Shown here one piece after another: positions 1-62,334 of a stretch of 62,334 bases of DNA. The notes under the pieces are model-generated. The model was not told the origin of the DNA. It was given only the letters and a program-made list of their open reading frames with translations, and made no database searches. Origin of the DNA: Bradyrhizobium sp. Lineage in GTDB: Bacteria; Pseudomonadota; Alphaproteobacteria; Rhizobiales; Xanthobacteraceae. The first letter of the stretch is position 1; each line of letters opens with the position of its first letter. The position numbers and the translations under genes are program-made. The DNA is taken from positions 1-62,334 of the forward strand of contig JAQGKC010000094.1 in the NCBI GenBank assembly GCA_028290305.1, in the 5' to 3' direction.

Positions 1-2358
1 CCCTTCGCCGAGGAACTCAGCGTCGCCTCATTGGCGAGTTCGCTGACCGAGCGGCTGTTACGTCTCAATCTCAACCCCGAAATCGCCGCCATGCTGCGCG
101 CCAAGGCCGACTGGTTCAACGGCCGCCAGGCGACGCAAATGCAGGCGGTGGCGCCGATCACCCGCACGCCGTATTTCTGCTCGGGCTGTCCGCACAACAC
201 CTCGACCAAGGTGCCCGACGGCAGCCGCGCCTTTGCCGGCATCGGTTGCCACTTCATGGCGCTGTGGATGGACCGCAACACCGAGACCTTCACCCATATG
301 GGCGGCGAGGGCGTGCCATGGGTCGGCGTCGCACCCTTTACCAATGAAGAGCACGTGTTCGCCAATCTCGGCGACGGCACCTATTTCCACTCCGGCAGTC
401 TTGCGATCCGTCAAGCGGTCTCGTCCAAGGCCAACATCACCTACAAGATCCTTTACAACGATGCGACCGCGATGACCGGCGGCCAGCACGTTGACGGCGA
501 ATTGTCGCCGCAGCAGATCACCTTCCAGCTTCACTCGGAAGGCATCCGCGACATCTACCTGGTGTCGGAAAACCCCGATGCCTATCCGGCCTCCGATATC
601 GCGCCCGGCACCAAGACCGCGCATCGCGACGAACTCGACGCCGTCATGAAAACGCTGCGCCAGGTGAAGGGTGCCTCGGCCATCGTGTTCGTGCAGACCT
701 GTGCGGCCGAGAAGCGCCGTCGCCGCAAGCGCGGCACGATGGAGGATCCGCAGCGCCGCGTATTGATCAATCCGGCGGTATGCGAAGGCTGCGGCGATTG
801 TTCGGTGCAATCGAACTGCATCTCGGTTGAGCCGCTGGAGACTGAACTTGGGCGCAAACGCACCATCAATCAGTCGACCTGCAACAAGGACTATTCCTGC
901 CTGAAGGGCTTTTGTCCGTCCTTTGTCACCGTCGATGGCGGCAAGCTTCGTCGTCGCGCGCCGGCTGATCTGGGCAATATCGGCGATCTGCCGGAACCGG
1001 CATCGCGGCCTTCGCTCGATCGGCCCTATAACGTTGCTGTCGGCGGCGTCGGCGGCACCGGCGTGCTGACGATCGGTGCGCTGCTCGGCATGGCCGCGCA
1101 TATCGAGGGCAAGGCCAGCATGATCCTGGATATGTCGGGCCTCGCGCAGAAAGGCGGCGCGGTGCTCAGTCACGTCCGGCTGTCTGAGCACACTGCCGAC
1201 GTCACCTGTTCGCGTATCGTTACCGGCACGGCCGATCTGGTGCTGGCGGCGGACGAGGTGGTGGCGGCCGCCAAGGAAACCATGACGCTCTGTGAATCCG
1301 GCCGCACCACCGGCGTCATCAACACGCATCTGATTCCGATCGCGGATTTCATTCTGAACCGCGACTTCAATTTCCAGGCCCGCAAGGTCAACAATGTGCT
1401 GGAAACGGCGTTGCGCAAGGATTCGTCGTTCTTCGATTTCACCAAGCCCGCGGAAATCCTGCTGGGCGATTCCATCGCCACTAACATGATGATGATGGGC
1501 TATGCCTACCAGAAGGGCCTGTTGCCGCTCTCGGCCAAATCCATCGAGCAGGCCATCGAGGTTAACGGTGTTGCGGTCAAGATGAATACCCAGGCGTTCC
1601 AGCTTGGACGCCTGGCGGCGGTCGATCCGGCACGGCTGGCGGCGATGATGAAGGGCCAGGACGAGACGGTGGCGCCGAAGACGCTGGACGCGATGTCGCT
1701 CGACGAGATCATCGCACATCGCAGCGCGCTCCTGACCGACTATCAGAATGAGAAGCTCGCCGAGCGCTACCGTAATCTGGTGACGCAGGTGCGCAACACG
1801 GCTGTCAATGGCGGCTTCGGTGACGAGTTGCCGCGCGCGGTCGCGATCAATTACGCCAAGCTGCTCGCCTACAAAGACGAGTATGAGGTGGCGCGGCTCT
1901 TTACCGACGGCAAGTTCGAGAAACAAATCCGCGATCAGTTCGACGGCGATTTCAAGATCAACTTCAATCTCGCGCCGCCGATACTGGGCGGCGGCACCGA
2001 CGCCCTCGGCCGGCCGCGCAAGCGTGCGTTCGGCGCGTGGATGATGCCGGTGTTCAGGGTTCTCGCTGGTCTGCGTGGTCTTCGCGGCACGGCCTTCGAC
2101 ATCTTCGGTCACAGCGCCGACCGCAAGCTCGAGCGCGACCTGATCGTTGGCTATGAGAAGGACGTCGCTTCCGTACTCGCAGTGCTTTCGCCGCTGACGC
2201 TGGATACCGCGATCGAACTGCTCTCGCTGCCGGATCGCATTCGGGGCTACGGGCCGGTGAAGGAGAAGTCGGTGCAGGATGCGAAGGCGCGGTATGCGCA
2301 ACTCGCCGCCGATCTCGTCAACCCGCCACCCGCGCCGAGGCAGATCGCGGCGGAGTGA
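1..2358 (+). CDS. Indolepyruvate ferredoxin oxidoreductase, fused alpha/beta form (5' truncated by window edge)
   Basis: The frame is open from base 1 with no start, so the N-terminal third lies outside the window; about 785 residues are visible, whereas fused enzymes of this family are about 1,150. The enzyme oxidatively decarboxylates aryl or branched 2-oxo acids to acyl-CoA with thiamine diphosphate and Fe-S clusters, reducing ferredoxin. Visible in order: the end of the TPP-binding half with CSGCPHN; a cysteine-rich ferredoxin-like stretch (CEGCGDC and CNKDYSCLKGFCPSF, about residues 258-305); then the gamma-type domain beginning AVGGVGGTGVLTIGALLG. The C-terminal ~200 residues are the helical tail typical of the fused form. 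A 93-nt gap separates it from the thiolase-like gene, suggesting one acyl-CoA operon. The family is clear; the substrate is not. Confidence 0.93.
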   Translation, partial: PFAEELSVASLASSLTERLLRLNLNPEIAAMLRAKADWFNGRQATQMQAVAPITRTPYFCSGCPHNTSTKVPDGSRAFAGIGCHFMALWMDRNTETFTHMGGEGVPWVGVAPFTNEEHVFANLGDGTYFHSGSLAIRQAVSSKANITYKILYNDATAMTGGQHVDGELSPQQITFQLHSEGIRDIYLVSENPDAYPASDIAPGTKTAHRDELDAVMKTLRQVKGASAIVFVQTCAAEKRRRRKRGTMEDPQRRVLINPAVCEGCGDCSVQSNCISVEPLETELGRKRTINQSTCNKDYSCLKGFCPSFVTVDGGKLRRRAPADLGNIGDLPEPASRPSLDRPYNVAVGGVGGTGVLTIGALLGMAAHIEGKASMILDMSGLAQKGGAVLSHVRLSEHTADVTCSRIVTGTADLVLAADEVVAAAKETMTLCESGRTTGVINTHLIPIADFILNRDFNFQARKVNNVLETALRKDSSFFDFTKPAEILLGDSIATNMMMMGYAYQKGLLPLSAKSIEQAIEVNGVAVKMNTQAFQLGRLAAVDPARLAAMMKGQDETVAPKTLDAMSLDEIIAHRSALLTDYQNEKLAERYRNLVTQVRNTAVNGGFGDELPRAVAINYAKLLAYKDEYEVARLFTDGKFEKQIRDQFDGDFKINFNLAPPILGGGTDALGRPRKRAFGAWMMPVFRVLAGLRGLRGTAFDIFGHSADRKLERDLIVGYEKDVASVLAVLSPLTLDTAIELLSLPDRIRGYGPVKEKSVQDAKARYAQLAADLVNPPPAPRQIAAE

Positions 2359-2451
2359 CGTCGTCTCGCCTGACGGAATATTTCGGTGCTTGCCAAGGCA
2401 GCGCCGAAAGGCGAGAAAACCGCTGGGAAGAAACACCAGCGGAGTGTTGTA

Positions 2452-3600
2452 TTGACCATCAAAGGCAAGGCCTACATCGCCGGGATCTACGAACATCCGA
2501 CCCGGCACGCACCTGACAAATCCACCGCACAGCTTCATGCCGAAGTCGCCAAGGGCGCATTGGAAGATGCCGGGCTGACCAAGGCCGACATCGATGGCTA
2601 TTTCTGCGCCGGCGACGCGCCGGGCGGTGCCTGGCCGATGGTCGATTACCTCGGCCTCAAGGTGCGCCACATCGACTCCACGGAGACCGGCGGCTGCTCG
2701 TATTTGATCCATCTCGGTCATGCCGCTGAAGCGATTGCGGCCGGCAAATGCTCGATCGCGCTGATCACGCTGGCCGGCAAACCGCGTACCGGCGCGATGC
2801 CGCCACGCGCGGCGGGCGCCGAGGCCGATTTCGAGGCGGCCTATGGCGCGACCACCCACAATGCCTACGGCATGTGTGCCATGCGCCATATGCACGACTA
2901 CGGGACCACCAGTGAGCAACTCGCCTGGATCAAAGTCGCAGCGTCGCATCACGCGCAATACAACCCGCATGCGATGCTAAAGGATGTCGTCACCGTCGAG
3001 GACGTGCTCAACTCACCGATGATTTCCGATCCGCTGCACCGGATGGACTGCTGCGTGGTCACCGATGGCGGCGGCGCGCTGATCGTGACCACGCCGGAAA
3101 TCGCCAAGAGCCTGAAAAAACCACAGGTGCGGTTGATCGGGCAGGGTGAGGCGATGAAGGGCCCGCGCGGCGGCAAGGATCTCGATCTGACCTATTCCGC
3201 CGGCGTGTGGTCGGGCCCGCGCGCGTTCGAAGAAGCTGGCGTGACTCCGAAGGACATCAAATACGCATCGATCTACGACAGCTTCACCATCACGGTGCTG
3301 ATGCAGATTGAAGACCTCGGCTTTTGTAGGAAAGGCGAGGGCGGCAAGTTCGTCGCCGACGGCAATCTGATTTCCGGCGTCGGCAAGCTGCCGTTCAATA
3401 CCGACGGTGGCGGCCTGTGCAGCAACCATCCCGTCAACCGCGGCGGCATGACCAAGATCATTGAAGCGGTGCGTCAGTTGCGCGGCGAAGCGCATCCGAA
3501 AGTGCAGGTGCCGAACTGCGATCTCGCCATCGCCCATGGCACCGGCGGACTGCTCGGCGTACGTCACGCCGCATCAACCTGCATCCTGGAGCGTGCGTGA
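2452..3600 (+). CDS. Thiolase-fold acyl-CoA acetyltransferase / SCP2-type protein (possible Ltp2-like aldolase)
   Basis: A 382-residue SCP2/lipid-transfer-type thiolase-superfamily protein. I chose the TTG at 2452 because GGAG sits 7 nt upstream and translation then begins MTIKGKAYIAGIYEHP; an in-frame GTG at 2386 has no clear ribosome site. Landmarks are C82 in ETGGCSY, NHPVNRGG and HGTGGLLG; the last replaces the usual C-x-G active-site motif of classical thiolases. The stop overlaps the start of a DUF35 protein. This thiolase-DUF35 pairing is known from steroid side-chain retro-aldolases (Ltp2 with the DUF35 domain of ChsH2) and from SCP2 thiolases. Either thiolytic or retro-aldol cleavage of a beta-hydroxy/keto acyl-CoA is possible; the family is sure, the reaction is not. 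Confidence 0.85.
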   Translation: MTIKGKAYIAGIYEHPTRHAPDKSTAQLHAEVAKGALEDAGLTKADIDGYFCAGDAPGGAWPMVDYLGLKVRHIDSTETGGCSYLIHLGHAAEAIAAGKCSIALITLAGKPRTGAMPPRAAGAEADFEAAYGATTHNAYGMCAMRHMHDYGTTSEQLAWIKVAASHHAQYNPHAMLKDVVTVEDVLNSPMISDPLHRMDCCVVTDGGGALIVTTPEIAKSLKKPQVRLIGQGEAMKGPRGGKDLDLTYSAGVWSGPRAFEEAGVTPKDIKYASIYDSFTITVLMQIEDLGFCRKGEGGKFVADGNLISGVGKLPFNTDGGGLCSNHPVNRGGMTKIIEAVRQLRGEAHPKVQVPNCDLAIAHGTGGLLGVRHAASTCILERA

Positions 3601-3989
3601 TGACGGAAGCGAAGAAATACCCGGCGCCGCAGGGTAATCCCGAGACAAAGCCGTTCTGGGATGCGGCTGCGCAAGGCAAATTCCTGATCAAGCGCTGCAC
3701 CGCATGCGGCGAGCCGCATTATTTTCCGCGCTCGATCTGTCCGTTCTGCTTCTCCGACAAAACGATGTGGGAGGAAAGTTCTGGCGAGGCTGTGATCTAC
3801 ACCTTCAGCCTGATGCGTAAATCGCCGACCGGGCCTTATGCGATCGCTTACGTCACCTTGAAGGAAGGTCCGTCGTTGCAGACCAATCTGGTCGACTGCG
3901 ATATCGACGGACTGAAGATCGGACAGAAGGTGAAGGTGGTGTTCAAGCCGACCGACGGCGCGCCGTTGCCGTTCTTTACGCCGGCGTGA
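3600..3989 (+). CDS. DUF35 Zn-ribbon/OB-fold protein, partner of the upstream thiolase-like gene
   Basis: A 129-residue protein with an N-terminal helix, a rubredoxin-like zinc ribbon (CTACGE then CPFC, four cysteines, about residues 32-55) and a C-terminal OB fold. The ATG overlaps the preceding stop (ATGA at 3600), implying translational coupling; a GTG one codon earlier is also possible. DUF35 proteins bind acyl-CoA substrates and form complexes with thiolase-fold enzymes, and in steroid degraders they are needed for aldolase activity. The arrangement supports a two-subunit enzyme with the upstream protein. Length and cysteines are standard for the family. Confidence 0.9.
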   Translation: MTEAKKYPAPQGNPETKPFWDAAAQGKFLIKRCTACGEPHYFPRSICPFCFSDKTMWEESSGEAVIYTFSLMRKSPTGPYAIAYVTLKEGPSLQTNLVDCDIDGLKIGQKVKVVFKPTDGAPLPFFTPA

Positions 3990-3995
3990 TTTTTT

Positions 3996-4178
3996 CCCTC
4001 TCCCCTTGCGGGGGAGGGTGCGTAGGCGGCCTTTGGCCGCCGTTCTTTAGAATAACGCCGAAGCGTAGCACGGCTATGCGAAGGCTGCCGGGTGAGGGGT
4101 TCTGTCCTGCGCCGACCCCTCACCCGGCAAAGTTTGGTGCGGGCGTTAGTGGGGCCCTCTCCCGCAAGGGGAGAGGGC
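3996..4178. repeat. Intergenic palindromic repeat with CCCTCTCCCC...GGGGAGAGGG ends
   Basis: The two ends (3996-4019 and 4155-4178) are near-perfect inverted copies of a CCCTCTCCCCTTGCGGG-type unit and the middle is GC-rich. It fills the gap between the DUF35 and MaoC genes and ends shortly before the MaoC ribosome site. It resembles the dispersed repeats common between genes in Bradyrhizobium relatives. It could fold into a long stem in the transcript. Confidence 0.75.
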
Positions 4179-4223
4179 GCAGCCACGAAAGCCGGCAAGG
4201 AAAAATTCGGGGAGAAGACACCA

Positions 4224-5084
4224 ATGCCGATCAAGTACGAAGAGCTGATGGCGCTGAAGAACCTCGGCCAGAAATATGCCTATAGCGATCGCGAAGTGAT
4301 GCTGTACGCCTATGGCATCGGGATGGGTGCCGACCCCATGGACGAAAAAGAGCTGGCTTTCGTCAACGAAGCCGTCGCCACGCCTCGCGCTCTAAAGGTT
4401 GTCCCGACATTTGCGTCGGTCGCGGCCTGGGGGGCCGGACCCGGTGTAATGAATCTCGACCGCGTGATGGTGGTGGATGGCGAACGCGACATCACCTTCC
4501 ACAAGCCGCTCGCCGTGGCTGCCCATATCACCGCCGATTCCAGCGTCCTCGATGTTTTCGACAAGGGCAAGGACAAGGGCGCCGTCATCCGGCACAAGAC
4601 GGTGCTGCGAGACGAGAAGGGCGAGCCACTGGCGACGCTGGTTGCGTCGCGTTTTGCGCGCGGCGATGGCGGTTTCGGCGGCCCCTCGGAAGGCCAGCCC
4701 GAACCGCATCAGGTGCCGACGCGCACGCCGGACAGGTCAGTCGATATTTCGACGCGCCCGGACCAGGCGCTGGTCTATCGGCTCTGCGGCGACCGCAATC
4801 CGCTGCACTCCGATCCCGAATTCGCCAAGCGCGCCGGCTTTCCGCGGCCGATCCTGCACGGCATGTGCACCTACGGCATCACCTGCCGCGGCGTGCTGCA
4901 GACCTATGCCGATTACGATGCCTCAGCCTTCAAACAGCACACCGCGCGGTTCTCCTCGCCGGTCTATCCCGGCGAGACCGTGACGATGGATTTGTGGAAG
5001 GACGGCAGCGTGATTTCATTCGAAGCCAAGGTGAAAGCGCGCAACGTCACCGTCATCAAGAGCGGCAGGACGGTGCTGGGGTGA
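4224..5084 (+). CDS. MaoC-family 2-enoyl-CoA hydratase (hydratase 2)
   Basis: A 286-residue double hot-dog protein matching the hydratase-2 half of peroxisomal MFE-2. The ATG at 4224 follows GGGGAGAAGACACC, a good ribosome site. The C-terminal hot-dog carries the D-x-N-x-x-H active-site signature, with D190, N192 and H195 followed by FAKRAGFPRPILHGMCTYG-type packing residues; the N-terminal hot-dog is the substrate-binding half. The enzyme adds water to trans-2-enoyl-CoA to give (3R)-hydroxyacyl-CoA. The next gene is an SDR matching the dehydrogenase part of MFE-2, so the two probably catalyse consecutive beta-oxidation steps on a branched or ring-derived acyl-CoA. Confidence 0.9.
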   Translation: MPIKYEELMALKNLGQKYAYSDREVMLYAYGIGMGADPMDEKELAFVNEAVATPRALKVVPTFASVAAWGAGPGVMNLDRVMVVDGERDITFHKPLAVAAHITADSSVLDVFDKGKDKGAVIRHKTVLRDEKGEPLATLVASRFARGDGGFGGPSEGQPEPHQVPTRTPDRSVDISTRPDQALVYRLCGDRNPLHSDPEFAKRAGFPRPILHGMCTYGITCRGVLQTYADYDASAFKQHTARFSSPVYPGETVTMDLWKDGSVISFEAKVKARNVTVIKSGRTVLG

Positions 5085-5110
5085 AAGCAGGGACCACTCT
5101 GAATGTTTGT

Positions 5111-5197
5111 CGTCATGCCCGGCCTTGTGCCGAGCATCCACGTCTTCTCTTCAGAACAAGAAAGACGTGGATGGCCGTGACGAGAACGGCCATGACG
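5111..5197. repeat. Nested palindromic repeat (CGTCATgcccggcc ... ggccATGACG)
   Basis: Outer arms CGTCAT/ATGACG enclose an inner perfect stem ATCCACGTCTT/AAGACGTGGAT. It lies between the MaoC and SDR genes. A half copy of the outer arm recurs at about 8106-8125. It is a dispersed REP-like unit and may form an mRNA hairpin between the two cistrons. Confidence 0.7.
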
Positions 5198-5232
5198 CCG
5201 AAATAAATAACGAAGATTTGGGAGAACACATC

Positions 5233-6111
5233 ATGGGATTACTCGGCGGCAAGGTTGCGCTGATCACCGGTGCGGGCGGCGGGCTTGGTGAGGCCTATGC
5301 CAAATTGTTCGCGCGCGAGGGCGCGGCTGTCGTGGTCAACGACCTCGGCGGCCCCCGTGACGGCAGCGGCGGCGACACCTCGATGGCGCAGAAGGTGGTC
5401 GAAGCGATCAAGGCGGAGGGCGGCCGCGCGGTGGCCAACGGCGCCGATATTTCGACCATGGCCGGCGGGCAGTCGGTATTCGATGATGCCATCAAGAATT
5501 TCGGCCGCGCCGATATTCTCGTCAACAACGCGGGCATTTTGCTCGACCAGACCTTTGCCAAGGCGACCGAAGCCGCCTGGGACAAGGTCTTGAAGGTGCA
5601 TCTGAAGGGCACGTTCTGTGTCACCCAGCCGGTGTTCCGCTGGATGCGGGAGAACGGCGGCGGTGTCATCGTCAATACGTCATCGACGTCAGGCCTGATC
5701 GGCAATTTCGGCCAGAGCAATTACGGCGCCGCCAAAGGCGGCATTTGGGGCCTGTCGAACGTGCTCGCGATCGAAGGCCGCAAATACAATATCCGCATCT
5801 GGACGCTGGCGCCGGGCGCGCTGACCCGCATGACCGCCGATTTGCCACGCTATATCGAAAATCCCGGCGCCGCGCTCGGACCGGACGGGATCGCGCCGGC
5901 CGTGCTATACATGGTCAGCGAATTGTCGGGCGACCAGACTGGCAAGGTCTTGGGCGTCTCCGGCCCGCGCGGTGTGCGCGAGATGCGAATGATGGAAAAG
6001 CCGGGCTGGAAGCCGCCGCACACCGGATGGAAGGCACAGGATGTCGTCGAGCATGCCAAGGATATTTTCTTCTCCGAGGAAGAGATCGAGTTGGGCGCGC
6101 GGCGGTTTTGA
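5233..6111 (+). CDS. SDR-family (3R)-hydroxyacyl-CoA dehydrogenase, MFE-2-like
   Basis: A 292-residue short-chain dehydrogenase. The ATG at 5233 is preceded by GGGAGAACACATC. The Rossmann motif TGAGGGLG (residues 12-19), the NDLGGPRDGSG loop typical of the MFE-2/HSD17B4 dehydrogenase, the NNAG motif and the catalytic Y164-x3-K168 (NYGAAKGG) are all present. The C-terminal extension after about residue 230 is longer than in FabG and matches MFE-2-type enzymes. Following a hydratase 2, it most likely oxidises (3R)-hydroxyacyl-CoA to 3-oxoacyl-CoA with NAD. Class is certain, substrate inferred. Confidence 0.9.
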   Translation: MGLLGGKVALITGAGGGLGEAYAKLFAREGAAVVVNDLGGPRDGSGGDTSMAQKVVEAIKAEGGRAVANGADISTMAGGQSVFDDAIKNFGRADILVNNAGILLDQTFAKATEAAWDKVLKVHLKGTFCVTQPVFRWMRENGGGVIVNTSSTSGLIGNFGQSNYGAAKGGIWGLSNVLAIEGRKYNIRIWTLAPGALTRMTADLPRYIENPGAALGPDGIAPAVLYMVSELSGDQTGKVLGVSGPRGVREMRMMEKPGWKPPHTGWKAQDVVEHAKDIFFSEEEIELGARRF

Positions 6112-6118
6112 TACTTTA

Positions 6119-6158
6119 CGTCATTCCGGGTTCGCACTACGCGCGCCTCGGAATGACG
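6119..6158. repeat. Short REP-like palindrome CGTCATTCCG...CGGAATGACG
   Basis: A perfect 10-bp inverted repeat (6119-6128 with 6149-6158) around a GC-rich loop, in the gap before the DapA-like gene. Variants of the same unit occur at 26,688-26,725 and 32,426-32,474, showing a dispersed family. Confidence 0.75.
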
Positions 6159-6192
6159 AACCAGATAAAGTCGAGCAGAGGCACACATAACA

Positions 6193-7146
6193 ATGAAACT
6201 TACCCACAAGGCCGCAGGCACGTTTGCGATTGCACCGACGCCGTTCCACGACGATGGCCGCATCGACGAGAAATCCATCGACCGGCTGACCGACTTCTAC
6301 GCCGAGGTAGGCTGCGATGGCGTCACGGTGCTCGGCATTCTCGGTGAAGCGCCGAAGCTCGATGGATCGGAAGCCGAGGAAGTCGCGAAACGCTTTGTGA
6401 AGCGCGCCAAGAATATGCAGATTATCGTCGGCGTCTCCGCACCGGGGTTTGCCACGATGCGCTCGCTGGCGCGTGCGTCGATGGATGCCGGCGCCGCGGG
6501 CGTGATGATCGCGCCGCCGCCGCATCTGCGTACCGACGATCAGATATCAGGCTATTTCAAGCAGGCGATCGAGGCGATCGGCGACGACATTCCCTGGGTG
6601 CTGCAGGATTATCCATTGACCCTGTCGGTGGTGTTCACGCCCGCGGTGATCCGGAAAATCGTGATGGACAGTCCGTCCTGCGTGATGCTCAAGCATGAAG
6701 ACTGGCCGGGACTGGAAAAGATTTCCGCGCTCCGCGCCTTCCAGAAGGAAGGCTCACTGCGGCCGCTGTCGATCCTGACCGGCAATGGCGGGTTGTTTCT
6801 CGATTTCGAGATGGAGCGCGGCGCCGATGGCGCGATGACCGGCTACGCCTTCCCGGAATTACTGATCGATGTCGTGAAATTGTCGAAAGCGGGCAAGCGC
6901 GATGCCGCGCATGATCTGTTCGACGCGCATCTGCCGCTGATCCGTTACGAGCAGCAGCCCGGCGCGGGACTGGCGGTGCGCAAATACGTGCTGCAAAAGC
7001 GCGGCGTAATTGCCTCCAGCGCACAACGCAAGCCGGGCTCGAGCATTACACCAGCCGCAAAGGCCGAGGTGGATTACCTGCTGTCGCGGGTTGCGCGCGT
7101 CGACAAGCGCGCCAATCTGCAGCCGCAATCCAGCGCGGCGGGTTGA
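6193..7146 (+). CDS. Dihydrodipicolinate synthase/N-acetylneuraminate lyase family protein
   Basis: A 317-residue class I aldolase of the DapA superfamily. The catalytic Schiff-base lysine is K167 (VMLKHED) and the proton-relay tyrosine is Y140 (LQDYPL). The 2-oxo-acid binding loop reads GILGEAPKL instead of the canonical GTTGE, so true DapA activity is unlikely. The C-terminal helical extension is somewhat longer than DapA (about 292). It follows the beta-oxidation-like genes and precedes a Nudix gene, separated from both by palindromic repeats. It probably cleaves or forms a C-C bond of a pyruvate-derived metabolite; the substrate is unknown. Confidence 0.88.
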   Translation: MKLTHKAAGTFAIAPTPFHDDGRIDEKSIDRLTDFYAEVGCDGVTVLGILGEAPKLDGSEAEEVAKRFVKRAKNMQIIVGVSAPGFATMRSLARASMDAGAAGVMIAPPPHLRTDDQISGYFKQAIEAIGDDIPWVLQDYPLTLSVVFTPAVIRKIVMDSPSCVMLKHEDWPGLEKISALRAFQKEGSLRPLSILTGNGGLFLDFEMERGADGAMTGYAFPELLIDVVKLSKAGKRDAAHDLFDAHLPLIRYEQQPGAGLAVRKYVLQKRGVIASSAQRKPGSSITPAAKAEVDYLLSRVARVDKRANLQPQSSAAG

Positions 7147-7157
7147 TAAAATTACGT

Positions 7158-7250
7158 CATGGTGAGGAGGCGCGCTTGCGCCGTCTCGAACCATGAGCCG
7201 ATACATTTCTCATCCTTCGAGACGCGGCCAAGAGGCCGCTCCTCAGGATG
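7158..7250. repeat. Pair of REP-like palindromes (CATGGTGAGGAG.. and CATCCTTCGAGACGC..)
   Basis: Two adjacent imperfect palindromes: 7158-7195 (CATGGTGAGGAG...CTCGAACCATG) and 7211-7250 (CATCCTTCGAGACG...CTCCTCAGGATG). Both motifs are familiar dispersed intergenic repeats of Bradyrhizobium-type genomes. They occupy the gap between the DapA-like and Nudix genes. Confidence 0.75.
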
Positions 7251-7269
7251 ACGAAGAGGATGAAAGCTC

Positions 7270-8067
7270 ATGCCAGCCGAAGCCGTCGCACCACGCCCCG
7301 CATCGACCATCCTGCTGCTGCGCGATAGTCCTGTGGGCGAGATCGAGGTCTTCATGATGGTGCGCCATTATGAGATCGACTTTAACTCAGGCGCGCTGGT
7401 GTTTCCCGGCGGCAGTGTCGATGCCAGCGACAAGGAGATCATCGCCAGGTCAGAGCTTTATTCCGGCGGTGAGGGGCTGGACGCTGCCGCCTTGAGTTTT
7501 CGGATCGCCGCGATCCGCGAAACCTTTGAGGAAAGCGGCATCCTGCTGGCCCGGCCGCGCGGATCGAACAGCCTTGTCGATGCGACGCGGGCGCGCGAGA
7601 TCGAAGCCGGCCATCGCACCGCGTTGTGCGAGGGCAAGACGACATTTCCAAAAGTCCTCGCCGATAGCGGAATGTCGTTGGCGCTCGACGAGTTGGTGCC
7701 CTATGCGCACTGGATCACGCCGGAGGGCATGCCGAAGCGGTTCGACACCTGGTTCTTTCTCGCTGCGGCGCCGCCGGAGCAGGCTGGCGCCCACGACGGC
7801 AAGGAATCCACCGACTCGATCTGGGTGTCGCCGCGCGAGGCGCTGGCAGGCGGCGAGAGCGGGCGGTTCAAGCTGCCGTTTCCGACCACGCGCAACCTGA
7901 TCAGGCTCGGCAAGCAGCCAGGCGTGAGAGCCGCGCTCGATGACAGCAGGGGCAAGCCGATCGTGACCGTGATGCCCGTGATGACAAAACTCAACGGCGG
8001 CCGTCAGCTTCGCATCCCGGCGGAAGCCGGTTACGACGGCGAGCTGTTTGAAGTCGGCGCAGTGTGA
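7270..8067 (+). CDS. Nudix hydrolase, NUDT19/RP2-like
   Basis: A 265-residue Nudix protein. The Nudix box is split: it begins FPGGSVDASD near residue 40 and finishes with RETFEESG (R83-G90) after an insertion of about 25 residues, as in the NUDT19 acyl-CoA diphosphatase branch. The metal-binding glutamates E84, E87 and E88 are intact. NUDT19-type enzymes cleave CoA and acyl-CoA esters to 3',5'-ADP and acyl-phosphopantetheine, which fits the surrounding acyl-CoA genes, though many relatives are uncharacterised. The start at 7270 is the first ATG and gives a normal N terminus. Confidence 0.85.
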   Translation: MPAEAVAPRPASTILLLRDSPVGEIEVFMMVRHYEIDFNSGALVFPGGSVDASDKEIIARSELYSGGEGLDAAALSFRIAAIRETFEESGILLARPRGSNSLVDATRAREIEAGHRTALCEGKTTFPKVLADSGMSLALDELVPYAHWITPEGMPKRFDTWFFLAAAPPEQAGAHDGKESTDSIWVSPREALAGGESGRFKLPFPTTRNLIRLGKQPGVRAALDDSRGKPIVTVMPVMTKLNGGRQLRIPAEAGYDGELFEVGAV

Positions 8068-8227
8068 CGTAAGCGTTCGACATTATCATTTGCCGTCTCT
8101 GTTTTCGTCGTGCCCGGCCATGACGGGTTTGGAATCGTCTTCGTTCTGAGCCGACACGCCCTTGATGATCACAAAGATTGTCGGCATCCTGCTCGCCATA
8201 AAAATAATCAGGGCAGGGGCACGCACC

Positions 8228-9205
8228 ATGAGGACAGGGCGCATCGGCGTAATGATCGGCGCGTGGCTGACGCTTCTGGTGGCACCCAACGCAGCCATGG
8301 CGCAGGAGAGCTTTCCCGATCACCCGATACGCATGGTCATCCCCTATTCGGCCGGCAGCGTGGTCGACGTGTTCGGGCGCATCGTCGCGCAAAACATGGC
8401 TGCGCAATGGAACGGATCGATCATCCTCGAATCCAAATCCGGCGCCAACGGATCGATTGCCGCGGAGGAAGTCGCGCGCGCCGCGCCGGACGGATACACG
8501 TGGCTGATGGTGACGACATTCTTTACCGCGAGCCCGTCGCTGAACGTCAGCTTGCGCTGGGATCCCGTGCGCGATTTCATCCCGATCGGGCAGGTCTGCC
8601 GAGCCCCGAATTTCTTCATCGTCCCCACCACATTGCCGGTGAAGAGCGTGGCCGAATATGTAGCGCTGGCCAGGGAGAAACCCGGCAAGCTGAACTACAG
8701 CCACCCCGGCAAGGGATCGACCGGGCATCTCGGTTTCGAACTGTTCAAACGGTTGGCCGGGATCGACGTCACCGCCGTCGGCTATCGCGGCTATCCGCAG
8801 ATGGTGGCGGATATCGGAAGCGGCCTGATCACATCGAGCTTCCTGTCCGCCAACCAGGCGCTGGCGCAGGTGCAGACCGGCACCATCCGGATCATCGGCG
8901 CGATCAATGACGGCCGCTCGAAGTATTTCCCTGATGTGCCGACCTTGGCGGAGCAGGGTTTTGCCGAGGCCCAGGTGATGCCGTGGTTCGGTATCGTCGT
9001 GCCGGCGGGCACGCCCCAGCCGATCGTCGACCGCATCAGCAAGGCGCTGGAAGCAGCGCTCGCGACACCCGACGTGCAGCAGAAACTCGACATCGCCGGA
9101 TGCGAGCCGAAGGGCGCGCCGCCTGCGCAGTTCGCCGGCATCATCAAGGCCGACGTCGCGCTGTGGGCGAAGGTCGTCAAGGATGCCGGCATCCCGCCGG
9201 ATTGA
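8228..9205 (+). CDS. Tripartite tricarboxylate transporter substrate-binding protein (Bug family)
   Basis: A 325-residue periplasmic solute receptor. I chose the ATG at 8228 because it follows a purine-rich GGGCAGGGGC region and places a signal peptide at residues 1-23 with cleavage after ALA-like AMA before QESFPDHPIR. The mature protein opens with PIRMVIPYSAGS, the usual Bug start, and has the two-lobed family length. No TctA/TctB membrane subunits lie next to it, so it is an orphan Bug receptor, as is common in this group. The ligand is unknown, usually a carboxylate. Confidence 0.9.
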   Translation: MRTGRIGVMIGAWLTLLVAPNAAMAQESFPDHPIRMVIPYSAGSVVDVFGRIVAQNMAAQWNGSIILESKSGANGSIAAEEVARAAPDGYTWLMVTTFFTASPSLNVSLRWDPVRDFIPIGQVCRAPNFFIVPTTLPVKSVAEYVALAREKPGKLNYSHPGKGSTGHLGFELFKRLAGIDVTAVGYRGYPQMVADIGSGLITSSFLSANQALAQVQTGTIRIIGAINDGRSKYFPDVPTLAEQGFAEAQVMPWFGIVVPAGTPQPIVDRISKALEAALATPDVQQKLDIAGCEPKGAPPAQFAGIIKADVALWAKVVKDAGIPPD

Positions 9206-9320
9206 GATCAAAACGGGGCCCATTAGCTCTGTACTACGGGTATCATGGGGTTCTGGGCCGGTTCCCCTAGGGGTGGATTCCAGCGTATAAAGTGGACTGC
9301 TTGGAGCCGGTTCCGAACCC

Positions 9321-11996
9321 ATGCCCTTTGCCGCCATTGTCCAACGGATACGGTCGTTCTCGCTTTCGATCGGCCAATTGACCTTTGGCAGCTTCATGCT
9401 GTTGCTGGCCGTCATCACGGCGACCAGCGTGGCCAGCGTCATCGCCATCAGGCACGTCGATTCGACCTTTGCCGAGCTTCAGCGGCTGCAGGATGTCGGC
9501 GATCTGGCCGAGGAGATCGACCGGCGCATGAACGAGCTGCGGCTTGCAGCCCGCGATTTCGTGACCGATCCGAACGCCAGACCTGACCGGGTTGGAGAAG
9601 CGGCCTCGGCATTGAGCGAGCTGCTGAAGAAGACGCGTCTGGAACTTGCCCCCGAGCAGCAGGGGATGATCGACGGTGTTACGGCCCGGCTCCAGAACTA
9701 CCGCGATGGGATCGAGCGCGTCACCGCATTGATTGCACGCCGCACCGAACTGGTTGCGGCATTGCCACAAACGCGCGAGCGGTTCGAGGCGGCGATCGCC
9801 CAAGTGACTGACCGGGCCACGGCCAGAAGCCTGTTCCGGGCACAGAATCAGATCGCCGCGGCCTTGCTGGCGCACGACCCTGTGTCTGCCGAGCAGTCCG
9901 CGCAGCGCATGCGGGCGCTGTCGATCGACGATCCAATGCTTCGTTCCGCGGCCGACGCCTATGCCGGCGCGATCAGTTCGATCTCGGAGACGGAAGCTGA
10001 AATTGCCAAGCTCGATAAGGAAGTACTGGGCACCGAAGGCCGGCAGATCGGACGGGTGACCGAATTGTTGCGCGATCTGAGTGCGCGCAGAGGCCGCGAG
10101 TTGGCCAGCGATTTCGCCAGGACGCTTGCCGACGACAATTGGCAAAGCATTATCCTGGGAATTGCGGGGTTGCTGATCGGGGTGGTCGCGGCGCTGTTTG
10201 TGGTGCGGCGGACGGTCCGCCCACTCAAAGCCATCGCCAAGGCCATCCGCGCGCTCGCCGGGGGCGAGAAGCATACCTCCATTCCCGCAACCGATGTCAG
10301 GAACGAGATCGGTGACATCGCCCGCGCCGCCGAGGTGTTCCGCCGCTCGCTGGTCGATGCCGACGCGGCGCGCGAGGCGGCTATCCACGCTTTGGCCGAG
10401 CAGCGGCTCGCCGAGGAAAGCTATCGCAAGCTGTTCGAAGGCTCGGTGGACGGAATTTATGTGACGACGCCGGCCGGTGCGCTGCTCAACGCCAACCCGG
10501 CGCTGGCGCGGATGATGGGATATGAGACGCCGGATGATTTGATCCGCGGCATCGAAGATATCGCGCACAACGTCTACGTTCATCCGGCGGCGCGCGCGGA
10601 ATACCAGTCGCTGATGGAACGCGATGGTGTGGTGCGCGAATTCGAATACCAGGTGCGCCAGCGCAGCGGTGCGATTCTCTGGCTCTCCGACAGCGCCACC
10701 GTCGTGCGCGACGATTCAGGCGAGGTCATCCGCTATGAAGGCACGGTGCGCGACATCACGGATCAGAAACGCGCCGAGGATGCGATCGCCGAAGGCCGGC
10801 GGCTGCTGCAGCAGGTGATCGACACCGTGCCCGCGGTGATCAACGTCAAGGACAAACAGCTCCGCTACGTCCTGATGAACCGCTACATGGCCGGCATTTT
10901 CGATATCGAGCCGGCGGACGCGATCGGCCACACCACCACCGACCTGATGTCGCGCTACGGCGCGCGAAAGACCGACGAAAACGACAGGCGGGTGCTGGAG
11001 GCGGGCAGGGGGCTCGGATTTTACGAAGAGGAATATCTGGATTCCTCCGGCAATTTGCGGCAATGGCTGGTCAACAAGCTTCCGCTTCTCGATGCCGACG
11101 GCGAGATCGAAAACATCGTTACTGTCGCGCTCGACATCGGTGAGCGCAAGCGCGGCGAACTGGAGATGCGGAAAGCAAAGGATGCCGCCGAAGCTGCATT
11201 GCGCAACCTGCGGGAGACCCAGAACTCGCTGATCGAGGCGGAAAAGCTCGCAGCCCTCGGGCGGCTGGTGGCGGGCGTCGCCCACGAGGTGAACAACCCC
11301 GTCGGTATCAGCCTGACCGTCGCCTCGTCGCTGGAGCGCAAGACTGCATTGTTCGCTGGCGAAGTGGCGCGCGGCGATCTCAGGCGATCCCGCCTGAATG
11401 AATTTCTTGAGACCAGCCGCGATGCGTCGTCGCAACTGGTGGCCAACCTCAACCGCGCGGCCGAACTGATCCAGTCGTTCAAGCAGGTCGCCGCCGACCG
11501 CAATTACTCGGATCAGCGCAGCTTCGATCTGGGCGATCTGACCGAGCAGGTGGTGATGAGCCTGCGGCCCGGCTTGCGAAAGCACCATCTGACGCTCAAC
11601 GTCGACTGCCAGCCCAATCTCACCATGAACAGCTATCCCGGTCCTTATGGACAGGTGCTCACCAATCTGTTCCTCAATGCGGTCGCGCACGCTTTTCCGG
11701 ATGGCAGGCCCGGCGCCGTCGACATCCAGGTGCGGGAGTCCGGCAAGGACAATGTCGAAATCATTTTTGCCGACGATGGTTGCGGCATGAGTCTCGACGT
11801 CCGGCGCCGCGCGTTCGATCCGTTCTTCACGACGCGCCGTGACCAGGGTGGCACCGGGCTCGGCCTGCATATCGTCTATAGTATCGTGACCAACCGTCTG
11901 GGCGGCCGGCTCGACCTCGATTCCCAGCCCGGCAGGGGCACCCGAATCCAGATCATCCTGCCCCGGATTGCGCCGCTGGAGCAGGCGGCCGAATAG
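9321..11996 (+). CDS. Membrane PAS sensor histidine kinase
   Basis: An 891-residue kinase. TM1 covers about residues 15-45; a helical periplasmic sensor region follows (about 46-270), then TM2 (about 275-297), HAMP (about 297-345), PAS1 (about 370-485) and PAS2 (about 490-610), joined by a coiled coil. The phospho-acceptor is H655 in AGVAHEVNNPVG, and the ATPase domain carries DDGCGM, FDPFFTTR and GTGLGLHI. There is no receiver domain and no response regulator beside it, so the partner must be elsewhere. The HEVNNP H-box belongs to the HPK4-type class found in metabolite and redox sensors. Downstream is a short gap and a convergent gene. Confidence 0.93.
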   Translation: MPFAAIVQRIRSFSLSIGQLTFGSFMLLLAVITATSVASVIAIRHVDSTFAELQRLQDVGDLAEEIDRRMNELRLAARDFVTDPNARPDRVGEAASALSELLKKTRLELAPEQQGMIDGVTARLQNYRDGIERVTALIARRTELVAALPQTRERFEAAIAQVTDRATARSLFRAQNQIAAALLAHDPVSAEQSAQRMRALSIDDPMLRSAADAYAGAISSISETEAEIAKLDKEVLGTEGRQIGRVTELLRDLSARRGRELASDFARTLADDNWQSIILGIAGLLIGVVAALFVVRRTVRPLKAIAKAIRALAGGEKHTSIPATDVRNEIGDIARAAEVFRRSLVDADAAREAAIHALAEQRLAEESYRKLFEGSVDGIYVTTPAGALLNANPALARMMGYETPDDLIRGIEDIAHNVYVHPAARAEYQSLMERDGVVREFEYQVRQRSGAILWLSDSATVVRDDSGEVIRYEGTVRDITDQKRAEDAIAEGRRLLQQVIDTVPAVINVKDKQLRYVLMNRYMAGIFDIEPADAIGHTTTDLMSRYGARKTDENDRRVLEAGRGLGFYEEEYLDSSGNLRQWLVNKLPLLDADGEIENIVTVALDIGERKRGELEMRKAKDAAEAALRNLRETQNSLIEAEKLAALGRLVAGVAHEVNNPVGISLTVASSLERKTALFAGEVARGDLRRSRLNEFLETSRDASSQLVANLNRAAELIQSFKQVAADRNYSDQRSFDLGDLTEQVVMSLRPGLRKHHLTLNVDCQPNLTMNSYPGPYGQVLTNLFLNAVAHAFPDGRPGAVDIQVRESGKDNVEIIFADDGCGMSLDVRRRAFDPFFTTRRDQGGTGLGLHIVYSIVTNRLGGRLDLDSQPGRGTRIQIILPRIAPLEQAAE

Positions 11997-12027
11997 CCTG
12001 TCTGATGCCCTGCCTAAGATGCCCTGC

Positions 12028-12375
12028 CTAATTGGCCTCGGCCAGAAAGCGCAGCGTCGCTTTGAAGATCTGGCTGGCCTTGCCCACAAGCGCCGTCCCA
12101 TCCATGACAGCCGACTTGTCGGTGAATGTGCCGGAGACGCCGACGCCGACCGGGGCAGGTCCGCCGAATAGCGGATTTACATCGGGACTGCTGGTATGGC
12201 GCTGGACCAGCACTTCGCCCTTGAAGGTATTGCCCTTCGCCGTATAGCTGCCGGTGTAAAACAGATAGGCATCGCCGCCGAGGATCTTGCCATCCCGGAA
12301 CATGACCACACCGCTGCCCTTGCCGGAACGACCGTCCTGCAGGCTGACGTGGATGGAATATAGGCCGTTCTTCAT
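12028..12375 (-). CDS. GrlR-like regulatory protein
   Basis: A 115-residue protein beginning MKNGLYSIHVSLQDG, with the GrlR-family pattern of a small beta-barrel (KGSGVVMFRDGKILGGDAY, FTGSYT-type strands, FKGEVLVQRHT). The start at 12375 is set by this conserved N terminus; the open frame extends further upstream without similarity. GrlR is known as a repressor partner of the type III secretion activator GrlA, but no secretion genes are visible here. Rhizobial homologues are common orphans, so the function is open. Confidence 0.75.
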   Translation of the reverse strand: MKNGLYSIHVSLQDGRSGKGSGVVMFRDGKILGGDAYLFYTGSYTAKGNTFKGEVLVQRHTSSPDVNPLFGGPAPVGVGVSGTFTDKSAVMDGTALVGKASQIFKATLRFLAEAN

Positions 12376-12606
12376 GACGCCCCGGTTTACCGCTCCGTCG
12401 TTGCGGAGGTCGTGCCCTGTTATGCCAAAGTCGTATGCTCGGTCAACGCGGCAGGTTGGCCGCAGGCATTCCTGTTGCAAGTAAACTTTCCGGAATACAG
12501 CGATGCTGCATGACAATGGCATGACAGTCAGATGACAGAAAACTGGCCTGCGTGGCTGACCGTGGCTTGAACCGCCGCCCCGAATGCGTGCTCGCGCGGT
12601 CTCTGC

Positions 12607-12990
12607 TCAGGCGTATTTCTTGTCACGCTCCAGCAGTTCGACCGAGATGCCCTGCGGCCCGCGGATGAAGCAGATGCGGACGCCCGGCCGAATCGTGGTC
12701 GGCTCCTTCGTGAACTCCACACCCTTGGCCTTGATCTCGGCGGCCACCGCGTCGATGTCCTTTACCGTCAGACCGAAATGATCGAGCCCCTGATAGGGCG
12801 TCACCGGCGGCGTGTTGACACCGTCGCCCGCTGTGACCGGCGCGACGAAGACATTGGCGCCGCCGAGCTTGACGTCAATCCGGCCGGGGCCGCGGATGAT
12901 CACGCCGCCGAGGACATCCTCAAGCCAGGCCGCAGTCGCCTCCGGATCGGGACTGCGCAAATGGACATGATCCCAGGTGACGATCGGCAT
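12607..12990 (-). CDS. VOC-family (glyoxalase/dioxygenase fold) protein
   Basis: A 127-residue single VOC protein. The ATG at 12990 follows AAGGGGAGACCACG, a strong ribosome site. Paired beta-alpha-beta-beta-beta modules are visible: WDHVHLRSPDPEATAAWLEDVLGG and LDHFGLTVKDIDAVAAEIKAKG, with metal-ligand candidates H8, H/E in the second half and a final E (ISVELLE). It is probably a metal-dependent lyase, isomerase or dioxygenase, or a drug-binding relative; the substrate is not predictable. It is transcribed away from the next gene. Confidence 0.85.
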   Translation of the reverse strand: MPIVTWDHVHLRSPDPEATAAWLEDVLGGVIIRGPGRIDVKLGGANVFVAPVTAGDGVNTPPVTPYQGLDHFGLTVKDIDAVAAEIKAKGVEFTKEPTTIRPGVRICFIRGPQGISVELLERDKKYA

Positions 12991-13294
12991 CGTGGTCTCC
13001 CCTTGTTCTTTATACGTCGCTCGCTGCGACGCTCCGGTTGGCGGTCGATGTTTTAGCGGTCGCATTCCCGCGTGGCCATCCCCCTTCAGCCCGTCACGGA
13101 GCCAGATGCCGGTGGATCCGATATTGTTGTGTCCGGATGCAACCATTTCCGGCTTCATGGATTGATGGAACAGCGGCGGAACCGCGCAATCGGCAGTCGT
13201 GTTTGGAGCCGTGCGGTGTAATGCCCGTGCGGCTCTTTTGCTGTGCGCTGCAACAGGTCAAATCCGTTTTGCCGGGCCGTCGATGGTATGACAA

Positions 13295-13903
13295 ATGAAT
13301 ACCGGGCTGTACCGCATTGAATTGACGAGGCTCGCAAAGCTCCCCGGGTTCGCCGGGATACGCGGCAGTTTCTCGGATCGCCCGGAAGAAACGGCCAAAT
13401 ACTTCAAACCGCGATTTGTCTGGCTGGCGGCCGCGCTGATGGCTGGATTTGGGGCATGGACGCTGTTGTCCGGCCGTGCCAGCAACACCGCCGAGAGCGA
13501 ACCGGTGCAGCTGGCGGCTGCTGTTGCGACCGAACCGGCGAAATCGCCGGCTGCGGATTCCGCGCCGGAAGAATCCCTGTCCAATCCGGTGGCCGCGCCT
13601 GTGGAAACAGCGCCGGTCGATGGACTGAAGATTTCATCGCAATCCTGGCGCCGGGGCGGGCTCGGATCGAATGCCCTGGTCACGTTCACACTCCGCAACG
13701 GCAACGATTACGCGGTTCGGGATATCGAGATTTCCTGCGCCTTTGCCCGCAGGGACGGAAGTCATCTGACCGACCGCAAACGCACGATTCATGACACCGT
13801 CAATATGAAAAGCCGCAGAACCTTTGCCCGCATGCACGTTGGCTTTGTCAACGTCAACGCCGCTAGAGCGAAGTGCTCGCTCGTGACAGCCAGCCGCACC
13901 TAG
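13295..13903 (+). CDS. Hypothetical membrane-anchored protein
   Basis: 202 residues with no recognised family. The N-terminal ~40 residues are basic and cytoplasmic, one membrane segment lies at about residues 43-60 (WLAAALMAGFGAWTLL), then comes an Ala/Pro/Glu-rich spacer and a C-terminal beta-rich domain from about residue 110 (VTFTLRNGNDYAVRDIEISC). That domain resembles extracellular immunoglobulin-like or FxLYD folds that sense or bind in the periplasm. It stands alone. Coding is supported by length and codon bias. Confidence 0.65.
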   Translation: MNTGLYRIELTRLAKLPGFAGIRGSFSDRPEETAKYFKPRFVWLAAALMAGFGAWTLLSGRASNTAESEPVQLAAAVATEPAKSPAADSAPEESLSNPVAAPVETAPVDGLKISSQSWRRGGLGSNALVTFTLRNGNDYAVRDIEISCAFARRDGSHLTDRKRTIHDTVNMKSRRTFARMHVGFVNVNAARAKCSLVTASRT

Positions 13904-14054
13904 CGGTATTCCGGGAGCGGCGGCGACCGCGCTTACGTTATTGTTAACGGTAACTTGATTGTTAGACCAAGCCAGGTTGCGCTTGGAACCAATCATACCA
14001 TCTTACAGTTAGGCAAACGATCCGCACGGTCGGCGCGGATGGAGCGATGCTGAA

Positions 14055-14507
14055 ATGCCCCTGGCGCGATATTTTCTCTTTGTCGGCGCAGCGTTGCTCA
14101 CGCTGCTGTTTATTTCGAATGCCTACCTGCCGAAATTGCCGGTAACGGACAAGACCGAGGCCGCGGCCGATCTGCCCACGATACGGATTCATTCCGACCG
14201 GAAATGGCCGGAGCGCGTTGTTTTCGATACCAGCATTGCCCCGGTCGCCCCGGTGCAGCTCGCGAAGACGGAGCCTGTGGTCTCGCCCCCGGCGACGGTT
14301 GCCGACGTCTCGGCAAAGGCGCACGTGCGGGATTCGTTTGCGCAGCTTCAGCCGTCCGATCTCAACCAGCCATCCGATCTTAAAAAGCCGGAGGTGGCGC
14401 CGAAGCCGCAACGGAAACGCAAAATTGCAAAAAGGCGCGTTGCTCCGCCGACGGTGCAGGTTGCGCAACAACCGCTGTTTGGCTTTTTCGCCAACAATAC
14501 CTGGTGA
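14055..14507 (+). CDS. Hypothetical exported or membrane-anchored basic protein
   Basis: 150 residues. An N-terminal hydrophobic segment (FLFVGAALLTLLFISNAYL, residues 7-25) is a signal anchor or signal peptide. The rest is low-complexity, Pro/Ala/Lys-rich, with a duplicated DLNQPSDLKKP element and a strongly basic stretch (PKPQRKRKIAKRRV) before the C-terminal LFGFFANNTW. GGAG lies upstream of the ATG. No function can be assigned; such proteins are frequent in this genus. Confidence 0.6.
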   Translation: MPLARYFLFVGAALLTLLFISNAYLPKLPVTDKTEAAADLPTIRIHSDRKWPERVVFDTSIAPVAPVQLAKTEPVVSPPATVADVSAKAHVRDSFAQLQPSDLNQPSDLKKPEVAPKPQRKRKIAKRRVAPPTVQVAQQPLFGFFANNTW

Positions 14508-14583
14508 GCCAATATCTGGTGAACTGAATCGCGCTGCGCTCGGGTGAACCGCAATCCGCGTCGGGCATGGTTCCAATAATTTC

Positions 14584-14832
14584 TCAGCAGCCGCGGCAGA
14601 TGCTTTTGAGCTTGGCGTTCAACAGCTTGTCACGGTCATCCGACGCAGCCTTGATATAGGCGTCATTGCCGTGGCGGCGACCGCCCGTGAATTCCGCTCC
14701 GTGCATTCCCTGGCCCGCGAAGCTCCGGCCAGTTCCATGATTGCCCCGTGCTTCAGTCGGCGGCATTGATGCCGTCAGAAATGCCAGCCCGAAGGTGACC
14801 ACGACAACAGCCGGTCGCACCGCGCGCGCCAT
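14584..14832 (-). CDS. Hypothetical secreted protein
   Basis: 82 residues from the ATG at 14832, which has GGAG 10 nt upstream; an ATG at 14859 would add nine residues. A signal peptide is visible (RPAVVVVTFGLAFLTASMPPTEA). The mature part is Gly/His-rich, then charged (YIKAASDDRDKLLNAKLKSICRGC), ending with two cysteines separated by R and G. No known family. Confidence 0.6.
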   Translation of the reverse strand: MARAVRPAVVVVTFGLAFLTASMPPTEARGNHGTGRSFAGQGMHGAEFTGGRRHGNDAYIKAASDDRDKLLNAKLKSICRGC

Positions 14833-14942
14833 TTCAAACGATCTCCGCCGTTGCGTCATCCGGGTATGATAGCGGGTCTCACGGCGGAATCGAGGCGGGC
14901 GCAACACGCGGGTTTGGCGACACCTCGCGAAATTTGGCTTTC

Positions 14943-14970
14943 AAGAAAAATGGCCCCGGTTAAGGGGCCA
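14943..14970 (-). terminator. Rho-independent terminator for the His-rich peptide gene
   Basis: On the minus strand a perfect TGGCCCC/GGGGCCA stem with a six-base loop is followed by TTTTTCTTGA, starting about 24 nt after the stop of the decahistidine peptide gene. It is a classic intrinsic terminator. Confidence 0.8.
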
Positions 14971-14993
14971 TCCATCTTACTTCGTTTCTCAGA

Positions 14994-15122
14994 TCACCTG
15001 CCATAATGATGGTGATGGTGGTGGTGATGATGGTGAAACACCCCGGCTTCTGCGCTCGGAATCGAAGAGACAGAGAACGCAATGGCCGCGATCGCGGCCA
15101 ACACGAAAGCAAACTTCTTCAT
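14994..15122 (-). CDS. Small secreted decahistidine peptide
   Basis: A 42-codon gene. AGGGAG stands 8-9 nt before the ATG at 15122. The product has a textbook signal peptide (MKKFAFVLAAIAAIAFSVSS, cleavage probably after SAEA) and a mature part of about 16 residues: GVF, ten consecutive histidines, then YGR. The histidines use mixed CAC/CAT codons, so this is not a simple triplet slip. An intrinsic terminator follows. The pattern implies periplasmic binding of Zn, Ni or Cu; that is inference. The gene has its own ribosome site and terminator, which makes it convincing despite its size. Confidence 0.7.
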   Translation of the reverse strand: MKKFAFVLAAIAAIAFSVSSIPSAEAGVFHHHHHHHHHHYGR

Positions 15123-15753
15123 TAAGATATCTCCCTGGGACTCAAGTGAGTGCGCGGAAGATGGCGAACGCATGTGTTAGCGTCAAACAGAAATTTATGA
15201 ATGGCCGTTCACGATGGAACGCAGAGTTGCAAAGCCAGACACCGCTTGGCCGGAACAGTTTGATCATCGTGTTCACTCGATAGTGAAGCCTTACTCGGCC
15301 TTACAATTCCACCTCGCTGCCTCTGCGCGCTGACGAAATCATCGAGTGATCTTGCGACCAGTGATCTTGCGACGCGACCTCCGACATTGGCCACTGTCTG
15401 CGGCGCTTAGGCAGACATCACAAGTCATCGACACCAAACGAGCATGGTCGGCTTCGGCGCAACCAAGATGCGATGTCGCAATCTCTGGCGCGCGAAGTTG
15501 CGAAGCTGCATTGAGGGACGGATCGCTGAGATCGGCGATCGGCCGGAAAGCCTGGACGCGCAGACCTATCGCAAAAGGCGGCCGCGCTGACGCTGATCAC
15601 ATCGAATCATGAGTTCCGGTTCCACTCTGGCGCGATGCGCTGTGCGCTTGATTCCATCATGCCGTTAGCCTGCGACTGTTGCGGAACAGTGACAGTGTTT
15701 TAGTCAGGACTCAGATACGTTTTCGTACATACTCCCGTTTTCGGAGCATTTTT
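15123..15753. other. Long intergenic region, no convincing gene
   Basis: About 630 bases between the divergent His-rich peptide and porin-like genes. A tandem copy of AGTGATCTTGCGAC occurs at about 15344-15371. Short open frames on both strands lack ribosome sites and family features. It probably holds the promoters of both flanking genes. Confidence 0.5.
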
Positions 15754-16584
15754 ATGAAAAAGCTTTTGCTCGGGGCGACTGTCCTTCTAGCGCTCGGCGT
15801 CGCGCCAGCCCTCGCTGCTGATATGGCCATGAAAGCCGCGCCAGTCGCGCTGCCCTATAATTGGAACGGCTGGTATGTCGGCTTGAACGCCGGAGCCGCC
15901 ATCAATGATTCCAGATACGATCTCGATCCGGCTGGCTGCTTTCTGACCGGTTGCGGGGCGGGCGGAATTCCCGGCAACGCTTTTCGGCAGTTCTCGACCA
16001 AGTTGAACGGCACGGATTTCACCGGCGGCGGGCAGGTCGGCTACAACTATCACTTCACTCCATTGTGGGTTGCGGGTCTCGAAACGGATTTCAACTATAA
16101 CGGACTGCGACAGTCGGACGCCGTTACCCAAGCCTTGGGAGCGCCGCTTTTTGCGCCGAGCACGTTCGTTCATACGGTAACCAGCAGCCTCGATTGGTTT
16201 GGCACGGTGCGTGGTCGCGTCGGCTTCCTGGCTACGCCCAACCTGTTATTGTACGGAACGGGCGGTCTTGCTTATGGACAGGTCAGGTCCTCCAGCGTCG
16301 CAGTGTTTCCGCCTCCCGGACTTGTTGACACCTATGCCGGTTCAACCTCGACCGTACGCGTAGGATGGACGGCGGGTGCTGGCGCCGAGTGGTTGGTGTC
16401 GGGCAGCTGGTCGGTGAAGGCCGAATACCTCTATCTCGACTTGGGCCACGCTGACTACGCAGACGCATGCATCTCCCCGGCAGGAGTTTGCGGTGTCGCG
16501 GCGCCGCCGGCCTATCAGACCAGCGTTACCACGCGTGAGCATATCGCCCGCATCGGCATCAACTATCATTTCCCGCGTTACTGA
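15754..16584 (+). CDS. Outer-membrane beta-barrel protein (Omp25/porin-like family)
   Basis: 276 residues from the ATG at 15754 (MKKLLLGATVLLALGVAPALA, signal peptidase site before ADMAMKAAP). The mature sequence has NWNGWYVGLNAGAA, GGGQVGYNYHF, GVGLETDF-like strands and GTVRGRVGFLATPNLLLYGTGG, and ends YHFPRY, the C-terminal aromatic signature of an eight-stranded outer-membrane barrel. It matches the rhizobial Omp25/Omp31-type family, usually abundant structural or immunogenic barrels. It is monocistronic with a long upstream region. Confidence 0.92.
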   Translation: MKKLLLGATVLLALGVAPALAADMAMKAAPVALPYNWNGWYVGLNAGAAINDSRYDLDPAGCFLTGCGAGGIPGNAFRQFSTKLNGTDFTGGGQVGYNYHFTPLWVAGLETDFNYNGLRQSDAVTQALGAPLFAPSTFVHTVTSSLDWFGTVRGRVGFLATPNLLLYGTGGLAYGQVRSSSVAVFPPPGLVDTYAGSTSTVRVGWTAGAGAEWLVSGSWSVKAEYLYLDLGHADYADACISPAGVCGVAAPPAYQTSVTTREHIARIGINYHFPRY

Positions 16585-16771
16585 ATTCTCTCAAAGACCC
16601 AGAACTTAACAGCCCCGGCATTGGGGCCAAAGTCGGCTGGACGATAAGAGCTGCGATCTCCAAAGGGGCCCCGAGTGGCCCAATTCGGCGAGACAATGCA
16701 TGGGAGAGCGGCCGTCGAGGGCCGTTGCATCATCCCGCCGATGAGAGGTGAGGCCGCTAACGGGGCCGCCT

Positions 16772-17218
16772 CTAAAAGCGTGGTCTTTTCTTACCGTCTA
16801 TCCGCCTCGAACGTCGGGCCGATAGCTGTGCTGCCCTGAACCGATCGCGCAGTTCGTTCAGTTCGCATAACTCAGCAATGAGGTTAGCTGTTACGTCGGC
16901 AACGTCGGCAAGACGCTGTTGAAGATAACCCACTTGAGACCCCACCTGACCAAAGCTGAAATTGCCGGGCGTCGTCGACGTTCCAGAGATCAGGCCAGTT
17001 GAGGTGTCGGGGGTCGTGCCGGCCGGAAGCGAGGCAGCGGAAATCGCATAGCGGTGGGGCGGCGTAGTCCCGCCGCCCAGCGTGCTGGCTTGCGGATAGT
17101 TTTGCCCGACCTGCGTCATCGTGGGCAGCGTGGATGATGGCGTCAAGACCGGCACATATGTATACGCGCCGGTCCCGATACCGCTGCGTGAACAACGACT
17201 TTCCCGCCCCACACCCAA
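16772..17218 (-). pseudogene. Remnant of an Ig-like (He_PIG) adhesin or autotransporter
   Basis: The open frame encodes a piece typical of putative-Ig repeats of large surface proteins: YAISAASLPAGTTPDTST, then GLISGTSTTPGNFSF. The N-terminal side and the Arg-rich C-terminal tail show no similarity to such proteins, and no signal or barrel is present. I therefore read it as a decayed fragment. A GAGGC...GCCTC hairpin lies at about 16747-16772. Confidence 0.4.
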
Positions 17219-17386
17219 GCCCCCCGCCGGCGCGCCGCGTCAGAGCGCGGCGGCGTCCTCTTAAGAAGTCCTTGATGGCGGTTTTGGAAGATGGGGTAAG
17301 GTACGGGAAGTTCTTTGTTTGAATAGGCCTCATTCACCGGCTGAATAAGAGTTGGACGCGCCACAACGCATTGAATTGATTACGTA

Positions 17387-18298
17387 ATGGCAGTGAATCT
17401 CAAGAACGTTGACCTTAACCTTCTTGTTATATTCGAAGCGATCTATGCGACCGGGAATATAAGTCGCGCTGCCGAACGCCTCGGCATGAGTCAGCCCGCG
17501 GTGTCGAATGCATTGGCGCGGTTGCGCGAACTCGTCGACGATCCCCTGTTTGTACGCGCGCCGCGCGGGGTCGAACCGACTGTCAAGACGCGCGAGATGA
17601 TCAATCCGGTGCGCGAGGCTCTGGGGCTGATCGGACGGCACCTAGGCGCTGCGGCGAATATCGACCTTGCGACCTACCGGCGCCTATTCCGGATCGTCGT
17701 CGTCGACGCATTCGAACCCGTCATCATGCCCGCGGTGATCCGCGCACTTCTCACGCATGCGCCCGGTATCAATATCGAGTGCGTCCAGGCCCACCCAAAG
17801 ATCCATGATGAGATCAGAGCCGGCACCATCGATCTCGCCTGCTTCGCCTATCCGATCGACAGCACCGACATTCTCGTCAAGCTGATCTGCAGTGTGGACG
17901 CCGTTGCCGTGACTCGCCGCGACCATCCCGAGATCAAGAAGCCGCTCGATTACGCGACGTTCCAGCGGCTGCCGCATATCGCGCTCGTGCGCGAGCTGCG
18001 CGGCATAACCAATGTGGACAGTGGTCTGGCGGCGACCGCAACGCCGCGCCGTATTGTCTATATGGTATCGAAGATGTGGTCGATCCCGCCGATGGTCGAG
18101 CGCACCGATCTGGTCGGCATGTTGCCGCGCGCCTTCGTTAAAGAGCTCGCAGGCAATTTCGCTCTCGACATTCACGAACTACCGACCGAGATTCCCGAGC
18201 AACACGTCTATATGGCGTGGCATATCAACAGCGAACACGATCCCGGCCACATTTGGCTGCGGGAATCGATCATGCAGGCGGCGCGCGCCAGTCAGTGA
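17387..18298 (+). CDS. LysR-family transcriptional regulator
   Basis: 303 residues. The winged HTH occupies residues 6-65 (DLNLLVIFEAIYATGNISRAA, then MSQPAVSNALARLRE and DPLFVR), followed by a linker helix and an effector domain beginning about residue 93. The arrangement is typical of NodD/LeuO-like members, which keep PTVKTREM after the HTH. No divergently transcribed target is adjacent (the upstream 168 bases contain only the decayed fragment), so the regulon is unknown. The start at 17387 gives the standard N terminus. Confidence 0.93.
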   Translation: MAVNLKNVDLNLLVIFEAIYATGNISRAAERLGMSQPAVSNALARLRELVDDPLFVRAPRGVEPTVKTREMINPVREALGLIGRHLGAAANIDLATYRRLFRIVVVDAFEPVIMPAVIRALLTHAPGINIECVQAHPKIHDEIRAGTIDLACFAYPIDSTDILVKLICSVDAVAVTRRDHPEIKKPLDYATFQRLPHIALVRELRGITNVDSGLAATATPRRIVYMVSKMWSIPPMVERTDLVGMLPRAFVKELAGNFALDIHELPTEIPEQHVYMAWHINSEHDPGHIWLRESIMQAARASQ

Positions 18299-18603
18299 AT
18301 GGGCCTCCCTCGGAAGTCCGCCCACTTCGGCGCGCTGCTATGCGCTGCTGTTTACTGCACTCTTGGCGATGATCAGCTCGATCGCAGTTTTGCACGCTCC
18401 AATCGCCAAGGCTGCGATAGACTGCGACTTGGCACGTCGCCTTCGCGGCGGCTTTCCCTCAGGATCATGATCGGTTTCATGCTCTCGCCTAAGCCGGAGG
18501 CTCGTCACGACTGTTAGCGTGACAGTGCCGCCAAGCCGAAATCCGCAAGAGACGGTGCCGATTTTTCATGCTACAATCAAAGCTGGGCAGGCCGAGAGAC
18601 GCG
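18299..18603. other. Intergenic region without recognisable gene
   Basis: About 305 bases between the LysR and pentapeptide-repeat genes. An open frame of 72 codons begins directly at the LysR stop but shows no ribosome site or family similarity. Confidence 0.4.
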
Positions 18604-19422
18604 ATGCTGTTTCGTCTGGCATTTGCTCTTGTGTCGATGGCGGCGCTGCTGGTTCATCCCTATGACGCCGTGTCGCAGGATTTGCTGCGCTATGTCGACC
18701 TCAACAGTCCGGAAATGTCGACATCGGAGATGACGCGCACCGAGGTCGACGCGGTTCTCAAGGCGGCGCCTCAAGGCCTCGGGGACCAACGCTCTGCAGA
18801 TCTGGAAGGAAAGCGGCTGTCGCACCTCGATCTCTCGGGCCTCGACTTCTCCGGCAGCAATCTTCGCCTGGCAAGACTCAATCGGACGGATCTGAAAGGC
18901 GCGCGCTTCGATCGGGCCATCCTGAACCAGGCCTGGCTGATCGACGCGGATCTGACGGAGGCGTCCCTCGTTAAGGCATCGCTGCTCAGCACGCAGATGC
19001 AACGCGCCAAGCTTGGCGGTGCCGATTTGAGCGGCGCGCGCATAACCGGAGATCTTTCCGGTGCCAGCCTGATCGGGGCCAAGCTTGCGGGCGCCGATTT
19101 GAGCGCGGACATGCGCAACCAATCGATGGGCCTGATGCGTGGCGTGATCAAGTCCGCCGATCTCAGGAATGCGAATCTGAGCGGCGCCAATCTCGCGCGC
19201 GCCAATTTCGAATTCGCGAAACTGCAGAACGCCAATCTGGCGAACTGCAACCTCAACCACGCCGACCTTGCGGGAGCCGACCTCTCCAACGCCAATCTCG
19301 CCGGCGCCGATTTCACCGAGACCGACCTTGAGTCGACCCTCTTGCCGAGCGCGGCTGCGCTCGCCGAGGCCCGCAATCTGGACAAGGCCTGGAACTTGAA
19401 TCTGGCGCGGCGACCACCATGA
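18604..19422 (+). CDS. Exported pentapeptide-repeat protein
   Basis: 272 residues from the ATG at 18604, chosen because GAGAG is 5 nt upstream and the signal peptide (MLFRLAFALVSMAALL) begins there; an ATG at 18568 adds 12 residues without a ribosome site. From about residue 70 the protein is made of A(D/N)LXX repeats (LDLSGLDFSGSNLRLARLNRTDL and onward) forming a right-handed quadrilateral beta helix, interrupted near residues 165-185. The export signal argues against a gyrase-mimic (Qnr) role and suggests a periplasmic scaffold. Function unknown. Confidence 0.85.
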   Translation: MLFRLAFALVSMAALLVHPYDAVSQDLLRYVDLNSPEMSTSEMTRTEVDAVLKAAPQGLGDQRSADLEGKRLSHLDLSGLDFSGSNLRLARLNRTDLKGARFDRAILNQAWLIDADLTEASLVKASLLSTQMQRAKLGGADLSGARITGDLSGASLIGAKLAGADLSADMRNQSMGLMRGVIKSADLRNANLSGANLARANFEFAKLQNANLANCNLNHADLAGADLSNANLAGADFTETDLESTLLPSAAALAEARNLDKAWNLNLARRPP

Positions 19423-19560
19423 CGGATGTGATGCGATTCTTTTGGCGATGCGCTGGACCACGCGGTCGCGCTGAATTTCGGCTGGTTCTCCCGTGGGATC
19501 GGAAAAAAAGTGCTAGAATAGCCAACACGCGACCGGAAACCGGCTGTTGAGCACACCAGG

Positions 19561-19585
19561 AAGGAGGCAATTGATGTTCAGATGA
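19561..19585 (+). promoter_or_regulatory. Strong ribosome site feeding a three-codon ORF (M-F-R-stop) coupled to the next gene
   Basis: AAGGAGG (19561-19567) sits 6 nt before an ATG at 19574 that opens ATG TTC AGA TGA. The stop overlaps the ATG (19582) of the following 81-residue gene. The Shine-Dalgarno is 14 nt from that second ATG, too far for ideal initiation, so reinitiation after a mini-ORF is plausible. Seen directly; the regulatory meaning is inferred. Confidence 0.5.
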
Positions 19586-19827
19586 AATTTGATGCTCCTG
19601 CTGTTCTCAGGAAGTGGCCTTCACTCAATAATGAACGCATCAGCAACGCGCGTCCCTACCTCGTTTCTGATGGCACTCTTGACGAGTGCATACGGCAGTT
19701 CATGTCCAAGCCCGCATCTCAGCATCATTTGTATGAGATCCACACGGCTCCGCAGGGTGAATTAATCACCGCTATTTTGTCAGCCGAGCAAATAGTTGAA
19801 CTCGCCCGGTTGCGGGATTTTCTTTGA
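19582..19827 (+). CDS. Hypothetical protein (81 aa)
   Basis: A small soluble protein, MKFDAPAVLRKWPSLNNERI onward, with helical C terminus (AEQIVELARLRDFL). No known domain. It resembles the small conserved hypotheticals of Bradyrhizobium relatives. The start is coupled to an upstream three-codon ORF with the only good ribosome site. Confidence 0.65.
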   Translation: MKFDAPAVLRKWPSLNNERISNARPYLVSDGTLDECIRQFMSKPASQHHLYEIHTAPQGELITAILSAEQIVELARLRDFL

Positions 19828-20064
19828 GCCTCGAAGAAGTCGAAGCCCTAATCGGCTTACCCTCCGCGTTACCACGGACCGACGGAGCGCCTTTCTAAAA
19901 TTCAGGAACTTCCTGATTTCATTGGCGCGCTCCCTCAGCCGCCGGCTGACTAACGTTTTCTTCACCTGATCCAGCGACAGTCGCAATCGGGATGCGTATC
20001 ATGCCCAGCCGTCGCCGACCTCAACCCGGCGACGGCTTTTGTCACGCCATCTTTGCGGCCCATA

Positions 20065-20229
20065 TTATGGCGACTTTACAGGATGCGGCAGCGGGCCTTC
20101 GTGCGCCAACACCTTGCTAAGGTCGTCGTACTCGATCCACTCGCCGCATAGCTCGCACAGATAGCCATCGTTCACCCGTTTCCTGGCAACTGGCTTCCCG
20201 GATATCGGTTTGCGTGGAACATCGGTCAT
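20065..20229 (-). CDS. Hypothetical small zinc-finger-like protein
   Basis: 54 residues from an ATG at 20229; an upstream ATG at 20259 would add ten. The basic N terminus (PRKPISGKPVARKR) is followed by GYLCELCGEWIEYDDLSKVLAHEGPL, in which C-x2-C with a following His suggests a half zinc finger. No family is known to me. Confidence 0.5.
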   Translation of the reverse strand: MTDVPRKPISGKPVARKRVNDGYLCELCGEWIEYDDLSKVLAHEGPLPHPVKSP

Positions 20230-20284
20230 TGATCTCGCGCCAGCTTCCGGCGTCCCCATTACTGCCGCATCGGATCAGTTGTCA

Positions 20285-20731
20285 TCAAGGTACTCGGCGC
20301 TGTCCTGCGCCGGTCGACCGATCAGCACCGGAAAAGCGAAGGCGGGTTGGCCAGCCGACGCGAACCAGCGTTTCGTCCGGATCCGAAAGGGCGAATTCGT
20401 ACATTCCCCAAGGCTTGTCCTCCGGTTCCGGTCGGCTCTTCTTTAGAATCTCATCTCGGAATTCGACCGCCAGAGCGTCGACGTCCTCAAGATAAAGATA
20501 GAGACCGAACGGGTTTCTGCCCGGCATGAGCCAGCCCTCCACCGCATCTGTCAAATGAAGATATCCGCCCTTGCCGTTGGATAGTCTGCGGTAAGTATCC
20601 TCCCCACCCGGCGGCGGCTTTTCGCTGTCGGGACGCGTAAAGCCGAGGCGATTGTAGAAGCGCTCCGACGTGTCGAGATTGTTGCACGGCAGGATAGCGG
20701 TCAGAACACCAGACGGCGTGGAACTGGTCAT
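20285..20731 (-). CDS. VOC-family protein (bleomycin-resistance-like)
   Basis: 148 residues from the ATG at 20731, which has GAGGAG upstream. The fold signature is clear: LTAILPCNNLDTSERFYNRLGF, GGYLHLTDAVEGW and the C-terminal WGMYEFALSDPDETLVRVGW. The FYNRLGF and final E/G pattern fit bleomycin-resistance/glyoxalase proteins. Likely a small-molecule binding or detoxifying protein; ligand unknown. Confidence 0.85.
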   Translation of the reverse strand: MTSSTPSGVLTAILPCNNLDTSERFYNRLGFTRPDSEKPPPGGEDTYRRLSNGKGGYLHLTDAVEGWLMPGRNPFGLYLYLEDVDALAVEFRDEILKKSRPEPEDKPWGMYEFALSDPDETLVRVGWPTRLRFSGADRSTGAGQRRVP

Positions 20732-20921
20732 CAGGCTTACTCCTCGTTTGACACAGTGAGAGGTTTTCTGGCTTCCGTCATTGATGTCGCGCCAGCTTCG
20801 TGAGTCTTTGCGCGACGAGTCAAACACGCGCTCGACGTGCCGATTGATCGCAGGGCAAGGATTTCTTGGGTGCCTGCGGCACCGGCGGGCGATGGTGGGT
20901 GAAGGGCGGCGAAGGTAGCCT

Positions 20922-20998
20922 TGGCGCGCTCGGAGAGATTCGAACTCCCGGCCCTCGGAATCGAAATCCGATGCTCTATCCAGCTGAGCTACGAGCGC
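20922..20998 (-). tRNA. tRNA-Arg (anticodon TCG)
   Basis: Reading the minus strand: acceptor GCGCTCG pairs with CGAGCGC, the D arm is GCTCAGCTGGATAGAGC, the anticodon stem TCGGA/TCCGA encloses a loop with TCG, the T arm is GGGAGTTCGAATCTC, and CCA is encoded at the 3' end. 77 nt including CCA. Confidence 0.93.
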
Positions 20999-21220
20999 GT
21001 GCGTGGTCGATTACCAGACTTGGCCCGGCAGGGCTAGCAGCCCGGTGGCGGCCCGATTCCTCGGGAAAGTGCGAAAATCGCCGCCGGAGGCGGATTTTTG
21101 CCCCGATTTGGATGCTTAACGAATTCCCAACACAGTAAGGCCAGAGTTGTGCCGTCTGGTCCGGCGACGGACTTTGGCTTTCCCGTGTCCCCAAGGCTCT
21201 ATCCGGTTCCCGATCGGTCC

Positions 21221-21667
21221 ATGCGCATCACGTTCTTGCCCCTGCTGCTGCTCTCGCTTCTGGCCGCGACACCGGCCCGTGCTGATCTGCACATCACGCG
21301 CGATCACGGCGGCTATGTCAGCGAATACAAAGAGAAGTACGAGCGCATCCGCAATCGCCATGAACGCGTCATCATCGACGGCATCTGCAATTCGGCCTGT
21401 ACCCTCGTGTTCGGTATCGTGCCGCTGAACAAGATCTGCGTAACGCCGCGCGCCAGCGTCGGCTTCCATCAGGCCTATTACGACAAGGCATTTACCTTCG
21501 GCATCAAGGTCACCAGCGCCGAGGGGACCGCGGACCTGATGTCCTATTACCCCAATACGGTGAAGGACTGGATCCGCCGTAATGGCGGGCTGACCACCGA
21601 AATGAAGAAGATCAAAAACGGCGAGGATCTCTGGAGGATCGTCGATCCCTGTCCGGAAGATTTCTAG
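21221..21667 (+). CDS. Predicted periplasmic protein, ClpP-like (COG3904 type)
   Basis: 148 residues with a clear signal peptide (MRITFLPLLLLSLLAATPARA) from the ATG at 21221; the open frame upstream is not protein-like. The mature part contains VIIDGICNSACTLVFGIV, matching the ClpP/crotonase-like nucleophile region (S-A-C) of small periplasmic proteins, and RASVGFHQAYYD with a His at the expected place. A serine-peptidase-like fold is inferred; activity is unproved. Confidence 0.65.
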   Translation: MRITFLPLLLLSLLAATPARADLHITRDHGGYVSEYKEKYERIRNRHERVIIDGICNSACTLVFGIVPLNKICVTPRASVGFHQAYYDKAFTFGIKVTSAEGTADLMSYYPNTVKDWIRRNGGLTTEMKKIKNGEDLWRIVDPCPEDF

Positions 21668-21829
21668 ACGCCGCGTGCTTCCCGTCGGTATCTGAAGGAC
21701 CGCAGTGCACCATCACGCACTGGAGCGAGTTAGTCGCGGTCTCCCGATGTTCGTCATGTAATACCGAGCAGACGGTCCCGTGCGTTTCGCGATTGCCGGA
21801 TTGCCCGTGTTCAGGCAATCAAGCCGCAA

Positions 21830-22789
21830 ATGAACAAAGACATTGAAGATCTAGCCGCGCGCGCGGCGCCGGCGATTTTTGTCGTGCTTTGGAGTACCGG
21901 CTTCGTTGTCACCAAATACGTGCTGCACAATGCCGAACCGCTGACCTATCTCGCGATCCGTATGGCTGTGGTGGTGGGGCTGATGGCGATCATCGTCGCG
22001 ATCGCGCGGCCGCAATGGCCGGATCGATCGGGCATCGCCCATAGCGTCGTCGCGGGTATTCTGGTGCATGGATTTTACCTGGGCGGGACCGCGGTTGCGA
22101 TCGCGCATTCAATCCCCGCCGGGCTCTCGGCGCTGATTCCGGGCCTGCAGCCGATCCTGACCTCGACCTTGGCGAACCGCTGGTTCGGTGAACGCGTCAC
22201 GCCGCTGCAGTGGGCCGGGCTGCTGCTCGGGCTCGCGGGCGTGGTGCTGATCCTGCATGATCGGCCGATGAGCGGGGAGGCGGGCTGGGGCTGGCTGGCC
22301 TCGGGTGTGTCGTTGGTCAGCATCACCCTGGGAACGCTGTATCAGAGGCGCTATTGCAACCGGATCGACTGGCGTGCCGGCAATCTCGTGCAGTACATCG
22401 CGGTCACGATTCTCTACGTCGCCGGCGCCTGGTTGTTCGAGAGCAATGTGGTGCACTGGACCCGCGAATTCGTGCTGGCGCTGGTCTGGCTCGCCGTGAT
22501 GCTGTCGATTGGATCGATCGGGCTATTGTACTGGCTGATCCGGCGCTCGGCGGCGACGTCGGTGGCAAGCCTGTTCTATCTGGTGCCGGGGGTGACCGCG
22601 ATCATGGCCTACGTACTGTTCGGCGAGCGGCTTGATGGAATCGCGATCGCAGGCATGGTTGCCTGCGCCGCCGCGGTGTTTCTGGTCAACCGGCGCGCCG
22701 GTCTGACCAAGCTGGTCCCAAATCACAAGCTGGTCCCAAATCAAAAGCCTCCGGGTTCCGATCCGGAGGCTTTCGCGCGCGATTCTTAA
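21830..22789 (+). CDS. DMT-superfamily (EamA) transporter
   Basis: 319 residues with ten predicted membrane helices in two EamA repeats (about residues 12-150 and 160-295). The first helix is IFVVLWSTGFVVTKYVLH. Such permeases export or import amino acids and other metabolites. The last ~20 residues are unusual: they contain a tandem KLVPNHKLVPNQK from a duplicated AAGCTGGTCCCAAATCA sequence, and the terminator stem is translated as part of the C terminus (see the hairpin entry). Confidence 0.9.
   Translation: MNKDIEDLAARAAPAIFVVLWSTGFVVTKYVLHNAEPLTYLAIRMAVVVGLMAIIVAIARPQWPDRSGIAHSVVAGILVHGFYLGGTAVAIAHSIPAGLSALIPGLQPILTSTLANRWFGERVTPLQWAGLLLGLAGVVLILHDRPMSGEAGWGWLASGVSLVSITLGTLYQRRYCNRIDWRAGNLVQYIAVTILYVAGAWLFESNVVHWTREFVLALVWLAVMLSIGSIGLLYWLIRRSAATSVASLFYLVPGVTAIMAYVLFGERLDGIAIAGMVACAAAVFLVNRRAGLTKLVPNHKLVPNQKPPGSDPEAFARDS
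22743..22773 (+). terminator. Perfect 11-bp hairpin inside the end of the DMT gene
   Basis: AAAGCCTCCGG pairs with CCGGAGGCTTT around an eight-base loop (22743-22773). It resembles a bidirectional terminator but lies 16 nt before the stop codon, so the hairpin is translated. The convergent histone-like gene begins its 3' end at 22794, so the element could serve both. Confidence 0.6.
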
Positions 22790-22793
22790 GTAC

Positions 22794-23078
22794 TCAGCGC
22801 TTCGACTTCTTGGCCTTCTTTTTCTTCTTGGCGGCTTTCTTCGCAACTTTCTTGACGGCCTTTTTGGCTGATTTTTTCGCCGAGGATTTCTTGGAAGCCT
22901 TTTTAGCTTTCTTTGCCTTTTTGGCTTTCTTAGCTTTCTTCGGCGTCACCTTCTTGGCGACTTTCTTGGCGGCCTTCCTGACCTTCTTGACCACCGTCTT
23001 GGTGGCTTCCTTGGTCGTCTCGGCGGCGCTGCTCATCGCGTCCGTCATCTGTTCCAGAACGGGTTTCTCGTCGTCCAT
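22794..23078 (-). CDS. Histone H1-like Lys/Ala-rich protein
   Basis: 94 residues. A short acidic N terminus (MDDEKPVLEQMTDAMSSAAE) is followed by about 65 residues of KKA, KAKKAKK and AKKS repeats, nearly half lysine. This matches bacterial H1-like, nucleoid-associated proteins (Hc1/AlgP-like tails) that bind DNA through unstructured basic tails. The hydrophobic frame on the other strand is only a complement artefact of Lys codons. Confidence 0.8.
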   Translation of the reverse strand: MDDEKPVLEQMTDAMSSAAETTKEATKTVVKKVRKAAKKVAKKVTPKKAKKAKKAKKAKKASKKSSAKKSAKKAVKKVAKKAAKKKKKAKKSKR

Positions 23079-23150
23079 AGCATCCCCCAGGGTTTATCGA
23101 AGCGACAACGATAGCGGGATTCGTCAAGCTGTTAAAGAGATGCTGTGACC

Positions 23151-24607
23151 TTATGCCTTGCGGACCCCAGCATAAGCGGCGAGCGCGCGTTCGCGTCCCT
23201 TGTTGTGATCGACGATCGGCTCCGGATACGTCTTGCCAAGCTCCACGCCGGCGCCGGCGAGTTCGGGCGGCGCAGCGCTCCATGGCCGGTGGATCAAGCC
23301 TGGCGGCGTTGCGCGAGTTCCGGCACCCAGCGCCTGACATAAGCGCCATCGGGATCGAACTTCTCGCCCTGCAGGATGGGATTGAACACGCGGAAATAGG
23401 GCGCGGCATCGGCGCCGGACCCGGCGACCCATTGCCAGTTGGCGGGATCGCCACCGGGGTCGGCATCGACCAGCGTGTCCCAAAACCAGCTTTCGCCCTC
23501 GCGCCAGTCGACCAGCAGATGCTTGACGAGGAACGATGACGTCACCATCCGAACCCGGTTGTGCACCACGCCGGTGTGCCAGAGCTCGCGCATCCCGGCA
23601 TCGACGATGGGGTAGCCGGTCCGGCCGCGTTGCCACGCCCGCAGCGCCTTGTCGTCATGCCTCCAGGGGAAGGCGTCGAACGAAGGCTGCAGGTTGCGCA
23701 CCGCGAGGTCGGGCACGTCGAACAACAGGTGGCGGTAGAATTCGCGCCAGCCCAGTTCGCTCAGGAACTTGTCGATATCGCCTGACAGGGCAGGGTGCTC
23801 GGCCGCGGCAAAGCGTGCGGCATGCCACACTTGGCGTGGGCTGATCTCGCCAAAGCGTAAATGCGGCAATAGCCCGGATGTGCCGATGCGATCGGGCCGG
23901 TCGCGGTCGGCGGAATAGCCGGCCACACCGCTTTCGAGAAATGCATGGAGCCGGGCCTGCGCCGGCATCTCGCCCGGCGTCCAAGTGTCTCGCAGTCCGC
24001 GGGCCCAATCCGGATGTACGGGTTCGAGACGCCAGCTTTCGATGAGGTCGCTTGCCAGGTCCGGCACCGAGCCGAGCTTCTTCGGTGCCGGCAGCGGCTT
24101 TGCCGGATCGCCCAGCGCCTGCACCCGCCGCCAGAACGGCGTAAACATCCGCAAGCCACGGCCTTCCTTGTTGCGGATGGAGGAGGGGGCCACCAGGAGA
24201 TCGCCGGGAAAGCTTTGCGAGGCGACGCCGATCTCCTTGAGGCTGGTTGCGACCTGATCGGCCACGGCCTGATACGGTGCTTGCGTGATCTCATTCCAGA
24301 ACACCGCGCCGGCTTGGGTCTCGCGTGCCAATTCGGCGATGATCCTTGCCGCGGGCCCTTTGCGCAACAGCAGCGATGTGCCCATCGCGTTGAGGCTTTT
24401 TTGCAAGGCGCGGAGCGACTGCGCCAGCCACCAGCGCGTTGCGCCACCCAAAGGCCGCGCGTTCGGCGCAGGACCTTGTTCGTCGAACACGTAGAGACAA
24501 ATCACCGGCGCGCCGGCCCTCGCCGCGGCATGCAAAGCGGGATGATCGGAAAGGCGGAGATCGTCGCGAAACCAGACGATGCAGGGAGGTGCGGAATTGC
24601 TGGCCAT
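23151..24607 (-). pseudogene. phrB: Deoxyribodipyrimidine photolyase / cryptochrome, frameshifted near its 3' end
   Basis: From the ATG at 24607 the frame gives 437 residues: an alpha/beta antenna-binding domain (CIVWFRDDLRLSDHPAL) and a helical FAD domain with TGYPIVDAGMRELW, WRE-FYRH, and the FAD-binding GGDPANWQWVAGSG with YFRVFNP. It stops at VPELAQRRQA. The missing C terminus continues in another frame directly downstream (GLIHRPW ... GVELGKTYP ... IVDHNKGRERALAAYAGVR, stop at 23151). One base missing at about 23300-23310 explains this; restored, the protein would be 485 residues, the normal length. The FAD and electron-transfer region is intact, so the fault affects only the last ~50 residues. 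It could be a real mutation or a sequencing error. Confidence 0.8.
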
Positions 24608-24669
24608 TGGCGGGTTTAAACGCGGACGCCGCTTTTTAGATCCGCCTCATAAGCGCAAGGGTCGTCCTG

Positions 24670-26256
24670 TCAGGCCTGTTTTGGTTGTCGCCGGTCGAGC
24701 GCCGCCAGTGCTTCGCCCAATATCGAACGGACACGATCGGCAGCCTGAGCATCCACGATGGAAGGATCAAGATAAAAGTCCAGCCCGGTCATGCGCTCGA
24801 TGATGACGGCGCCCTTTGCTGATGTGTCGACCACGTTGTCCAGCGAGTAGGGGATGACTTCGCGGCTGATGCCTTTCATCGTGATCGGCGGCAACGGGTG
24901 CGCCGTTATGACATCGCTTGCCAGCGCAAAGGTTTCATAGCTGACGACAATGCCGCCTGGCTCGGCGATGGACTGCAGCCGCGCCGCCAGATTGGCCTCG
25001 GCGCCGATGATCGTATAGTCCATTCGATCCGAGCTTCCAAAATTGCCGACGTTGCAATAGCCGGTATTGATGCCCATCCGCGCTTTGAACGGATGTTCGA
25101 TACCCGCGGCCCGCCATTTCGCGTTGAGTTCGAGCAGGCGACGCTGCATGCTCCAGGCCATCCGCACGCAGGCCTGCGCATCGGCCCGGTCGCCTTTTGT
25201 TTCGGGATCGCCGAAGAAGATCAGCATCGCATCGCCGATGAATTTATCAATCGTGCCGCCGTGCTCATGGGCGATCTCGGACATCTCCGTGAAATATTCG
25301 TTGAGCAGTTGAGTGATCTGCTCCGGCTGCAGCCTTTCGGTGGTCGCGGTGAAATTCTGGATGTCCGAGAAAAAGATCGTCAGTTTCTTTCTTTCGGTAT
25401 GGATCGTAACGTCCTTCTGTCCGCTGAAGATGCTTTTATAGATTTGCGGCGAAATATACCTCGATATTTTCAACGAGAGCGTCGCGAGAAAGTCGTTGGC
25501 CGATTCCAGCTCCCGGTTCATGCCCTGGATTTGCCGGGCCTGGCGGCGTTGCATCCCCAGAAACGAAACGCCGCTGATCGCGGCCAGAGCAAAATAGGCG
25601 AGCAGATACTTGAACGAGAAAATGTTGGCGGCGATCGGCTGCGTGATCGAGACTTCCTGAATGCCGCGGACGTCACCGACTTTCCAGTCGCGTTTCGGGC
25701 TTTCGGGATGGACGTTGTGACAACTGACACAGGCGGGTCCCATGATGACCGGAGCGATCAGCCGGACGCGGTCGCTGAACATTGAACTGGCTGCATCGAC
25801 GATCTTTTGGTCGGGATTATTGCGCAGGCTTTGCAGGGAAGCCTTCTCGAAATCGTCCAATTGATGCGGCGCGCGATTTTTGAAGGGAAAGTCGGAAACG
25901 AAGCGATAGTTGATATTCTGCTGCTGCTCGCTGATGACTTTGCCAAGCTCCAGCGACAACGTTGCGGGAATTGGTATAGCACCCGGGATCGTCTCGTAAT
26001 TGTGGACGACCTGGGTCGTACCGGGATGAGCCAAAATCCTGCCCACGACATTCGAGGCGTAGTAGGAGCGCACGCTGCTGACAACGGAGTTGAGGTCGGT
26101 CGCCTGCCGTCTGAGGGCAACCTCTGCGAGGTTTGTGAGATCGAGCCACACCGCGACCGGAAGTGCGAGCAGCAGCACGGCGATAAGAAAGCCCGTCAGC
26201 GCCGAGGAGCGTATGTTCCGGGGATTTTTAGTTTCCATGGCGGCAGTCCGATCCAT
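24670..26256 (-). CDS. Membrane class III adenylate cyclase with haem-c sensor domain (DUF3365)
   Basis: 528 residues from the ATG at 26256. TM1 is about residues 15-38; the periplasmic DUF3365/Tll0287-like domain has a CVSCH haem-binding motif at C176-H180; TM2 is about 200-222, followed by a short coiled coil and a cyclase domain from about 285. Catalytic features are the metal aspartates D298 (FSDIQNF) and in IGDAMLIF, the Lys of DKFIGDA, Asp of MDYTIIG and NLAARL. The Lys/Asp pair indicates ATP rather than GTP. This suggests cAMP production controlled by redox state or a haem ligand. The protein is read divergently from unlinked neighbours. Confidence 0.88.
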   Translation of the reverse strand: MDRTAAMETKNPRNIRSSALTGFLIAVLLLALPVAVWLDLTNLAEVALRRQATDLNSVVSSVRSYYASNVVGRILAHPGTTQVVHNYETIPGAIPIPATLSLELGKVISEQQQNINYRFVSDFPFKNRAPHQLDDFEKASLQSLRNNPDQKIVDAASSMFSDRVRLIAPVIMGPACVSCHNVHPESPKRDWKVGDVRGIQEVSITQPIAANIFSFKYLLAYFALAAISGVSFLGMQRRQARQIQGMNRELESANDFLATLSLKISRYISPQIYKSIFSGQKDVTIHTERKKLTIFFSDIQNFTATTERLQPEQITQLLNEYFTEMSEIAHEHGGTIDKFIGDAMLIFFGDPETKGDRADAQACVRMAWSMQRRLLELNAKWRAAGIEHPFKARMGINTGYCNVGNFGSSDRMDYTIIGAEANLAARLQSIAEPGGIVVSYETFALASDVITAHPLPPITMKGISREVIPYSLDNVVDTSAKGAVIIERMTGLDFYLDPSIVDAQAADRVRSILGEALAALDRRQPKQA

Positions 26257-26742
26257 CAACGTCGTTGCGCAATGCTTTCATCGGGAGCTGCGCATGTAAA
26301 GCTCGCTAAGGGCTGCAGCGCAGCAACTTTATGCTGGGTGAAACGTAGTTAAGAAGTTCGGTGCGGATGCGGAGGGTCGATGCGAACGGGTATATCGTTC
26401 TCTATCCGGCGACGTTGATCGTCATCGTCCCGATCGATTTGCTGTCCCTGTGCGAAGTTCGAATTGACCCCGCTGTCGCCGCCGAAGCGCCGGACCCAGG
26501 CGGTGATCGTGGTCTGTTCCGGGAATGCTTCGTTACGGCGATATCATCAAGTTGAGGCTGATGATCGCCGATTGGATCGGGTCAGAACATCTGATCGGCG
26601 CTTACAACATCAGTGCGAGCCAACGGGTCCGGCCTCCAGCCGGCCCGATGACTCGAGCGAACCTGCAATCCAGAAATGATTGGCGCGAGATTCCGTGGGC
26701 GCGCTTGCGCGCGCCCCGGAATGACGAACGTCGGATTGAGGC
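26257..26742. other. Intergenic region with REP-like palindrome, no gene
   Basis: About 485 bases between the cyclase start and the peroxiredoxin stop. The only recognised element is the palindrome at 26,688-26,725. Short frames on both strands lack ribosome sites. Confidence 0.5.
26688..26725. repeat. REP-like palindrome (ATTCCGTGGGCGCGC ... GCGCGCCCCGGAATGACG)
   Basis: Inner arms GGGCGCGC/GCGCGCCC enclose a four-base loop and outer arms ATTCCG/CGGAAT extend it. Same family as 6119-6158 and 32,426-32,474. It lies just beyond the peroxiredoxin stop and may act as its terminator. Confidence 0.75.
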
Positions 26743-27402
26743 TTACTTCGGCTGCGGCACGATCCGGATGTACGGCTTCGGTGATTTCCAGCCCTGCGGA
26801 TAAATCGTCTTGGCTTCGTCGTCGGTGACCGATCCGGCGATGATGACGTCGTCGCCTTGCTTCCAGTCGGCCGGTGTTGCGACGCGATGCTTCGCGGTCA
26901 TCTGCAGTGAATCGATCACGCGCAGGATTTCCTGGAAATTGCGCCCGGTGGTCATGGGATAAACCAGCACCAGCTTGATTTTCTTGTCCGGCCCGATGAT
27001 GAAGACGTTGCGGACGGTCTGGTTGTCGGCGGCGGTGCGGTTATTGGCGTCGCCCGAGGTCGCGGCCGGCAGCATGTCGTAAAGCTTCGAGACCTTCAGG
27101 TCGGTATCGCCGATCATCGGATAGTTCGGAGCCGCGCCCTGCGTCTCCTTGATGTCCTCGGACCATTTCGAATGCTTGTCGACGGGATCGACGCTCAAGC
27201 CCATCAGCTTGACGCCGCGCTTGTCGAATTCCGGCTTCAGCTTGGCCAGCGCGCCAAGCTCGGTGGTGCAGACCGGGGTAAAATCTTTGGGATGTGAGAA
27301 CAACAGCGCCCAGCTATTGCCGATCCAGTCATGGAATTTGATCTTGCCGTCGGTGGTTTCGGCCTCGAAATCCGGGGCCACAGCGCCTATCTGGAGTGTC
27401 AT
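26743..27402 (-). CDS. 1-Cys peroxiredoxin (Prx6 type)
   Basis: 219 residues. The peroxidatic cysteine is C45 in TPVCTTE with T42 in the active site, and the Prx6 C-terminal extension (YPQGWKSPKPYIRIVPQPK region) is present; no resolving cysteine is seen. It reduces H2O2 and alkyl hydroperoxides. GAGG precedes the ATG at 27402. It is probably monocistronic, with a terminator-like palindrome downstream. Confidence 0.95.
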   Translation of the reverse strand: MTLQIGAVAPDFEAETTDGKIKFHDWIGNSWALLFSHPKDFTPVCTTELGALAKLKPEFDKRGVKLMGLSVDPVDKHSKWSEDIKETQGAAPNYPMIGDTDLKVSKLYDMLPAATSGDANNRTAADNQTVRNVFIIGPDKKIKLVLVYPMTTGRNFQEILRVIDSLQMTAKHRVATPADWKQGDDVIIAGSVTDDEAKTIYPQGWKSPKPYIRIVPQPK

Positions 27403-27782
27403 GTTTCGACCTCATGTCATTCAAGTTTCAGGGAAATTCGTCTCAGGGAGTATACGATGTAGCGCGGCTTAAGTGAACGCCCAAAGACAAAAGGTGAAAT
27501 CCTTCTCCGGGGCAGGGAACTCCTAGCATCTTCTTTTGATCCCTTCGCCTGCGGCGAAAAGACCGCAGTGGCCCTAAAAGCCTTCGCCGCCGCGATATCG
27601 CCTCTTATGCCCCTCATCACGCTCGGCTGGCTTGCTATATCTATGAACCGTGACCGATGTCACAGCGACCAATCGGTAACTGTTTAAAAAACTCGCGATG
27701 CAAGTTTCGAATCGTTAACCACTCGTTTACGCCCGCATGGAAATGCTGGCCCAGAACAAGAAACTGAAAAGAGTAACTACCA
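27403..27782. other. Intergenic region, probable divergent promoters
   Basis: About 380 bases between the divergent peroxiredoxin and hypothetical genes. A 67-codon frame on the minus strand has no family features. I see no operator or riboswitch I would defend. Confidence 0.4.
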
Positions 27783-28364
27783 ATGTCTGCCCCTCTTGCT
27801 TACCTCGCTGAACCGATCGGCACCCTCGAACCCTCGAAGATTTCCTGCCGAAATACTGCCGCGCAGGCACTGGCGATCGTGCGCGACGGCGTGATCACCG
27901 GAGAAGGCCCCACCACCAAGGGCCGGGTACATTTTTCCCGCGCGCTGGATGCCGATGACGCCGCCTGGTGCGCGCGCATTCTGACCGCGACCGCAGTCGA
28001 GCATCAGCCGGTCAGCCGGGCGGAAGCCGAAGCGCTGTTTGAGATCAACGATGCGGCCGCCGAGCGCAGCGACGACGGGCGTTTCGACGACCTGCTGGCC
28101 AAGGCCGTCGTGCACCACGCGGCCTCCGCGTCAGGTCTGCCGGTGCCGCCGCGTACCGTTGCGCTGGCGCCGGATACCGCGATCGAAAGCTGGGCGCCTA
28201 CCCAGGCGGTCGGCGTCGATACCGAGGTATTGGAGTGGATCGCGGCCCAGATGCGCGGCAAGCGCCGCAGCAACCGCACCCTGATGACCCTTGTCGCCAC
28301 CATCGTCGGTGCGGCGACGCTGCCGCTTGTACAACTGCCGAACGTATTCGACATCGGGATGTAA
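27783..28364 (+). CDS. Hypothetical protein with C-terminal membrane segment
   Basis: 193 residues. A conserved-looking module, SCRNTAAQALAIVRDGVITGEGP, then DADDAAWCARIL, is followed by a region with the HHAASASGLPVPPR stretch and a C-terminal hydrophobic segment (LMTLVATIVGAATLPLVQL). The acidic helical middle recalls tellurite-resistance TerB-like folds, but I do not assign it. An intrinsic terminator follows. Confidence 0.6.
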   Translation: MSAPLAYLAEPIGTLEPSKISCRNTAAQALAIVRDGVITGEGPTTKGRVHFSRALDADDAAWCARILTATAVEHQPVSRAEAEALFEINDAAAERSDDGRFDDLLAKAVVHHAASASGLPVPPRTVALAPDTAIESWAPTQAVGVDTEVLEWIAAQMRGKRRSNRTLMTLVATIVGAATLPLVQLPNVFDIGM

Positions 28365-28391
28365 ATTCAGCCGGCAACGGCACGCTTCACG

Positions 28392-28421
28392 ACGGCGGGA
28401 TCACTTCCCCGCCGTTTTTTG
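28392..28421 (+). terminator. Intrinsic terminator, shared by convergent genes
   Basis: ACGGCGGG (28392-28399) pairs with CCCGCCGT (28408-28415), followed by TTTTTT. It ends the plus-strand hypothetical gene and overlaps the last codon of the convergent phosphodiesterase gene. Confidence 0.8.
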
Positions 28422-30251
28422 TTTGCCGCTTTCCGCATCGAGCCCGACTGTTCGCCCCGGAAATCCCGCCACATCGAAATAGCGCTGCGACAGCACGCGC
28501 TGGAACTTGACGACCGTCTGCAGGCCGTTCGCTGCGGGCTTGGAGGTGATCGTCGCGTTGGCCGCCTTCGGGATTATTCCGTTGGGCAAGGCTTCAGACA
28601 TCACCCGTCCTGTCAGTCCGCCTGCGCCGGCTGTACGCAAACCCATCAATTGCACGATGGTCATGCCGATGTCGGCATTGCTCACCGGCAACGGATCGAC
28701 ATAGCCGGCTTTGAAGTCCGGCCCGATCGCCGCCATGAAGTTCATGGTATCGCCGCGGCCGAAGCTGCCGTGCATGCCCTGGCCCTGCCGCAGCACAGTA
28801 TCGGAGACCTCGACGGCGCAGTTGGTCGGCTCGTCACAGCCGGTCGTATAGGAACGGAAATTGACCACGATCGAGGGGGTCGGCGTCACTGCCTTGCCCT
28901 TGAGGCCGAGTTGCGACATTTCCAGCGTGCCGGGGAAACGTCCGAGCTTGTCGTCGACGAACAGCCCGCTGACATAATCCTGGTCGAGCAACGCCTTGAC
29001 CGTGCGCCCCGCCAGCTTCTTGTCCCGGTTCGGCAGGTAGATCAGGTCCGATCCGCCATTGGTGGCGACTACCAGATCGGGCTTCGCGGGATCGTTGCCG
29101 AGCAGTCCGTTACCGGCCTTGGGATGAGCGTTATCGGCCACGCGCGCGTTCTTGTCGTTCGGGTCGAACAGCGGCAGGTCGAGCGCCTTGGCAAGATCAA
29201 GCGCGAGAAAACCCATCGGCAGGAAATCCTTCGGCGTGTCGTCATAGCTGACCTTTGCCGAGGGACTGGTCTTGCTCTCCTTTGAGATCGTCGAGAAGCC
29301 GTGATCGGAGGAGATGATGATGTTGGTGGAGGCGGAAAGCCCGAGCTCGTCGAGCGCCTTGCGCAACTGCGCCAGATTGTTGTCGGCATTCTTGATGCCG
29401 GCGAGTGAGGTGGGACCGTTGATGCCGGGGGTCACGGTGTTGAGGCTGTCGCCCTGATTGTGCTGGCTGCCGTCGGGATCGCGCGACCAGAACACCAGCA
29501 CGAACGGCTTGTTGCGCGTCTTGAACATCGGCAGCACGACCTTGGCGGCGACATCGGCGAAATAGGCCTGCTGCGCGGTATTCGGCGCAACCGTGCCCGG
29601 CGTCTTGGCATCGCCGGTCTTGCCGTTTTCGCCGCGCGAAGGCGTTGCGAGCGGGAGATTGGCTTTGGTCAAGGCGGCTTTCATTTCGTCGGAAAGCGGA
29701 ACACCATTTTTGCTGCCGGTAGCGTCGTCGATGACGATCGAATGCAGACCGTCGGCGCCGATCTTGTCGGTATGATCGAAAATCAGGGTGGGACCGAGCT
29801 TGCCCAGCGCTGCCGTGCTGAACCCGCGGGCGCGCGCCATTTTCAGCACGGTTTCCTCGTTCAGGTAATCGCCGCCGAAATGCTCATCGGCATCGATGAT
29901 GACCGGATCGACCTCGAGGAACGGCGTGACGGTGCCGTCCGCGGGGCCGACCGGGTAGCCGGTATAGATCGTGTTGCTGAAGTCGCCGGTATCGCCGAGG
30001 TAGTGGCCGGTCGCCATCGCGGAGGCATTGGCGGTGGTAAAGGTCGGAAACAGCGAGTGCGAATTCTTGAAATTGACGCCCTTGTCGCGGACTTCGGCCA
30101 TCGCCGGCGCGGTCTGCGGCGTCACAATCCGGCCACGCAATCCATCTGGCACAAACAGGATCAGATTGCGGGGCGCGCTATTCTGCGCCACAGCCATTCC
30201 GGTCGACAGCAGCGTCAGGCCAGCGGACAGCAATACGATCGAGCGGTGCAT
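28401..30251 (-). CDS. Exported alkaline-phosphatase-superfamily phosphodiesterase
   Basis: 616 residues. A signal peptide (MHRSIVLLSAGLTLLSTGMAVA) leads into the NPP/phosphopyruvate-type AlkP fold: first metal ligand in LFVPDGLRG, nucleophile Thr in FTTANASAM, DHGFS for the second metal pair, and a C-terminal GMHGSFGRGD with the final His. The architecture is a type I phosphodiesterase/nucleotide pyrophosphatase acting in the periplasm. GGGGAGATATT precedes the ATG at 30251. Possible roles are phosphate scavenging or nucleotide cleavage; no pho-type neighbours are seen. Confidence 0.88.
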   Translation of the reverse strand: MHRSIVLLSAGLTLLSTGMAVAQNSAPRNLILFVPDGLRGRIVTPQTAPAMAEVRDKGVNFKNSHSLFPTFTTANASAMATGHYLGDTGDFSNTIYTGYPVGPADGTVTPFLEVDPVIIDADEHFGGDYLNEETVLKMARARGFSTAALGKLGPTLIFDHTDKIGADGLHSIVIDDATGSKNGVPLSDEMKAALTKANLPLATPSRGENGKTGDAKTPGTVAPNTAQQAYFADVAAKVVLPMFKTRNKPFVLVFWSRDPDGSQHNQGDSLNTVTPGINGPTSLAGIKNADNNLAQLRKALDELGLSASTNIIISSDHGFSTISKESKTSPSAKVSYDDTPKDFLPMGFLALDLAKALDLPLFDPNDKNARVADNAHPKAGNGLLGNDPAKPDLVVATNGGSDLIYLPNRDKKLAGRTVKALLDQDYVSGLFVDDKLGRFPGTLEMSQLGLKGKAVTPTPSIVVNFRSYTTGCDEPTNCAVEVSDTVLRQGQGMHGSFGRGDTMNFMAAIGPDFKAGYVDPLPVSNADIGMTIVQLMGLRTAGAGGLTGRVMSEALPNGIIPKAANATITSKPAANGLQTVVKFQRVLSQRYFDVAGFPGRTVGLDAESGKQKTAGK

Positions 30252-30408
30252 TAATATCTCCCCTGAGATGCAGATTCGGCCTAGACCGTTGCCTCTGTTT
30301 AGTTTTGCTGTACGACGGAATTGTTACACCCGCCCCCGCGTGCCAGATTGCGGCTCAGTCCGCTCGGGCCCACGGATCCCCGCCCAAAGGTTGCAAGTAA
30401 ACAAGCAC

Positions 30409-32424
30409 ATGTTCAAACGAATTCTGATTGCAAATCGCGGCGAGATCGCCTGCCGGGTCATCAAGACTGCCCGCCGCATGGGGATAGAGACCGTAGCAGT
30501 TTATTCCGAGGCCGACCGCGACGCGCTCCACGTCGAGATGGCCGACGATGCCGTTCTGATCGGACCGCCGGCCGCGGCCGAAAGCTATCTCCTGATCGAC
30601 AGGATCGTCGAGGCCTGCCGCAAGACCGGCGCGCAAGCCGTGCATCCCGGCTATGGGTTCCTGTCCGAGCGCGAAGCGTTTCCGCGCGCGCTGAGCGAGG
30701 CTGGAATCGTCTTCATCGGGCCCAATCCCGGCGCGATCGCCGCCATGGGCGACAAGATCGAATCCAAGAAAGCCGCCGCCAAGGCAAAGGTCTCGACGGT
30801 TCCGGGCCACCTTGGCGTGATCGAGGACGAAAAACATGCGCTGAAGATCGCCGATGAGATCGGCTATCCCGTGATGATCAAGGCCTCCGCCGGCGGTGGC
30901 GGCAAGGGGATGCGGATCGCGCATTCGAAATCTGAAGTCGCCGAGGGCTTCAACCTCGCCAAGGCCGAAGCCAAATCGTCGTTCGGCGACGACCGCGTTT
31001 TCATCGAGAAGTTCATCGTCGATCCCCGCCACATCGAAATCCAGGTGCTCGGCGACAAACACGGCAATGTGATTTATCTCGGTGAGCGCGAATGCTCGAT
31101 CCAGCGCCGCAATCAGAAGGTCATCGAGGAAGCGCCGTCGCCGCTGCTCGACGAGACCACCCGCCGCAAGATGGGCGAGCAGGCGGTCGCACTCGCCAAG
31201 GCCGTGAATTACGATTCCGCCGGAACCGTCGAATTCGTCGCAGGACAGGACAAGAGCTTTTACTTCCTGGAAATGAACACGCGGCTGCAGGTCGAGCATC
31301 CCGTGACCGAACTGATCACCGGCATCGATCTGGTCGAGCAGATGATCCGTGTCGCGGCCGGCGAGAAGCTTTCGCTGGCGCAAAAAGATGTCACGCTGAC
31401 CGGATGGGCGGTGGAATCGCGGGTCTATGCAGAAGATCCCTTCCGCAACTTCCTGCCTTCCATCGGCCGGCTCGTCAAATATCGTCCGCCGGCCGAGAGC
31501 AGCATCGACGGCATTACTGTTCGTAACGACACAGGCGTCCAGGAAGGCGGCGAGATCTCGATCTATTACGATCCGATGATCGCCAAGCTTGTGACCCATG
31601 CGCCGTCGCGCGCCGCCGCCATCGAGGCGCAGTCGACAGCGCTCGATTCATTTTACATCGATGGCATCCGCCACAACATTCCGTTCCTGTCGGCGCTGAT
31701 GCACCATCCGCGCTGGCGCGAGGGCAATCTTTCCACCGGATTCATCGCCGAGGAATTTCCGAAGGGATTCGCGGCTCGTCCGCCCGGGGGCGAGATCGCC
31801 CGTCGGCTAGCAGCGGTCGCGGCTGCGATTGATCACGTGCTCGGCGAACGCAAGCGGCAGATTTCCGGCCAGATGACCGGCCGGCTGGTGCAGCGCGAGC
31901 GCCGCCGTTCGGTGTGGCTGGAGCGTAGCGAAATCGCGCTCGATGTTGCGCGCGAGAGCGATGATATCGCGGTGCGTTTTGTCGGCGCCGATGGCGCACC
32001 AGGCACTGCACATCATCTGGTCTCGCCGTGGAAGCCGGGCGATCCGGTCTGGCAGGGCACCATCGACGGCCAGTTGGTGGCCATGCAGGTGCGCCCCGCA
32101 CCCAACGGCTTCCGTCTCGCGCATCAGGGTTTTGAGGTCGCGGTCAATGTCTTCACCGACACGGAAGCCGCCGCCGCGCGGCTGATGCCGGTTAAGACCG
32201 CGGCCGATACCGGCAAGAAACTGCTGTGCCCGATGCCAGGGCTTGTGGTGTCGATCGCGGTGACCGAAGGCCAGGAGGTCAAGGCCGGCGAAACCCTGGC
32301 CGTGGTCGAGGCGATGAAGATGCAGAACGTGCTGCGCGCCGAACGCGACGGCACGGTCAAGAAAATTCACGCGACCGCCGGCGCGACGCTGGCGGTGGAC
32401 GCGCTGATTCTCGAATTCGCGTGA
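30409..32424 (+). CDS. pccA: Propionyl-CoA carboxylase, biotin-containing alpha subunit
   Basis: 671 residues. The biotin carboxylase part (residues 1-450) opens MFKRILIANRGEIACRVI and carries the GGGGKGMR ATP-grasp loop and ECSIQRRNQK. After the BT domain, the biotinyl domain ends the protein with K637 in VVEAMKMQNV. Length and the EAMKMQN motif fit alphaproteobacterial PccA. It carboxylates propionyl-CoA to (S)-methylmalonyl-CoA with a PccB that is not in this window. The start at 30409 is set by homology; no strong ribosome site is visible. The long open frame upstream in the same phase is not coding. Confidence 0.95.
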   Translation: MFKRILIANRGEIACRVIKTARRMGIETVAVYSEADRDALHVEMADDAVLIGPPAAAESYLLIDRIVEACRKTGAQAVHPGYGFLSEREAFPRALSEAGIVFIGPNPGAIAAMGDKIESKKAAAKAKVSTVPGHLGVIEDEKHALKIADEIGYPVMIKASAGGGGKGMRIAHSKSEVAEGFNLAKAEAKSSFGDDRVFIEKFIVDPRHIEIQVLGDKHGNVIYLGERECSIQRRNQKVIEEAPSPLLDETTRRKMGEQAVALAKAVNYDSAGTVEFVAGQDKSFYFLEMNTRLQVEHPVTELITGIDLVEQMIRVAAGEKLSLAQKDVTLTGWAVESRVYAEDPFRNFLPSIGRLVKYRPPAESSIDGITVRNDTGVQEGGEISIYYDPMIAKLVTHAPSRAAAIEAQSTALDSFYIDGIRHNIPFLSALMHHPRWREGNLSTGFIAEEFPKGFAARPPGGEIARRLAAVAAAIDHVLGERKRQISGQMTGRLVQRERRRSVWLERSEIALDVARESDDIAVRFVGADGAPGTAHHLVSPWKPGDPVWQGTIDGQLVAMQVRPAPNGFRLAHQGFEVAVNVFTDTEAAAARLMPVKTAADTGKKLLCPMPGLVVSIAVTEGQEVKAGETLAVVEAMKMQNVLRAERDGTVKKIHATAGATLAVDALILEFA

Positions 32425-32425
32425 G

Positions 32426-32474
32426 CACCGTCATTCCGGGTCTGGTGCTAACGCACCATCCCGGAATGACGGTG
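32426..32474. repeat. Perfect 15-bp palindrome CACCGTCATTCCGGG...CCCGGAATGACGGTG
   Basis: A 15-bp inverted repeat around a 19-base loop, immediately after the pccA stop and 23 bases before the next gene. It is the longest member of the CGTCATTCCGG family in this window. It may attenuate read-through between the two genes. Confidence 0.8.
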
Positions 32475-32497
32475 CCAAGAACTCTAAGGGGTTTGCC

Positions 32498-33364
32498 ATG
32501 GCCTTCCGAAAGCGCCGCGAAGCGTTGCGTTTGATCCTGACGGGCTCGACCTGCATTCGCCCCGGCTCGGTGTACGACGCGATATCGATCCGTATTGCCG
32601 AAGACCTCGGCTTCGAAGTCGGCATGTTCGGCGGATCGGTGGCTTCGCTTGCGGTGCTCGGCGATCCCGATATCGCGCTGATCACGCTCTCCGAACTCGC
32701 CGAACAGATGCGCCGGATGTCGCGCGCGGCCTCGTTGCCGGTGCTGGTCGATGCCGATCACGGCTATGGCAATGCATTGAATGTCCGCCGCACGGTAGAG
32801 GAACTGGAGACCGCGGGCGCTGCCGGCCTCACCATCGAGGACACCTTGCTGCCGCAGGCCTTCGGGCAAACCGCGACGCAACTGATTCCGATCGAGGAGG
32901 GCGTCGGCAAGATGAAAGCTGCGCTGGACGCGCGCGGCGATTCCGCGCTGGTGATCATAGGGCGCACCGGCGCGGCGTCGATCTCCGGTCTCGATGACGC
33001 GATCGCACGCGCCAAGGCTTATGAAGCCACCGGCGTCGATGCGTTGTTCTTTACCGGCGTGAAAACGCGCAGCGAGCTCGAGGCCATCGTTGCCGCAACC
33101 ACGCTGCCGATCGTGCTGGGCGGCTCGCCCGAAGCCATGATCGACCGCGACTATCTCGCGGACAAAAGGGTGCGTATCGCGTTGCAGGGCCACGCGCCAT
33201 TCGCCGCGGCGACGCTGGCCGTCTATGAGACGCTGAAAGCATTGCGCGACGGCCAGTCTCCTGGAGATCTGAAGGGCCTTGCATCATCCGAATTAACGAG
33301 CCGCATCACGCGCGAGGCAGACGTGAAAGCGCGCGGCGCCGAATTTCTCGGGTTGAAGCGATAG
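32498..33364 (+). CDS. Oxaloacetate decarboxylase (isocitrate lyase/PEP mutase family)
   Basis: 288 residues of the PEP-mutase/ICL barrel. Motifs: GSVYDAISIRIAEDLGFEVG, FGGSVASLAVLGDPD, DADHGYGNALNVRRTVEELE and TIEDTLLPQAFG. DADHGYGN is the metal/substrate loop of the PA4872-type oxaloacetate decarboxylases, distinct from methylisocitrate lyase, which has a KRCGH-type loop. It converts oxaloacetate to pyruvate and CO2 with Mg. It is followed, without a gap, by an acylphosphatase. Confidence 0.9.
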   Translation: MAFRKRREALRLILTGSTCIRPGSVYDAISIRIAEDLGFEVGMFGGSVASLAVLGDPDIALITLSELAEQMRRMSRAASLPVLVDADHGYGNALNVRRTVEELETAGAAGLTIEDTLLPQAFGQTATQLIPIEEGVGKMKAALDARGDSALVIIGRTGAASISGLDDAIARAKAYEATGVDALFFTGVKTRSELEAIVAATTLPIVLGGSPEAMIDRDYLADKRVRIALQGHAPFAAATLAVYETLKALRDGQSPGDLKGLASSELTSRITREADVKARGAEFLGLKR

Positions 33365-33664
33365 ATGAGCGGCGCGATCCGTCAGGTCATGATCCGGGGC
33401 CGGGTGCAGGGCGTCGGCTACCGCGCCTGGGTCGAGCACGAAGCGATGGCGCGCCATCTTGAAGGATGGGTGCGCAACCGGCGCGACGGCAGCGTCGAGG
33501 CGTTGTTTGCGGGGCCGGCGGATGTCGTATCGGAAATGATTGCAGTGTGCCGACGCGGTCCGCCATCGGCACGCGTCGATGCTGTGCAGGATGAAACCGG
33601 CAGTTCCGATGCGCTGAATTTGCGGCGAGCCGGCGAGCGGTTTTCGGTATTGCCGACGATCTAG
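33365..33664 (+). CDS. acyP: Acylphosphatase
   Basis: 99 residues. The catalytic loop is [12 protein letters not shown] with the essential Arg, and the conserved Asn appears in [16 protein letters not shown]. It hydrolyses carboxyl-phosphate bonds. The start codon directly follows the stop of the upstream gene, so they are one operon. Confidence 0.95.
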
Positions 33665-33881
33665 CATCCAAGCCGTTCCATGGCGCGTCGACAAGACCTC
33701 CGGCGTCCAGCCAGACCGACTCATTTTTCTAAAATTTTGTGCAAAGACCGGGATTTAAAGAAGCAGCGACTCGTTCCCGGCGTTTTGAGTGTGACATGTT
33801 TCATACGCCCTCGGTGGATCGAGCGGTTACGATGCAAGCATCGAGATCAACCGCCTTTGCCAATGCGCCGCGAGAGATCCC

Positions 33882-34568
33882 ATGAACAGGTTTGAGGTTG
33901 CCGGCTATGTAGCCTCGGCGCTTGTCGTCACAACCTTTTGCATGAAGACGATGCTTCCGCTGCGCGTCGCTGCAATCGCCAGCAACGTGGCCTTCATCGC
34001 CTATGCTTTCTACGACCACCTCTATCCGGTTTTGATCCTGCATGTGATTTTACTGCCGATGAACGTCTTGCGAATGGTGCAAATGTTACGGCTGACCAGG
34101 CGCGTCGAAGCGGCAACGAAGAGCGACCCCTCGATCGACTGGCTAAAACCTTTCATGAAAACAGCGCGGTGGAGAGCGGGAGAAATTCTGTTTAGTCTGG
34201 GTGATTACGCAGACTGCCTTTATTTGATACTGGCGGGCGACATCCACCTCGAACAAATTGATCATGTGTTACACGCCGGAGATTTTTTTGGTGAAATCGG
34301 ATTGTTTTCTGCAGAGCGCCGGCGAACGCAAACGGCCCGGGCATTGACGGACATCGAGCTTCTATGGATAAGCGAAAGCGAATTGAAGCAGGTCTGCTAT
34401 CAGAATCCGGGAATATCCTTTTACTTCCTCCGTCTGATCACCAATCGCCTCATCGCCAACGCATCGCGCGCCGGAAGCACGTCTGCCGCGTCGTTGAAAC
34501 CTGTGCCGAACGCTGTTCGATCTCTCGGTAGCGATGTTCCGGCGCACCAGGCGCTACCCGTTCTGTGA
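33882..34568 (+). CDS. Membrane protein with cyclic-nucleotide-binding domain
   Basis: 228 residues. Three hydrophobic segments lie in the first ~70 residues ([46 protein letters not shown]), followed by a cNMP-binding fold about residues 95-190 with [14 protein letters not shown] and [23 protein letters not shown]. The GEIGL...R-T-A signature is the phosphate-binding cassette, so cAMP or cGMP binding is likely. No DNA-binding domain is seen. It could read cAMP made by the cyclase at 24,670; this is only a possibility. Confidence 0.85.
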
Positions 34569-34728
34569 GGACGGCGTCCTCGCTTTCACCGCGTCACTAC
34601 GTCGCGGAATGTTTTGCATGCCGGCTCCAGGCTGGAATGTGGGGTTCAATTTTGATTTTCTGTCGGAGACCGGACAGACAGGCATTCAGGGTAGCGCTAT
34701 TTTTTTGGGGTCATGCCGAGTTGGTGTC

Positions 34729-34962
34729 ATGCCGAGGACGATAAAATCCGATCCCGAGCTGCTGCCGATCCATCGTCCGCGTTGTCCGGATTGTCATATG
34801 CGGATGATAACGGTTGCCGTCTCGTCCGGGCCGGAAGGCTTCGAGCACCGCACGTTCGAGTGTCTGAAGTGCGCTCATAGCGAAACCAGGACCGTGGCCT
34901 GCGACCCGTTTAAATCCGACGCGGTGGGCTGGACAACGGGCGAGCTGCAGCCGCCGCGCTAG
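34729..34962 (+). CDS. Small zinc-ribbon hypothetical protein
   Basis: 77 residues from the ATG at 34729, which opens [13 protein letters not shown]; the frame is open further upstream but the composition is unlike protein. Two CxxC knuckles (CPDCHMR and CLKCAH) form a zinc ribbon. A TCATGCCGAG sequence is repeated directly around the start (34711 and 34727). Common in this genus; function unknown. Confidence 0.6.
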
Positions 34963-35033
34963 CGGGACAGGCAGTTGGTTCCAGGGTCGAAGTGAACAGA
35001 CAATTCTTCATTAGCCGACGTAGTGTAATTCCC

Positions 35034-35228
35034 ATGACTCGAGAGAAGAAAAACGGGCCGCCCAAAATCGACCTGGATGCCGAAGCGCTGATCGCCCTGG
35101 AGCAAGCGCGCGCGATGGAGCCTGGTCCCGAGCGGACCCAGGCGATGAAACGAGCTGGCATTTTGAGAAACGCGGCTGACTTGCAGGGAGTGTTTTTCGC
35201 GAAGCGGGGAAGGCCTGCGAAAACCTAG
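35034..35228 (+). CDS. Small conserved hypothetical protein
   Basis: 64 residues from the ATG at 35034 (MTREKKNGPPKIDLDAEAL), or 78 from the GTG at 34992. Charged and helical (LEQARAMEPGPERTQAMKRAG) with a C-terminal FAKRGRPAKT. It precedes another small hypothetical gene with a 15-nt gap, forming a two-gene unit. No known family. Confidence 0.55.
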   Translation: MTREKKNGPPKIDLDAEALIALEQARAMEPGPERTQAMKRAGILRNAADLQGVFFAKRGRPAKT

Positions 35229-35243
35229 CGAGCGGAGACCGTC

Positions 35244-35468
35244 ATGATGATTGCGGAAAGCTTCGATCTGCGAACCGTGGCCAACATGGAGGTCGCCCTG
35301 GAGCGGGCATGCAAGATCCTCGCGGTCGGGGCAGAGCAACACAGCGCTCGCCGGCACATCGCCGGCAAAATTCTCGAACGCGCAGAGAGCGGAGACAGAA
35401 CCCTTGGCGGCCTGACCGCAGCGGGGCGTGCCGCCGTGAGCGAGCTCCGCGCGGTACATCGCCTCTGA
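35244..35468 (+). CDS. Small conserved hypothetical protein
   Basis: 74 residues, MMIAESFDLRTVANMEVALE onward, with C-terminal GLTAAGRAAVSELR. Predicted all-alpha. GAGCGGAGACC precedes the ATG. It may be co-transcribed with the preceding gene; convergent to lipB. Confidence 0.6.
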   Translation: MMIAESFDLRTVANMEVALERACKILAVGAEQHSARRHIAGKILERAESGDRTLGGLTAAGRAAVSELRAVHRL

Positions 35469-35515
35469 ACACCGGGCCGTCGCCGCGCCACAGGGCGCCG
35501 AAACTTGCACCATCG

Positions 35516-36244
35516 TCAAATCGTCGCTTCCGGCAGGTGGGCTTTCACGGAGCCGAATACTTCCTCGAATGCCTGCCGAAGCGCGATATCGACATCCGCC
35601 ATGGTCACGGGAAGGCCGAGATCGGCGAGACTGGTGACACCATAACGCGGGTCGGCTACGCCGCAGGGCACGATCGCCTCGAAGTGCGTCAGGTCAGGAT
35701 CGACATTGATGGCGATGCCGTGGAACGACACCCAGCGCCGCAGCCGCACGCCGATTGCCGCAATCTTGTCTTCGAAGCCAGGGCCTTTGTCCGGCCGCTT
35801 CACCCAGACTCCGACGCGATCCTCACGACGCTCGCCGCGGACGTTGAAAGTCGCCAGCGTCCGGATGATCCATTCCTCGAGGCCGGCTACATAGGCCCGC
35901 ACATCGGGCCGCCGCCGCTTCAGGTCGAGCATCGCATAGGCTACCCGCTGGCCGGGTCCGTGATAGGTGAGCTGCCCGCCGCGCCCGGTCGCAAATATCG
36001 GGAATCGGGGATCGAGCAGGTCGGCGGGTTTGCCGCTGGTCCCTGACGTGTAGAGCGGGGGGTGTTCCAGCAGCCAGACCAGCTCGGGTGCTTCATGCGC
36101 GGCAATGGCCGCGACCCGGTTGTCCATCGCCGCGATGGCCTCGGGATAGGGCACTGGCTGGTCGGAGACCTGCCATTGGACAGTGCCCCCGCCCGCAGGG
36201 TGCGCAAAGGTCGTCAAATCGAGGTTTTGGCGATCATTAACCAT
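35516..36244 (-). CDS. lipB: Lipoyl(octanoyl) transferase
   Basis: 242 residues. It moves octanoate from acyl carrier protein to lipoyl domains. The octanoyl-binding [13 protein letters not shown] and the catalytic Cys-containing [15 protein letters not shown] are present, with the conserved Lys in [15 protein letters not shown]. Length is typical. Cytoplasmic. Transcription is divergent from the small FliN-like gene, with 66 nt between starts. Confidence 0.95.
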
Positions 36245-36310
36245 TAGCTAACCATAACGTGGTGATCTGGAACCACGCAATTTTGCATTTGTCAGTCAGT
36301 CGGGTTCCCA

Positions 36311-36553
36311 GTGCCAACCCTCGATAAAGTCACCGTCGATCTCATGGTGGTCCTCGGGACCACATCGATGCCCATTCATCAGGTAATGCGTCTGAGCCGC
36401 GGCGCCATCATCGAGCTGGACGCGACCGAGGCGGACGAGGTCAAGATCCTCGCCAACAACCTGCCGATCGCCAGCGGCGTGGTGCTTGTCGATCGCAACC
36501 GTATCGCGGTCGAAGTCAAGCAAATGCTGCCGCGATTGCCGGGCACCCGGTAA
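36311..36553 (+). CDS. FliN-like SpoA-domain protein
   Basis: 80 residues from a GTG at 36311. The entire protein is a SpoA/FliN C-terminal domain: VTVDLMVVLGTTSMPIHQVMRLSRGAIIELD, then VLVDRNRIAVEVKQ. It forms the flagellar C ring or a type III secretion ring when with partners. Here it is short (typical FliN about 110-150) and no flagellar genes adjoin it, so it may be a stand-alone switch-like protein. Confidence 0.85.
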   Translation: MPTLDKVTVDLMVVLGTTSMPIHQVMRLSRGAIIELDATEADEVKILANNLPIASGVVLVDRNRIAVEVKQMLPRLPGTR

Positions 36554-36653
36554 GAAAAACACCACGCTGGCAGGCCTTGTCCCTCCATCATTGATTTGTT
36601 ACATCGGCGCCGTTGATCCGGTCCGGCGCGCAAACCCCGTGCCGATCTCCCAA

Positions 36654-36738
36654 GCGCTCGTGGCGGAATTGGTAGACGCGCTGCCTTGAGGTGGCAGTGA
36701 GTAAAATCGTGGGGGTTCGAGTCCCTCCGAGCGCACCA
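36654..36738 (+). tRNA. tRNA-Leu (anticodon GAG)
   Basis: 85 nt with acceptor GCGCTCG/CGAGCGC, an A discriminator and encoded CCA. The anticodon stem CTGCC/GGCAG encloses TTGAGGT (anticodon GAG), with a long variable arm as in leucine tRNAs and T arm GGGGGTTCGAGTCCCTC. The integrase gene next door ends 24 bases further on, so the 3' end is the likely attachment site. Confidence 0.94.
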
Positions 36739-36761
36739 CCCCCACACTTGGCGTTGAAATC

Positions 36762-38252
36762 TCAGGATTTTTTCCGCCGGTTACTCTCAAAAGGTACTAT
36801 TCTGTTCTGGTCGGTTGGCATCGCCAGATCGGCGATGTTCTCCGTTTGATCATAGGCTTCGATCTTCTCCATACCGCTGATTGCGAGCTTGTCCCGGTTC
36901 GCTTTTGCAATGTAATGCGCCGGCATCTTCGGGTCGGTCCAGCCGAACATCGCCATCATCTGTGCTTCCGTGCACTCCGAATAGGCCGCGACCTCGGCGC
37001 GCGCCTTGCGCACGCCATGGCAGTTCTTCTTGGGCTCGTTGACGCCGGCCAGCCGCGCAAACTTCTTGAACTTTGCCGCCCACGCCTTCTTGTTCATCGG
37101 CACGATCTCGCCCTTCACCAACTTGCCGGTGAAGACCTCGCCCGTTCCCAGGATGCCGGCATTGCGCGCCGCCGCCAGCGAGACCGCGAAGTCACGATGC
37201 ACTGGCACGGTTGCCGTGGTGTGACCCTTGCTCTTTTCGGTCGCGACCTTGACCATCATCGTCTTCAACGTCTGCTGCAGATGCGCAGAACCAAAGCGAG
37301 AGGCATCGCCGAGCCGCAGGTGGGTGTAGTGCAGGATGTCGAACATCAGCCGCGCCTCGGTGCCGAGCGGCCAGCGCGCGCGATACTTCGCCATGTCCTC
37401 TTCAGTCCACGGCACCCAGCCGCCGCTCTCACGCGAAGCTTTCGCCTTGCCACTCTTGACCCCAATGGTCGGATCGTCATCCGGCTCGATGTGTTCCTCC
37501 TCGATCATCCAGCCGATCATGTGGCGCAGCGCCGACAGCAGATTGCCGGCCTGAACCGGCGTACGCGCCTTCAGCTCCTCACGCAGCACCCTGCGCATCA
37601 GCGCCGCAAACGATCGATCGCCGCTCTCACGAACCAACGACTCGATCAACCCGGTGCGCGCATTTCGCGTGCTTTCGGCCAGCCCGTCTTCAGCGATCGC
37701 CAGGTTGCCAAGCCAGCGGTCGCTCTGCTTGTAGAGTGTCCAGTACCAACGCAGGCTGCCTGGAACAGGCGGCGTGGTCGGCAGTGGCTCGCGTTTTTCG
37801 CGCCTTTGCTTCTCGGCGCGGATCCAGTCGGTGGCGTCGCCGTATTTGCCGATCTGGTTGACGATCGCGGCATCGACCGCGCGATTGAACTCGTCACTGC
37901 CGAACTGCTCGTAGATTCTGATCTTCGGCAGCTTGTCGCGCAGTTGCACATACCAGCGCAGCTGCCCCTTGTCGGAGACGTCACTGATCAGGTAGCGGCG
38001 CGTGGTGATAGGCACCTCGTCGGGCTTGATGCGTCGCATCCGTGGTACTCCTCCCAGGGCACGGACCGCAGCCTCCCACGCCTGGTGAAAGTCGCTTCGC
38101 TCTTCCGTACTGTACCCTTCGGCGATGTCGATGCGGCGACCCGTTTTGCTGATCTTGACGTACCAGCGCAGACGGCCACGAAAAGTGTCGTGGTACAGGT
38201 TCATCCGGTAGTCCTCGGGCGCGCGAGGAGGCCGGGGCTTGGTTTCAAGCAT
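36762..38252 (-). CDS. Tyrosine recombinase (site-specific integrase) next to tRNA-Leu
   Basis: 496 residues. Three related segments stand in the N-terminal third: GRLRWYVKISKTG, GQLRWYVQLRD and GSLRWYWTLYK, probably tandem arm-type DNA-binding modules. A core-binding region follows from about 190, and the catalytic domain carries Arg in THLRLGDA, Lys in TEKSKG, H-x-x-R in CHGVRKAR, the Trp of MFGW and the nucleophile Tyr of AHYIAK. All six catalytic positions are present. Its 3' end is 24 bases from tRNA-Leu, the usual arrangement of an integrative element using the tRNA as attB. Confidence 0.93.
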   Translation of the reverse strand: MLETKPRPPRAPEDYRMNLYHDTFRGRLRWYVKISKTGRRIDIAEGYSTEERSDFHQAWEAAVRALGGVPRMRRIKPDEVPITTRRYLISDVSDKGQLRWYVQLRDKLPKIRIYEQFGSDEFNRAVDAAIVNQIGKYGDATDWIRAEKQRREKREPLPTTPPVPGSLRWYWTLYKQSDRWLGNLAIAEDGLAESTRNARTGLIESLVRESGDRSFAALMRRVLREELKARTPVQAGNLLSALRHMIGWMIEEEHIEPDDDPTIGVKSGKAKASRESGGWVPWTEEDMAKYRARWPLGTEARLMFDILHYTHLRLGDASRFGSAHLQQTLKTMMVKVATEKSKGHTTATVPVHRDFAVSLAAARNAGILGTGEVFTGKLVKGEIVPMNKKAWAAKFKKFARLAGVNEPKKNCHGVRKARAEVAAYSECTEAQMMAMFGWTDPKMPAHYIAKANRDKLAISGMEKIEAYDQTENIADLAMPTDQNRIVPFESNRRKKS

Positions 38253-38324
38253 TGGCTTTCTCCATGAACCAATGCTTGGAGTCTAACGATGCGGTGACTC
38301 CGTATCAATCGCATAAGGTGCGTT

Positions 38325-38546
38325 TCACCCGCTTTCGGTGCGTTTGCGATAACGCTGCAACGCCTCCGATGGCACCCATATTTCGTCGAGATCATTTGAG
38401 GGCTTGACCGGCGTGTCGCTTGCCGTAAGCGCAATCCGAATGACCCCCTCCGCATCAACCGTCACCGCGCTGGCGCCGCCTCTCTTGGCGGCGCGGATTG
38501 CGCGAGCGATGTCCGCTTGTGTAATCTTCGCTGGACGCCGCGGCAT
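38325..38546 (-). CDS. Small hypothetical protein upstream of the integrase
   Basis: 73 residues, MPRRPAKITQADIARAIRAA onward, with VTVDAEGVIRIAL and a C-terminal basic tail. The head looks like a helix-turn-helix that could be an excisionase-like or directionality factor. It lies 72 bp upstream of the integrase in the same direction. This assignment is a guess; coding is well supported by position. Confidence 0.6.
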   Translation of the reverse strand: MPRRPAKITQADIARAIRAAKRGGASAVTVDAEGVIRIALTASDTPVKPSNDLDEIWVPSEALQRYRKRTESG

Positions 38547-39128
38547 TACTCTTCTCCCGGCTTCGCTCCGTTGGAGCTGTTATCGAGATAGAAGAACCGA
38601 GAAAGCTTGCGGACAAAAGGGCCAAAACGAGCGCGTCGTGCACTCGGCGAGATTGGCGTGCAAATCGGATGGGCAGGAATCGTTTGTGGCCAGGCTGCGC
38701 GTCCAGTAATGCCGTTCGGACAGATTTTGGTGCCCTTGATGGATTGGGTAGAGAATTCATCAAAATCAAATAGTTAGAAGAGGGTCGTGTGCAAATCCTG
38801 TGCACGCAGTTTCTACTATTCTTTCCTTTTCGTTCTCGCGACGTTGCTCTCCATCGTCTCCGCTCGCGCACTATTTCACGCCGCTGCATGGCGTCTGCGC
38901 CGGCCATGATCACTGGTACCCAGCGACGTCCGCAGCTACGAAGTTGATGCAGCGTGCGGCCCTAAATGTGGGAGGTAGCGGGCTCTTGGGCATGAGCGAA
39001 AATCGGGACACTTATGGAGACCGCAAGTGTCGCCAGAGACCGGAGGAGCGGAACGATACCGGCAGAAATCCCCACAGAAACGGCCTGTTTTAAATCGGCC
39101 TGGAAATCTGCGGTTTGGTGGGACTGGA
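38547..39128. other. Island interior without recognisable gene
   Basis: About 580 bases between the small integrase-side gene and the tRNA-Lys fragment. Short open frames on both strands have no family features and poor starts. Confidence 0.4.
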
Positions 39129-39177
39129 TGGTGGGCGCGCCAGGGCTCGAACCTGGGACCCGATGATTAAGAGTCAG
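39129..39177 (-). other. 3' half of tRNA-Lys(CTT): attachment-site scar
   Basis: On the minus strand the sequence starts in the anticodon stem (CTGACTCTTAATCA) and runs through the variable loop, T arm (CCAGGTTCGAGCCCTGG) and acceptor to CCCACCA. The 5' half and D arm are missing, so it is not a functional tRNA. Tyrosine-recombinase islands often carry a tRNA 3' half as an att core, so this likely marks the end of a former insertion. Confidence 0.75.
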
Positions 39178-39427
39178 CAGGCCCCGAGGGCAGCCGTCTT
39201 GCGCGTAAGTCCGGCATAGTAACCACCGCACCAGTCTCGCACCAGAAACGATGCTATCGAAACAAAACGGATGGTATCGAGCGAGCATAAAACGCAGCAA
39301 AATCAACGAAGTTGATCGATATTTTGCCCGCTAATAACAGTTTTGTTTCCGATTCGAGTCCTGCCGGGGACATCGTCATCCAGCCCATTTGCGCGGCTGC
39401 GGACACCATCGGCTCGCGGCTCGTGCC

Positions 39428-39608
39428 TCTCAGGCTGAATTTAGCCTCCCGTCTCCGCATCCAAAAATTCCGTTCCCCGCGGTACGGTTCCGGCGGCTTA
39501 TGCCGTTCGGCAGCCCGGGAATATTGGGAGTCTTGGGAGGTAAAAACCGTTTCGAGCTGGGCCGTAACTATTGCGGGTTTAATCCGAGCGCCTCGAACTG
39601 CTGGCTCT
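39428..39608. repeat. ~181-bp direct repeat, first copy (decayed end of a recombinase gene)
   Basis: From TCTCAGGCTGA to GCCTCGAACTGCTGGCTCT this matches 40,558-40,743 at most positions and in the same orientation. It includes the complement of the last codons of a recombinase gene (E-A-L-G-L-N-P-Q-stop), but an upstream Trp codon is now TAG. It is a remnant of a second recombinase element or a duplicated end. Confidence 0.75.
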
Positions 39609-39687
39609 ACACAGTGACTGGCGAGGCTGACAGGCCAATGGTTTGCGGCGCTGTAAATGCCAGGAAGCAAATGGGTCCTACTTCGGA

Positions 39688-39831
39688 ATGACCGGCTTTA
39701 CCTACGACCCGAAGGCAGACCGAGCTATCATGCTTTTCAGCGGAAACACCGATGACGATGCGGGAATAGCCATCCGGCTGTATCGCCGCTATTGCCTGAC
39801 AAATCCGAATGCCGACGCACGGGCGTTTTAA
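39688..39831 (+). CDS. Possible small hypothetical protein
   Basis: 47 residues from the ATG at 39688, MTGFTYDPKADRAIMLFSGN onward; the frame is open a further 15 codons upstream. No ribosome site is obvious and there is no family. It sits in front of the small paralogous pair. Confidence 0.3.
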   Translation: MTGFTYDPKADRAIMLFSGNTDDDAGIAIRLYRRYCLTNPNADARAF

Positions 39832-39851
39832 GCCCATAGGAAGCCCAAGCA

Positions 39852-40049
39852 ATGACCCCCGACCAATCCAGACAGCTAAAGGTTGGAACTCGCGTTTGCT
39901 TTAATGGCGAGCAAACAGATTGCGGCACGGTCACCGCGACTCACACCATCAAGTGGGACGATGGCCATCAAAGCTTTTCAAGCCACAAAGAAATGAACCG
40001 GGTTGAACATGTCCCACCGCTCAAAATCAAACCAAGGTCGGGTAAATGA
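39852..40049 (+). CDS. Small SH3/KOW-like protein, tandem paralogue 1
   Basis: 65 residues. The pattern MT-x-Q-S-R-LKVG-R-V, a GTVTAT strand, WDDGH and a final R-V-E-H-V-P is shared with the next gene, which it overlaps by ATGA (40046-40049). A small beta-barrel of KOW or Tudor type is plausible. The pair is clearly a tandem duplication. Confidence 0.65.
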   Translation: MTPDQSRQLKVGTRVCFNGEQTDCGTVTATHTIKWDDGHQSFSSHKEMNRVEHVPPLKIKPRSGK

Positions 40050-40237
40050 CCGGCGAACAATCCAGACTCCTCAAAGTCGGCGACCGCGTTCAATGGGGCG
40101 TTACGACAGACGATCTTGGCACGGTCGTCGCCACGTCTTGGAGCGGAGTCACGATTGATTGGGATGACAGGCGTACGAGTTCAGTGCAGCACAACGACAT
40201 GGCCCGAATTGAGCGGGTGCCGACGAAAATAGTGTGA
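40046..40237 (+). CDS. Small SH3/KOW-like protein, tandem paralogue 2
   Basis: 63 residues, MTGEQSRLLKVGDRVQW then DLGTVVATSWSGVTIDWDDRR and MARIERVP. It is the duplicated partner of the preceding gene and is translationally coupled to it. Divergence between copies is large, so the duplication is old. Function unknown. Confidence 0.65.
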   Translation: MTGEQSRLLKVGDRVQWGVTTDDLGTVVATSWSGVTIDWDDRRTSSVQHNDMARIERVPTKIV

Positions 40238-40557
40238 GCCGCGTTGGCGTGCGGCTGCGGGAAGAATGAAATTTCCCCAATCAAGGGCTTCCTTGCTCGC
40301 ACCGCGAGTCGGCACCATGCAACAGCAGCGGGTTCGTACCGGGGCTTTTGCTTTTTACTACCAATGATTGTTTACTTCTGCCTTAGTTAAAACGGGACGC
40401 GTGACGAACATGGCAGTTGACCACGAATTCGGCGGTCGAAAGGTCAAAACAATCGCTGCAGCGCCGAGCCAAAATGACGATCGAGCGAGTTGGCAGCGGA
40501 CGTTCGGATTGGGCAAAAAGAAATAGAAACAAACGCTCCGCCTCTGCATTCAGATGG
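40238..40557. other. Intergenic island sequence
   Basis: About 320 bases between the paralogous pair and the second 186-bp repeat. Short frames only; no gene I would defend. Confidence 0.4.
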
Positions 40558-40743
40558 TCTCTCAGGCTGATTTCAGCCTCCCGTCTTTATATCCAAAAAT
40601 TCCGTTCCCCGTGGCAGGTTTCGACGGCCAATGCCGTTCGGCAGCCCAGGAATATTAGGAGTCTTGAGGGGCCAAAAGCGCCGTTTCGAGCCCGGTCCGT
40701 AACTATTGCGGGTTCAATCCGAGCGCCTCGAACTGCCGGCTCC
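40558..40743. repeat. ~186-bp direct repeat, second copy (3' end of the recombinase gene)
   Basis: The counterpart of 39,428-39,608. It covers the last ~14 codons and stop of the serine recombinase plus about 145 bases beyond it. This shows that the first copy derives from the same kind of element. Confidence 0.75.
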
Positions 40744-42322
40744 ATTCGGCTGGCGCATCGCGCAACCGCTCGACTCCGATGCCTCTCGGCAGACGGCCCT
40801 CGACCGCGGCTCTGACGAGGTTCGGTGCGAGGAAAGCTAGCGAGATGGTCATGTTGACCTGGCGCACGCTGCATTTTTGACGTGTGGCGGTCTGTTGAAC
40901 ATCGGTGACCGAGCCCGAGACGATCTCGTTAAGCCAGCGACGACCTCGGGCGATTGCGCTGACGAGGCGCGCGCGGCGTTCGATCCGCGTTTGGCGGACT
41001 TCGCTTTTGGGAACGCCGTGCGGAACAAGGATCTGCCTGGATTTCCTGGATGGTGGCTTCTGCCAGGGGATTGAGAGTAAATGGCCGTCGGCCGCGTCAG
41101 GTGTTTCTTCGTCGTCTGCTGACTTCAACCGGATAGATAGACGATCCTCATGCACACCCACGCGTGCGACCTGCTGTAGGAGCGCTTTTCGTTCCTCTAC
41201 GCGTATGATGCAGGAGTTTGATTTCGCATTTTGAACAATGAGACTCTTTCTGAGAGAATTGACGACCATGTCTTCGATGTCGGTCGCCGAAACTCGGGAG
41301 ACGGACCCGACCGATGCGGTTTTAGACTCTCCGTGGAGCTGCGGAAACGAGACATAGTAGCGATAGCGGACGCCGGCTTTGGTGGCGTGGGTCGGAACCA
41401 TGCGATGACCGGCATCGTCAAACAGCAGCCCGGTCAGCAGATGCTCACTTGCGTTCCGTGTCGTGGATCGGGTGCTCCATTGCTCCGTAAGTTTTTGCTG
41501 GACCGCATCGAATAGCGTGCGATCCATGATCGGCGGTTGCTCGCCGGGCAGAATCTCGTCCTTGTATTTGACCTCCCCGACATAGAACCGATTGCGCAGC
41601 AGATAGAACAGCGAGCCACGGCCGAAAAGAACGCCGCCACGAGTTGCGCCGGTTGCGAGTAACCTTGCCTTGGTTCGGATATTCCGCTCCCGGAGATCTC
41701 GCACCAGTGCATTGACGCCACCGAGTTCGAGATAGCGCCGGTAGATGAGGCGGACCCGCTCGGCCTCGTTCTCGACGACGGCAATCTTGTCGTCCTTCAT
41801 GTGATAGCCGAGGGGAAGAGTGCCACCGACCCAAAGGCCCTTTCGTTTGGAGGCCGCAATTTTGTCACGAATGCGCTCGGAAGTGACCTCCCGCTCGAAC
41901 TGGGCAAAGGACAGGAGCACGTTGAGTGTCAACCGGCCCATCGAGGTCGTCGTATTGAACTGCTGAGTGACCGAAACGAATGACACGCCGTGCGCATCGA
42001 ACAGTTCGACCAGCTTGGCAAAGTCGGCAAGCGACCTTGTCAGGCGATCGACCTTGTAGACGACAATGACATCAATCTTCCGGGCGCGGATGTCCTCCAG
42101 CAATCTCTGCAGGTTGGGGCGGTCGACCGATCCGCCTGAGTACCCGCCATCGTCATAGCGAGACCGGATCAGGGTCCAGCCGGCATGGGCTTGGCTCTTT
42201 ATATAAGCTGACGCAGCATCGTACTGGGCGTCCAGCGAATTGAACTCCTGGTCGAGCCCATGTTCCGTGGAGACGCGGGTGTAGATGGCACAGCGGACGG
42301 GCCTGATCGAAGGAGCTCTCAT
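40703..42322 (-). CDS. Large serine recombinase (resolvase/invertase family)
   Basis: 539 residues. The catalytic domain opens CAIYTRVSTEHGL with nucleophile S18, then YSGGSVDRP, YKVDRLTRSL and FEREVTSERIRDK. The recombinase domain (LPLGYHMKDDK to LLRNRFYVGEVKYKDEILPG) and a zinc-beta-ribbon-like segment follow, though cysteines in it are few. It is the third gene of a minus-strand unit that starts with DUF3489 and DUF2924 proteins, starting 2 bases after the DUF2924 stop. Its 3' end is duplicated at 39,428-39,608. Confidence 0.93.
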   Translation of the reverse strand: MRAPSIRPVRCAIYTRVSTEHGLDQEFNSLDAQYDAASAYIKSQAHAGWTLIRSRYDDGGYSGGSVDRPNLQRLLEDIRARKIDVIVVYKVDRLTRSLADFAKLVELFDAHGVSFVSVTQQFNTTTSMGRLTLNVLLSFAQFEREVTSERIRDKIAASKRKGLWVGGTLPLGYHMKDDKIAVVENEAERVRLIYRRYLELGGVNALVRDLRERNIRTKARLLATGATRGGVLFGRGSLFYLLRNRFYVGEVKYKDEILPGEQPPIMDRTLFDAVQQKLTEQWSTRSTTRNASEHLLTGLLFDDAGHRMVPTHATKAGVRYRYYVSFPQLHGESKTASVGSVSRVSATDIEDMVVNSLRKSLIVQNAKSNSCIIRVEERKALLQQVARVGVHEDRLSIRLKSADDEETPDAADGHLLSIPWQKPPSRKSRQILVPHGVPKSEVRQTRIERRARLVSAIARGRRWLNEIVSGSVTDVQQTATRQKCSVRQVNMTISLAFLAPNLVRAAVEGRLPRGIGVERLRDAPAEWSRQFEALGLNPQ

Positions 42323-42324
42323 GA

Positions 42325-42828
42325 TTAAACCCCTGCGTCAAACCGATCTTCTTTATCCCTCAGGCCAAAAAAGCGCGGTCCGTTCCATTTGGTACCGGTG
42401 ATCGCGAAGGCGACCTTGGAGAGACTGTCATAGGTCTGGCCATTCCAGATAAAGCCATCAACCATCACCATTACCCGCTGCGAATGTCGATTCCACTCCC
42501 GCACCAAAACTGTTCCCGGGGGTAGTTCGGTTCGCTTCTGATCGAAGCTGACCAGACGCGCGGACATAACCCCTTTAGTCTCCTTTGAGTCCGTCCGATC
42601 TAGCACTTGCACGGTCTCGTGATCTAAATCCCCGAGTCGGTCGGCCTGAATTCGATAGGCGATGATGGCGAACAGCAGATGCCGCGGCAGGTGAGCGGGG
42701 GCTGGTCGCTGAAACACGCTCTGCCATCGTGCACGAAGCCCTTTGAGATCGAGATCGCGCAGATGCGCGATCTCGTCCGCAATGGAGGTTTTGGTCGAAG
42801 CACGACCATTGCGACGCTTCTTCGACAT
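42325..42828 (-). CDS. DUF2924 domain protein
   Basis: 167 residues from the ATG at 42828 (MSKKRRNGRASTKTSIADEI). Family features: LDLKGLRARWQSVFQRPAPAHLPRHLLFAIIAYRIQ, then PPGTVLVREWNRHSQRVMVMVDGFIWNGQTYDSLSKVAFAITGTKWNGPRFFGL. The latter part resembles a small DNA-binding RAMA-like domain. It lies between DUF3489 and a serine recombinase, with 4-nt and 2-nt gaps, and likely assists recombination or is part of the mobile module. Function unknown. Confidence 0.88.
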   Translation of the reverse strand: MSKKRRNGRASTKTSIADEIAHLRDLDLKGLRARWQSVFQRPAPAHLPRHLLFAIIAYRIQADRLGDLDHETVQVLDRTDSKETKGVMSARLVSFDQKRTELPPGTVLVREWNRHSQRVMVMVDGFIWNGQTYDSLSKVAFAITGTKWNGPRFFGLRDKEDRFDAGV

Positions 42829-42832
42829 CGCA

Positions 42833-43186
42833 TCACGCTGCCTGCTTTGCGCGATCAACGGTGGCGGACGAAGCCTTTGCATCCTTGATGCGGTAGACCC
42901 GGCCTTTGTCGGTCTGTTCGGAGATGAGGTTGAGACGGAGCTTCTTGCGGACAACACCAGCGAGAAAGCCGCGCACCGAATGTTGCTGCCAACCCGTGGC
43001 AGTCATGATCGCGACGATCGTCGTCCCCGCAGGCGCCCGCAGTAGCGCAATGATGCGGGCATGCTTGGTATCGGGTCGCATCGTCGTCTTTGAAGAAGGC
43101 GCCAGCCGGGTGCGAGACCTGGATTTACTGGTGGATCGTGAAGTCAAGCGGGCCGCGGTCTTGGGCTTCGATTTTGGTTTGGTCAT
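42833..43186 (-). CDS. DUF3489 domain protein
   Basis: 117 residues. A Ser/Thr/Lys/Arg-rich basic N terminus precedes a winged-helix-like domain (TKHARIIALLRAPAGTTIVAIM, TGWQQHSVRGFLAGVVRKKLRLNL, KGRVYRIKD). It opens the three-gene recombinase unit. It may bind DNA or act as a regulator of the element. Confidence 0.88.
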   Translation of the reverse strand: MTKPKSKPKTAARLTSRSTSKSRSRTRLAPSSKTTMRPDTKHARIIALLRAPAGTTIVAIMTATGWQQHSVRGFLAGVVRKKLRLNLISEQTDKGRVYRIKDAKASSATVDRAKQAA

Positions 43187-43516
43187 GGGATCCTCTGAGG
43201 TTCGTGCGACGCCATCCGCCGCACCACCTCAGCCCCGCCGAGCAAGCCACCCGGCAGGGCGAGATCCCTTTTGGGCGCCTCGGCCGCACCCCAGCGAACA
43301 TAGCAACGCTCCGATCAAGGCCGAAAGCCAGTCATTTCTCTGCAAATAGTCGGTGGACAGGTCGAAATCACGACTTCCGTACCGTGGGTTCGAATCCCAC
43401 TCTCTCCGCCATACGGGCCGAAAAGCTTTTATTCTTCAGCGCTTTCCGGGGCCGATTGCTCGGCAGCCCATATCTCGGCCCATATTTTCGATTAGGCGAA
43501 AGCCAGTTATGGATTT
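43187..43516. other. Intergenic region with Ser-type tRNA 3' scar
   Basis: About 330 bases. The only interpretable element is the tRNA 3' fragment near 43,371-43,411. No gene found. Confidence 0.4.
43371..43411 (+). other. 3' end of a Ser-type tRNA: attachment-site scar
   Basis: CGACTTCCGTACCGT runs into the T arm GTGGGTTCGAATCCCAC, then TCTCTCCG and CCA. The CTCTCCGCCA end is that of serine tRNAs; the 5' half is absent. Like the tRNA-Lys piece, it marks a site-specific integration. The exact isoacceptor is uncertain. Confidence 0.65.
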
Positions 43517-43816
43517 TTATCGCCGCTTCAGATAGCATTGAATCTCGGTGCCATTCTGTTCAATGGCAGCGAAGCCTTGTGTGGCTGTGCAGAAATCAAA
43601 AGAAGCCCCATCCTTCTCTGCGTGCCAACCAAATTTGGCGCAATCAGTGTTTTCCTTGATCTTGTAGGTTGCCCCTTTCCATTCAAGGGTGTTTTGTGTG
43701 TCGTCCACTTTTAGTGGAAAAGCTTTTCCATGGTCCTTGCAAACATAGTTGTAGGTGTCTGCATGCGCGGAAGTGGTCGAAAGCACGACAAGTGTAGTGA
43801 TGATAATCGATTTCAT
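43517..43816 (-). CDS. Small secreted hypothetical protein
   Basis: 99 residues from the ATG at 43816 (MKSIIITTLVVLSTTSAHA, signal peptide). The mature part, YNYVCKDHGKAFPLKVDDTQ, has three pairs of possible cysteines (VCKD, DCAKF, FCTAT, QCYLK). AT-richer than its flanks. No known family; in a run of three exported proteins that probably entered together. Confidence 0.65.
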   Translation of the reverse strand: MKSIIITTLVVLSTTSAHADTYNYVCKDHGKAFPLKVDDTQNTLEWKGATYKIKENTDCAKFGWHAEKDGASFDFCTATQGFAAIEQNGTEIQCYLKRR

Positions 43817-43909
43817 TTCTTTGCGTTCCGTCATTGATCTGAAGGGGAATTGCTCCTTGCGCAGAAGACCCATGGAGCCGACCTTAGTGCTCCCTTTTGC
43901 GCAGAGCAG

Positions 43910-44440
43910 TTACTCAGAGCAGTAGTCTGGCATATCCTTGAGCTTATTGACTGCGGTCGGGTCTCCCTCAAGGGCGCGCCGGACCAATGCAGCACAACGC
44001 GACGCGGGCATTTTGACATAGAAGGCCGCCGCATTGTCGGCGCGCGCGTTGCACATGCCGAGGTCGAGAAGCTTTAGCTCGACGTCGTGTTGCCGAAGAA
44101 CATCTGGTGGAACTTTGGAGCGAGTCAGATCAAGACCATAAGAGATCTCAGCTTCATCAATAAATTGAGGTTTGCTTTTGTCGACTGTGCAGTTGGTAAG
44201 ACGCAGTGCTTCTGCTGGATAACAACCTCCGCCATGCGAGCAGAACGACGCTTTTCCCGTCTTTTTATTCAGGTTGTATTGAGTAATAGCATCAATGACC
44301 TCTCCGGTTTTAAGAGGATAGGGATAGTCATCGGTCTTTGTAGTCGAGTGCAATGCGATAGCTGTGCAAATGCTATCAGTCGCGTTTGCAACGGTGCTCG
44401 TAAACAGAGCGACAATGAGAACTGCGGACGAAGTTTTCAT
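43910..44440 (-). CDS. Exported hypothetical protein
   Basis: 176 residues. Signal peptide MKTSSAVLIVALFTSTVANA. The mature part contains eight cysteines or more in CTAIAL, FCSHGGGCYP, NCTVDK, GMCNARAD, RCAALVR and YCSE, so it is disulphide-rich. Composition is AT-rich by local standards. It starts 1-2 bases after the stop of the upstream gene. No function known. Confidence 0.65.
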   Translation of the reverse strand: MKTSSAVLIVALFTSTVANATDSICTAIALHSTTKTDDYPYPLKTGEVIDAITQYNLNKKTGKASFCSHGGGCYPAEALRLTNCTVDKSKPQFIDEAEISYGLDLTRSKVPPDVLRQHDVELKLLDLGMCNARADNAAAFYVKMPASRCAALVRRALEGDPTAVNKLKDMPDYCSE

Positions 44441-44441
44441 C

Positions 44442-44852
44442 TTATTCTCGATTCCAGGTTTTTGTGCGTCCCTTTGTCACCCACACGATCTTGTCGGCTT
44501 CAAAAATACAGAGGCCATCGCATTCACCCTCTGCGGCCGATTTTTGAAGGCGCTGAGTGTCCACTTCGACCTTCATCGAGCAATTAGCGCTAAAATTGCA
44601 GACAGACAGAATCCGCTTTGCATTCTCACTCGAGGCATTTCTGATCGAACACTGAGATATCCCGTGTCCAATTTCGAGCCATGACGTGCCAGCCGGACCG
44701 GTTTGAATATTCCAAAGTTCGCCCGAGCAGGCGAAGTTCTTCAGGCGAGTCTCACCTGCGATCGCCTTCGGTCCTCCAAACGAGCATCCGACTGCGATCA
44801 GTGTAAGAAATGACAACGCAGTTATGAATCGTGCCGTCGATCTCGAATTCAC
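44442..44852 (-). CDS. Exported hypothetical protein, possible lipoprotein
   Basis: 136 residues. The N terminus ARFITALSFLTLIAVGCSFG is a signal peptide with a weak lipobox (AVGC). Mature cysteines are in FACSGE, QCSIRN, SVCNFSANCSM and GECDGLCIF. Its 5' end overlaps the tail of the truncated integrase in another frame. It and the next two genes form one minus-strand unit. Confidence 0.6.
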   Translation of the reverse strand: MNSRSTARFITALSFLTLIAVGCSFGGPKAIAGETRLKNFACSGELWNIQTGPAGTSWLEIGHGISQCSIRNASSENAKRILSVCNFSANCSMKVEVDTQRLQKSAAEGECDGLCIFEADKIVWVTKGRTKTWNRE

Positions 44853-45654
44853 AATGCCCCCCTTGCCGGCAAATTCTCTTCAGGCACGCGTCGTCACCGC
44901 CTTGGCATTTAGCGTTGAGGATGCAGAACTCGAACGCACGCGCAACGACCGTCTCTTCCTGTCGCAGAATCTGGATGAAGCCGGGCGTTTCGTCGATCGG
45001 CAGGGCGGCATGATGGACGATGGTCGCGACTTTTGAACGTTTCGGCAGAAGATGATCGAGGTGCCCCTTCCACCGTGCCGGGTTGTCGCCGGTGCGGTAT
45101 TTCATGACCCGAGCCCAATCGAGAATGCGCTCGATCCGGCCGCGAAGCCGCGACGCCGTCTCGGTCTTGTCCTTCCAGATCGGCTGCAATACCTTCAGAA
45201 CTAGCGCGTCGTCGACCGCGGCAACCGGCTTGTCCTTGAAGATGGGATAAACGTATGTCTGAAGCGTCGCCGTCCATTGGTCGGCATGTTTGCCATTCTT
45301 CCAGCCGTCCTTGTGGGTGGCAATGTAGGTCTCGGCGCACTTCTCGAAGGTGATGGCCTCGGCAGCTTCGATGGTCCTGGTCTGTTGCTCTTTGAGGCGC
45401 TCATTCAGCGGATCAAGGCCCTTGAGGCGTATGACCCGGCAGACCTCCGCCTTCTCGCGGGCCTCGGCGAGCGACACGGTATGAAACGGACCAAGGCCCA
45501 TATCCCGCAGCTTGCCACCGATGCGATACCGGAAAATCCAGCTCTTGGAGTTGCCGGGGCGGACCTTCAGGTACAGTCCAAGTCCATCGGCATACATTCC
45601 CGGCTTCAGATTCTGCTTGATCTTGAGTGCGGTGAGCACCCGTATGCGAGCCAT
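44752..45654 (-). pseudogene. P4-type tyrosine recombinase truncated at the start of its catalytic domain
   Basis: 300 residues. The DUF4102-type arm domain (ALKIKQNLKPGMYADGLGLYLKVR, WIFRYRIGGKLRDMGLGPF) and the core-binding domain (WTATLQTYVYPIFKDKPVAAV) are normal. At VARAFEFCIL the sequence leaves the family exactly where TAARTGEV would begin, and a foreign cysteine-rich tail (NAKCQGGDDACLKRICRQGGHC) is read instead. All catalytic R-H-R-Y residues are missing, so the protein cannot recombine DNA. The tail shares C-spacing with the neighbouring exported protein, hinting at fusion with a decayed paralogue. Confidence 0.75.
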
Positions 45655-45768
45655 TCCAAATCTTCCGCGTCGTGTCCGAGCCCATATAGAGGGAGGGGTT
45701 CAGTCGACGGGCGCGGGAGTTGCGGAAGCGGGAGGGGGGAGTGCCTTGATAGTCGTAGGCTCAGCCGA

Positions 45769-46098
45769 GTGATTGGCGCGAACATCCACTTTCATCGGAT
45801 GCGGATGGGACTTTCGCAAGCGGCGTTAGGCCAGGTGATCAGCGTCACCTTCCAGCAGATTCAGAAATATGGAAACGGCAAGAATTCGGTCGCCGCGAGA
45901 CAACTGTTTTGCATCGGCCAAACCCTGCGGGCGAAAGTCAGTACACTCTTCGAGAAGCCGTTCCGCGATCGAGCAACTGCCGCTGCCTCTGCCAAGCCTT
46001 TCCGATCAGCACAAATTGGTCGCCTTGAGCCGGCCGGTTCGCCAACAGGCGGATATCGAGACACGGCTCAATGCCCTGCGGATGCAAGAGCTGCATAA
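45769..46098 (+). CDS. XRE-family HTH regulator (probably decaying)
   Basis: 109 residues from a GTG at 45769. The HTH is recognisable: HFHRMRMGLSQAALGQVISV, TFQQIQKYGNGKNSVAARQ, and LRAKVSTLFEK, a SinR-like pattern common in rhizobia. The final ~45 residues (FRDRATAAASAKPFRSAQIG onward) do not look conserved. It may be a remnant of a larger regulator. Confidence 0.55.
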   Translation: MIGANIHFHRMRMGLSQAALGQVISVTFQQIQKYGNGKNSVAARQLFCIGQTLRAKVSTLFEKPFRDRATAAASAKPFRSAQIGRLEPAGSPTGGYRDTAQCPADARAA

Positions 46099-46930
46099 CA
46101 GCGATACACGGGACGGCCATTAAATTTGGAGTTTAAGAAACTAAATTCGGATTGAATCGACAGGCACCCTCAGAAAGATAGAGATTGTGTAAGTGCGCGA
46201 GAATTTCGGACGCGGCAAAGCGGACATCCGCCAAACGGACGAAGTAGGTGCCGGATTCCAGGCGACCTCAGCATCGCGAGATAGAGCGTGGAGACGATTG
46301 CTGTTGCCTTGTTTCTCCTTCGGGCCGTCGTCGTCAGCATTCCGCGCGCCTGGTTAATTTCGTCGAAGCTGGAGCATCGCCGGCACGCGCTTCCGTAAAT
46401 TTTCGACGCACCAAGTTAGCTGTGCAACATCAGGCGAGGAAATTAGGCAAACCGTTTCCAACGATCTGGTCCACGAAGCGAAAGATGCAAGCTAGGCTTG
46501 ACGCTGCTATGCCGACGGCAGATTAGCGTTGTGCGGGACGAATCTTGAGGACAGATCGTCGAACGTCAGTGCTGTGCTTATCGGCACACCCCACAGTTCA
46601 TACCGGATCATGATTTACTTGTATCGACGTTCCAAGAGCAAAGGAACGTCGGCTGCTTCGAGGAGAGCGAGGCGTAATTTTATGCACTCCGAACTGCGGT
46701 TTTGATCGTTTGGAGCTGCTAGGTTAGAACTTTTCCTGCCGCTTCATCGATTGCCGACATCACTCACGTCGTCGGCGTCCCCGGTGCGGTGTTGCGCGTT
46801 TAGCGCATACGGAGAAAAAACGTTCAAGGCGGAATGTATGTTTACTATCGGACAGACGTTCGCGGAGAGAGCGAGATAGCTTTGCGTTTTTACGGCCTTT
46901 GCGTCTCGGGGCGTGTGGTGACTTTCCAGA
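46099..46930. other. Long stretch without recognisable gene
   Basis: About 830 bases between the HTH gene and the hpnN fragment. Open frames up to 92 codons (46,248-46,526, plus strand) have no ribosome site or family features. Composition is less GC-rich than the core, consistent with decayed island DNA. Confidence 0.45.
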
Positions 46931-47113
46931 TTACAGTATTGAAGGTCTTGGCCGGGCATTCTGCGAAATCAACCCCTGGATATCTGTATTAATGGAGAAT
47001 TTTGCGGCATCGAAGGCCGCGGCTCCGAGCATCACTAGTGTACCGAGAATAACGATCGTCCACCGGTAGCGGGCGCAGAAATCGACAAGTCGGACAATCG
47101 CTGAATTGATCAT
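46931..47113 (-). pseudogene. hpnN: N-terminal fragment of hopanoid RND transporter HpnN
   Basis: 60 residues, MINSAIVRLVDFCARYRWTI onward, with the first membrane helix and FSINTDIQGLISQN, matching the start of the MMPL/RND family hopanoid exporter HpnN (about 860 residues). After LISQN the sequence diverges (ARPRPSIL) and stops. It is a truncated copy, presumably carried or cut by the island; a functional hpnN would be elsewhere. Confidence 0.7.
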
Positions 47114-47229
47114 GAGAGGCGCCGGCCGGCTCGTAAAATTGGAACCGCCGCACCAACGCCCCAGGCCGGCAAATCGCTCAATTCCCCGGTCAGAATTCCT
47201 TGAGGCAGGGGGCGTTGAGGCTAAAGGCG

Positions 47230-47580
47230 CTATCCCGATCTGTATTGTGGCTCATAGTTCACGAGCCACAATTCAAGGGCCGCGACGAACGTAACCATTG
47301 CGCCAAGGCCAATGCTGACGTGCATCGCCCTGGTGTGCATGAACCCCAGTGCCCACGGCGATACCATCGACCAAAGCCCAAGCAGGAGATTGAACCATTC
47401 CTCCCAATCCGAAAATGCGAGGATTGCGGCGATCGATATCGCCGTAATCGCCGCGCCGCTGGCCCAAACGTCAATGCGCGCCACTTCGTTGGCGTGCGCA
47501 AAAAGCCAGGGTGACACAAAAAGGAAAAGTCCGAACGACCCGGTGTAGACATCGAGCGCGGATTCGCGGCGCCATCCCAT
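47230..47580 (-). CDS. SPW-repeat membrane protein
   Basis: 116 residues from the ATG at 47580, preceded by AAGGAACCTGAA. Four membrane helices in two repeats, each with an SPW motif (LFLFVSPWLFAHA and SMVSPWALGFMHT). SPW proteins are small uncharacterised integral membrane proteins. The open frame continues upstream with no similarity, so this start is preferred. Confidence 0.85.
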   Translation of the reverse strand: MGWRRESALDVYTGSFGLFLFVSPWLFAHANEVARIDVWASGAAITAISIAAILAFSDWEEWFNLLLGLWSMVSPWALGFMHTRAMHVSIGLGAMVTFVAALELWLVNYEPQYRSG

Positions 47581-48313
47581 TTCAGGTTCCTTCGGCGACT
47601 TGACTGCTTCATTCGGAAGGTCGGCATGCAGCACGCCGGTTTCAAGGTATTCTTTCGGTTGAGCCGCCCCCCAACGGGTAACACGCATCGACCCTCTCAA
47701 GGGCGAGATCGAGTAAGGCGCCAAACTTCGTTGGTCTGCCCCGGCTTTTCACCGCTGGCCCGACGAACGATGTTCCGAATGGTGTTGCTAGTCTCAAGAT
47801 CGCGCAGTCGTACGGATTGACGAAAGGCGGTCTTGGAGAGGCTGTTAATGCTCGCGGCCGGACAATTTCATTCGATGGCGAAAGAGTTGCTGGTATCGTT
47901 CGATTGCGACTTGTCAAGGCTGGGTCGCTTGCAGACCGTCGAACGCTGAAATGGCATCGGCAAACCGGGACAGGTCTTCGATGAGACGTGACTGATTGTC
48001 AGCACCCAGAGGGCGAAGGCGTATCCATCCGCAGGTTGCCTATCGTGCAATAGTGCGAGCTGATTTTCCATGGAAAGCGTGACCGACGCACCGGGGAAAT
48101 TCGCTAACAACTGCCACGCCCAAATGGTCTGGAGCGGCTATCCCGTTGACGCGGCTGACATCGCCAGCTTCTCGCTCCTATTCATCGTCAAAGCGATCAG
48201 CCCCAAGTCTGACCGCTTCCCGCAAGGCGTGGGCTCGATTGTCGGGGCACCGGTGTATGTCACGCCGACCGTAGCCTGGGCGTCCGCGGTCGTTCTAAAT
48301 CGAGGTAATGTTG
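47581..48313. other. Region without a firm gene; one unexplained open frame
   Basis: About 730 bases between the SPW gene and the FAD monooxygenase. A plus-strand frame from about 47,716 to 47,970 lacks an ATG but reads protein-like text (GLTKGGLGEAVNARGRTISF). The minus strand has a similarly plausible short frame (RGRPTKFGALLDLALERVD). I cannot decide; it may be a gene remnant. Confidence 0.35.
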
Positions 48314-49444
48314 ATGAACGCGAATAAGCGAATTGCAGTTGTTGGCGCGGGCCTGGGTGGTCTAAGCGCTGCTGGATTCCTTCAACGTGCTGGTTTCTCA
48401 GTTACGGTCTATGAACAAGCGCCAGCCTTTTCGCGGATCGGCGCCGGGATCATCCTCAGCGCCAACGTGATGAAGGTGTTTCGCCGTCTTGGCATCGAAC
48501 AAAGCTTGGTTGAAACCGGCATCAAGCCTCAGTCCTACGTTAGTCGCGCCTGGGACACGGGCGAGAAGATGTATGAGATCCAATTCGACGCGGCAAGTGA
48601 GGCGCGATACGGCGGCCCCTATCTCAATATCCATCGGGGCGATCTGCATGGTGTTCTGGAACGCGTTGTTGCCCCTGGCACGATCGCTTTCAACCATCGT
48701 CTTGTCGGCCTCGACGAAAATAACGATGTGGTACGCCTCAGCTTCGAGAATGGCGTCCGGGTCGAGGCGGAAATAGTCATCGGCGCCGACGGCATCCATT
48801 CCAAGGTGCGCGAGAATTTGCTCGGTTCCGAGCCCCCGCGCTTCGTCGGTGCCGTGGCGCAGCGGGCGATCTTTCCGACCGAACGGCTGCGCGGATTCGA
48901 GATTTCAGACTGCACCAAATGGTGGGGAACGGACCGGCACATCCTGCCATACTTCATGACTAGCAGGCGCAACGAGATCTATGTCATTGGTGTTATTCCC
49001 GAGGCACAATGGGATAGCGACGTGTCGTCACTGCCCTGTAGTCGCAATGAAATGCTCGAAGCATTCGCGGGATTCCACGTCGATCTGCGCCGAATTCTGG
49101 AGGTAGCCGACGATGTCAGCCTCTGGCCGATCTACGACCGCGAGCGGAATGACCGTTGGAGTGGCGGCAGGATCGTGCTCCTCGGTGATGCCTGCCATCC
49201 GATGCGGCCCTTTATGGCTGCTGGCGGCGCGATGGCGGTCGAAGACGGGGTCATTCTTAGCCGCTGCCTTGAGGCATTTGACGATTATAGCGTGGCGTTT
49301 CGCTGGTATCAGGCGAGCCGAATCCCGCGTGTTGCGGAAGTGCAAGGTATCTCGATCGGCAACAGCTGGATGCGCGGGCCCACCGAAACTGACTGGTTCT
49401 ATTGCTACGATCCTTGCGTGGCAGCGCTTACACCGCCACGCTAA
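48314..49444 (+). CDS. FAD-dependent aromatic monooxygenase, NicC-like (6-hydroxynicotinate 3-monooxygenase family)
   Basis: 376 residues. I chose the ATG at 48314 because GAGG is 8 nt upstream (an ATG at 48308 is too close). Class A flavoprotein hydroxylase motifs: dinucleotide-binding VVGAGLGGLSAAGFL, FAD/NADPH-binding GADGIHSKVRENLLG, and GDACHPMRPFMA. The pattern NVMKVFRRLGIEQ, YLNIHRGDLHGVLE, CTKWWGTDRH and WPIYDRERND matches NicC more closely than salicylate hydroxylase. The likely reaction is decarboxylating or simple hydroxylation of a heteroaromatic ring using NADH and O2. It starts the catabolic cluster and precedes a deacetylase-fold hydrolase by 44 bases. Confidence 0.85.
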   Translation: MNANKRIAVVGAGLGGLSAAGFLQRAGFSVTVYEQAPAFSRIGAGIILSANVMKVFRRLGIEQSLVETGIKPQSYVSRAWDTGEKMYEIQFDAASEARYGGPYLNIHRGDLHGVLERVVAPGTIAFNHRLVGLDENNDVVRLSFENGVRVEAEIVIGADGIHSKVRENLLGSEPPRFVGAVAQRAIFPTERLRGFEISDCTKWWGTDRHILPYFMTSRRNEIYVIGVIPEAQWDSDVSSLPCSRNEMLEAFAGFHVDLRRILEVADDVSLWPIYDRERNDRWSGGRIVLLGDACHPMRPFMAAGGAMAVEDGVILSRCLEAFDDYSVAFRWYQASRIPRVAEVQGISIGNSWMRGPTETDWFYCYDPCVAALTPPR

Positions 49445-49488
49445 TGGTCGTCCCCCCCCCGTCAATTGTGAAGCGAGCATGTCGATCA

Positions 49489-50412
49489 ATGTATGAGCCC
49501 AAATCTGATCCAATGGTTGCGCGCGATCTCGTCGGCTATGGCGAATTTCCGCCGGACCCCGGCTGGCCCAGGCGCGCTTCCATTGGGGTGAACTTCAATC
49601 TCAACGTCGAAGGCGGCGGCGAGGCGACGCTCGTTAACGGCGACGATCTGTCCGAAGCCATGCTCAACGATATCGGCATGGGCGCAAAGCCGGGGCAGCG
49701 TTCCCCACTGGTCGAATCGGTGTTCGAATTTGGCAGCCGTCGCGGCGCCTGGCGGGTATTGGACATCTTTCGCGACTTCGCGGTCCAGGTGAGCATCCTC
49801 GGGGTCGCCCGCGCGCTGGAGCAGAACCCCGAACTGACCACCGCTTGCGTCCAGCGCGGGCACGAGATCGTAAGCCACGGCTATCGCTGGATCGATTACG
49901 CCGACGTCAGCGAGGAAGTCGAACGCGAGCATATCCGTCGCGCGATCGAGGTGCTGACGCGGTTGACCGGCACGAGGCCGGTGGGATGGATGACCGGACG
50001 ACCTGGACCGAATACGCGGCGGCTGATCGTCGAGGCCGGAGGATTTCTGTACGACCGGGATTCGCTCGCCGATGAGCTGCCGTACTGGCTGCGTATCGGT
50101 GAGCGGCCGCATCTGGTCATTCCCTATTCCTACGAGGCGAACGACAACCGCTTCAATGAAAACAGCGGGTTCTCGACCGGCGACGACTTCTTCACCTATA
50201 TGCGCGATGCCTTCGACGTTCTCCGACGCGAGGGCCAGAAAGGTTCACCGAAGCTGCTGTCGATCGGCCTGCATGACCGGCTAATCGGGCGGCCCGGGCG
50301 TTGCACCGGGCTGATCAGGCTGCTCGAGCACATGCGAAGCTTTGAGGACGTCTGGTTCTGCCGCGGCATCGATATCGCCGAGCATTGGCGCAAGCGCTTT
50401 CCTCAGTCCTGA
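49489..50412 (+). CDS. NodB-fold amidohydrolase, PuuE/allantoinase-like (polysaccharide deacetylase family)
   Basis: 307 residues from the ATG at 49489 (MYEPKSDPMVARDL; an ATG at 49513 is possible). It follows the PuuE-type pattern: DLVGYGEFPPDPGWPRRASI, NLNVEGGGE, VFEFGSRRGAWRVLDIF, CVQRGHEIVSHGYRWIDY, TRPVGWMTGRPGPNTRRLI and LSIGLHDRLIGRPGR. PuuE is a metal-independent-type allantoinase that opens the hydantoin ring. Here the substrate is probably a related cyclic amide. It overlaps by 10 bases with the convergent isochorismatase gene. A run of nine C lies in the upstream gap (49451-49460). Confidence 0.85.
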   Translation: MYEPKSDPMVARDLVGYGEFPPDPGWPRRASIGVNFNLNVEGGGEATLVNGDDLSEAMLNDIGMGAKPGQRSPLVESVFEFGSRRGAWRVLDIFRDFAVQVSILGVARALEQNPELTTACVQRGHEIVSHGYRWIDYADVSEEVEREHIRRAIEVLTRLTGTRPVGWMTGRPGPNTRRLIVEAGGFLYDRDSLADELPYWLRIGERPHLVIPYSYEANDNRFNENSGFSTGDDFFTYMRDAFDVLRREGQKGSPKLLSIGLHDRLIGRPGRCTGLIRLLEHMRSFEDVWFCRGIDIAEHWRKRFPQS

Positions 50413-51734
50413 AGCGACGTCCCAGCGAACAGATCGCCCGACGCGGCGACCCGTCCGAATATCTGCAGGGTCTCCAGGCTGGCGTCGTGCAGTTTGCGGC
50501 TGAAGCCGGAAACGCAGTCGGACAGTACCACGAAGCGGAAATCGCGGTGGAAGGCGTCGCGCGCGGTGGCCTCGACGCACATATTGGTGATGACGCCCGC
50601 GAGACAAATCGTGTCGACGCCGAGGCCGCGCAGCAGGGCCTCGAGCGAGCTATTATGGAAACCGCTGTAGCGGGTTTTCTCGACGACATAGTCGGGAGGT
50701 GGCATTTCCGCCAGCACCTCGGCACCCCAGGTGCCGCGCCGAAGTCCTTCGGTACGAATGAAGGGCCGGGACTGTTCGATGATCAGGCCGGCGTCGATCG
50801 GAAATCCGCGCGCGTCGGTGTTCCAGGCCATGCGCAGGTAGATGACGGGGATCGCATGCGCCTTGCACGCGCTCACCGCCGCGACCGTGGCCGGCACGAC
50901 GCTGTCCATGTCGAAGCAGTTCAATCCGTTGCGCGGATAGACGCCGCGCGCGTTGCAATAGTCGTTCTGCATGTCGACCACGACAAGGGCAGTCTTTTCC
51001 GGCACGGTGGTCGCCATGGTGTCTGCTCCCTCGTTACGCCGCAGCCGTTTCAGTGCCGACTTCGAGCCGAGCCGACCCAATACCTCGTCGACCGACAGGA
51101 CATCGCCGAAGAACTCGAAGAAGTTGTTCAGCGCCGCGGCGTGCGTTTCGGCCGTCGACCCGGCATTGCAGTCCGACACCATGATGGTGCGGAAATTGAG
51201 CATCATGGCGTCCTGCGCCGACGCCTGGCAGCAGACATTGGTGTAGGTGCCGGCGATGAGCACGAATTCGATTCCGTGAGTCCTCAGATACGCGGCCAGA
51301 TCGGAGGAGCCCTGGATGAACGCCGAATAGAACTTCTTCACCATCCGCGTGTCTTCGGTGCGGACATCCAGCGTCGGCCAGAACTGGTATCCTTCCGCAC
51401 CCAGCTCCATCGCGGCCAGGCGCGTCTCGGCCTTGTCCGGCGGGAGAAGCTCGTGGCGGACCGACCATTTCTCGCGCGTGTCCGTCGTCGTATTCTGCAT
51501 CCAGACGACGCGTCCGCCCCGTCCGCGCAGCTCGCCGGCCAGCCGGTTGATCGCGGGAACGATGTCGCGCGCGGTTTCCGCCTCGCCCTGCGCGTCCGGT
51601 GCGACGAAATAATTCTGCATATCGATGACGATCAGGGCAGTGCGGGCGACGGGGATGGTCTCCCAGGGATGCACATTGCCGCGATCGGCGATCGCCGCTG
51701 CAATCAAATCATCTGGAATAGCGTAGCCGGACAT
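50403..51734 (-). CDS. Tandem two-domain isochorismatase-family amidohydrolase
   Basis: 443 residues from the ATG at 51734 (GGAGG 5 nt upstream). Two complete cysteine-hydrolase domains: the first (about 25-215) has D in IVIDMQNYF, K in MVKKFYSAF, C in GTYTNVCCQAS; the second (about 247-435) has VVVDMQNDY, VEKTRYSGF and GVITNMCVEAT. Both D-K-C triads are intact. The domains are only distantly alike. Relatives cleave carbamoyl, ureido or amide bonds (RutB, maleamate amidohydrolase NicF, N-carbamoylsarcosine amidase). A strong ribosome site lies before internal Met240, so domain 2 might also be made alone. Confidence 0.88.
   Translation of the reverse strand: MSGYAIPDDLIAAAIADRGNVHPWETIPVARTALIVIDMQNYFVAPDAQGEAETARDIVPAINRLAGELRGRGGRVVWMQNTTTDTREKWSVRHELLPPDKAETRLAAMELGAEGYQFWPTLDVRTEDTRMVKKFYSAFIQGSSDLAAYLRTHGIEFVLIAGTYTNVCCQASAQDAMMLNFRTIMVSDCNAGSTAETHAAALNNFFEFFGDVLSVDEVLGRLGSKSALKRLRRNEGADTMATTVPEKTALVVVDMQNDYCNARGVYPRNGLNCFDMDSVVPATVAAVSACKAHAIPVIYLRMAWNTDARGFPIDAGLIIEQSRPFIRTEGLRRGTWGAEVLAEMPPPDYVVEKTRYSGFHNSSLEALLRGLGVDTICLAGVITNMCVEATARDAFHRDFRFVVLSDCVSGFSRKLHDASLETLQIFGRVAASGDLFAGTSLQD
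51017..51032 (-). promoter_or_regulatory. Internal Shine-Dalgarno and start inside the tandem hydrolase
   Basis: On the minus strand GAGGGAG stands 8 nt before the ATG of Met240 (MATTVPEKTALVVVDMQ), exactly at the head of domain 2. The frame has no stop between the two domains. This looks like two adjacent genes that have lost a stop codon, with internal translation still possible. Confidence 0.55.
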
Positions 51735-51814
51735 CGGGCCTCCGTCGGTCCATGGTTGGGGCGATGCTGCGGTCGTGCAGCCATGCCAATACGAGCAAGG
51801 ATTGCACACCAGTC

Positions 51815-51836
51815 AAGTTCTTTCACGAGTAGAAAG
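51815..51836. promoter_or_regulatory. Candidate operator, site 1 (AAGTTCTTTC...GAAAG)
   Basis: AAGTTCTTTCACGAGTAGAAAG lies about 80 bases upstream of the tandem hydrolase start, with CTTTC/GAAAG arms. AAGTTCTTTC also occurs upstream of the ABC operon (52,639). It may be an operator for the adjacent XRE-cupin regulator. Inference from two sites only. Confidence 0.35.
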
Positions 51837-51850
51837 TGGGCGTCGCGTGC

Positions 51851-52471
51851 TCACAGTGTGGGCGGCGTATTGACCCACACGATCATGGCGACCGCCTCGC
51901 CGGGATTGGTGACGCCGTGCGGTCGCATCGACGGGAAGAAAAAGGCGTCGCCGGCCTTCAGGGAATAGGTGTCGCCTTCAACGGTCAGGGCAATCTCGCC
52001 GGTGACGATGTAGCCGACTTCGTCGCCTTCATGTTGGCGCATTCCATCGCCGCGCGCGCCGGGCTGAACACGAAGCAAGGTAGCCTGCAGCGCCGAGTCG
52101 GCCCCGAACGGAATCAACAATTCGGTCTCGAGGCCGTCGACGCCGAACCCACCGAGCCCGATCCGGCTGAGCACGGGTCGCTGGCCCTCGCGCATGATAA
52201 TGCCGTGCGCCGGGACTTGTTCGCTCAACAGCGTGGCGATCGTGATTCCAAGGCCCTTCGCGAGGCGGTGTAGCGTGTTGAGCGAAGGCGTCGCCTTCCG
52301 GTTCTCGATCTTCGAGATCAGGCTTTCGGAGCAGCCGGAGGCCGCCGCCAGATCGGCGAGCCGCATCGCTCTGGCGATGCGCGCGTGCTTCAGCCGCACG
52401 CCGAGCGCCAGTTCGTCCTGCGCCGACCCGTCACGCGGAAACGGACGGTTCTTTGACGTTGCCTTCTTCAC
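51851..52471 (-). CDS. XRE-type regulator with C-terminal cupin
   Basis: 206 residues from a GTG at 52471 with GGAGAGG 5 nt upstream. Residues 22-80 are an HTH_3 domain (LGVRLKHARIARAMRLADLAAASG, SLISKIENRKATPSLNTL), and about 135-205 form a cupin (HEGDEVGYIVTGEIALTVEGD and GDAFFFPSMRPHGVTNPG). Such regulators bind a small ligand in the cupin and control nearby catabolic or transport genes, often as repressors. It is divergent from the ABC operon and upstream of the hydrolase gene, so it is the natural candidate for cluster control. Confidence 0.92.
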   Translation of the reverse strand: MKKATSKNRPFPRDGSAQDELALGVRLKHARIARAMRLADLAAASGCSESLISKIENRKATPSLNTLHRLAKGLGITIATLLSEQVPAHGIIMREGQRPVLSRIGLGGFGVDGLETELLIPFGADSALQATLLRVQPGARGDGMRQHEGDEVGYIVTGEIALTVEGDTYSLKAGDAFFFPSMRPHGVTNPGEAVAMIVWVNTPPTL

Positions 52472-52817
52472 TCCAACCTCTCCGCGCGTCGCCAAGCAAC
52501 AGCATCCTGCCGTTTAATCGCCGGCGCTGGCAATCCGGCAGCGATTGCTTGTCCCCGTCGGCGACCAAACCCGCGCTTGGCCATGGCAGGCAATCGGACA
52601 TTCCATTTATAGCGCAACGGCTAATTTGCAAAGAGTGAAAGTTCTTTCCTTCAATTCATGAGCACGCTGCCGGTTTTTGCATCAGCTGCGGCAGAAGGAA
52701 CCCAAAAAATCCAGGTTTTACGAGCTTTCCTCCGTGGCATGTGAGTTGCATCGTATTCAGGTGAGCCGCATTCGTGCGGTGGATCCTGAGCGCCGCCCTT
52801 CAAATGGAGATCCAGCC
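52472..52817. other. Divergent intergenic control region
   Basis: About 345 bases between the regulator and the ABC operon. It holds the second AAGTTCTTTC site, A/T-rich stretches near 52,600-52,720 and the BMP ribosome site (GGAG at 52806). Regulation of the importer very likely occurs here. Confidence 0.45.
52636..52648. promoter_or_regulatory. Candidate operator, site 2 (GTGAAAGTTCTTTC)
   Basis: GAAAG-TT-CTTTC is an inverted repeat sharing AAGTTCTTTC with site 1. It is about 170 bases upstream of the substrate-binding gene. See site 1. Confidence 0.35.
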
Positions 52818-53897
52818 GTGAAATCAAATCGAGTGCGTATCGCGATGATGTCTCTGGTCGGCGGATTGCTGCTCGCAAATCAGGCCGTCGCCGACGAAAA
52901 GCTCAAGGTGGCCTTTGTCGAATTTTCGCAGCCGTCGGGATCGTCGTGGGTTCGGGCGAATACCGAGTCGACCAAATATCTGCAGGAGCACGTGCCAGAC
53001 CTCGAGATCACGCGCGTCGAATCCGTCGCCGATGGTCCGGGCGTCGTGCCCGTGATCAACAACCTGATCGCCAAGGGCAACAAGGTCATCTTCGCCAACA
53101 GCTACGGCTATGGAACGTTCATTCCCGAGATTGCCAAGAAACATCCGGAAGTCGACTTCGTCGTCCAGATGTCCGATCCGAAGGGTCCGAGGAACGTCGC
53201 CTCCTACTACGGCAAGCTGGAAGAGGTCCGCTATCTCGAGGGCGTCCTTGCCGGCAAGATGACCAAGACGAATATCGTCGGATTCTCCGGCGCCTATCCT
53301 TATTCGGCCGTCGTCTCCGGCGTGAACGCGTTCGCGCTCGGCGTCAAATCGGTCAATCCGAGCGCCAAGGTCGTCACCAACTGGGTCAACAGCTGGTACG
53401 ACCCGCCGAAGGAGAAGGAATCCGCCGACGCCCTGCTCAGTGCGGGCGCCGACATCATCGTCAACCACCTCGATTCCTCGGCCACGTTGCAGGCAGCCGC
53501 GGCAAAGGGAAAATGGGGAATGACGTCGAATGCCGACTGGTCGTTCGCGGCGCCGCAGGCCTTCCTCAGCGGCAGCGCCTGGAATTGGGGTCCGTTCTAC
53601 GTCAAGGCTGTTGAGGCTGTTAAGGCCAATAGATTCGAATCCACGCGCGACCTCGGAGACTTGAAAAGCGGCATCGTGGTGCTGCTGCCCTATGGCCCGA
53701 TGGTGACCGACGAGGCCAAGCAGGCCGTCGAAGCGGCCAAGCAGAGGATCATGTCGGGCGAGCTGAAGGTCTTCGCCGGGCCGATCGAGGATAATGAAGG
53801 CAAGTTGCGCGTTCCCCCGGGCAGCGAACTCAGCTCCGAAGACGCCGCCACCAAGATGAATTGGCTCGTGGCGGGGGTGCAAGGCGCCGCGAAATAG
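52818..53897 (+). CDS. BMP-family ABC transporter substrate-binding protein
   Basis: 359 residues from a GTG at 52818, with GGAG 8 nt upstream. Signal peptide: VRIAMMSLVGGLLLANQAVADEK, cleaved near AVA-D; no lipobox. The mature part has the BMP/PnrA fold: KVAFVEFSQPSGSSW, VFANSYGYGTFIP, EVRYLEGVLAGKMTKTN and GADIIVNHLDSSATLQ. BMP receptors bind purine nucleosides or related compounds. It heads an operon with an ATPase and two permeases. Confidence 0.92.
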   Translation: MKSNRVRIAMMSLVGGLLLANQAVADEKLKVAFVEFSQPSGSSWVRANTESTKYLQEHVPDLEITRVESVADGPGVVPVINNLIAKGNKVIFANSYGYGTFIPEIAKKHPEVDFVVQMSDPKGPRNVASYYGKLEEVRYLEGVLAGKMTKTNIVGFSGAYPYSAVVSGVNAFALGVKSVNPSAKVVTNWVNSWYDPPKEKESADALLSAGADIIVNHLDSSATLQAAAAKGKWGMTSNADWSFAAPQAFLSGSAWNWGPFYVKAVEAVKANRFESTRDLGDLKSGIVVLLPYGPMVTDEAKQAVEAAKQRIMSGELKVFAGPIEDNEGKLRVPPGSELSSEDAATKMNWLVAGVQGAAK

Positions 53898-53921
53898 TCC
53901 GACAGCGAGGGAATCAGCCTC

Positions 53922-55445
53922 ATGGCCTCAGCCGGAGAAGGCGTTTTACTGTCGTCGATCAGCAAGCGCTTCGGTGGCACCGTCGCCAACGACCGTGTCG
54001 ATCTCAGCCTGCGGCGCGGAGAAATCCACGCGCTGCTCGGCGAGAACGGCGCGGGAAAGTCGACGCTGATGAATATTTTGTCGGGCGTCTATCTGCCCGA
54101 CAGCGGTGAAATCTTCATCGACGGCGAGAAGACGAAGTTTCGCTCGCCCTGGGACGCAGTTCGTCGCGGGATTGGCATGGTTCACCAGCATTTCCAGCTG
54201 GTGAACGCGTTTTCCGTGCTCGATAATATCCTGCTCGGCGCGACCGACGCCTCGCTGCGTCTGCACCGGCGCGAAGCGGCCCAGTGTGTCGAAGCGGTGG
54301 GACGTGAGCACGGGCTGCACATCGATCCGCATGCGCTGATCTGGCAATTGACGGTCGGTCAGCGGCAAAAGGTCGAAATCCTCAAATTGCTCTATCGCGG
54401 CGCGGATCTTTTGTTGCTCGACGAGCCGACCTCGATGCTGACGCCCGGCGAAGCAGCCGATCTGTACCTGGCGTTGCGACGGCTTGCGGACGCGGGCAAA
54501 TACGTCGTGTTCATCACCCACAAGCTGCGCGAAGTCGCCGAAACCGCCGATCGGGTCACCGTGCTGCGGCGCGGCCGCGTCGTCGCGTCATTGGGAAGGT
54601 CGAAGGCCTCGATCCAGGAACTCGGTGCGCTGATGGTCGGCGCCGCAATGCCGGCGCAGCGGCCCATTAGCGCCGGCAATTTCGGTGAGGTCGTACTCAA
54701 GGTCCAAAACGCGCAAGCGCAGGCTGATCGCGGCGCCAGCGGCCTCAAGGGTGTGTCGCTCGAACTGCGGGCCGGAGAAATTCTCGGTATCGCCGGCGTC
54801 GCGGGCAACGGCCAGGTCGAACTGGCCGAATGCGTGGCTGGAATCCGCGCCCTTCAGAACGGACAGATCTGGCTGAAGGGCCATGACGTGACAGCGGCCA
54901 ACGCGCTGTCGCGGCTACGCGCCGGATTGCGCTTCGTGCCGGAGGACCGTCTCGGCATGGGGCTGGTCCCGCAGCTCGACATGACCGACAACATGCTGCT
55001 GCGCGACTATCGCGAGCGGCCGCTGGCGAAAGGCATCTGGGTCAGCCGGCGGGTCGCGCGCGAGCGCGCCGAGAACCTCATTCGCGACTACGATGTGCGT
55101 ACGCCGGGAACCGGGACCGCCATCCGCTCGCTCTCCGGCGGCAACCAGCAGAAAATCCTGATCGGGCGCGAAGTGCTGGCCCAGCCCGTGGTATTCATCG
55201 TCGCGCAACCGACCCGTGGCCTCGATATCGCTGCGGCGCGCGCGGTGCACGATCGGCTGCTCGATCTGCGCGAGACCGGCGCCGGGATCATTCTCATTTC
55301 CGAGGATCTGGACGAGATCCTGCAATTGTCCGACCGGGTGACGGTGCTCTACGACGGGGCCATCCGTGACTCGTGGCCCCGCGAGAGCGCCGAACGCAGC
55401 GATATCGGCGCCGCGATGGGCGGCCATCTGCTGGACGCGGCTTGA
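53922..55445 (+). CDS. ABC importer ATPase with two nucleotide-binding domains
   Basis: 507 residues. NBD1: Walker A GENGAGKSTLMN, Walker B LLLLDEPTS, signature LTVGQRQKVEIL in place of LSGGQ. NBD2 (about 255-500): a degenerate Walker A (GVAGNGQVELAECVAGI) and LSGGNQQKIL, with the paired DIAA. This layout is that of the sugar/nucleoside (YufO/NupO) class. It follows the BMP gene by 24 bases and couples ATP hydrolysis to import. Confidence 0.93.
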   Translation: MASAGEGVLLSSISKRFGGTVANDRVDLSLRRGEIHALLGENGAGKSTLMNILSGVYLPDSGEIFIDGEKTKFRSPWDAVRRGIGMVHQHFQLVNAFSVLDNILLGATDASLRLHRREAAQCVEAVGREHGLHIDPHALIWQLTVGQRQKVEILKLLYRGADLLLLDEPTSMLTPGEAADLYLALRRLADAGKYVVFITHKLREVAETADRVTVLRRGRVVASLGRSKASIQELGALMVGAAMPAQRPISAGNFGEVVLKVQNAQAQADRGASGLKGVSLELRAGEILGIAGVAGNGQVELAECVAGIRALQNGQIWLKGHDVTAANALSRLRAGLRFVPEDRLGMGLVPQLDMTDNMLLRDYRERPLAKGIWVSRRVARERAENLIRDYDVRTPGTGTAIRSLSGGNQQKILIGREVLAQPVVFIVAQPTRGLDIAAARAVHDRLLDLRETGAGIILISEDLDEILQLSDRVTVLYDGAIRDSWPRESAERSDIGAAMGGHLLDAA

Positions 55446-55447
55446 TT

Positions 55448-56488
55448 ATGGCCATTCCCATCTGGCTGCGGATGCCCGGCGCGTTCGTGCTGTCGGTCCT
55501 GCTTGGGCTGGCGGCGTCGTCGCTGGTCCTTGTGGCCGTGCATGCGCCGGTCCTTGAAACCTTTCACGCGATCTTTGACGGGGCGGTGGGCTCCTGGAGC
55601 GCGCTCGAGAGCTCGCTGGTGTTTGCCGAGCCGATCGCCTTCACCGGTCTTGCTGCGGCCGTCGCCTTTCGTGCACGGGTCTGGAACATCGGCGGCGAGG
55701 GCCAGATGGTGATGGGCGCCTTCGGCGCCGGTCTCATCGCTCTCAACACCTCGCTGCCGGCGCCGCTGATGTTGCTGGCGGTCGTGGCCTGCGGGATCGC
55801 CTGCGGCGCGATCTGGGCGTTCGTTTCGGCGGCCCTGAAGGTCTGGCTAGGCGTCAACGAAGTGCTGTCCAGCCTGATGTTGAACTACATCGCCATCCTG
55901 TGGATGCAGTCGCTGGTCTATGGGCCGTGGCGGGAGCCGGGCGGGGGCTGGCCCTATTCGGCATTTTTCCCCGATGCGGCAAGGCTGCCGTCGATCGGAT
56001 CCGAGCTCGACATCTGCGTCATTGCGGCGCCGCTTGTGGCGCTCGCGTTGAGCGGGCTGCTGCGGTTGAGCCGCTGGGGCTTCGAGATCACTGTTGTCGG
56101 CCACTCGCACGAAGCGGCGCGTTACGCGGCCATCAGCGTTACCCGCGTGACCATTGCGGTTATGCTTCTCAGCGGCGCACTGGCCGGGGTGGCCGGTATC
56201 CAGCAAGTGAGCGGGACGGCCGGGCGGCTCTACGTGCTAACGCCGGGCTATGGCTACCTCGGCATCCTCGTCTCTTGGCTTGCCGGGCACGATCCGTTGC
56301 TCGTCCTTGTCATGGCGGTGTTCTACGGCATCCTGATGCAGGGCGGTTCCGCGCTGCAGATCGCCCAGATCGATCCGTCCCTGGTCCGGGTCATGCAGGC
56401 CGCGATCATTCTGTTTGCGCTCGCTGGACTGACCCTGGCGAGACGGATCCGGCCGCGCGTGCAGCCTGCAAAGGGCGACCGCACATGA
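55448..56488 (+). CDS. ABC importer permease 1 (BPD_transp_2 family)
   Basis: 346 residues from the ATG at 55448, only 2 bases after the ATPase stop. About nine membrane helices. The EAA-like loop region contains NIGGEGQMVMGAFGAG and the VNEVLSSLMLNYIAI segment of YufP/NupP-type nucleoside permeases. It overlaps the next permease by ATGA. It pairs with the second permease to form a heterodimer. Confidence 0.92.
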   Translation: MAIPIWLRMPGAFVLSVLLGLAASSLVLVAVHAPVLETFHAIFDGAVGSWSALESSLVFAEPIAFTGLAAAVAFRARVWNIGGEGQMVMGAFGAGLIALNTSLPAPLMLLAVVACGIACGAIWAFVSAALKVWLGVNEVLSSLMLNYIAILWMQSLVYGPWREPGGGWPYSAFFPDAARLPSIGSELDICVIAAPLVALALSGLLRLSRWGFEITVVGHSHEAARYAAISVTRVTIAVMLLSGALAGVAGIQQVSGTAGRLYVLTPGYGYLGILVSWLAGHDPLLVLVMAVFYGILMQGGSALQIAQIDPSLVRVMQAAIILFALAGLTLARRIRPRVQPAKGDRT

Positions 56489-57426
56489 ACATGACGGTCC
56501 TCATCAGCATGCTGGCGACCAGCGTGGCTGCAGCCAGCCCGCTGCTTTTGGCCGCGCTCGGCGAACTCGTGGTCGAGCGCAGCGGCGTGCTGAACCTGGG
56601 CATCGAGGGAATCATGCTGGTGGGGGCGCTCACGGCGGTGGCGGCGACGCTTGGCTCGGGGTCGGTCGTGATCGGCATCCTCTGCGCGATCGTGGCGGGC
56701 ATGTTGCTCGGGCTTTTGTTCGCGCTGCTAACGGTGACGATCCGCGCCGATCATGTCGTCGCCGGCCTGGCGCTGGTGCTGTTCGGCGACGGGCTGTCGA
56801 GCTTTGCCGGGCACGGCCTGGTCGCCATTGACGTTCCCCAGAGCGTGCACGCGCTTCCGATTCCGCTGCTTTCGGATATCCCCGCGCTCGGCCCGATTTT
56901 CTTTCGCCAAAATGCGCTGGTCTATCTGTCCTACTTCATGGTCGCCGCGGTCTGGTATTTCCTCTACCGGACGCGGCCCGGCCTGGCGCTGCGCGCGGCC
57001 GGTGAGAAGCCGAGCGCCGTCGACGTGGTGGGGTGGAACGTATTCCGCATTCGTTATCTCGCGGTGGTGTTCGGCGCGGGCATGGCGGGGCTGGCGGGCG
57101 CCTTCCTGTCGGTCGGGTATTTGAACAGCTGGGCTGAAGGCATGACCGCCGGCCGTGGCTGGGTGGCGCTGGCGCTTGTGATCTTCGCCGGCTGGCACCC
57201 GATCAAGCTGCTCGGCGGCGCCTATCTGTTCGGCTTCGCTTATATCCTGATCGCGGAATCGCAGGTTCTGGGCGGCATATTCTACCTGATTTCGACCTAC
57301 GTCATGCAGATGTTCCCCTATCTGATGGCCATCATCGTGTTAGCGGTGATGGGCCGGCGCGCGATGAAGCGCCGCGCCGGCGCCCCCGAAGCGCTCGCGC
57401 TGCCATACGTGCGTGAAGAGCGATGA
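56485..57426 (+). CDS. ABC importer permease 2 (BPD_transp_2 family)
   Basis: 313 residues. The start overlaps the previous stop (ATGA). Motifs: GELVVERSGVLNLGIEGIMLVGAL at the N terminus, and ALVIFAGWHPIKLLGGAYLFG near the C terminus, as in YufQ/NupQ. Together with the preceding genes it makes a complete BMP-type importer, likely for nucleosides, bases or a related N-heterocycle. Confidence 0.92.
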   Translation: MNMTVLISMLATSVAAASPLLLAALGELVVERSGVLNLGIEGIMLVGALTAVAATLGSGSVVIGILCAIVAGMLLGLLFALLTVTIRADHVVAGLALVLFGDGLSSFAGHGLVAIDVPQSVHALPIPLLSDIPALGPIFFRQNALVYLSYFMVAAVWYFLYRTRPGLALRAAGEKPSAVDVVGWNVFRIRYLAVVFGAGMAGLAGAFLSVGYLNSWAEGMTAGRGWVALALVIFAGWHPIKLLGGAYLFGFAYILIAESQVLGGIFYLISTYVMQMFPYLMAIIVLAVMGRRAMKRRAGAPEALALPYVREER

Positions 57427-57475
57427 CGGCCCGCGACCATGTTCACCCGTTTGAGAGTCCGTAAAGGAGAAGACG

Positions 57476-57808
57476 ATGCCGAAGCCTGAACTGGAATTCT
57501 TCCCGACCGACAACATTCCCTGGGTGCCGGTCGAGGGCGCACCGCCCGGTCACTATCAGAAGATCCTGACCGAGGATCCTGACAAGATGTTCGTGACGCG
57601 GATGCTGAAGGTCGATCCGGGATGCGCCAGCACGGAAACATTCGTGCACGACTTTTGGGAAGAGGTGTACATCCTCGAAGGCAATCATTGGGACGGCGAC
57701 CAATTCTTCGAGAAGGGCATGTATGCCTGCCGTCCGCCGGGCATGAAGCACGGCCCGTACCGGACCGAAGGCGGGGTCGTGACGTTCGAAGTCAGGTACG
57801 CCCGCTAG
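57476..57808 (+). CDS. Small cupin-domain protein
   Basis: 110 residues with AAAGGAGAAGACG before the ATG, a strong ribosome site. Single cupin: HDFWEEVYILEGNHWDGDQF and GMYACRPPGMKHGPYR supply the His/Glu metal positions. It resembles ChrR-type or catabolic cupins such as isomerases or dioxygenase-like proteins. It follows the importer and precedes the M24 gene, so it probably acts in the same pathway. Confidence 0.85.
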   Translation: MPKPELEFFPTDNIPWVPVEGAPPGHYQKILTEDPDKMFVTRMLKVDPGCASTETFVHDFWEEVYILEGNHWDGDQFFEKGMYACRPPGMKHGPYRTEGGVVTFEVRYAR

Positions 57809-57838
57809 GTTTCCATCGATCCCTGCGAGCATATTGAG

Positions 57839-58975
57839 ATGCCACAGCACCGCCGCAGCGTCCTGGCCAACATCGACCGGCTCAATGCCTATATGGACAA
57901 CAACGGACTCGCGGCGGTCGCGGTCCGTACCGGCGTGAACTTTACCTATTTGTCGGGAATGGCGATGCCGGGCACGCTGTCCCGGCATCTCGATATTGCC
58001 AATACGGTGCGTGGCTTTATGGTTCTGTGGCCGCGCCATGGCGCGCCGGTCATCATCCTCGACGCCTTCGCCGAGAAGCTTGCGCGACGCGAGTCGTGGA
58101 TCGCGCAGGTCGAAGTGTATCAAGCTTATGAGAAATCACTTTACAGCCGGCTTGCGGAATTGATCGCCGACGCCGGTCTGGCGGCAACACGAATCGGTTT
58201 CGAGCAGGATGGACTGAGTGCGGCGCACTGGGAGGAAATCCAGCGCGCTTTGCCGAAGCTCCAAATGGTGAACTGTTCGCGGATGATGGATGAAGTCAGA
58301 TGGATCAAGACGCCCCGCGAAATCGCCCAGCAGAAGAGGGCCGCCGATCTTCTGGACGATGTCCTGGCGGAGGTCTTCCCAACGATCCGGCAAGGCGAAA
58401 CCGAGCGCGAGGTGCATGCGCGCGTGCTTGCTGCCTGTACCCGGCGAGGCGCCGGCTATGTCCATGGCATCCTGAATTCAAGTTCGAACGACGTGATGTA
58501 CGGCGGCGAAAGCGATGTCGCGTTCCGCAAGGGCGATTTTGTGCGCAACGACTACGTCACCTACTTCGACGGTTGCCCGGGACATCAGTCCCGCCTCGCC
58601 ATTCTGGGGCCGCCGAGCACGGAACAGCTGCGCGGCTACGAACTGACCCTTGAGATCCACCGCAAGACCATCGATCGGTGCCGCGCCGGCGTGACTGCCG
58701 GTGAGATCTACGCGTTTGCGGTAGAGGAGTTCAAAAAGAAGGGGATCGATTACACCGCATCGCTGGTTGGGCACGGTATGGGACCATGGTTTCACCAGCA
58801 AGAGCCGGTCTTGCGGAGGGACAGCGACATCGTCCTGGAAACGGGAATGATCCTGGCGGTTGAGCCGCAGCGTCTGCATTGGCACCTGCAGGATCTGATT
58901 TTGGTTGGTGATGGGCCGCCGCAATTGATTTCCGACAAGTTCTCGACTGATCAGCCGTTCGTCGTCAAAATGTGA
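57839..58975 (+). CDS. M24-family hydrolase (creatinase/prolidase fold) with altered metal site
   Basis: 378 residues: creatinase N-terminal domain (about 10-140) and a pita-bread catalytic domain. The five classical metal ligands read D238, H249 (in place of Asp), H312 (GHGMG), E342 (AVEPQ), Q351 (in place of Glu). Only three of five remain, so a standard di-metal aminopeptidase is unlikely. Creatinase is a known metal-free member of the fold that hydrolyses a C-N bond, which would fit the cluster. Some M24 proteins may keep one metal. The function is inferred. Confidence 0.85.
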   Translation: MPQHRRSVLANIDRLNAYMDNNGLAAVAVRTGVNFTYLSGMAMPGTLSRHLDIANTVRGFMVLWPRHGAPVIILDAFAEKLARRESWIAQVEVYQAYEKSLYSRLAELIADAGLAATRIGFEQDGLSAAHWEEIQRALPKLQMVNCSRMMDEVRWIKTPREIAQQKRAADLLDDVLAEVFPTIRQGETEREVHARVLAACTRRGAGYVHGILNSSSNDVMYGGESDVAFRKGDFVRNDYVTYFDGCPGHQSRLAILGPPSTEQLRGYELTLEIHRKTIDRCRAGVTAGEIYAFAVEEFKKKGIDYTASLVGHGMGPWFHQQEPVLRRDSDIVLETGMILAVEPQRLHWHLQDLILVGDGPPQLISDKFSTDQPFVVKM

Positions 58976-59152
58976 ACATCGCAATTGCTTTGTCAAATAT
59001 TTGTACCGTGAAGCTGAGCTGTCACGGGAGCAATCTTGACCTGTCCCTGTCGGAAACCTCTAGGTGCCAAATATCATCGCGGCCTGGCTGCTTGCGACGC
59101 AGACGTCGTGTTGCAGCCTGCGTTGTTCAGCAACAAGGCTGATCCTGCTTCT

Positions 59153-59281
59153 CTACTGGAGATGAAATTCCCTGTTGGAAGGTCTGATCAAGAATCCGAT
59201 CATCAGGAAGGTGTCGTTCACCACGATCCTGCCCGTGTCATCCACAATGCAGATACTAGTGTCCTTGACCGATTGGTCCAT
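59153..59281 (-). mobile_element. IS110-family transposase, N-terminal remnant
   Basis: From the ATG at 59281 the minus strand reads MDQSVKDTSICIVDDTGRIV, matching the DEDD-domain start of IS110 transposases; the first ~20 residues fit and then similarity is lost (NDTFLMIGFL onward, stop at 59153). A truncated insertion sequence just beyond the M24 gene. Confidence 0.65.
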
Positions 59282-59416
59282 GCTGCGCTTCTCCTTCTGA
59301 TGCTTGAGGTCGTCACCACGGACCTCGTTTCACCATCAGCCTGAAGCGCAGCACCCAAAAATCTTCACCTATCCACAAGCTGGGCCGGCCGATTACCCCA
59401 TCTCTGCCCGAGTAAT

Positions 59417-59563
59417 TCAGAAGTCGACTTGTTCCGCTATGGCGAGAGCATCATCAACCTCGATGCGAAGATATCTGACGGTGCTTTCGATCTTGGTGTG
59501 GCCGAGCAAGAGCTGCACCGCTCGCAGACTGCCTGTTCGCCGATAGATTAGAGCGGCCTTCTA
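59417..59563 (-). pseudogene. C-terminal remnant of a tyrosine recombinase
   Basis: The minus strand reads AALIYRRTGSLRAVQLLLGH, then TKIESTVRYLRIEVDDALAI and a stop at 59417. This is the end of a phage-type integrase: the Gly-His of LLLGH and the nucleophile Tyr of VRYL are there, but all upstream parts are absent. A dead remnant. Confidence 0.65.
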
Positions 59564-60002
59564 ACGTCGATCGTCGTGCTCGTGATCTCCTCCAAGCCTT
59601 CCCGAGCGAAGAACGAATTAAGCACTTCGAGGCTCGTGTCCCCGGTACTCGTGGGACCCCCTGCCGATCTGGCGCACTTGCAAGGCTCAAAAGGGGCGCC
59701 GGGCCGCGGCCTAGTGCGCTTGAGATTTGATCAGCGCCGGAAGCGAGCGGGACCGATCCTGTCTGGATCGAGTCTGCCATCACTGCGACGTGTGGCCGCG
59801 TTCTCTGCGCGCTGAACCTGAAATGTTCAGGCGCACTTTTGCTACAATTGCCGCGCTAAATGCCCGTGCGTTCTGTCTTGGGTAACATTTGTTGTGGAGT
59901 GAGGGGCAACATTTATTGTGGGCCATCGCAAGGCCGTACGGAAAGATTGCTAGCCCAGATCACCTGCCCAGCTCGGCAGCCGCATATCGGCGGGGAGGGC
60001 GC
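59564..60002. other. Scar region with repeated AACATTTrTTGTGG motif
   Basis: About 440 bases. GTAACATTTGTTGTGGAG (59882) and GCAACATTTATTGTGGGC (59908) are near-identical direct repeats, reminiscent of insertion-sequence ends. No gene is found. Confidence 0.4.
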
Positions 60003-62334
60003 GTGCATCTACCGAAAACGAAATCGCGGGACGAAACCGGCCGAAGAGTCCGATTCTATGTGGCTCTTGGCTTGGTGACGGCAGCGACGCTGATGCTGCA
60101 GATCATCGAGACCAGAATCATTTCCGTTATCTCATGGTACCACCTGGCCTTCTTCGTCATCAGTATTGCCATGTTTGGCCTGACCGCTGGCGCAGTTTCT
60201 GTCTATTTGCGCAGGCAGAGGTTCAGACCGGAGCAACTGTCCTACGACCTGGCCGTGGCGGCGCTGGCCTTCGCCTTAACGACCGATCTGGCCATGCTCG
60301 TGCAATTGACGTTGGTGACAGGTGCTTCGCCGTCGCTCACCTCCCTGGTCGCTTGGGCAGAATTCGCGCTCTGTCTCGCCGTTCCATTTTTCTTTTCGGG
60401 CGTTGTCGTGAGCCTTGCCCTGACGCGCAGCCCCTATGCGATCGGAAATGTCTACGGAGCGGATATGATCGGTGCGGCCGCTGGGTGCATCGGTGTCCTT
60501 GTGCTCCTGAATGTGATGAGCGGGCCATCAGCGGTGTTGTGGGTCGGTGCGCTCATCGGGCTCGCGGCGCTCGGCTTCGCCGGCTCCGGACTCGGCACCC
60601 TGCCCGAATCCACGTCGCTCGGGACCAAGCTCTTTCGCTACCGCCGAAGCATTGTCACAGGCTGCCTACTCTTTGCGATTGCCAACACGCTCACGATCTA
60701 TGGCGTTCGACCGACGATCATCAAGGATCACTTGGAGACGCCGGCCGATCTTGCGTACGATCGCTGGAATTCGTTTTCCCGCATCACCGTCAGTCGGAGC
60801 GAAACGGTCCCGCCGGCGATGTTCGGCGCCTCGCCGCGCTTGCCGCACTCGACCATTGAGCAGCGAGCGCTGAATATCGACGGCGGCGCCGGCACTCCCC
60901 TGTACCGCTTCGATGGAATTCTCGCGAACTTGGGGTTCCTGCGCTATGACGTGACCAACCTTGCCTATGCCGTTCCGGACCTGAAAACCGGTGCCGTGAT
61001 CGGCGTGGGCGGCGGTCGGGACGTCCTGTCGCAACGCCTCTTCGGCCTGAGTGACGTGACGGGCATCGAGATCAATCCGATCATCATCGACGTCCTGGAG
61101 CGCCACTTTTCCGGCTATACAGCGATCGCCACATTGGATGGGGTGAAGTTCGAGGTCGACGAGGCGCGCAGCTGGTTTGCACGCACACCGCGTTCCTTCG
61201 ATGTCATCCAGATGAGCCTGATCGATACCTGGGCGGCGACGGGCGCCGGCGCCTTCACGCTTACAGAAAACGGTCTTTACACAATCGAGGCCTGGCAACG
61301 CTTTCTCGGTCGGCTTAATCCAAATGGCCTGTTCACGGTGAGCCGCTGGTACGCGCCCGGCGAAGTGAACGAGACCGGGCGATTGGTCAGCCTTGCCGTC
61401 GCGACACTTCTTGCAAGCGGCGCCGCCGAGCCCAGGCGCCACCTGTTCCTCGCCGCAGCCGGGAAGGTAGCGACACTGATCGTGACGAAGTCGCCGCTCT
61501 CGCCGGCGACGCTCAGGGCGCTCGAGAACGCCGCCAAAGCCAATGAATTCACGGTGCTGTTAAGCCCGGACACGTCGGCGCCATCCGCCGTGCTCGAGAA
61601 GGTCGTCAGTGCTATGGACCGTCGCATGCTCGACCGGGCGACGACCGGCTTCTATCTCGACCTCACGCCGCCGACCGATGCGCGCCCTTTCTTCTTCAAC
61701 CAGTTGCGGTTCGCCACGCTGTTTGACGCGGACGTGTTCTCTCACTTCACGCACACCGGCGTGTTCGCGGGCAACCTCGTCGCGACGCTGACCCTTGCCA
61801 TGCTGGTTCTGATTTCGGTCGCGCTGGTCGCCGCTACGATCATCGTCCCGCTGCAGCCGACGGTCAGAGAAGCCGGCTGGCAGCTGGCCTTGGGCGGCAC
61901 CGTTTATTTCGCCCTGATCGGGAGCGGGTTCATGATGGTCGAGATCGCTCTCCTACAGCGAATGAGCGTCTTCCTCGGTCATCCCGTCTACGCGTTGAGT
62001 GTCGTTCTGTTCAGCCTGATCCTCTGGGCAGGCTTCGGCAGCCTGGCATCCGAGCGCATGCGCCTTGCCGGAACAGGCAAGCTCTTAGCCTGGAGCGTCG
62101 CGTGTGCCGCTTACTTGTTTGCGTTGCCGCTCTGGCTGCCTCCGTTCTTGGTCGATCTTGATGGAGCGGGCCTTCTCGTTCGCGCCGGACTCTGTATTCT
62201 TGTCCTGGCGCCGGCAGGCTTCCTGATGGGCTTTGGATTTCCCACCGGCATGCGACTGGTCTCTGCAATCAGCACGGGCCCCACGCCATGGTTCTGGGGC
62301 ATCAACGGTGCTGCAGGCGTGCTCGCCGCAAGCG
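60003..62334 (+). CDS. Membrane-anchored spermidine-synthase-like protein (runs off the window end)
   Basis: The frame is open from a GTG at 60003 (GGAGG 4 nt upstream) to the last base, 777 codons, with no stop. Layout: six or so N-terminal membrane helices (about residues 17-230), a spermidine/spermine-synthase-like methyltransferase domain (VIGVGGGRDVLSQRL at about 330-345, with the acidic GIEINPIIIDVLE), and a second membrane part from about 580 with MMVEIALLQRMSVFLGHP and GFPTGMRL. Such fusion proteins are found in several proteobacteria; whether they transfer an aminopropyl group is unknown. The catalytic Asp pair of true spermidine synthases is not evident, so another Rossmann-type reaction is possible. 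Confidence 0.85.
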   Translation, partial: MHLPKTKSRDETGRRVRFYVALGLVTAATLMLQIIETRIISVISWYHLAFFVISIAMFGLTAGAVSVYLRRQRFRPEQLSYDLAVAALAFALTTDLAMLVQLTLVTGASPSLTSLVAWAEFALCLAVPFFFSGVVVSLALTRSPYAIGNVYGADMIGAAAGCIGVLVLLNVMSGPSAVLWVGALIGLAALGFAGSGLGTLPESTSLGTKLFRYRRSIVTGCLLFAIANTLTIYGVRPTIIKDHLETPADLAYDRWNSFSRITVSRSETVPPAMFGASPRLPHSTIEQRALNIDGGAGTPLYRFDGILANLGFLRYDVTNLAYAVPDLKTGAVIGVGGGRDVLSQRLFGLSDVTGIEINPIIIDVLERHFSGYTAIATLDGVKFEVDEARSWFARTPRSFDVIQMSLIDTWAATGAGAFTLTENGLYTIEAWQRFLGRLNPNGLFTVSRWYAPGEVNETGRLVSLAVATLLASGAAEPRRHLFLAAAGKVATLIVTKSPLSPATLRALENAAKANEFTVLLSPDTSAPSAVLEKVVSAMDRRMLDRATTGFYLDLTPPTDARPFFFNQLRFATLFDADVFSHFTHTGVFAGNLVATLTLAMLVLISVALVAATIIVPLQPTVREAGWQLALGGTVYFALIGSGFMMVEIALLQRMSVFLGHPVYALSVVLFSLILWAGFGSLASERMRLAGTGKLLAWSVACAAYLFALPLWLPPFLVDLDGAGLLVRAGLCILVLAPAGFLMGFGFPTGMRLVSAISTGPTPWFWGINGAAGVLAAS

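Follow-up and report, generated by a model that had tools for sequence, protein, structure and literature searches.

Do the genes of a 10.6-kb block (48331-58977) in a 62,334-nt stretch of DNA from a Bradyrhizobium-type soil bacterium (hereafter the window) act together to import and degrade a nitrogen heterocycle, as the original prediction proposed, and which of them belong together?

Gene content of the block

Domain and profile scans recovered nearly the whole predicted inventory: a NicC-like FAD hydroxylase, a PuuE-like NodB-fold protein, isochorismatase domains, an XRE-cupin regulator, a BMP importer (binding protein, double ATPase and two permeases, approximately 52818-57426), a cupin and an M24 protein with changed metal-site residues (Table 1). 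The exception is a separate C-N-hydrolase-fold protein. A Pfam scan of 10 window proteins found no CN_hydrolase domain, and the sole candidate for this claim is the M24 protein.

Table 1. Genes and operator-like elements of the block
Feature	Position in the window	Strand	Domains or evidence
Group A FAD hydroxylase, NicC-like, 378 aa (core gene 1)	48308..49444	+	Pfam FAD_binding_3
PuuE-like NodB-fold (polysaccharide-deacetylase) protein, 307 aa (core gene 2)	49489..50412	+	PuuE 3cl6, 354 bits
Fused isochorismatase-type cysteine amidase pair, Iso1 then Iso2 (ATG 51017)	50403..51734	-	two PF00857 stretches
Operator-like element RTGAAAGNNNTT, upstream of amidase gene	51815..51826	-	motif match
XRE-type regulator with C-terminal cupin, PuuR-like	51851..52495	-	HTH_3/HTH_31 + Cupin_2
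Operator-like element RTGAAAGNNNTT, between regulator and importer operon	52635..52646	+	motif match
BMP-family periplasmic binding protein; probable GTG start, upstream TTG 52677 possible	52818..53897	+	PF02608
Double ATPase of BMP importer	53922..55445	+	ABC_tran, 2 stretches
Importer permease 1	55448..56488	+	BPD_transp_2
Importer permease 2	56485..57426	+	BPD_transp_2
Small cupin, M24 gene partner	57476..57808	+	PF12973 (Cupin_7)
Altered M24 (pita-bread) protein	57839..58975	+	Creatinase_N + Peptidase_M24

Recurrence of the block and of the hydroxylase/PuuE-like pair

The whole block was found in one other genome (L043), with the same gene order and 87% DNA identity. There it lies at 1.95 Mb, while positions 2386-6000 of the window map to 7.15 Mb, i.e. 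the block occupies a different chromosomal site; homology stops at the hydroxylase start and the M24 stop, and the flanks are non-homologous. All 11 gene pairs compared between the window and L043 are under purifying selection (dN/dS 0.04-0.12). Recurrence within non-homologous flanks, together with these ratios, indicates that the block is more than a chance assembly. The hydroxylase gene shows a dS of 0.91 vs 0.30-0.62 for the other block genes and has the lowest GC content (0.58; others 0.60-0.66), as if it had a partly separate history.

A survey of 25 orthologous loci (the window and 24 other genomes), in which neighbours were counted within 7 kb, revealed the hydroxylase gene directly upstream of, and co-directional with, the PuuE-like gene in every case (25/25). 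This pairing was seen in none of the eight sister-clade loci, where five instead have a flavin hydroxylase of the HpaB type close to the PuuE-like gene, and in none of the 35 canonical or other PuuE loci examined, a sample outside which some 200 further canonical matches lie. The pair is a tight module.

The remaining genes are distributed differently. Only two of the 25 loci, the window and L043, have the BMP gene and both amidase genes within 7 kb of the pair, and in both the cupin and M24 genes adjoin these; 16 of the 24 other loci carry an NMT1/THI5-type importer beside the pair instead. Six further loci have an amidase or M20 amidohydrolase of another family within 7 kb of the pair (FmdA-like in L061 and L145; AmiE in L106; M20 in L059, L144 and L146), and a deamidation step may therefore recur with unrelated enzymes. 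In 17 of the 25 loci, some of them on short contigs, no amidase of the types sought was present within this distance. The cluster is thus composed of two layers: a core (hydroxylase and PuuE-like genes) and a cassette (regulator, BMP importer, two amidases, cupin and M24 protein) that accompanies the core in the window and L043 only. The original prediction had expected the families to co-occur and named scattering as evidence against it; scattering is not what the pair displays, but it holds in part for the other genes.

Predicted functions of the core enzymes

Among solved structures, the hydroxylase is closest to NicC, a 6-hydroxynicotinate 3-monooxygenase (5eow/8uiq; 357 bits). Residues His211, Tyr215 and Cys202 of NicC are retained, the first two in 8/8 aligned orthologs, while in the same 8/8 His47 is replaced by Ile and His302 by Phe or Tyr. 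His211 and Tyr215 bind 6-hydroxynicotinate, and His47 corresponds to Gln in fungal HxnX, which still acts on this compound (PMC9304392). 6-Hydroxynicotinate is therefore an uncertain substrate: His47 is lost from all eight proteins, yet HxnX also lacks it.

The PuuE-like protein, a putative hydrolase acting on a cyclic amide, imide or ureide, is an allantoinase paralog, 53% identical to PuuE allantoinase (3cl6) and of the same fold and length. On the allantoinase model TIGR03212 (cut-off 424.6) it scores 384.6 bits and four of its orthologs 378.5-386.4 bits. As a positive control, the separate puuE of a relative's genome (G536), adjoining a uraD/HIU-hydrolase fusion gene approximately 237 kb away from the block, reaches 535.7 bits. 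Allantoin is disfavoured as the substrate, since the protein stays under a cut-off that the relative's own allantoinase passes. The window protein and seven orthologs group in a separate clade (support 0.997) apart from allantoinases of the same genus, and at the 40 positions that distinguish this group from other sequences it matches 3cl6 at 14 and differs at 26. Also unlike PuuE, it is encoded beside a flavin hydroxylase gene and not beside urate-pathway genes.

Predicted functions of the cassette

The predicted double cysteine amidase does contain two isochorismatase domains, but it represents two fused genes. In L043, Iso1 and Iso2 are separate and in different frames; the window has five extra bases (tandem CTCGG) just before the stop of the first gene, an insertion by which this stop is bypassed. 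PF00857 is accompanied by the Asp, Lys and Cys residues of the superfamily in both domains of P0002 (D38/K133/C168 and D254/K353/C386), which we take to be the catalytic triads. Both parts stay well below the cut-off of the RutB ureidoacrylate amidohydrolase model (TIGR03614, 377.95; Iso1 59.3 and Iso2 111 bits), and scores on biuret-hydrolase models are far under the cut-off.

The nearest solved relatives of the BMP protein are AtzT (6pi5; 226 bits) and 3s99 of Brucella (214 bits), both purine-binding (PMC6834077). Compared with the pocket residues given there, the stacking aromatics at positions 45 and 194 (Trp and Trp) and Ser97 are retained, and His/Asp at 218/220 are as in 3s99, whereas Phe98 of AtzT is Tyr. 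Glu165, which in AtzT binds guanine and 2-hydroxyatrazine (PMC6834077), is Ala in the proteins of both the window and L043. The best NCBIfam model for the importer ATPase is "putative B6 ABC transporter ATP-binding protein", at 484 bits against a cut-off of 670.

The regulator scores 82 bits on the PuuR model, below the cut-off of 211. Three matches to RTGAAAGNNNTT, a motif picked after the sites had been seen, occur in the window, two of them in the gaps flanking the XRE gene; none was found upstream of the hydroxylase gene. L043 has only two matches, both at places corresponding to the XRE-flanking sites, and carries a second XRE-cupin gene immediately beside the hydroxylase gene.

In the M24 protein D238, H312 and E342 are retained, while three residues have changed, Asp to H249, Glu to Q351 and His to Tyr221, and these changes are invariant across 25 aligned rows. 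In prolidase these positions presumably hold the five metal ligands (D, D, H, E, E) and a catalytic His; with two ligands and the His replaced, the protein departs from the residue set of the two-metal peptidases. Its AlphaFold model (pLDDT 79.5) ties between the ectoine hydrolase DoeA, creatinase and prolidases. Identity to the non-peptidases DoeA and creatinase is approximately 20%, creatinase is matched only weakly in sequence (32 bits), and prolidases fit equally well. It is probably a non-peptidase C-N hydrolase.

A Cupin_7 gene also precedes the M24 gene in L001, L002 and L003 (83-92% identity) and in L043 (97%). Genomes G001-G003, which contain close cupin/M24 relatives, have no close PuuE-like ortholog (best match 353.6 bits) and no BMP protein (0/3), and a search of six genomes with the hydroxylase/PuuE-like pair turned up a close M24 relative in G536 only. 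The gene next to the cupin/M24 pair of L003 encodes an NMT1-type binding protein that shares 55% identity with its counterpart at the hydroxylase/PuuE-like pair of L044, an indication that the two modules have related ligands.

Comparison with nicotinate pathways

The nicotinate (hxn) pathway of Aspergillus nidulans employs a NicC-like flavin enzyme for hydroxylation, a PuuE-related cyclic imidase of the NodB fold (HxnM) for ring opening and then an amidase, HxnN (PMC9304392). The window encodes proteins analogous to this trio: a NicC-like hydroxylase that likewise combines the His/Tyr pair with an altered His47, a putative ring-opening hydrolase of the NodB fold and predicted amidases. The imidase branch and the amidase fold differ, however: the nearest structure to HxnM is 3qbu (PMC9304392) and that to the PuuE-like protein 3cl6 (354 vs 52 bits), and HxnN resembles FAAH1 (PMC9304392) whereas the window amidases are of the isochorismatase type. 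A hxn-like unit would need three further enzymes, HxnV, HxnT (OYE) and HxnW, but no counterparts were apparent among the 10 window proteins scanned.

The bacterial nicotinate pathway consists of NicC, NicX, NicD and NicF, where NicX is a ring-opening dioxygenase and NicF an isochorismatase-type amidase. The cluster resembles it in its hydroxylase, closest to NicC, and in its isochorismatase-type amidases. It differs in the replaced His47 and His302, and ring opening would be hydrolytic (PuuE-like), not by a dioxygenase as with NicX.

Proposed pathway and alternatives

Gene content, conserved pairing, recurrence of the block, purifying selection and the residue changes are established for this cluster. 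We consider the chances about even that it forms a catabolic unit for an N-heterocycle, with import, hydroxylation, hydrolytic ring opening and deamidation, in a sequence that recalls the fungal hxn pathway. The original prediction of such import and breakdown remains the best reading of the parts, but with allantoin disfavoured, 6-hydroxynicotinate uncertain and the co-occurrence layered. To judge from its pocket, the BMP importer would take up a small planar ring compound. Its homology suggests that the flavoenzyme hydroxylates the ring; the product would be a cyclic amide, imide or ureide, either directly or after tautomerisation. The PuuE-like enzyme, whose fold and relatives are known, would then open this ring at a C-N bond by hydrolysis. 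One or both amidases may free ammonia (or ammonia and CO2) from the opened amide or ureide, and the M24 protein with its partner cupin might cleave one more bond, of amidine, ureido or amide type, without a normal two-metal site. Regulation of the importer and amidase operons probably falls to the XRE-cupin protein, acting through the TGAAAG element present in both intergenic regions.

More tentatively, the pair could stand at the centre of a bacterial route that is as yet undescribed: a hydroxylated ring of the pyridine or pyrimidine type would yield a cyclic imide, which would be opened hydrolytically and not by a dioxygenase. Such a route, which we regard as possible but doubtful, would be a counterpart of the fungal hxn logic from different enzyme branches, joined in Bradyrhizobium and its kin to varied importers (NMT1- and BMP-type) and amidases (isochorismatase, FmdA, AmiE, M20); the window would add a metal-site-altered M24 hydrolase.

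A serious rival, although somewhat unlikely, is that two separate pathways lie side by side, the hydroxylase/PuuE-like module serving one heterocycle and the BMP/amidase/cupin/M24 cassette another compound, joined in a common ancestor of the two organisms that carry the block. The pair occurs without BMP or Iso1/Iso2 genes within 7 kb in 23 of the 24 other loci and the cupin/M24 pair without the core; the regulator-flanking elements cover cassette operons only, and the deviating dS and GC of the hydroxylase gene and the second XRE-cupin gene adjoining it in L043 point the same way. This is countered by the block itself, whose full gene set is retained at different chromosomal sites of the two genomes and evolves under purifying selection throughout, by the other-family amidases near the pair in six loci, and by the NMT1-type binding protein beside the cupin/M24 pair of L003.

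Two known chemistries fit the genes poorly. A variant of purine/ureide catabolism, with an HpxO-like urate hydroxylase, a second allantoinase, ureide amidases and a purine-binding BMP protein, agrees with the closest matches of known structure, namely PuuE allantoinase and a pair of BMP proteins that bind purines (PMC6834077), and with the identity to 3cl6 and the 14 shared positions. It is nevertheless improbable: the hydroxylase scores 156.5 bits on the HpxO urate hydroxylase model NF033623 (cut-off 500), the window's PuuE-like protein and the four orthologs scored all stay under the allantoinase cut-off, 26 of the 40 group-specific positions differ from 3cl6, and the guanine-binding Glu is lost. 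We give equally little credence to creatinine/hydantoin-type breakdown, in which the PuuE-like protein would open a hydantoin, an isochorismatase-type enzyme would resemble N-carbamoylsarcosine amidase and the M24 protein creatinase. Such a pathway needs no flavin hydroxylase, the RutB and biuret-hydrolase scores are low, and creatinase is no better a structural match for the M24 protein than prolidases.

If the reading of the cluster as an N-heterocycle catabolic unit is true, genes of this PuuE-like group should not be named allantoinase, and the divergent imidases, BMP proteins and M24 hydrolases provide a naturally occurring panel for testing. A flavin hydroxylase with a PuuE-like hydrolase would then constitute a recurring two-gene signature of hydrolytic N-heterocycle opening in soil bacteria, and the pair could serve as a genome-mining marker for a poorly mapped soil nitrogen source.

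Gene content and conservation of the block

The block opens with the genes for a NicC-like flavin hydroxylase of group A and a PuuE-like protein with the NodB fold. Next come an open reading frame (ORF) with two isochorismatase domains and an XRE-cupin regulator gene, both on the minus strand, then the four genes of a BMP importer and, last, the genes for a small cupin and for an M24 protein. Ten proteins of the window were scanned against Pfam and NCBIfam and the CN_hydrolase domain was found in none of them, so the M24 protein is the best match for the C-N-hydrolase-fold protein of the original prediction. Coordinates of the distinguished features are summarized in the table.

Coordinates of the block and of associated features (in the window unless another locus is named)
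Feature	Coordinates	Remarks
Block, hydroxylase to M24 gene	48308-58975	
Hydroxylase gene	48308-49444	dS against L043 0.91; other ten genes 0.30-0.62
PuuE-like gene	49489-50412	
DNA homology with L043	48331-58977	86.9% identity; ends at hydroxylase start and M24 stop
Left part of the window matching genome G536	2386-6000	85-89% DNA identity; maps to 7.15 Mb
Right end of the window	59800-62334	in G536 only a 110-bp match (73%)
Dispersed palindromic-type repeat	~5110-5197	also read through in the ORF start at 5107
tRNA-Leu (anticodon GAG), tyrosine integrase gene directly after	36654-38252	typical integration site
Three repeated stretches	39427-39607; 40559-40742	spacing ~1.13 kb; 83-94% identical
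Remains of mobile elements	40703-45654	just upstream of the cluster
GC content 0.57	36762-48000	versus 0.61 for 1-36000
Match to MarR regulator C-terminus	47941-48021 (minus)	27 residues, 13 identical
Additional genes beyond hydroxylase	L043 15725-19745	
Split M24 gene	L003 10001-11111	

When 242 genomes were searched with the PuuE-like protein as query, 224 gave matches at E 1e-70 or better. Among the matches listed, three are close (92% identity in G536, 78% in G508 and 74% in G427) and the others 47-51% identical. The corresponding locus of genome G536 (L043) contains every gene of the block, in the same order and with 86-97% identity. In G536 the block lies at 1.95 Mb and the counterpart of window positions 2386-6000 at 7.15 Mb, so the same set of genes is found at two different chromosomal sites. 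We regard the block as a unit. The dN/dS ratios for the 11 gene pairs compared between the window and L043 range from 0.04 to 0.12. The dS value of the hydroxylase gene is raised, hinting at recombination or a separate history. A plasmid search with window positions 48308-52500 revealed no match.

Pairing of the hydroxylase and PuuE-like genes

A profile (A3) built from four PuuE-like orthologs, all from loci that have the gene pair, was run at E 1e-115 against overlapping samples of genomes: 397 of the G382 order (8 matches), 300 of the G002 order (4), 265 of the G536 genus (4) and 228 of the G536 family (22). A search of six genomes at a looser limit added an ortholog from G171. The region around the gene was fetched, without regard to hydroxylase presence, for the 24 genomes with a match above 550 bits, a division between orthologs and a sister clade that was set after the scores (557, then 477) had been seen.

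The hydroxylase gene is located directly upstream of the PuuE-like gene, on the same strand, in all 25 loci including the window (27-160 bp between aligned parts), although several of the 24 share flanking genes (e.g. L135, L136, L138, L139, L141 and L143) and are therefore not independent. The four matches of the G002 order (386-389 bits, including the fetched loci L069 and L070) all lie outside this count; the L070 protein scores as an allantoinase (537.4). Within the sister clade (426-478 bits, 55-63% identity) the hydroxylase was upstream in none of eight loci, and it was found beside canonical or other PuuE genes in none of the 35 loci examined, a subset of all canonical hits, viewed mostly to about 1.5 kb either side of the gene. 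An HpaB-type flavin hydroxylase occurs near the PuuE-like gene in five of the eight sister-clade loci, which is a second, parallel pairing. In these loci (L062, L063, L064, L149 and L150) a gene resembling NAD-dependent epimerases (scanned in L062) lies next to the pairing, and four of the five have M20 or hydantoinase-like genes.

The surroundings of the pair vary, and the counts of neighbours are limited by short contigs (L140, 4.1 kb; L142, 5.3 kb). An NMT1/THI5-type importer was identified within 7 kb of the pair in 16 of the 24 loci, in 14 of them together with a MarR regulator. BMP, Iso1 and Iso2 genes lie within that distance only in the window and L043, 23 of the 24 other loci having none of them near the pair. 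Amidases of other families are present near the pair in six further loci: FmdA-like (L061, L145), AmiE (L106; 638 bits against a cut-off of 427) and M20 (L059, L144, L146). Genome G743, which has the pair, encodes a 60% identical relative of Iso1 on another contig. The short match upstream of the window hydroxylase resembles the C-terminus of the pair-associated MarR regulator of other genomes and is perhaps a relic of an NMT1/MarR module.

Relationship of the PuuE-like protein to allantoinases

Scored with the TIGR03212 allantoinase model (cut-off 424.6), the PuuE-like protein of the window reached 384.6, four orthologs 378.5-386.4 and three sister-clade proteins 371-384, while the positive control, the separate puuE of G536, scored 535.7. 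The window protein and seven orthologs form their own clade (support 0.997). In G536 the canonical puuE adjoins a gene for a uraD/HIU-hydrolase fusion, about 237 kb from the block. Given the sub-cut-off score, the distinct clade and the separate puuE beside this fusion in the relative, the PuuE-like gene was rejected as the allantoinase gene of the organism.

The window group has 40 fixed positions at which 90% or more of 30 canonical or other sequences differ from it, and at 26 of these 3cl6, the solved PuuE allantoinase structure, differs as well. Two points count against the rejection: the remaining 14 positions agree with 3cl6, and this protein falls outside the rhizobial allantoinase set in an unrooted tree, although by identity it is closer to that set (59-61%) than to the window protein (53%). 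Judged by its model, the PuuE-like protein is predicted not to be an allantoinase.

Tandem amidase genes

The double cysteine amidase of the original prediction was found as described in so far as a single minus-strand ORF carries two isochorismatase domains, both keeping the D, K and C residues. In L043, however, there are two separate amidase genes in different frames. Five bases that L043 lacks, forming a tandem CTCGG, are inserted in the window ahead of the stop of the first gene, so that translation continues into the second. An ancestral bifunctional enzyme was rejected on these grounds. The single-domain metagenome protein P0003 is 90% identical to the first half of the fused amidase. 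The fusion may be real or else an assembly error.

The cupin and M24 genes

Relatives of the M24 protein are 75-92% identical to it among the 120 listed of 948 and are mostly metagenomic; one that is 89% identical is labelled Bradyrhizobium sp. Together with the 85-89% DNA identity of window positions 2386-6000 to G536, this label makes Bradyrhizobium or a close relative the probable host. Proteins resembling it on plasmids are all less than 60% identical, and a match at E 1e-60 or better was found in five of 391 genomes of the G003 family. A structural fold search was confined to the M24 model.

A profile search of genome contigs gave six loci, from which L006 was left out as too distant (26% identity); L004 and L005 hold 44% relatives. 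In L001, L002 and L003 the cupin gene precedes the M24 gene, as in the window, and importers with binding proteins of the NMT1 type (L001, L003) or TctC type (L002) are located nearby. The NMT1-type protein of L003 is 55% identical, and that of L001 37% identical, to the one beside the hydroxylase/PuuE-like pair in L044. These similarities hint that the cupin/M24 and hydroxylase/PuuE-like modules may handle related compounds. The M24 gene of L003, which comes from a metagenome-assembled genome, is divided between frames close to its end, possibly through assembly error.

G536, G427, G053, G382 and G171 each encode a less closely related M24 protein (44-48% identity). Loci L067, L068, L107 and L108 present a similar setting, in which a 47-48% relative is accompanied by an M20 amidohydrolase gene (scanned in L067, L068 and L107), by an ORF that includes part of an ABC ATPase, and by what resemble genes for a binding protein and for a regulator of the LysR type.

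Mobile elements and repeats

The tRNA-Leu end was found only once in the window, leaving aside a three-mismatch match inside a tRNA-Arg gene. Among the mobile element remains, a serine recombinase is accompanied by a DUF2924 protein, and an integrase ORF shows arm and middle domains but no catalytic-domain hit. The second copy of the repeat with ~1.13-kb spacing extends into the end of the recombinase gene and may be what is left of the end of another recombinase, now lost. The short palindromic-type repeat near the left end of the window matches dozens of sites, on both strands, of G536.

Putative regulation and function

The window contains the motif RTGAAAGNNNTT at three sites, two of which lie in the gaps flanking the XRE gene (a count of three was reached in 0 of 100 shuffles), and L043 contains it twice, at the corresponding places (1 of 200 shuffles); since it was picked after the sites had been seen, these shuffle numbers overstate its significance. 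Beyond its hydroxylase gene, L043 carries a second XRE-cupin gene and a gene for a DUF1989 protein, as well as a binding protein of the sugar type with a permease; neither of the first two genes was detected in window positions 43001-48400 or 58981-62334.

Our searches of the open-licence literature found no description of this combination of gene families. The pathway proposed below resembles the hxn nicotinate pathway of Aspergillus nidulans (PMC9304392), in which a NicC-like hydroxylase acts in one route with a cyclic imidase of the NodB fold and with an amidase. The imidase candidate of the window belongs to the PuuE branch, and nothing corresponding to HxnV, HxnT or HxnW was seen in the cluster, which was therefore not filed as an hxn member. 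According to PMC9304392, the nicotinate routes of aerobic bacteria open the ring by dioxygenases or a polyketide cyclase.

The main rival to a single pathway is that the hydroxylase/PuuE-like and cassette modules serve different substrates. Neither a close PuuE-like ortholog nor a BMP protein was found in G001-G003, which hold close relatives of the cupin/M24 pair, and a close M24 relative is present only in G536 of the six pair-carrying genomes searched (G536, G508, G427, G555, G029 and G743), so the cupin/M24 and hydroxylase/PuuE-like modules are usually apart; the sites of RTGAAAGNNNTT belong to the operons of the amidases and the importer and leave out that of the hydroxylase. We consider this division of substrates less likely than a single pathway. 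To the reading of the block as one pathway for a nitrogen heterocycle, which the original prediction had proposed, we give an even chance. In this most economical reading, import of the compound would be followed by its hydroxylation, hydrolytic ring opening and deamidation.
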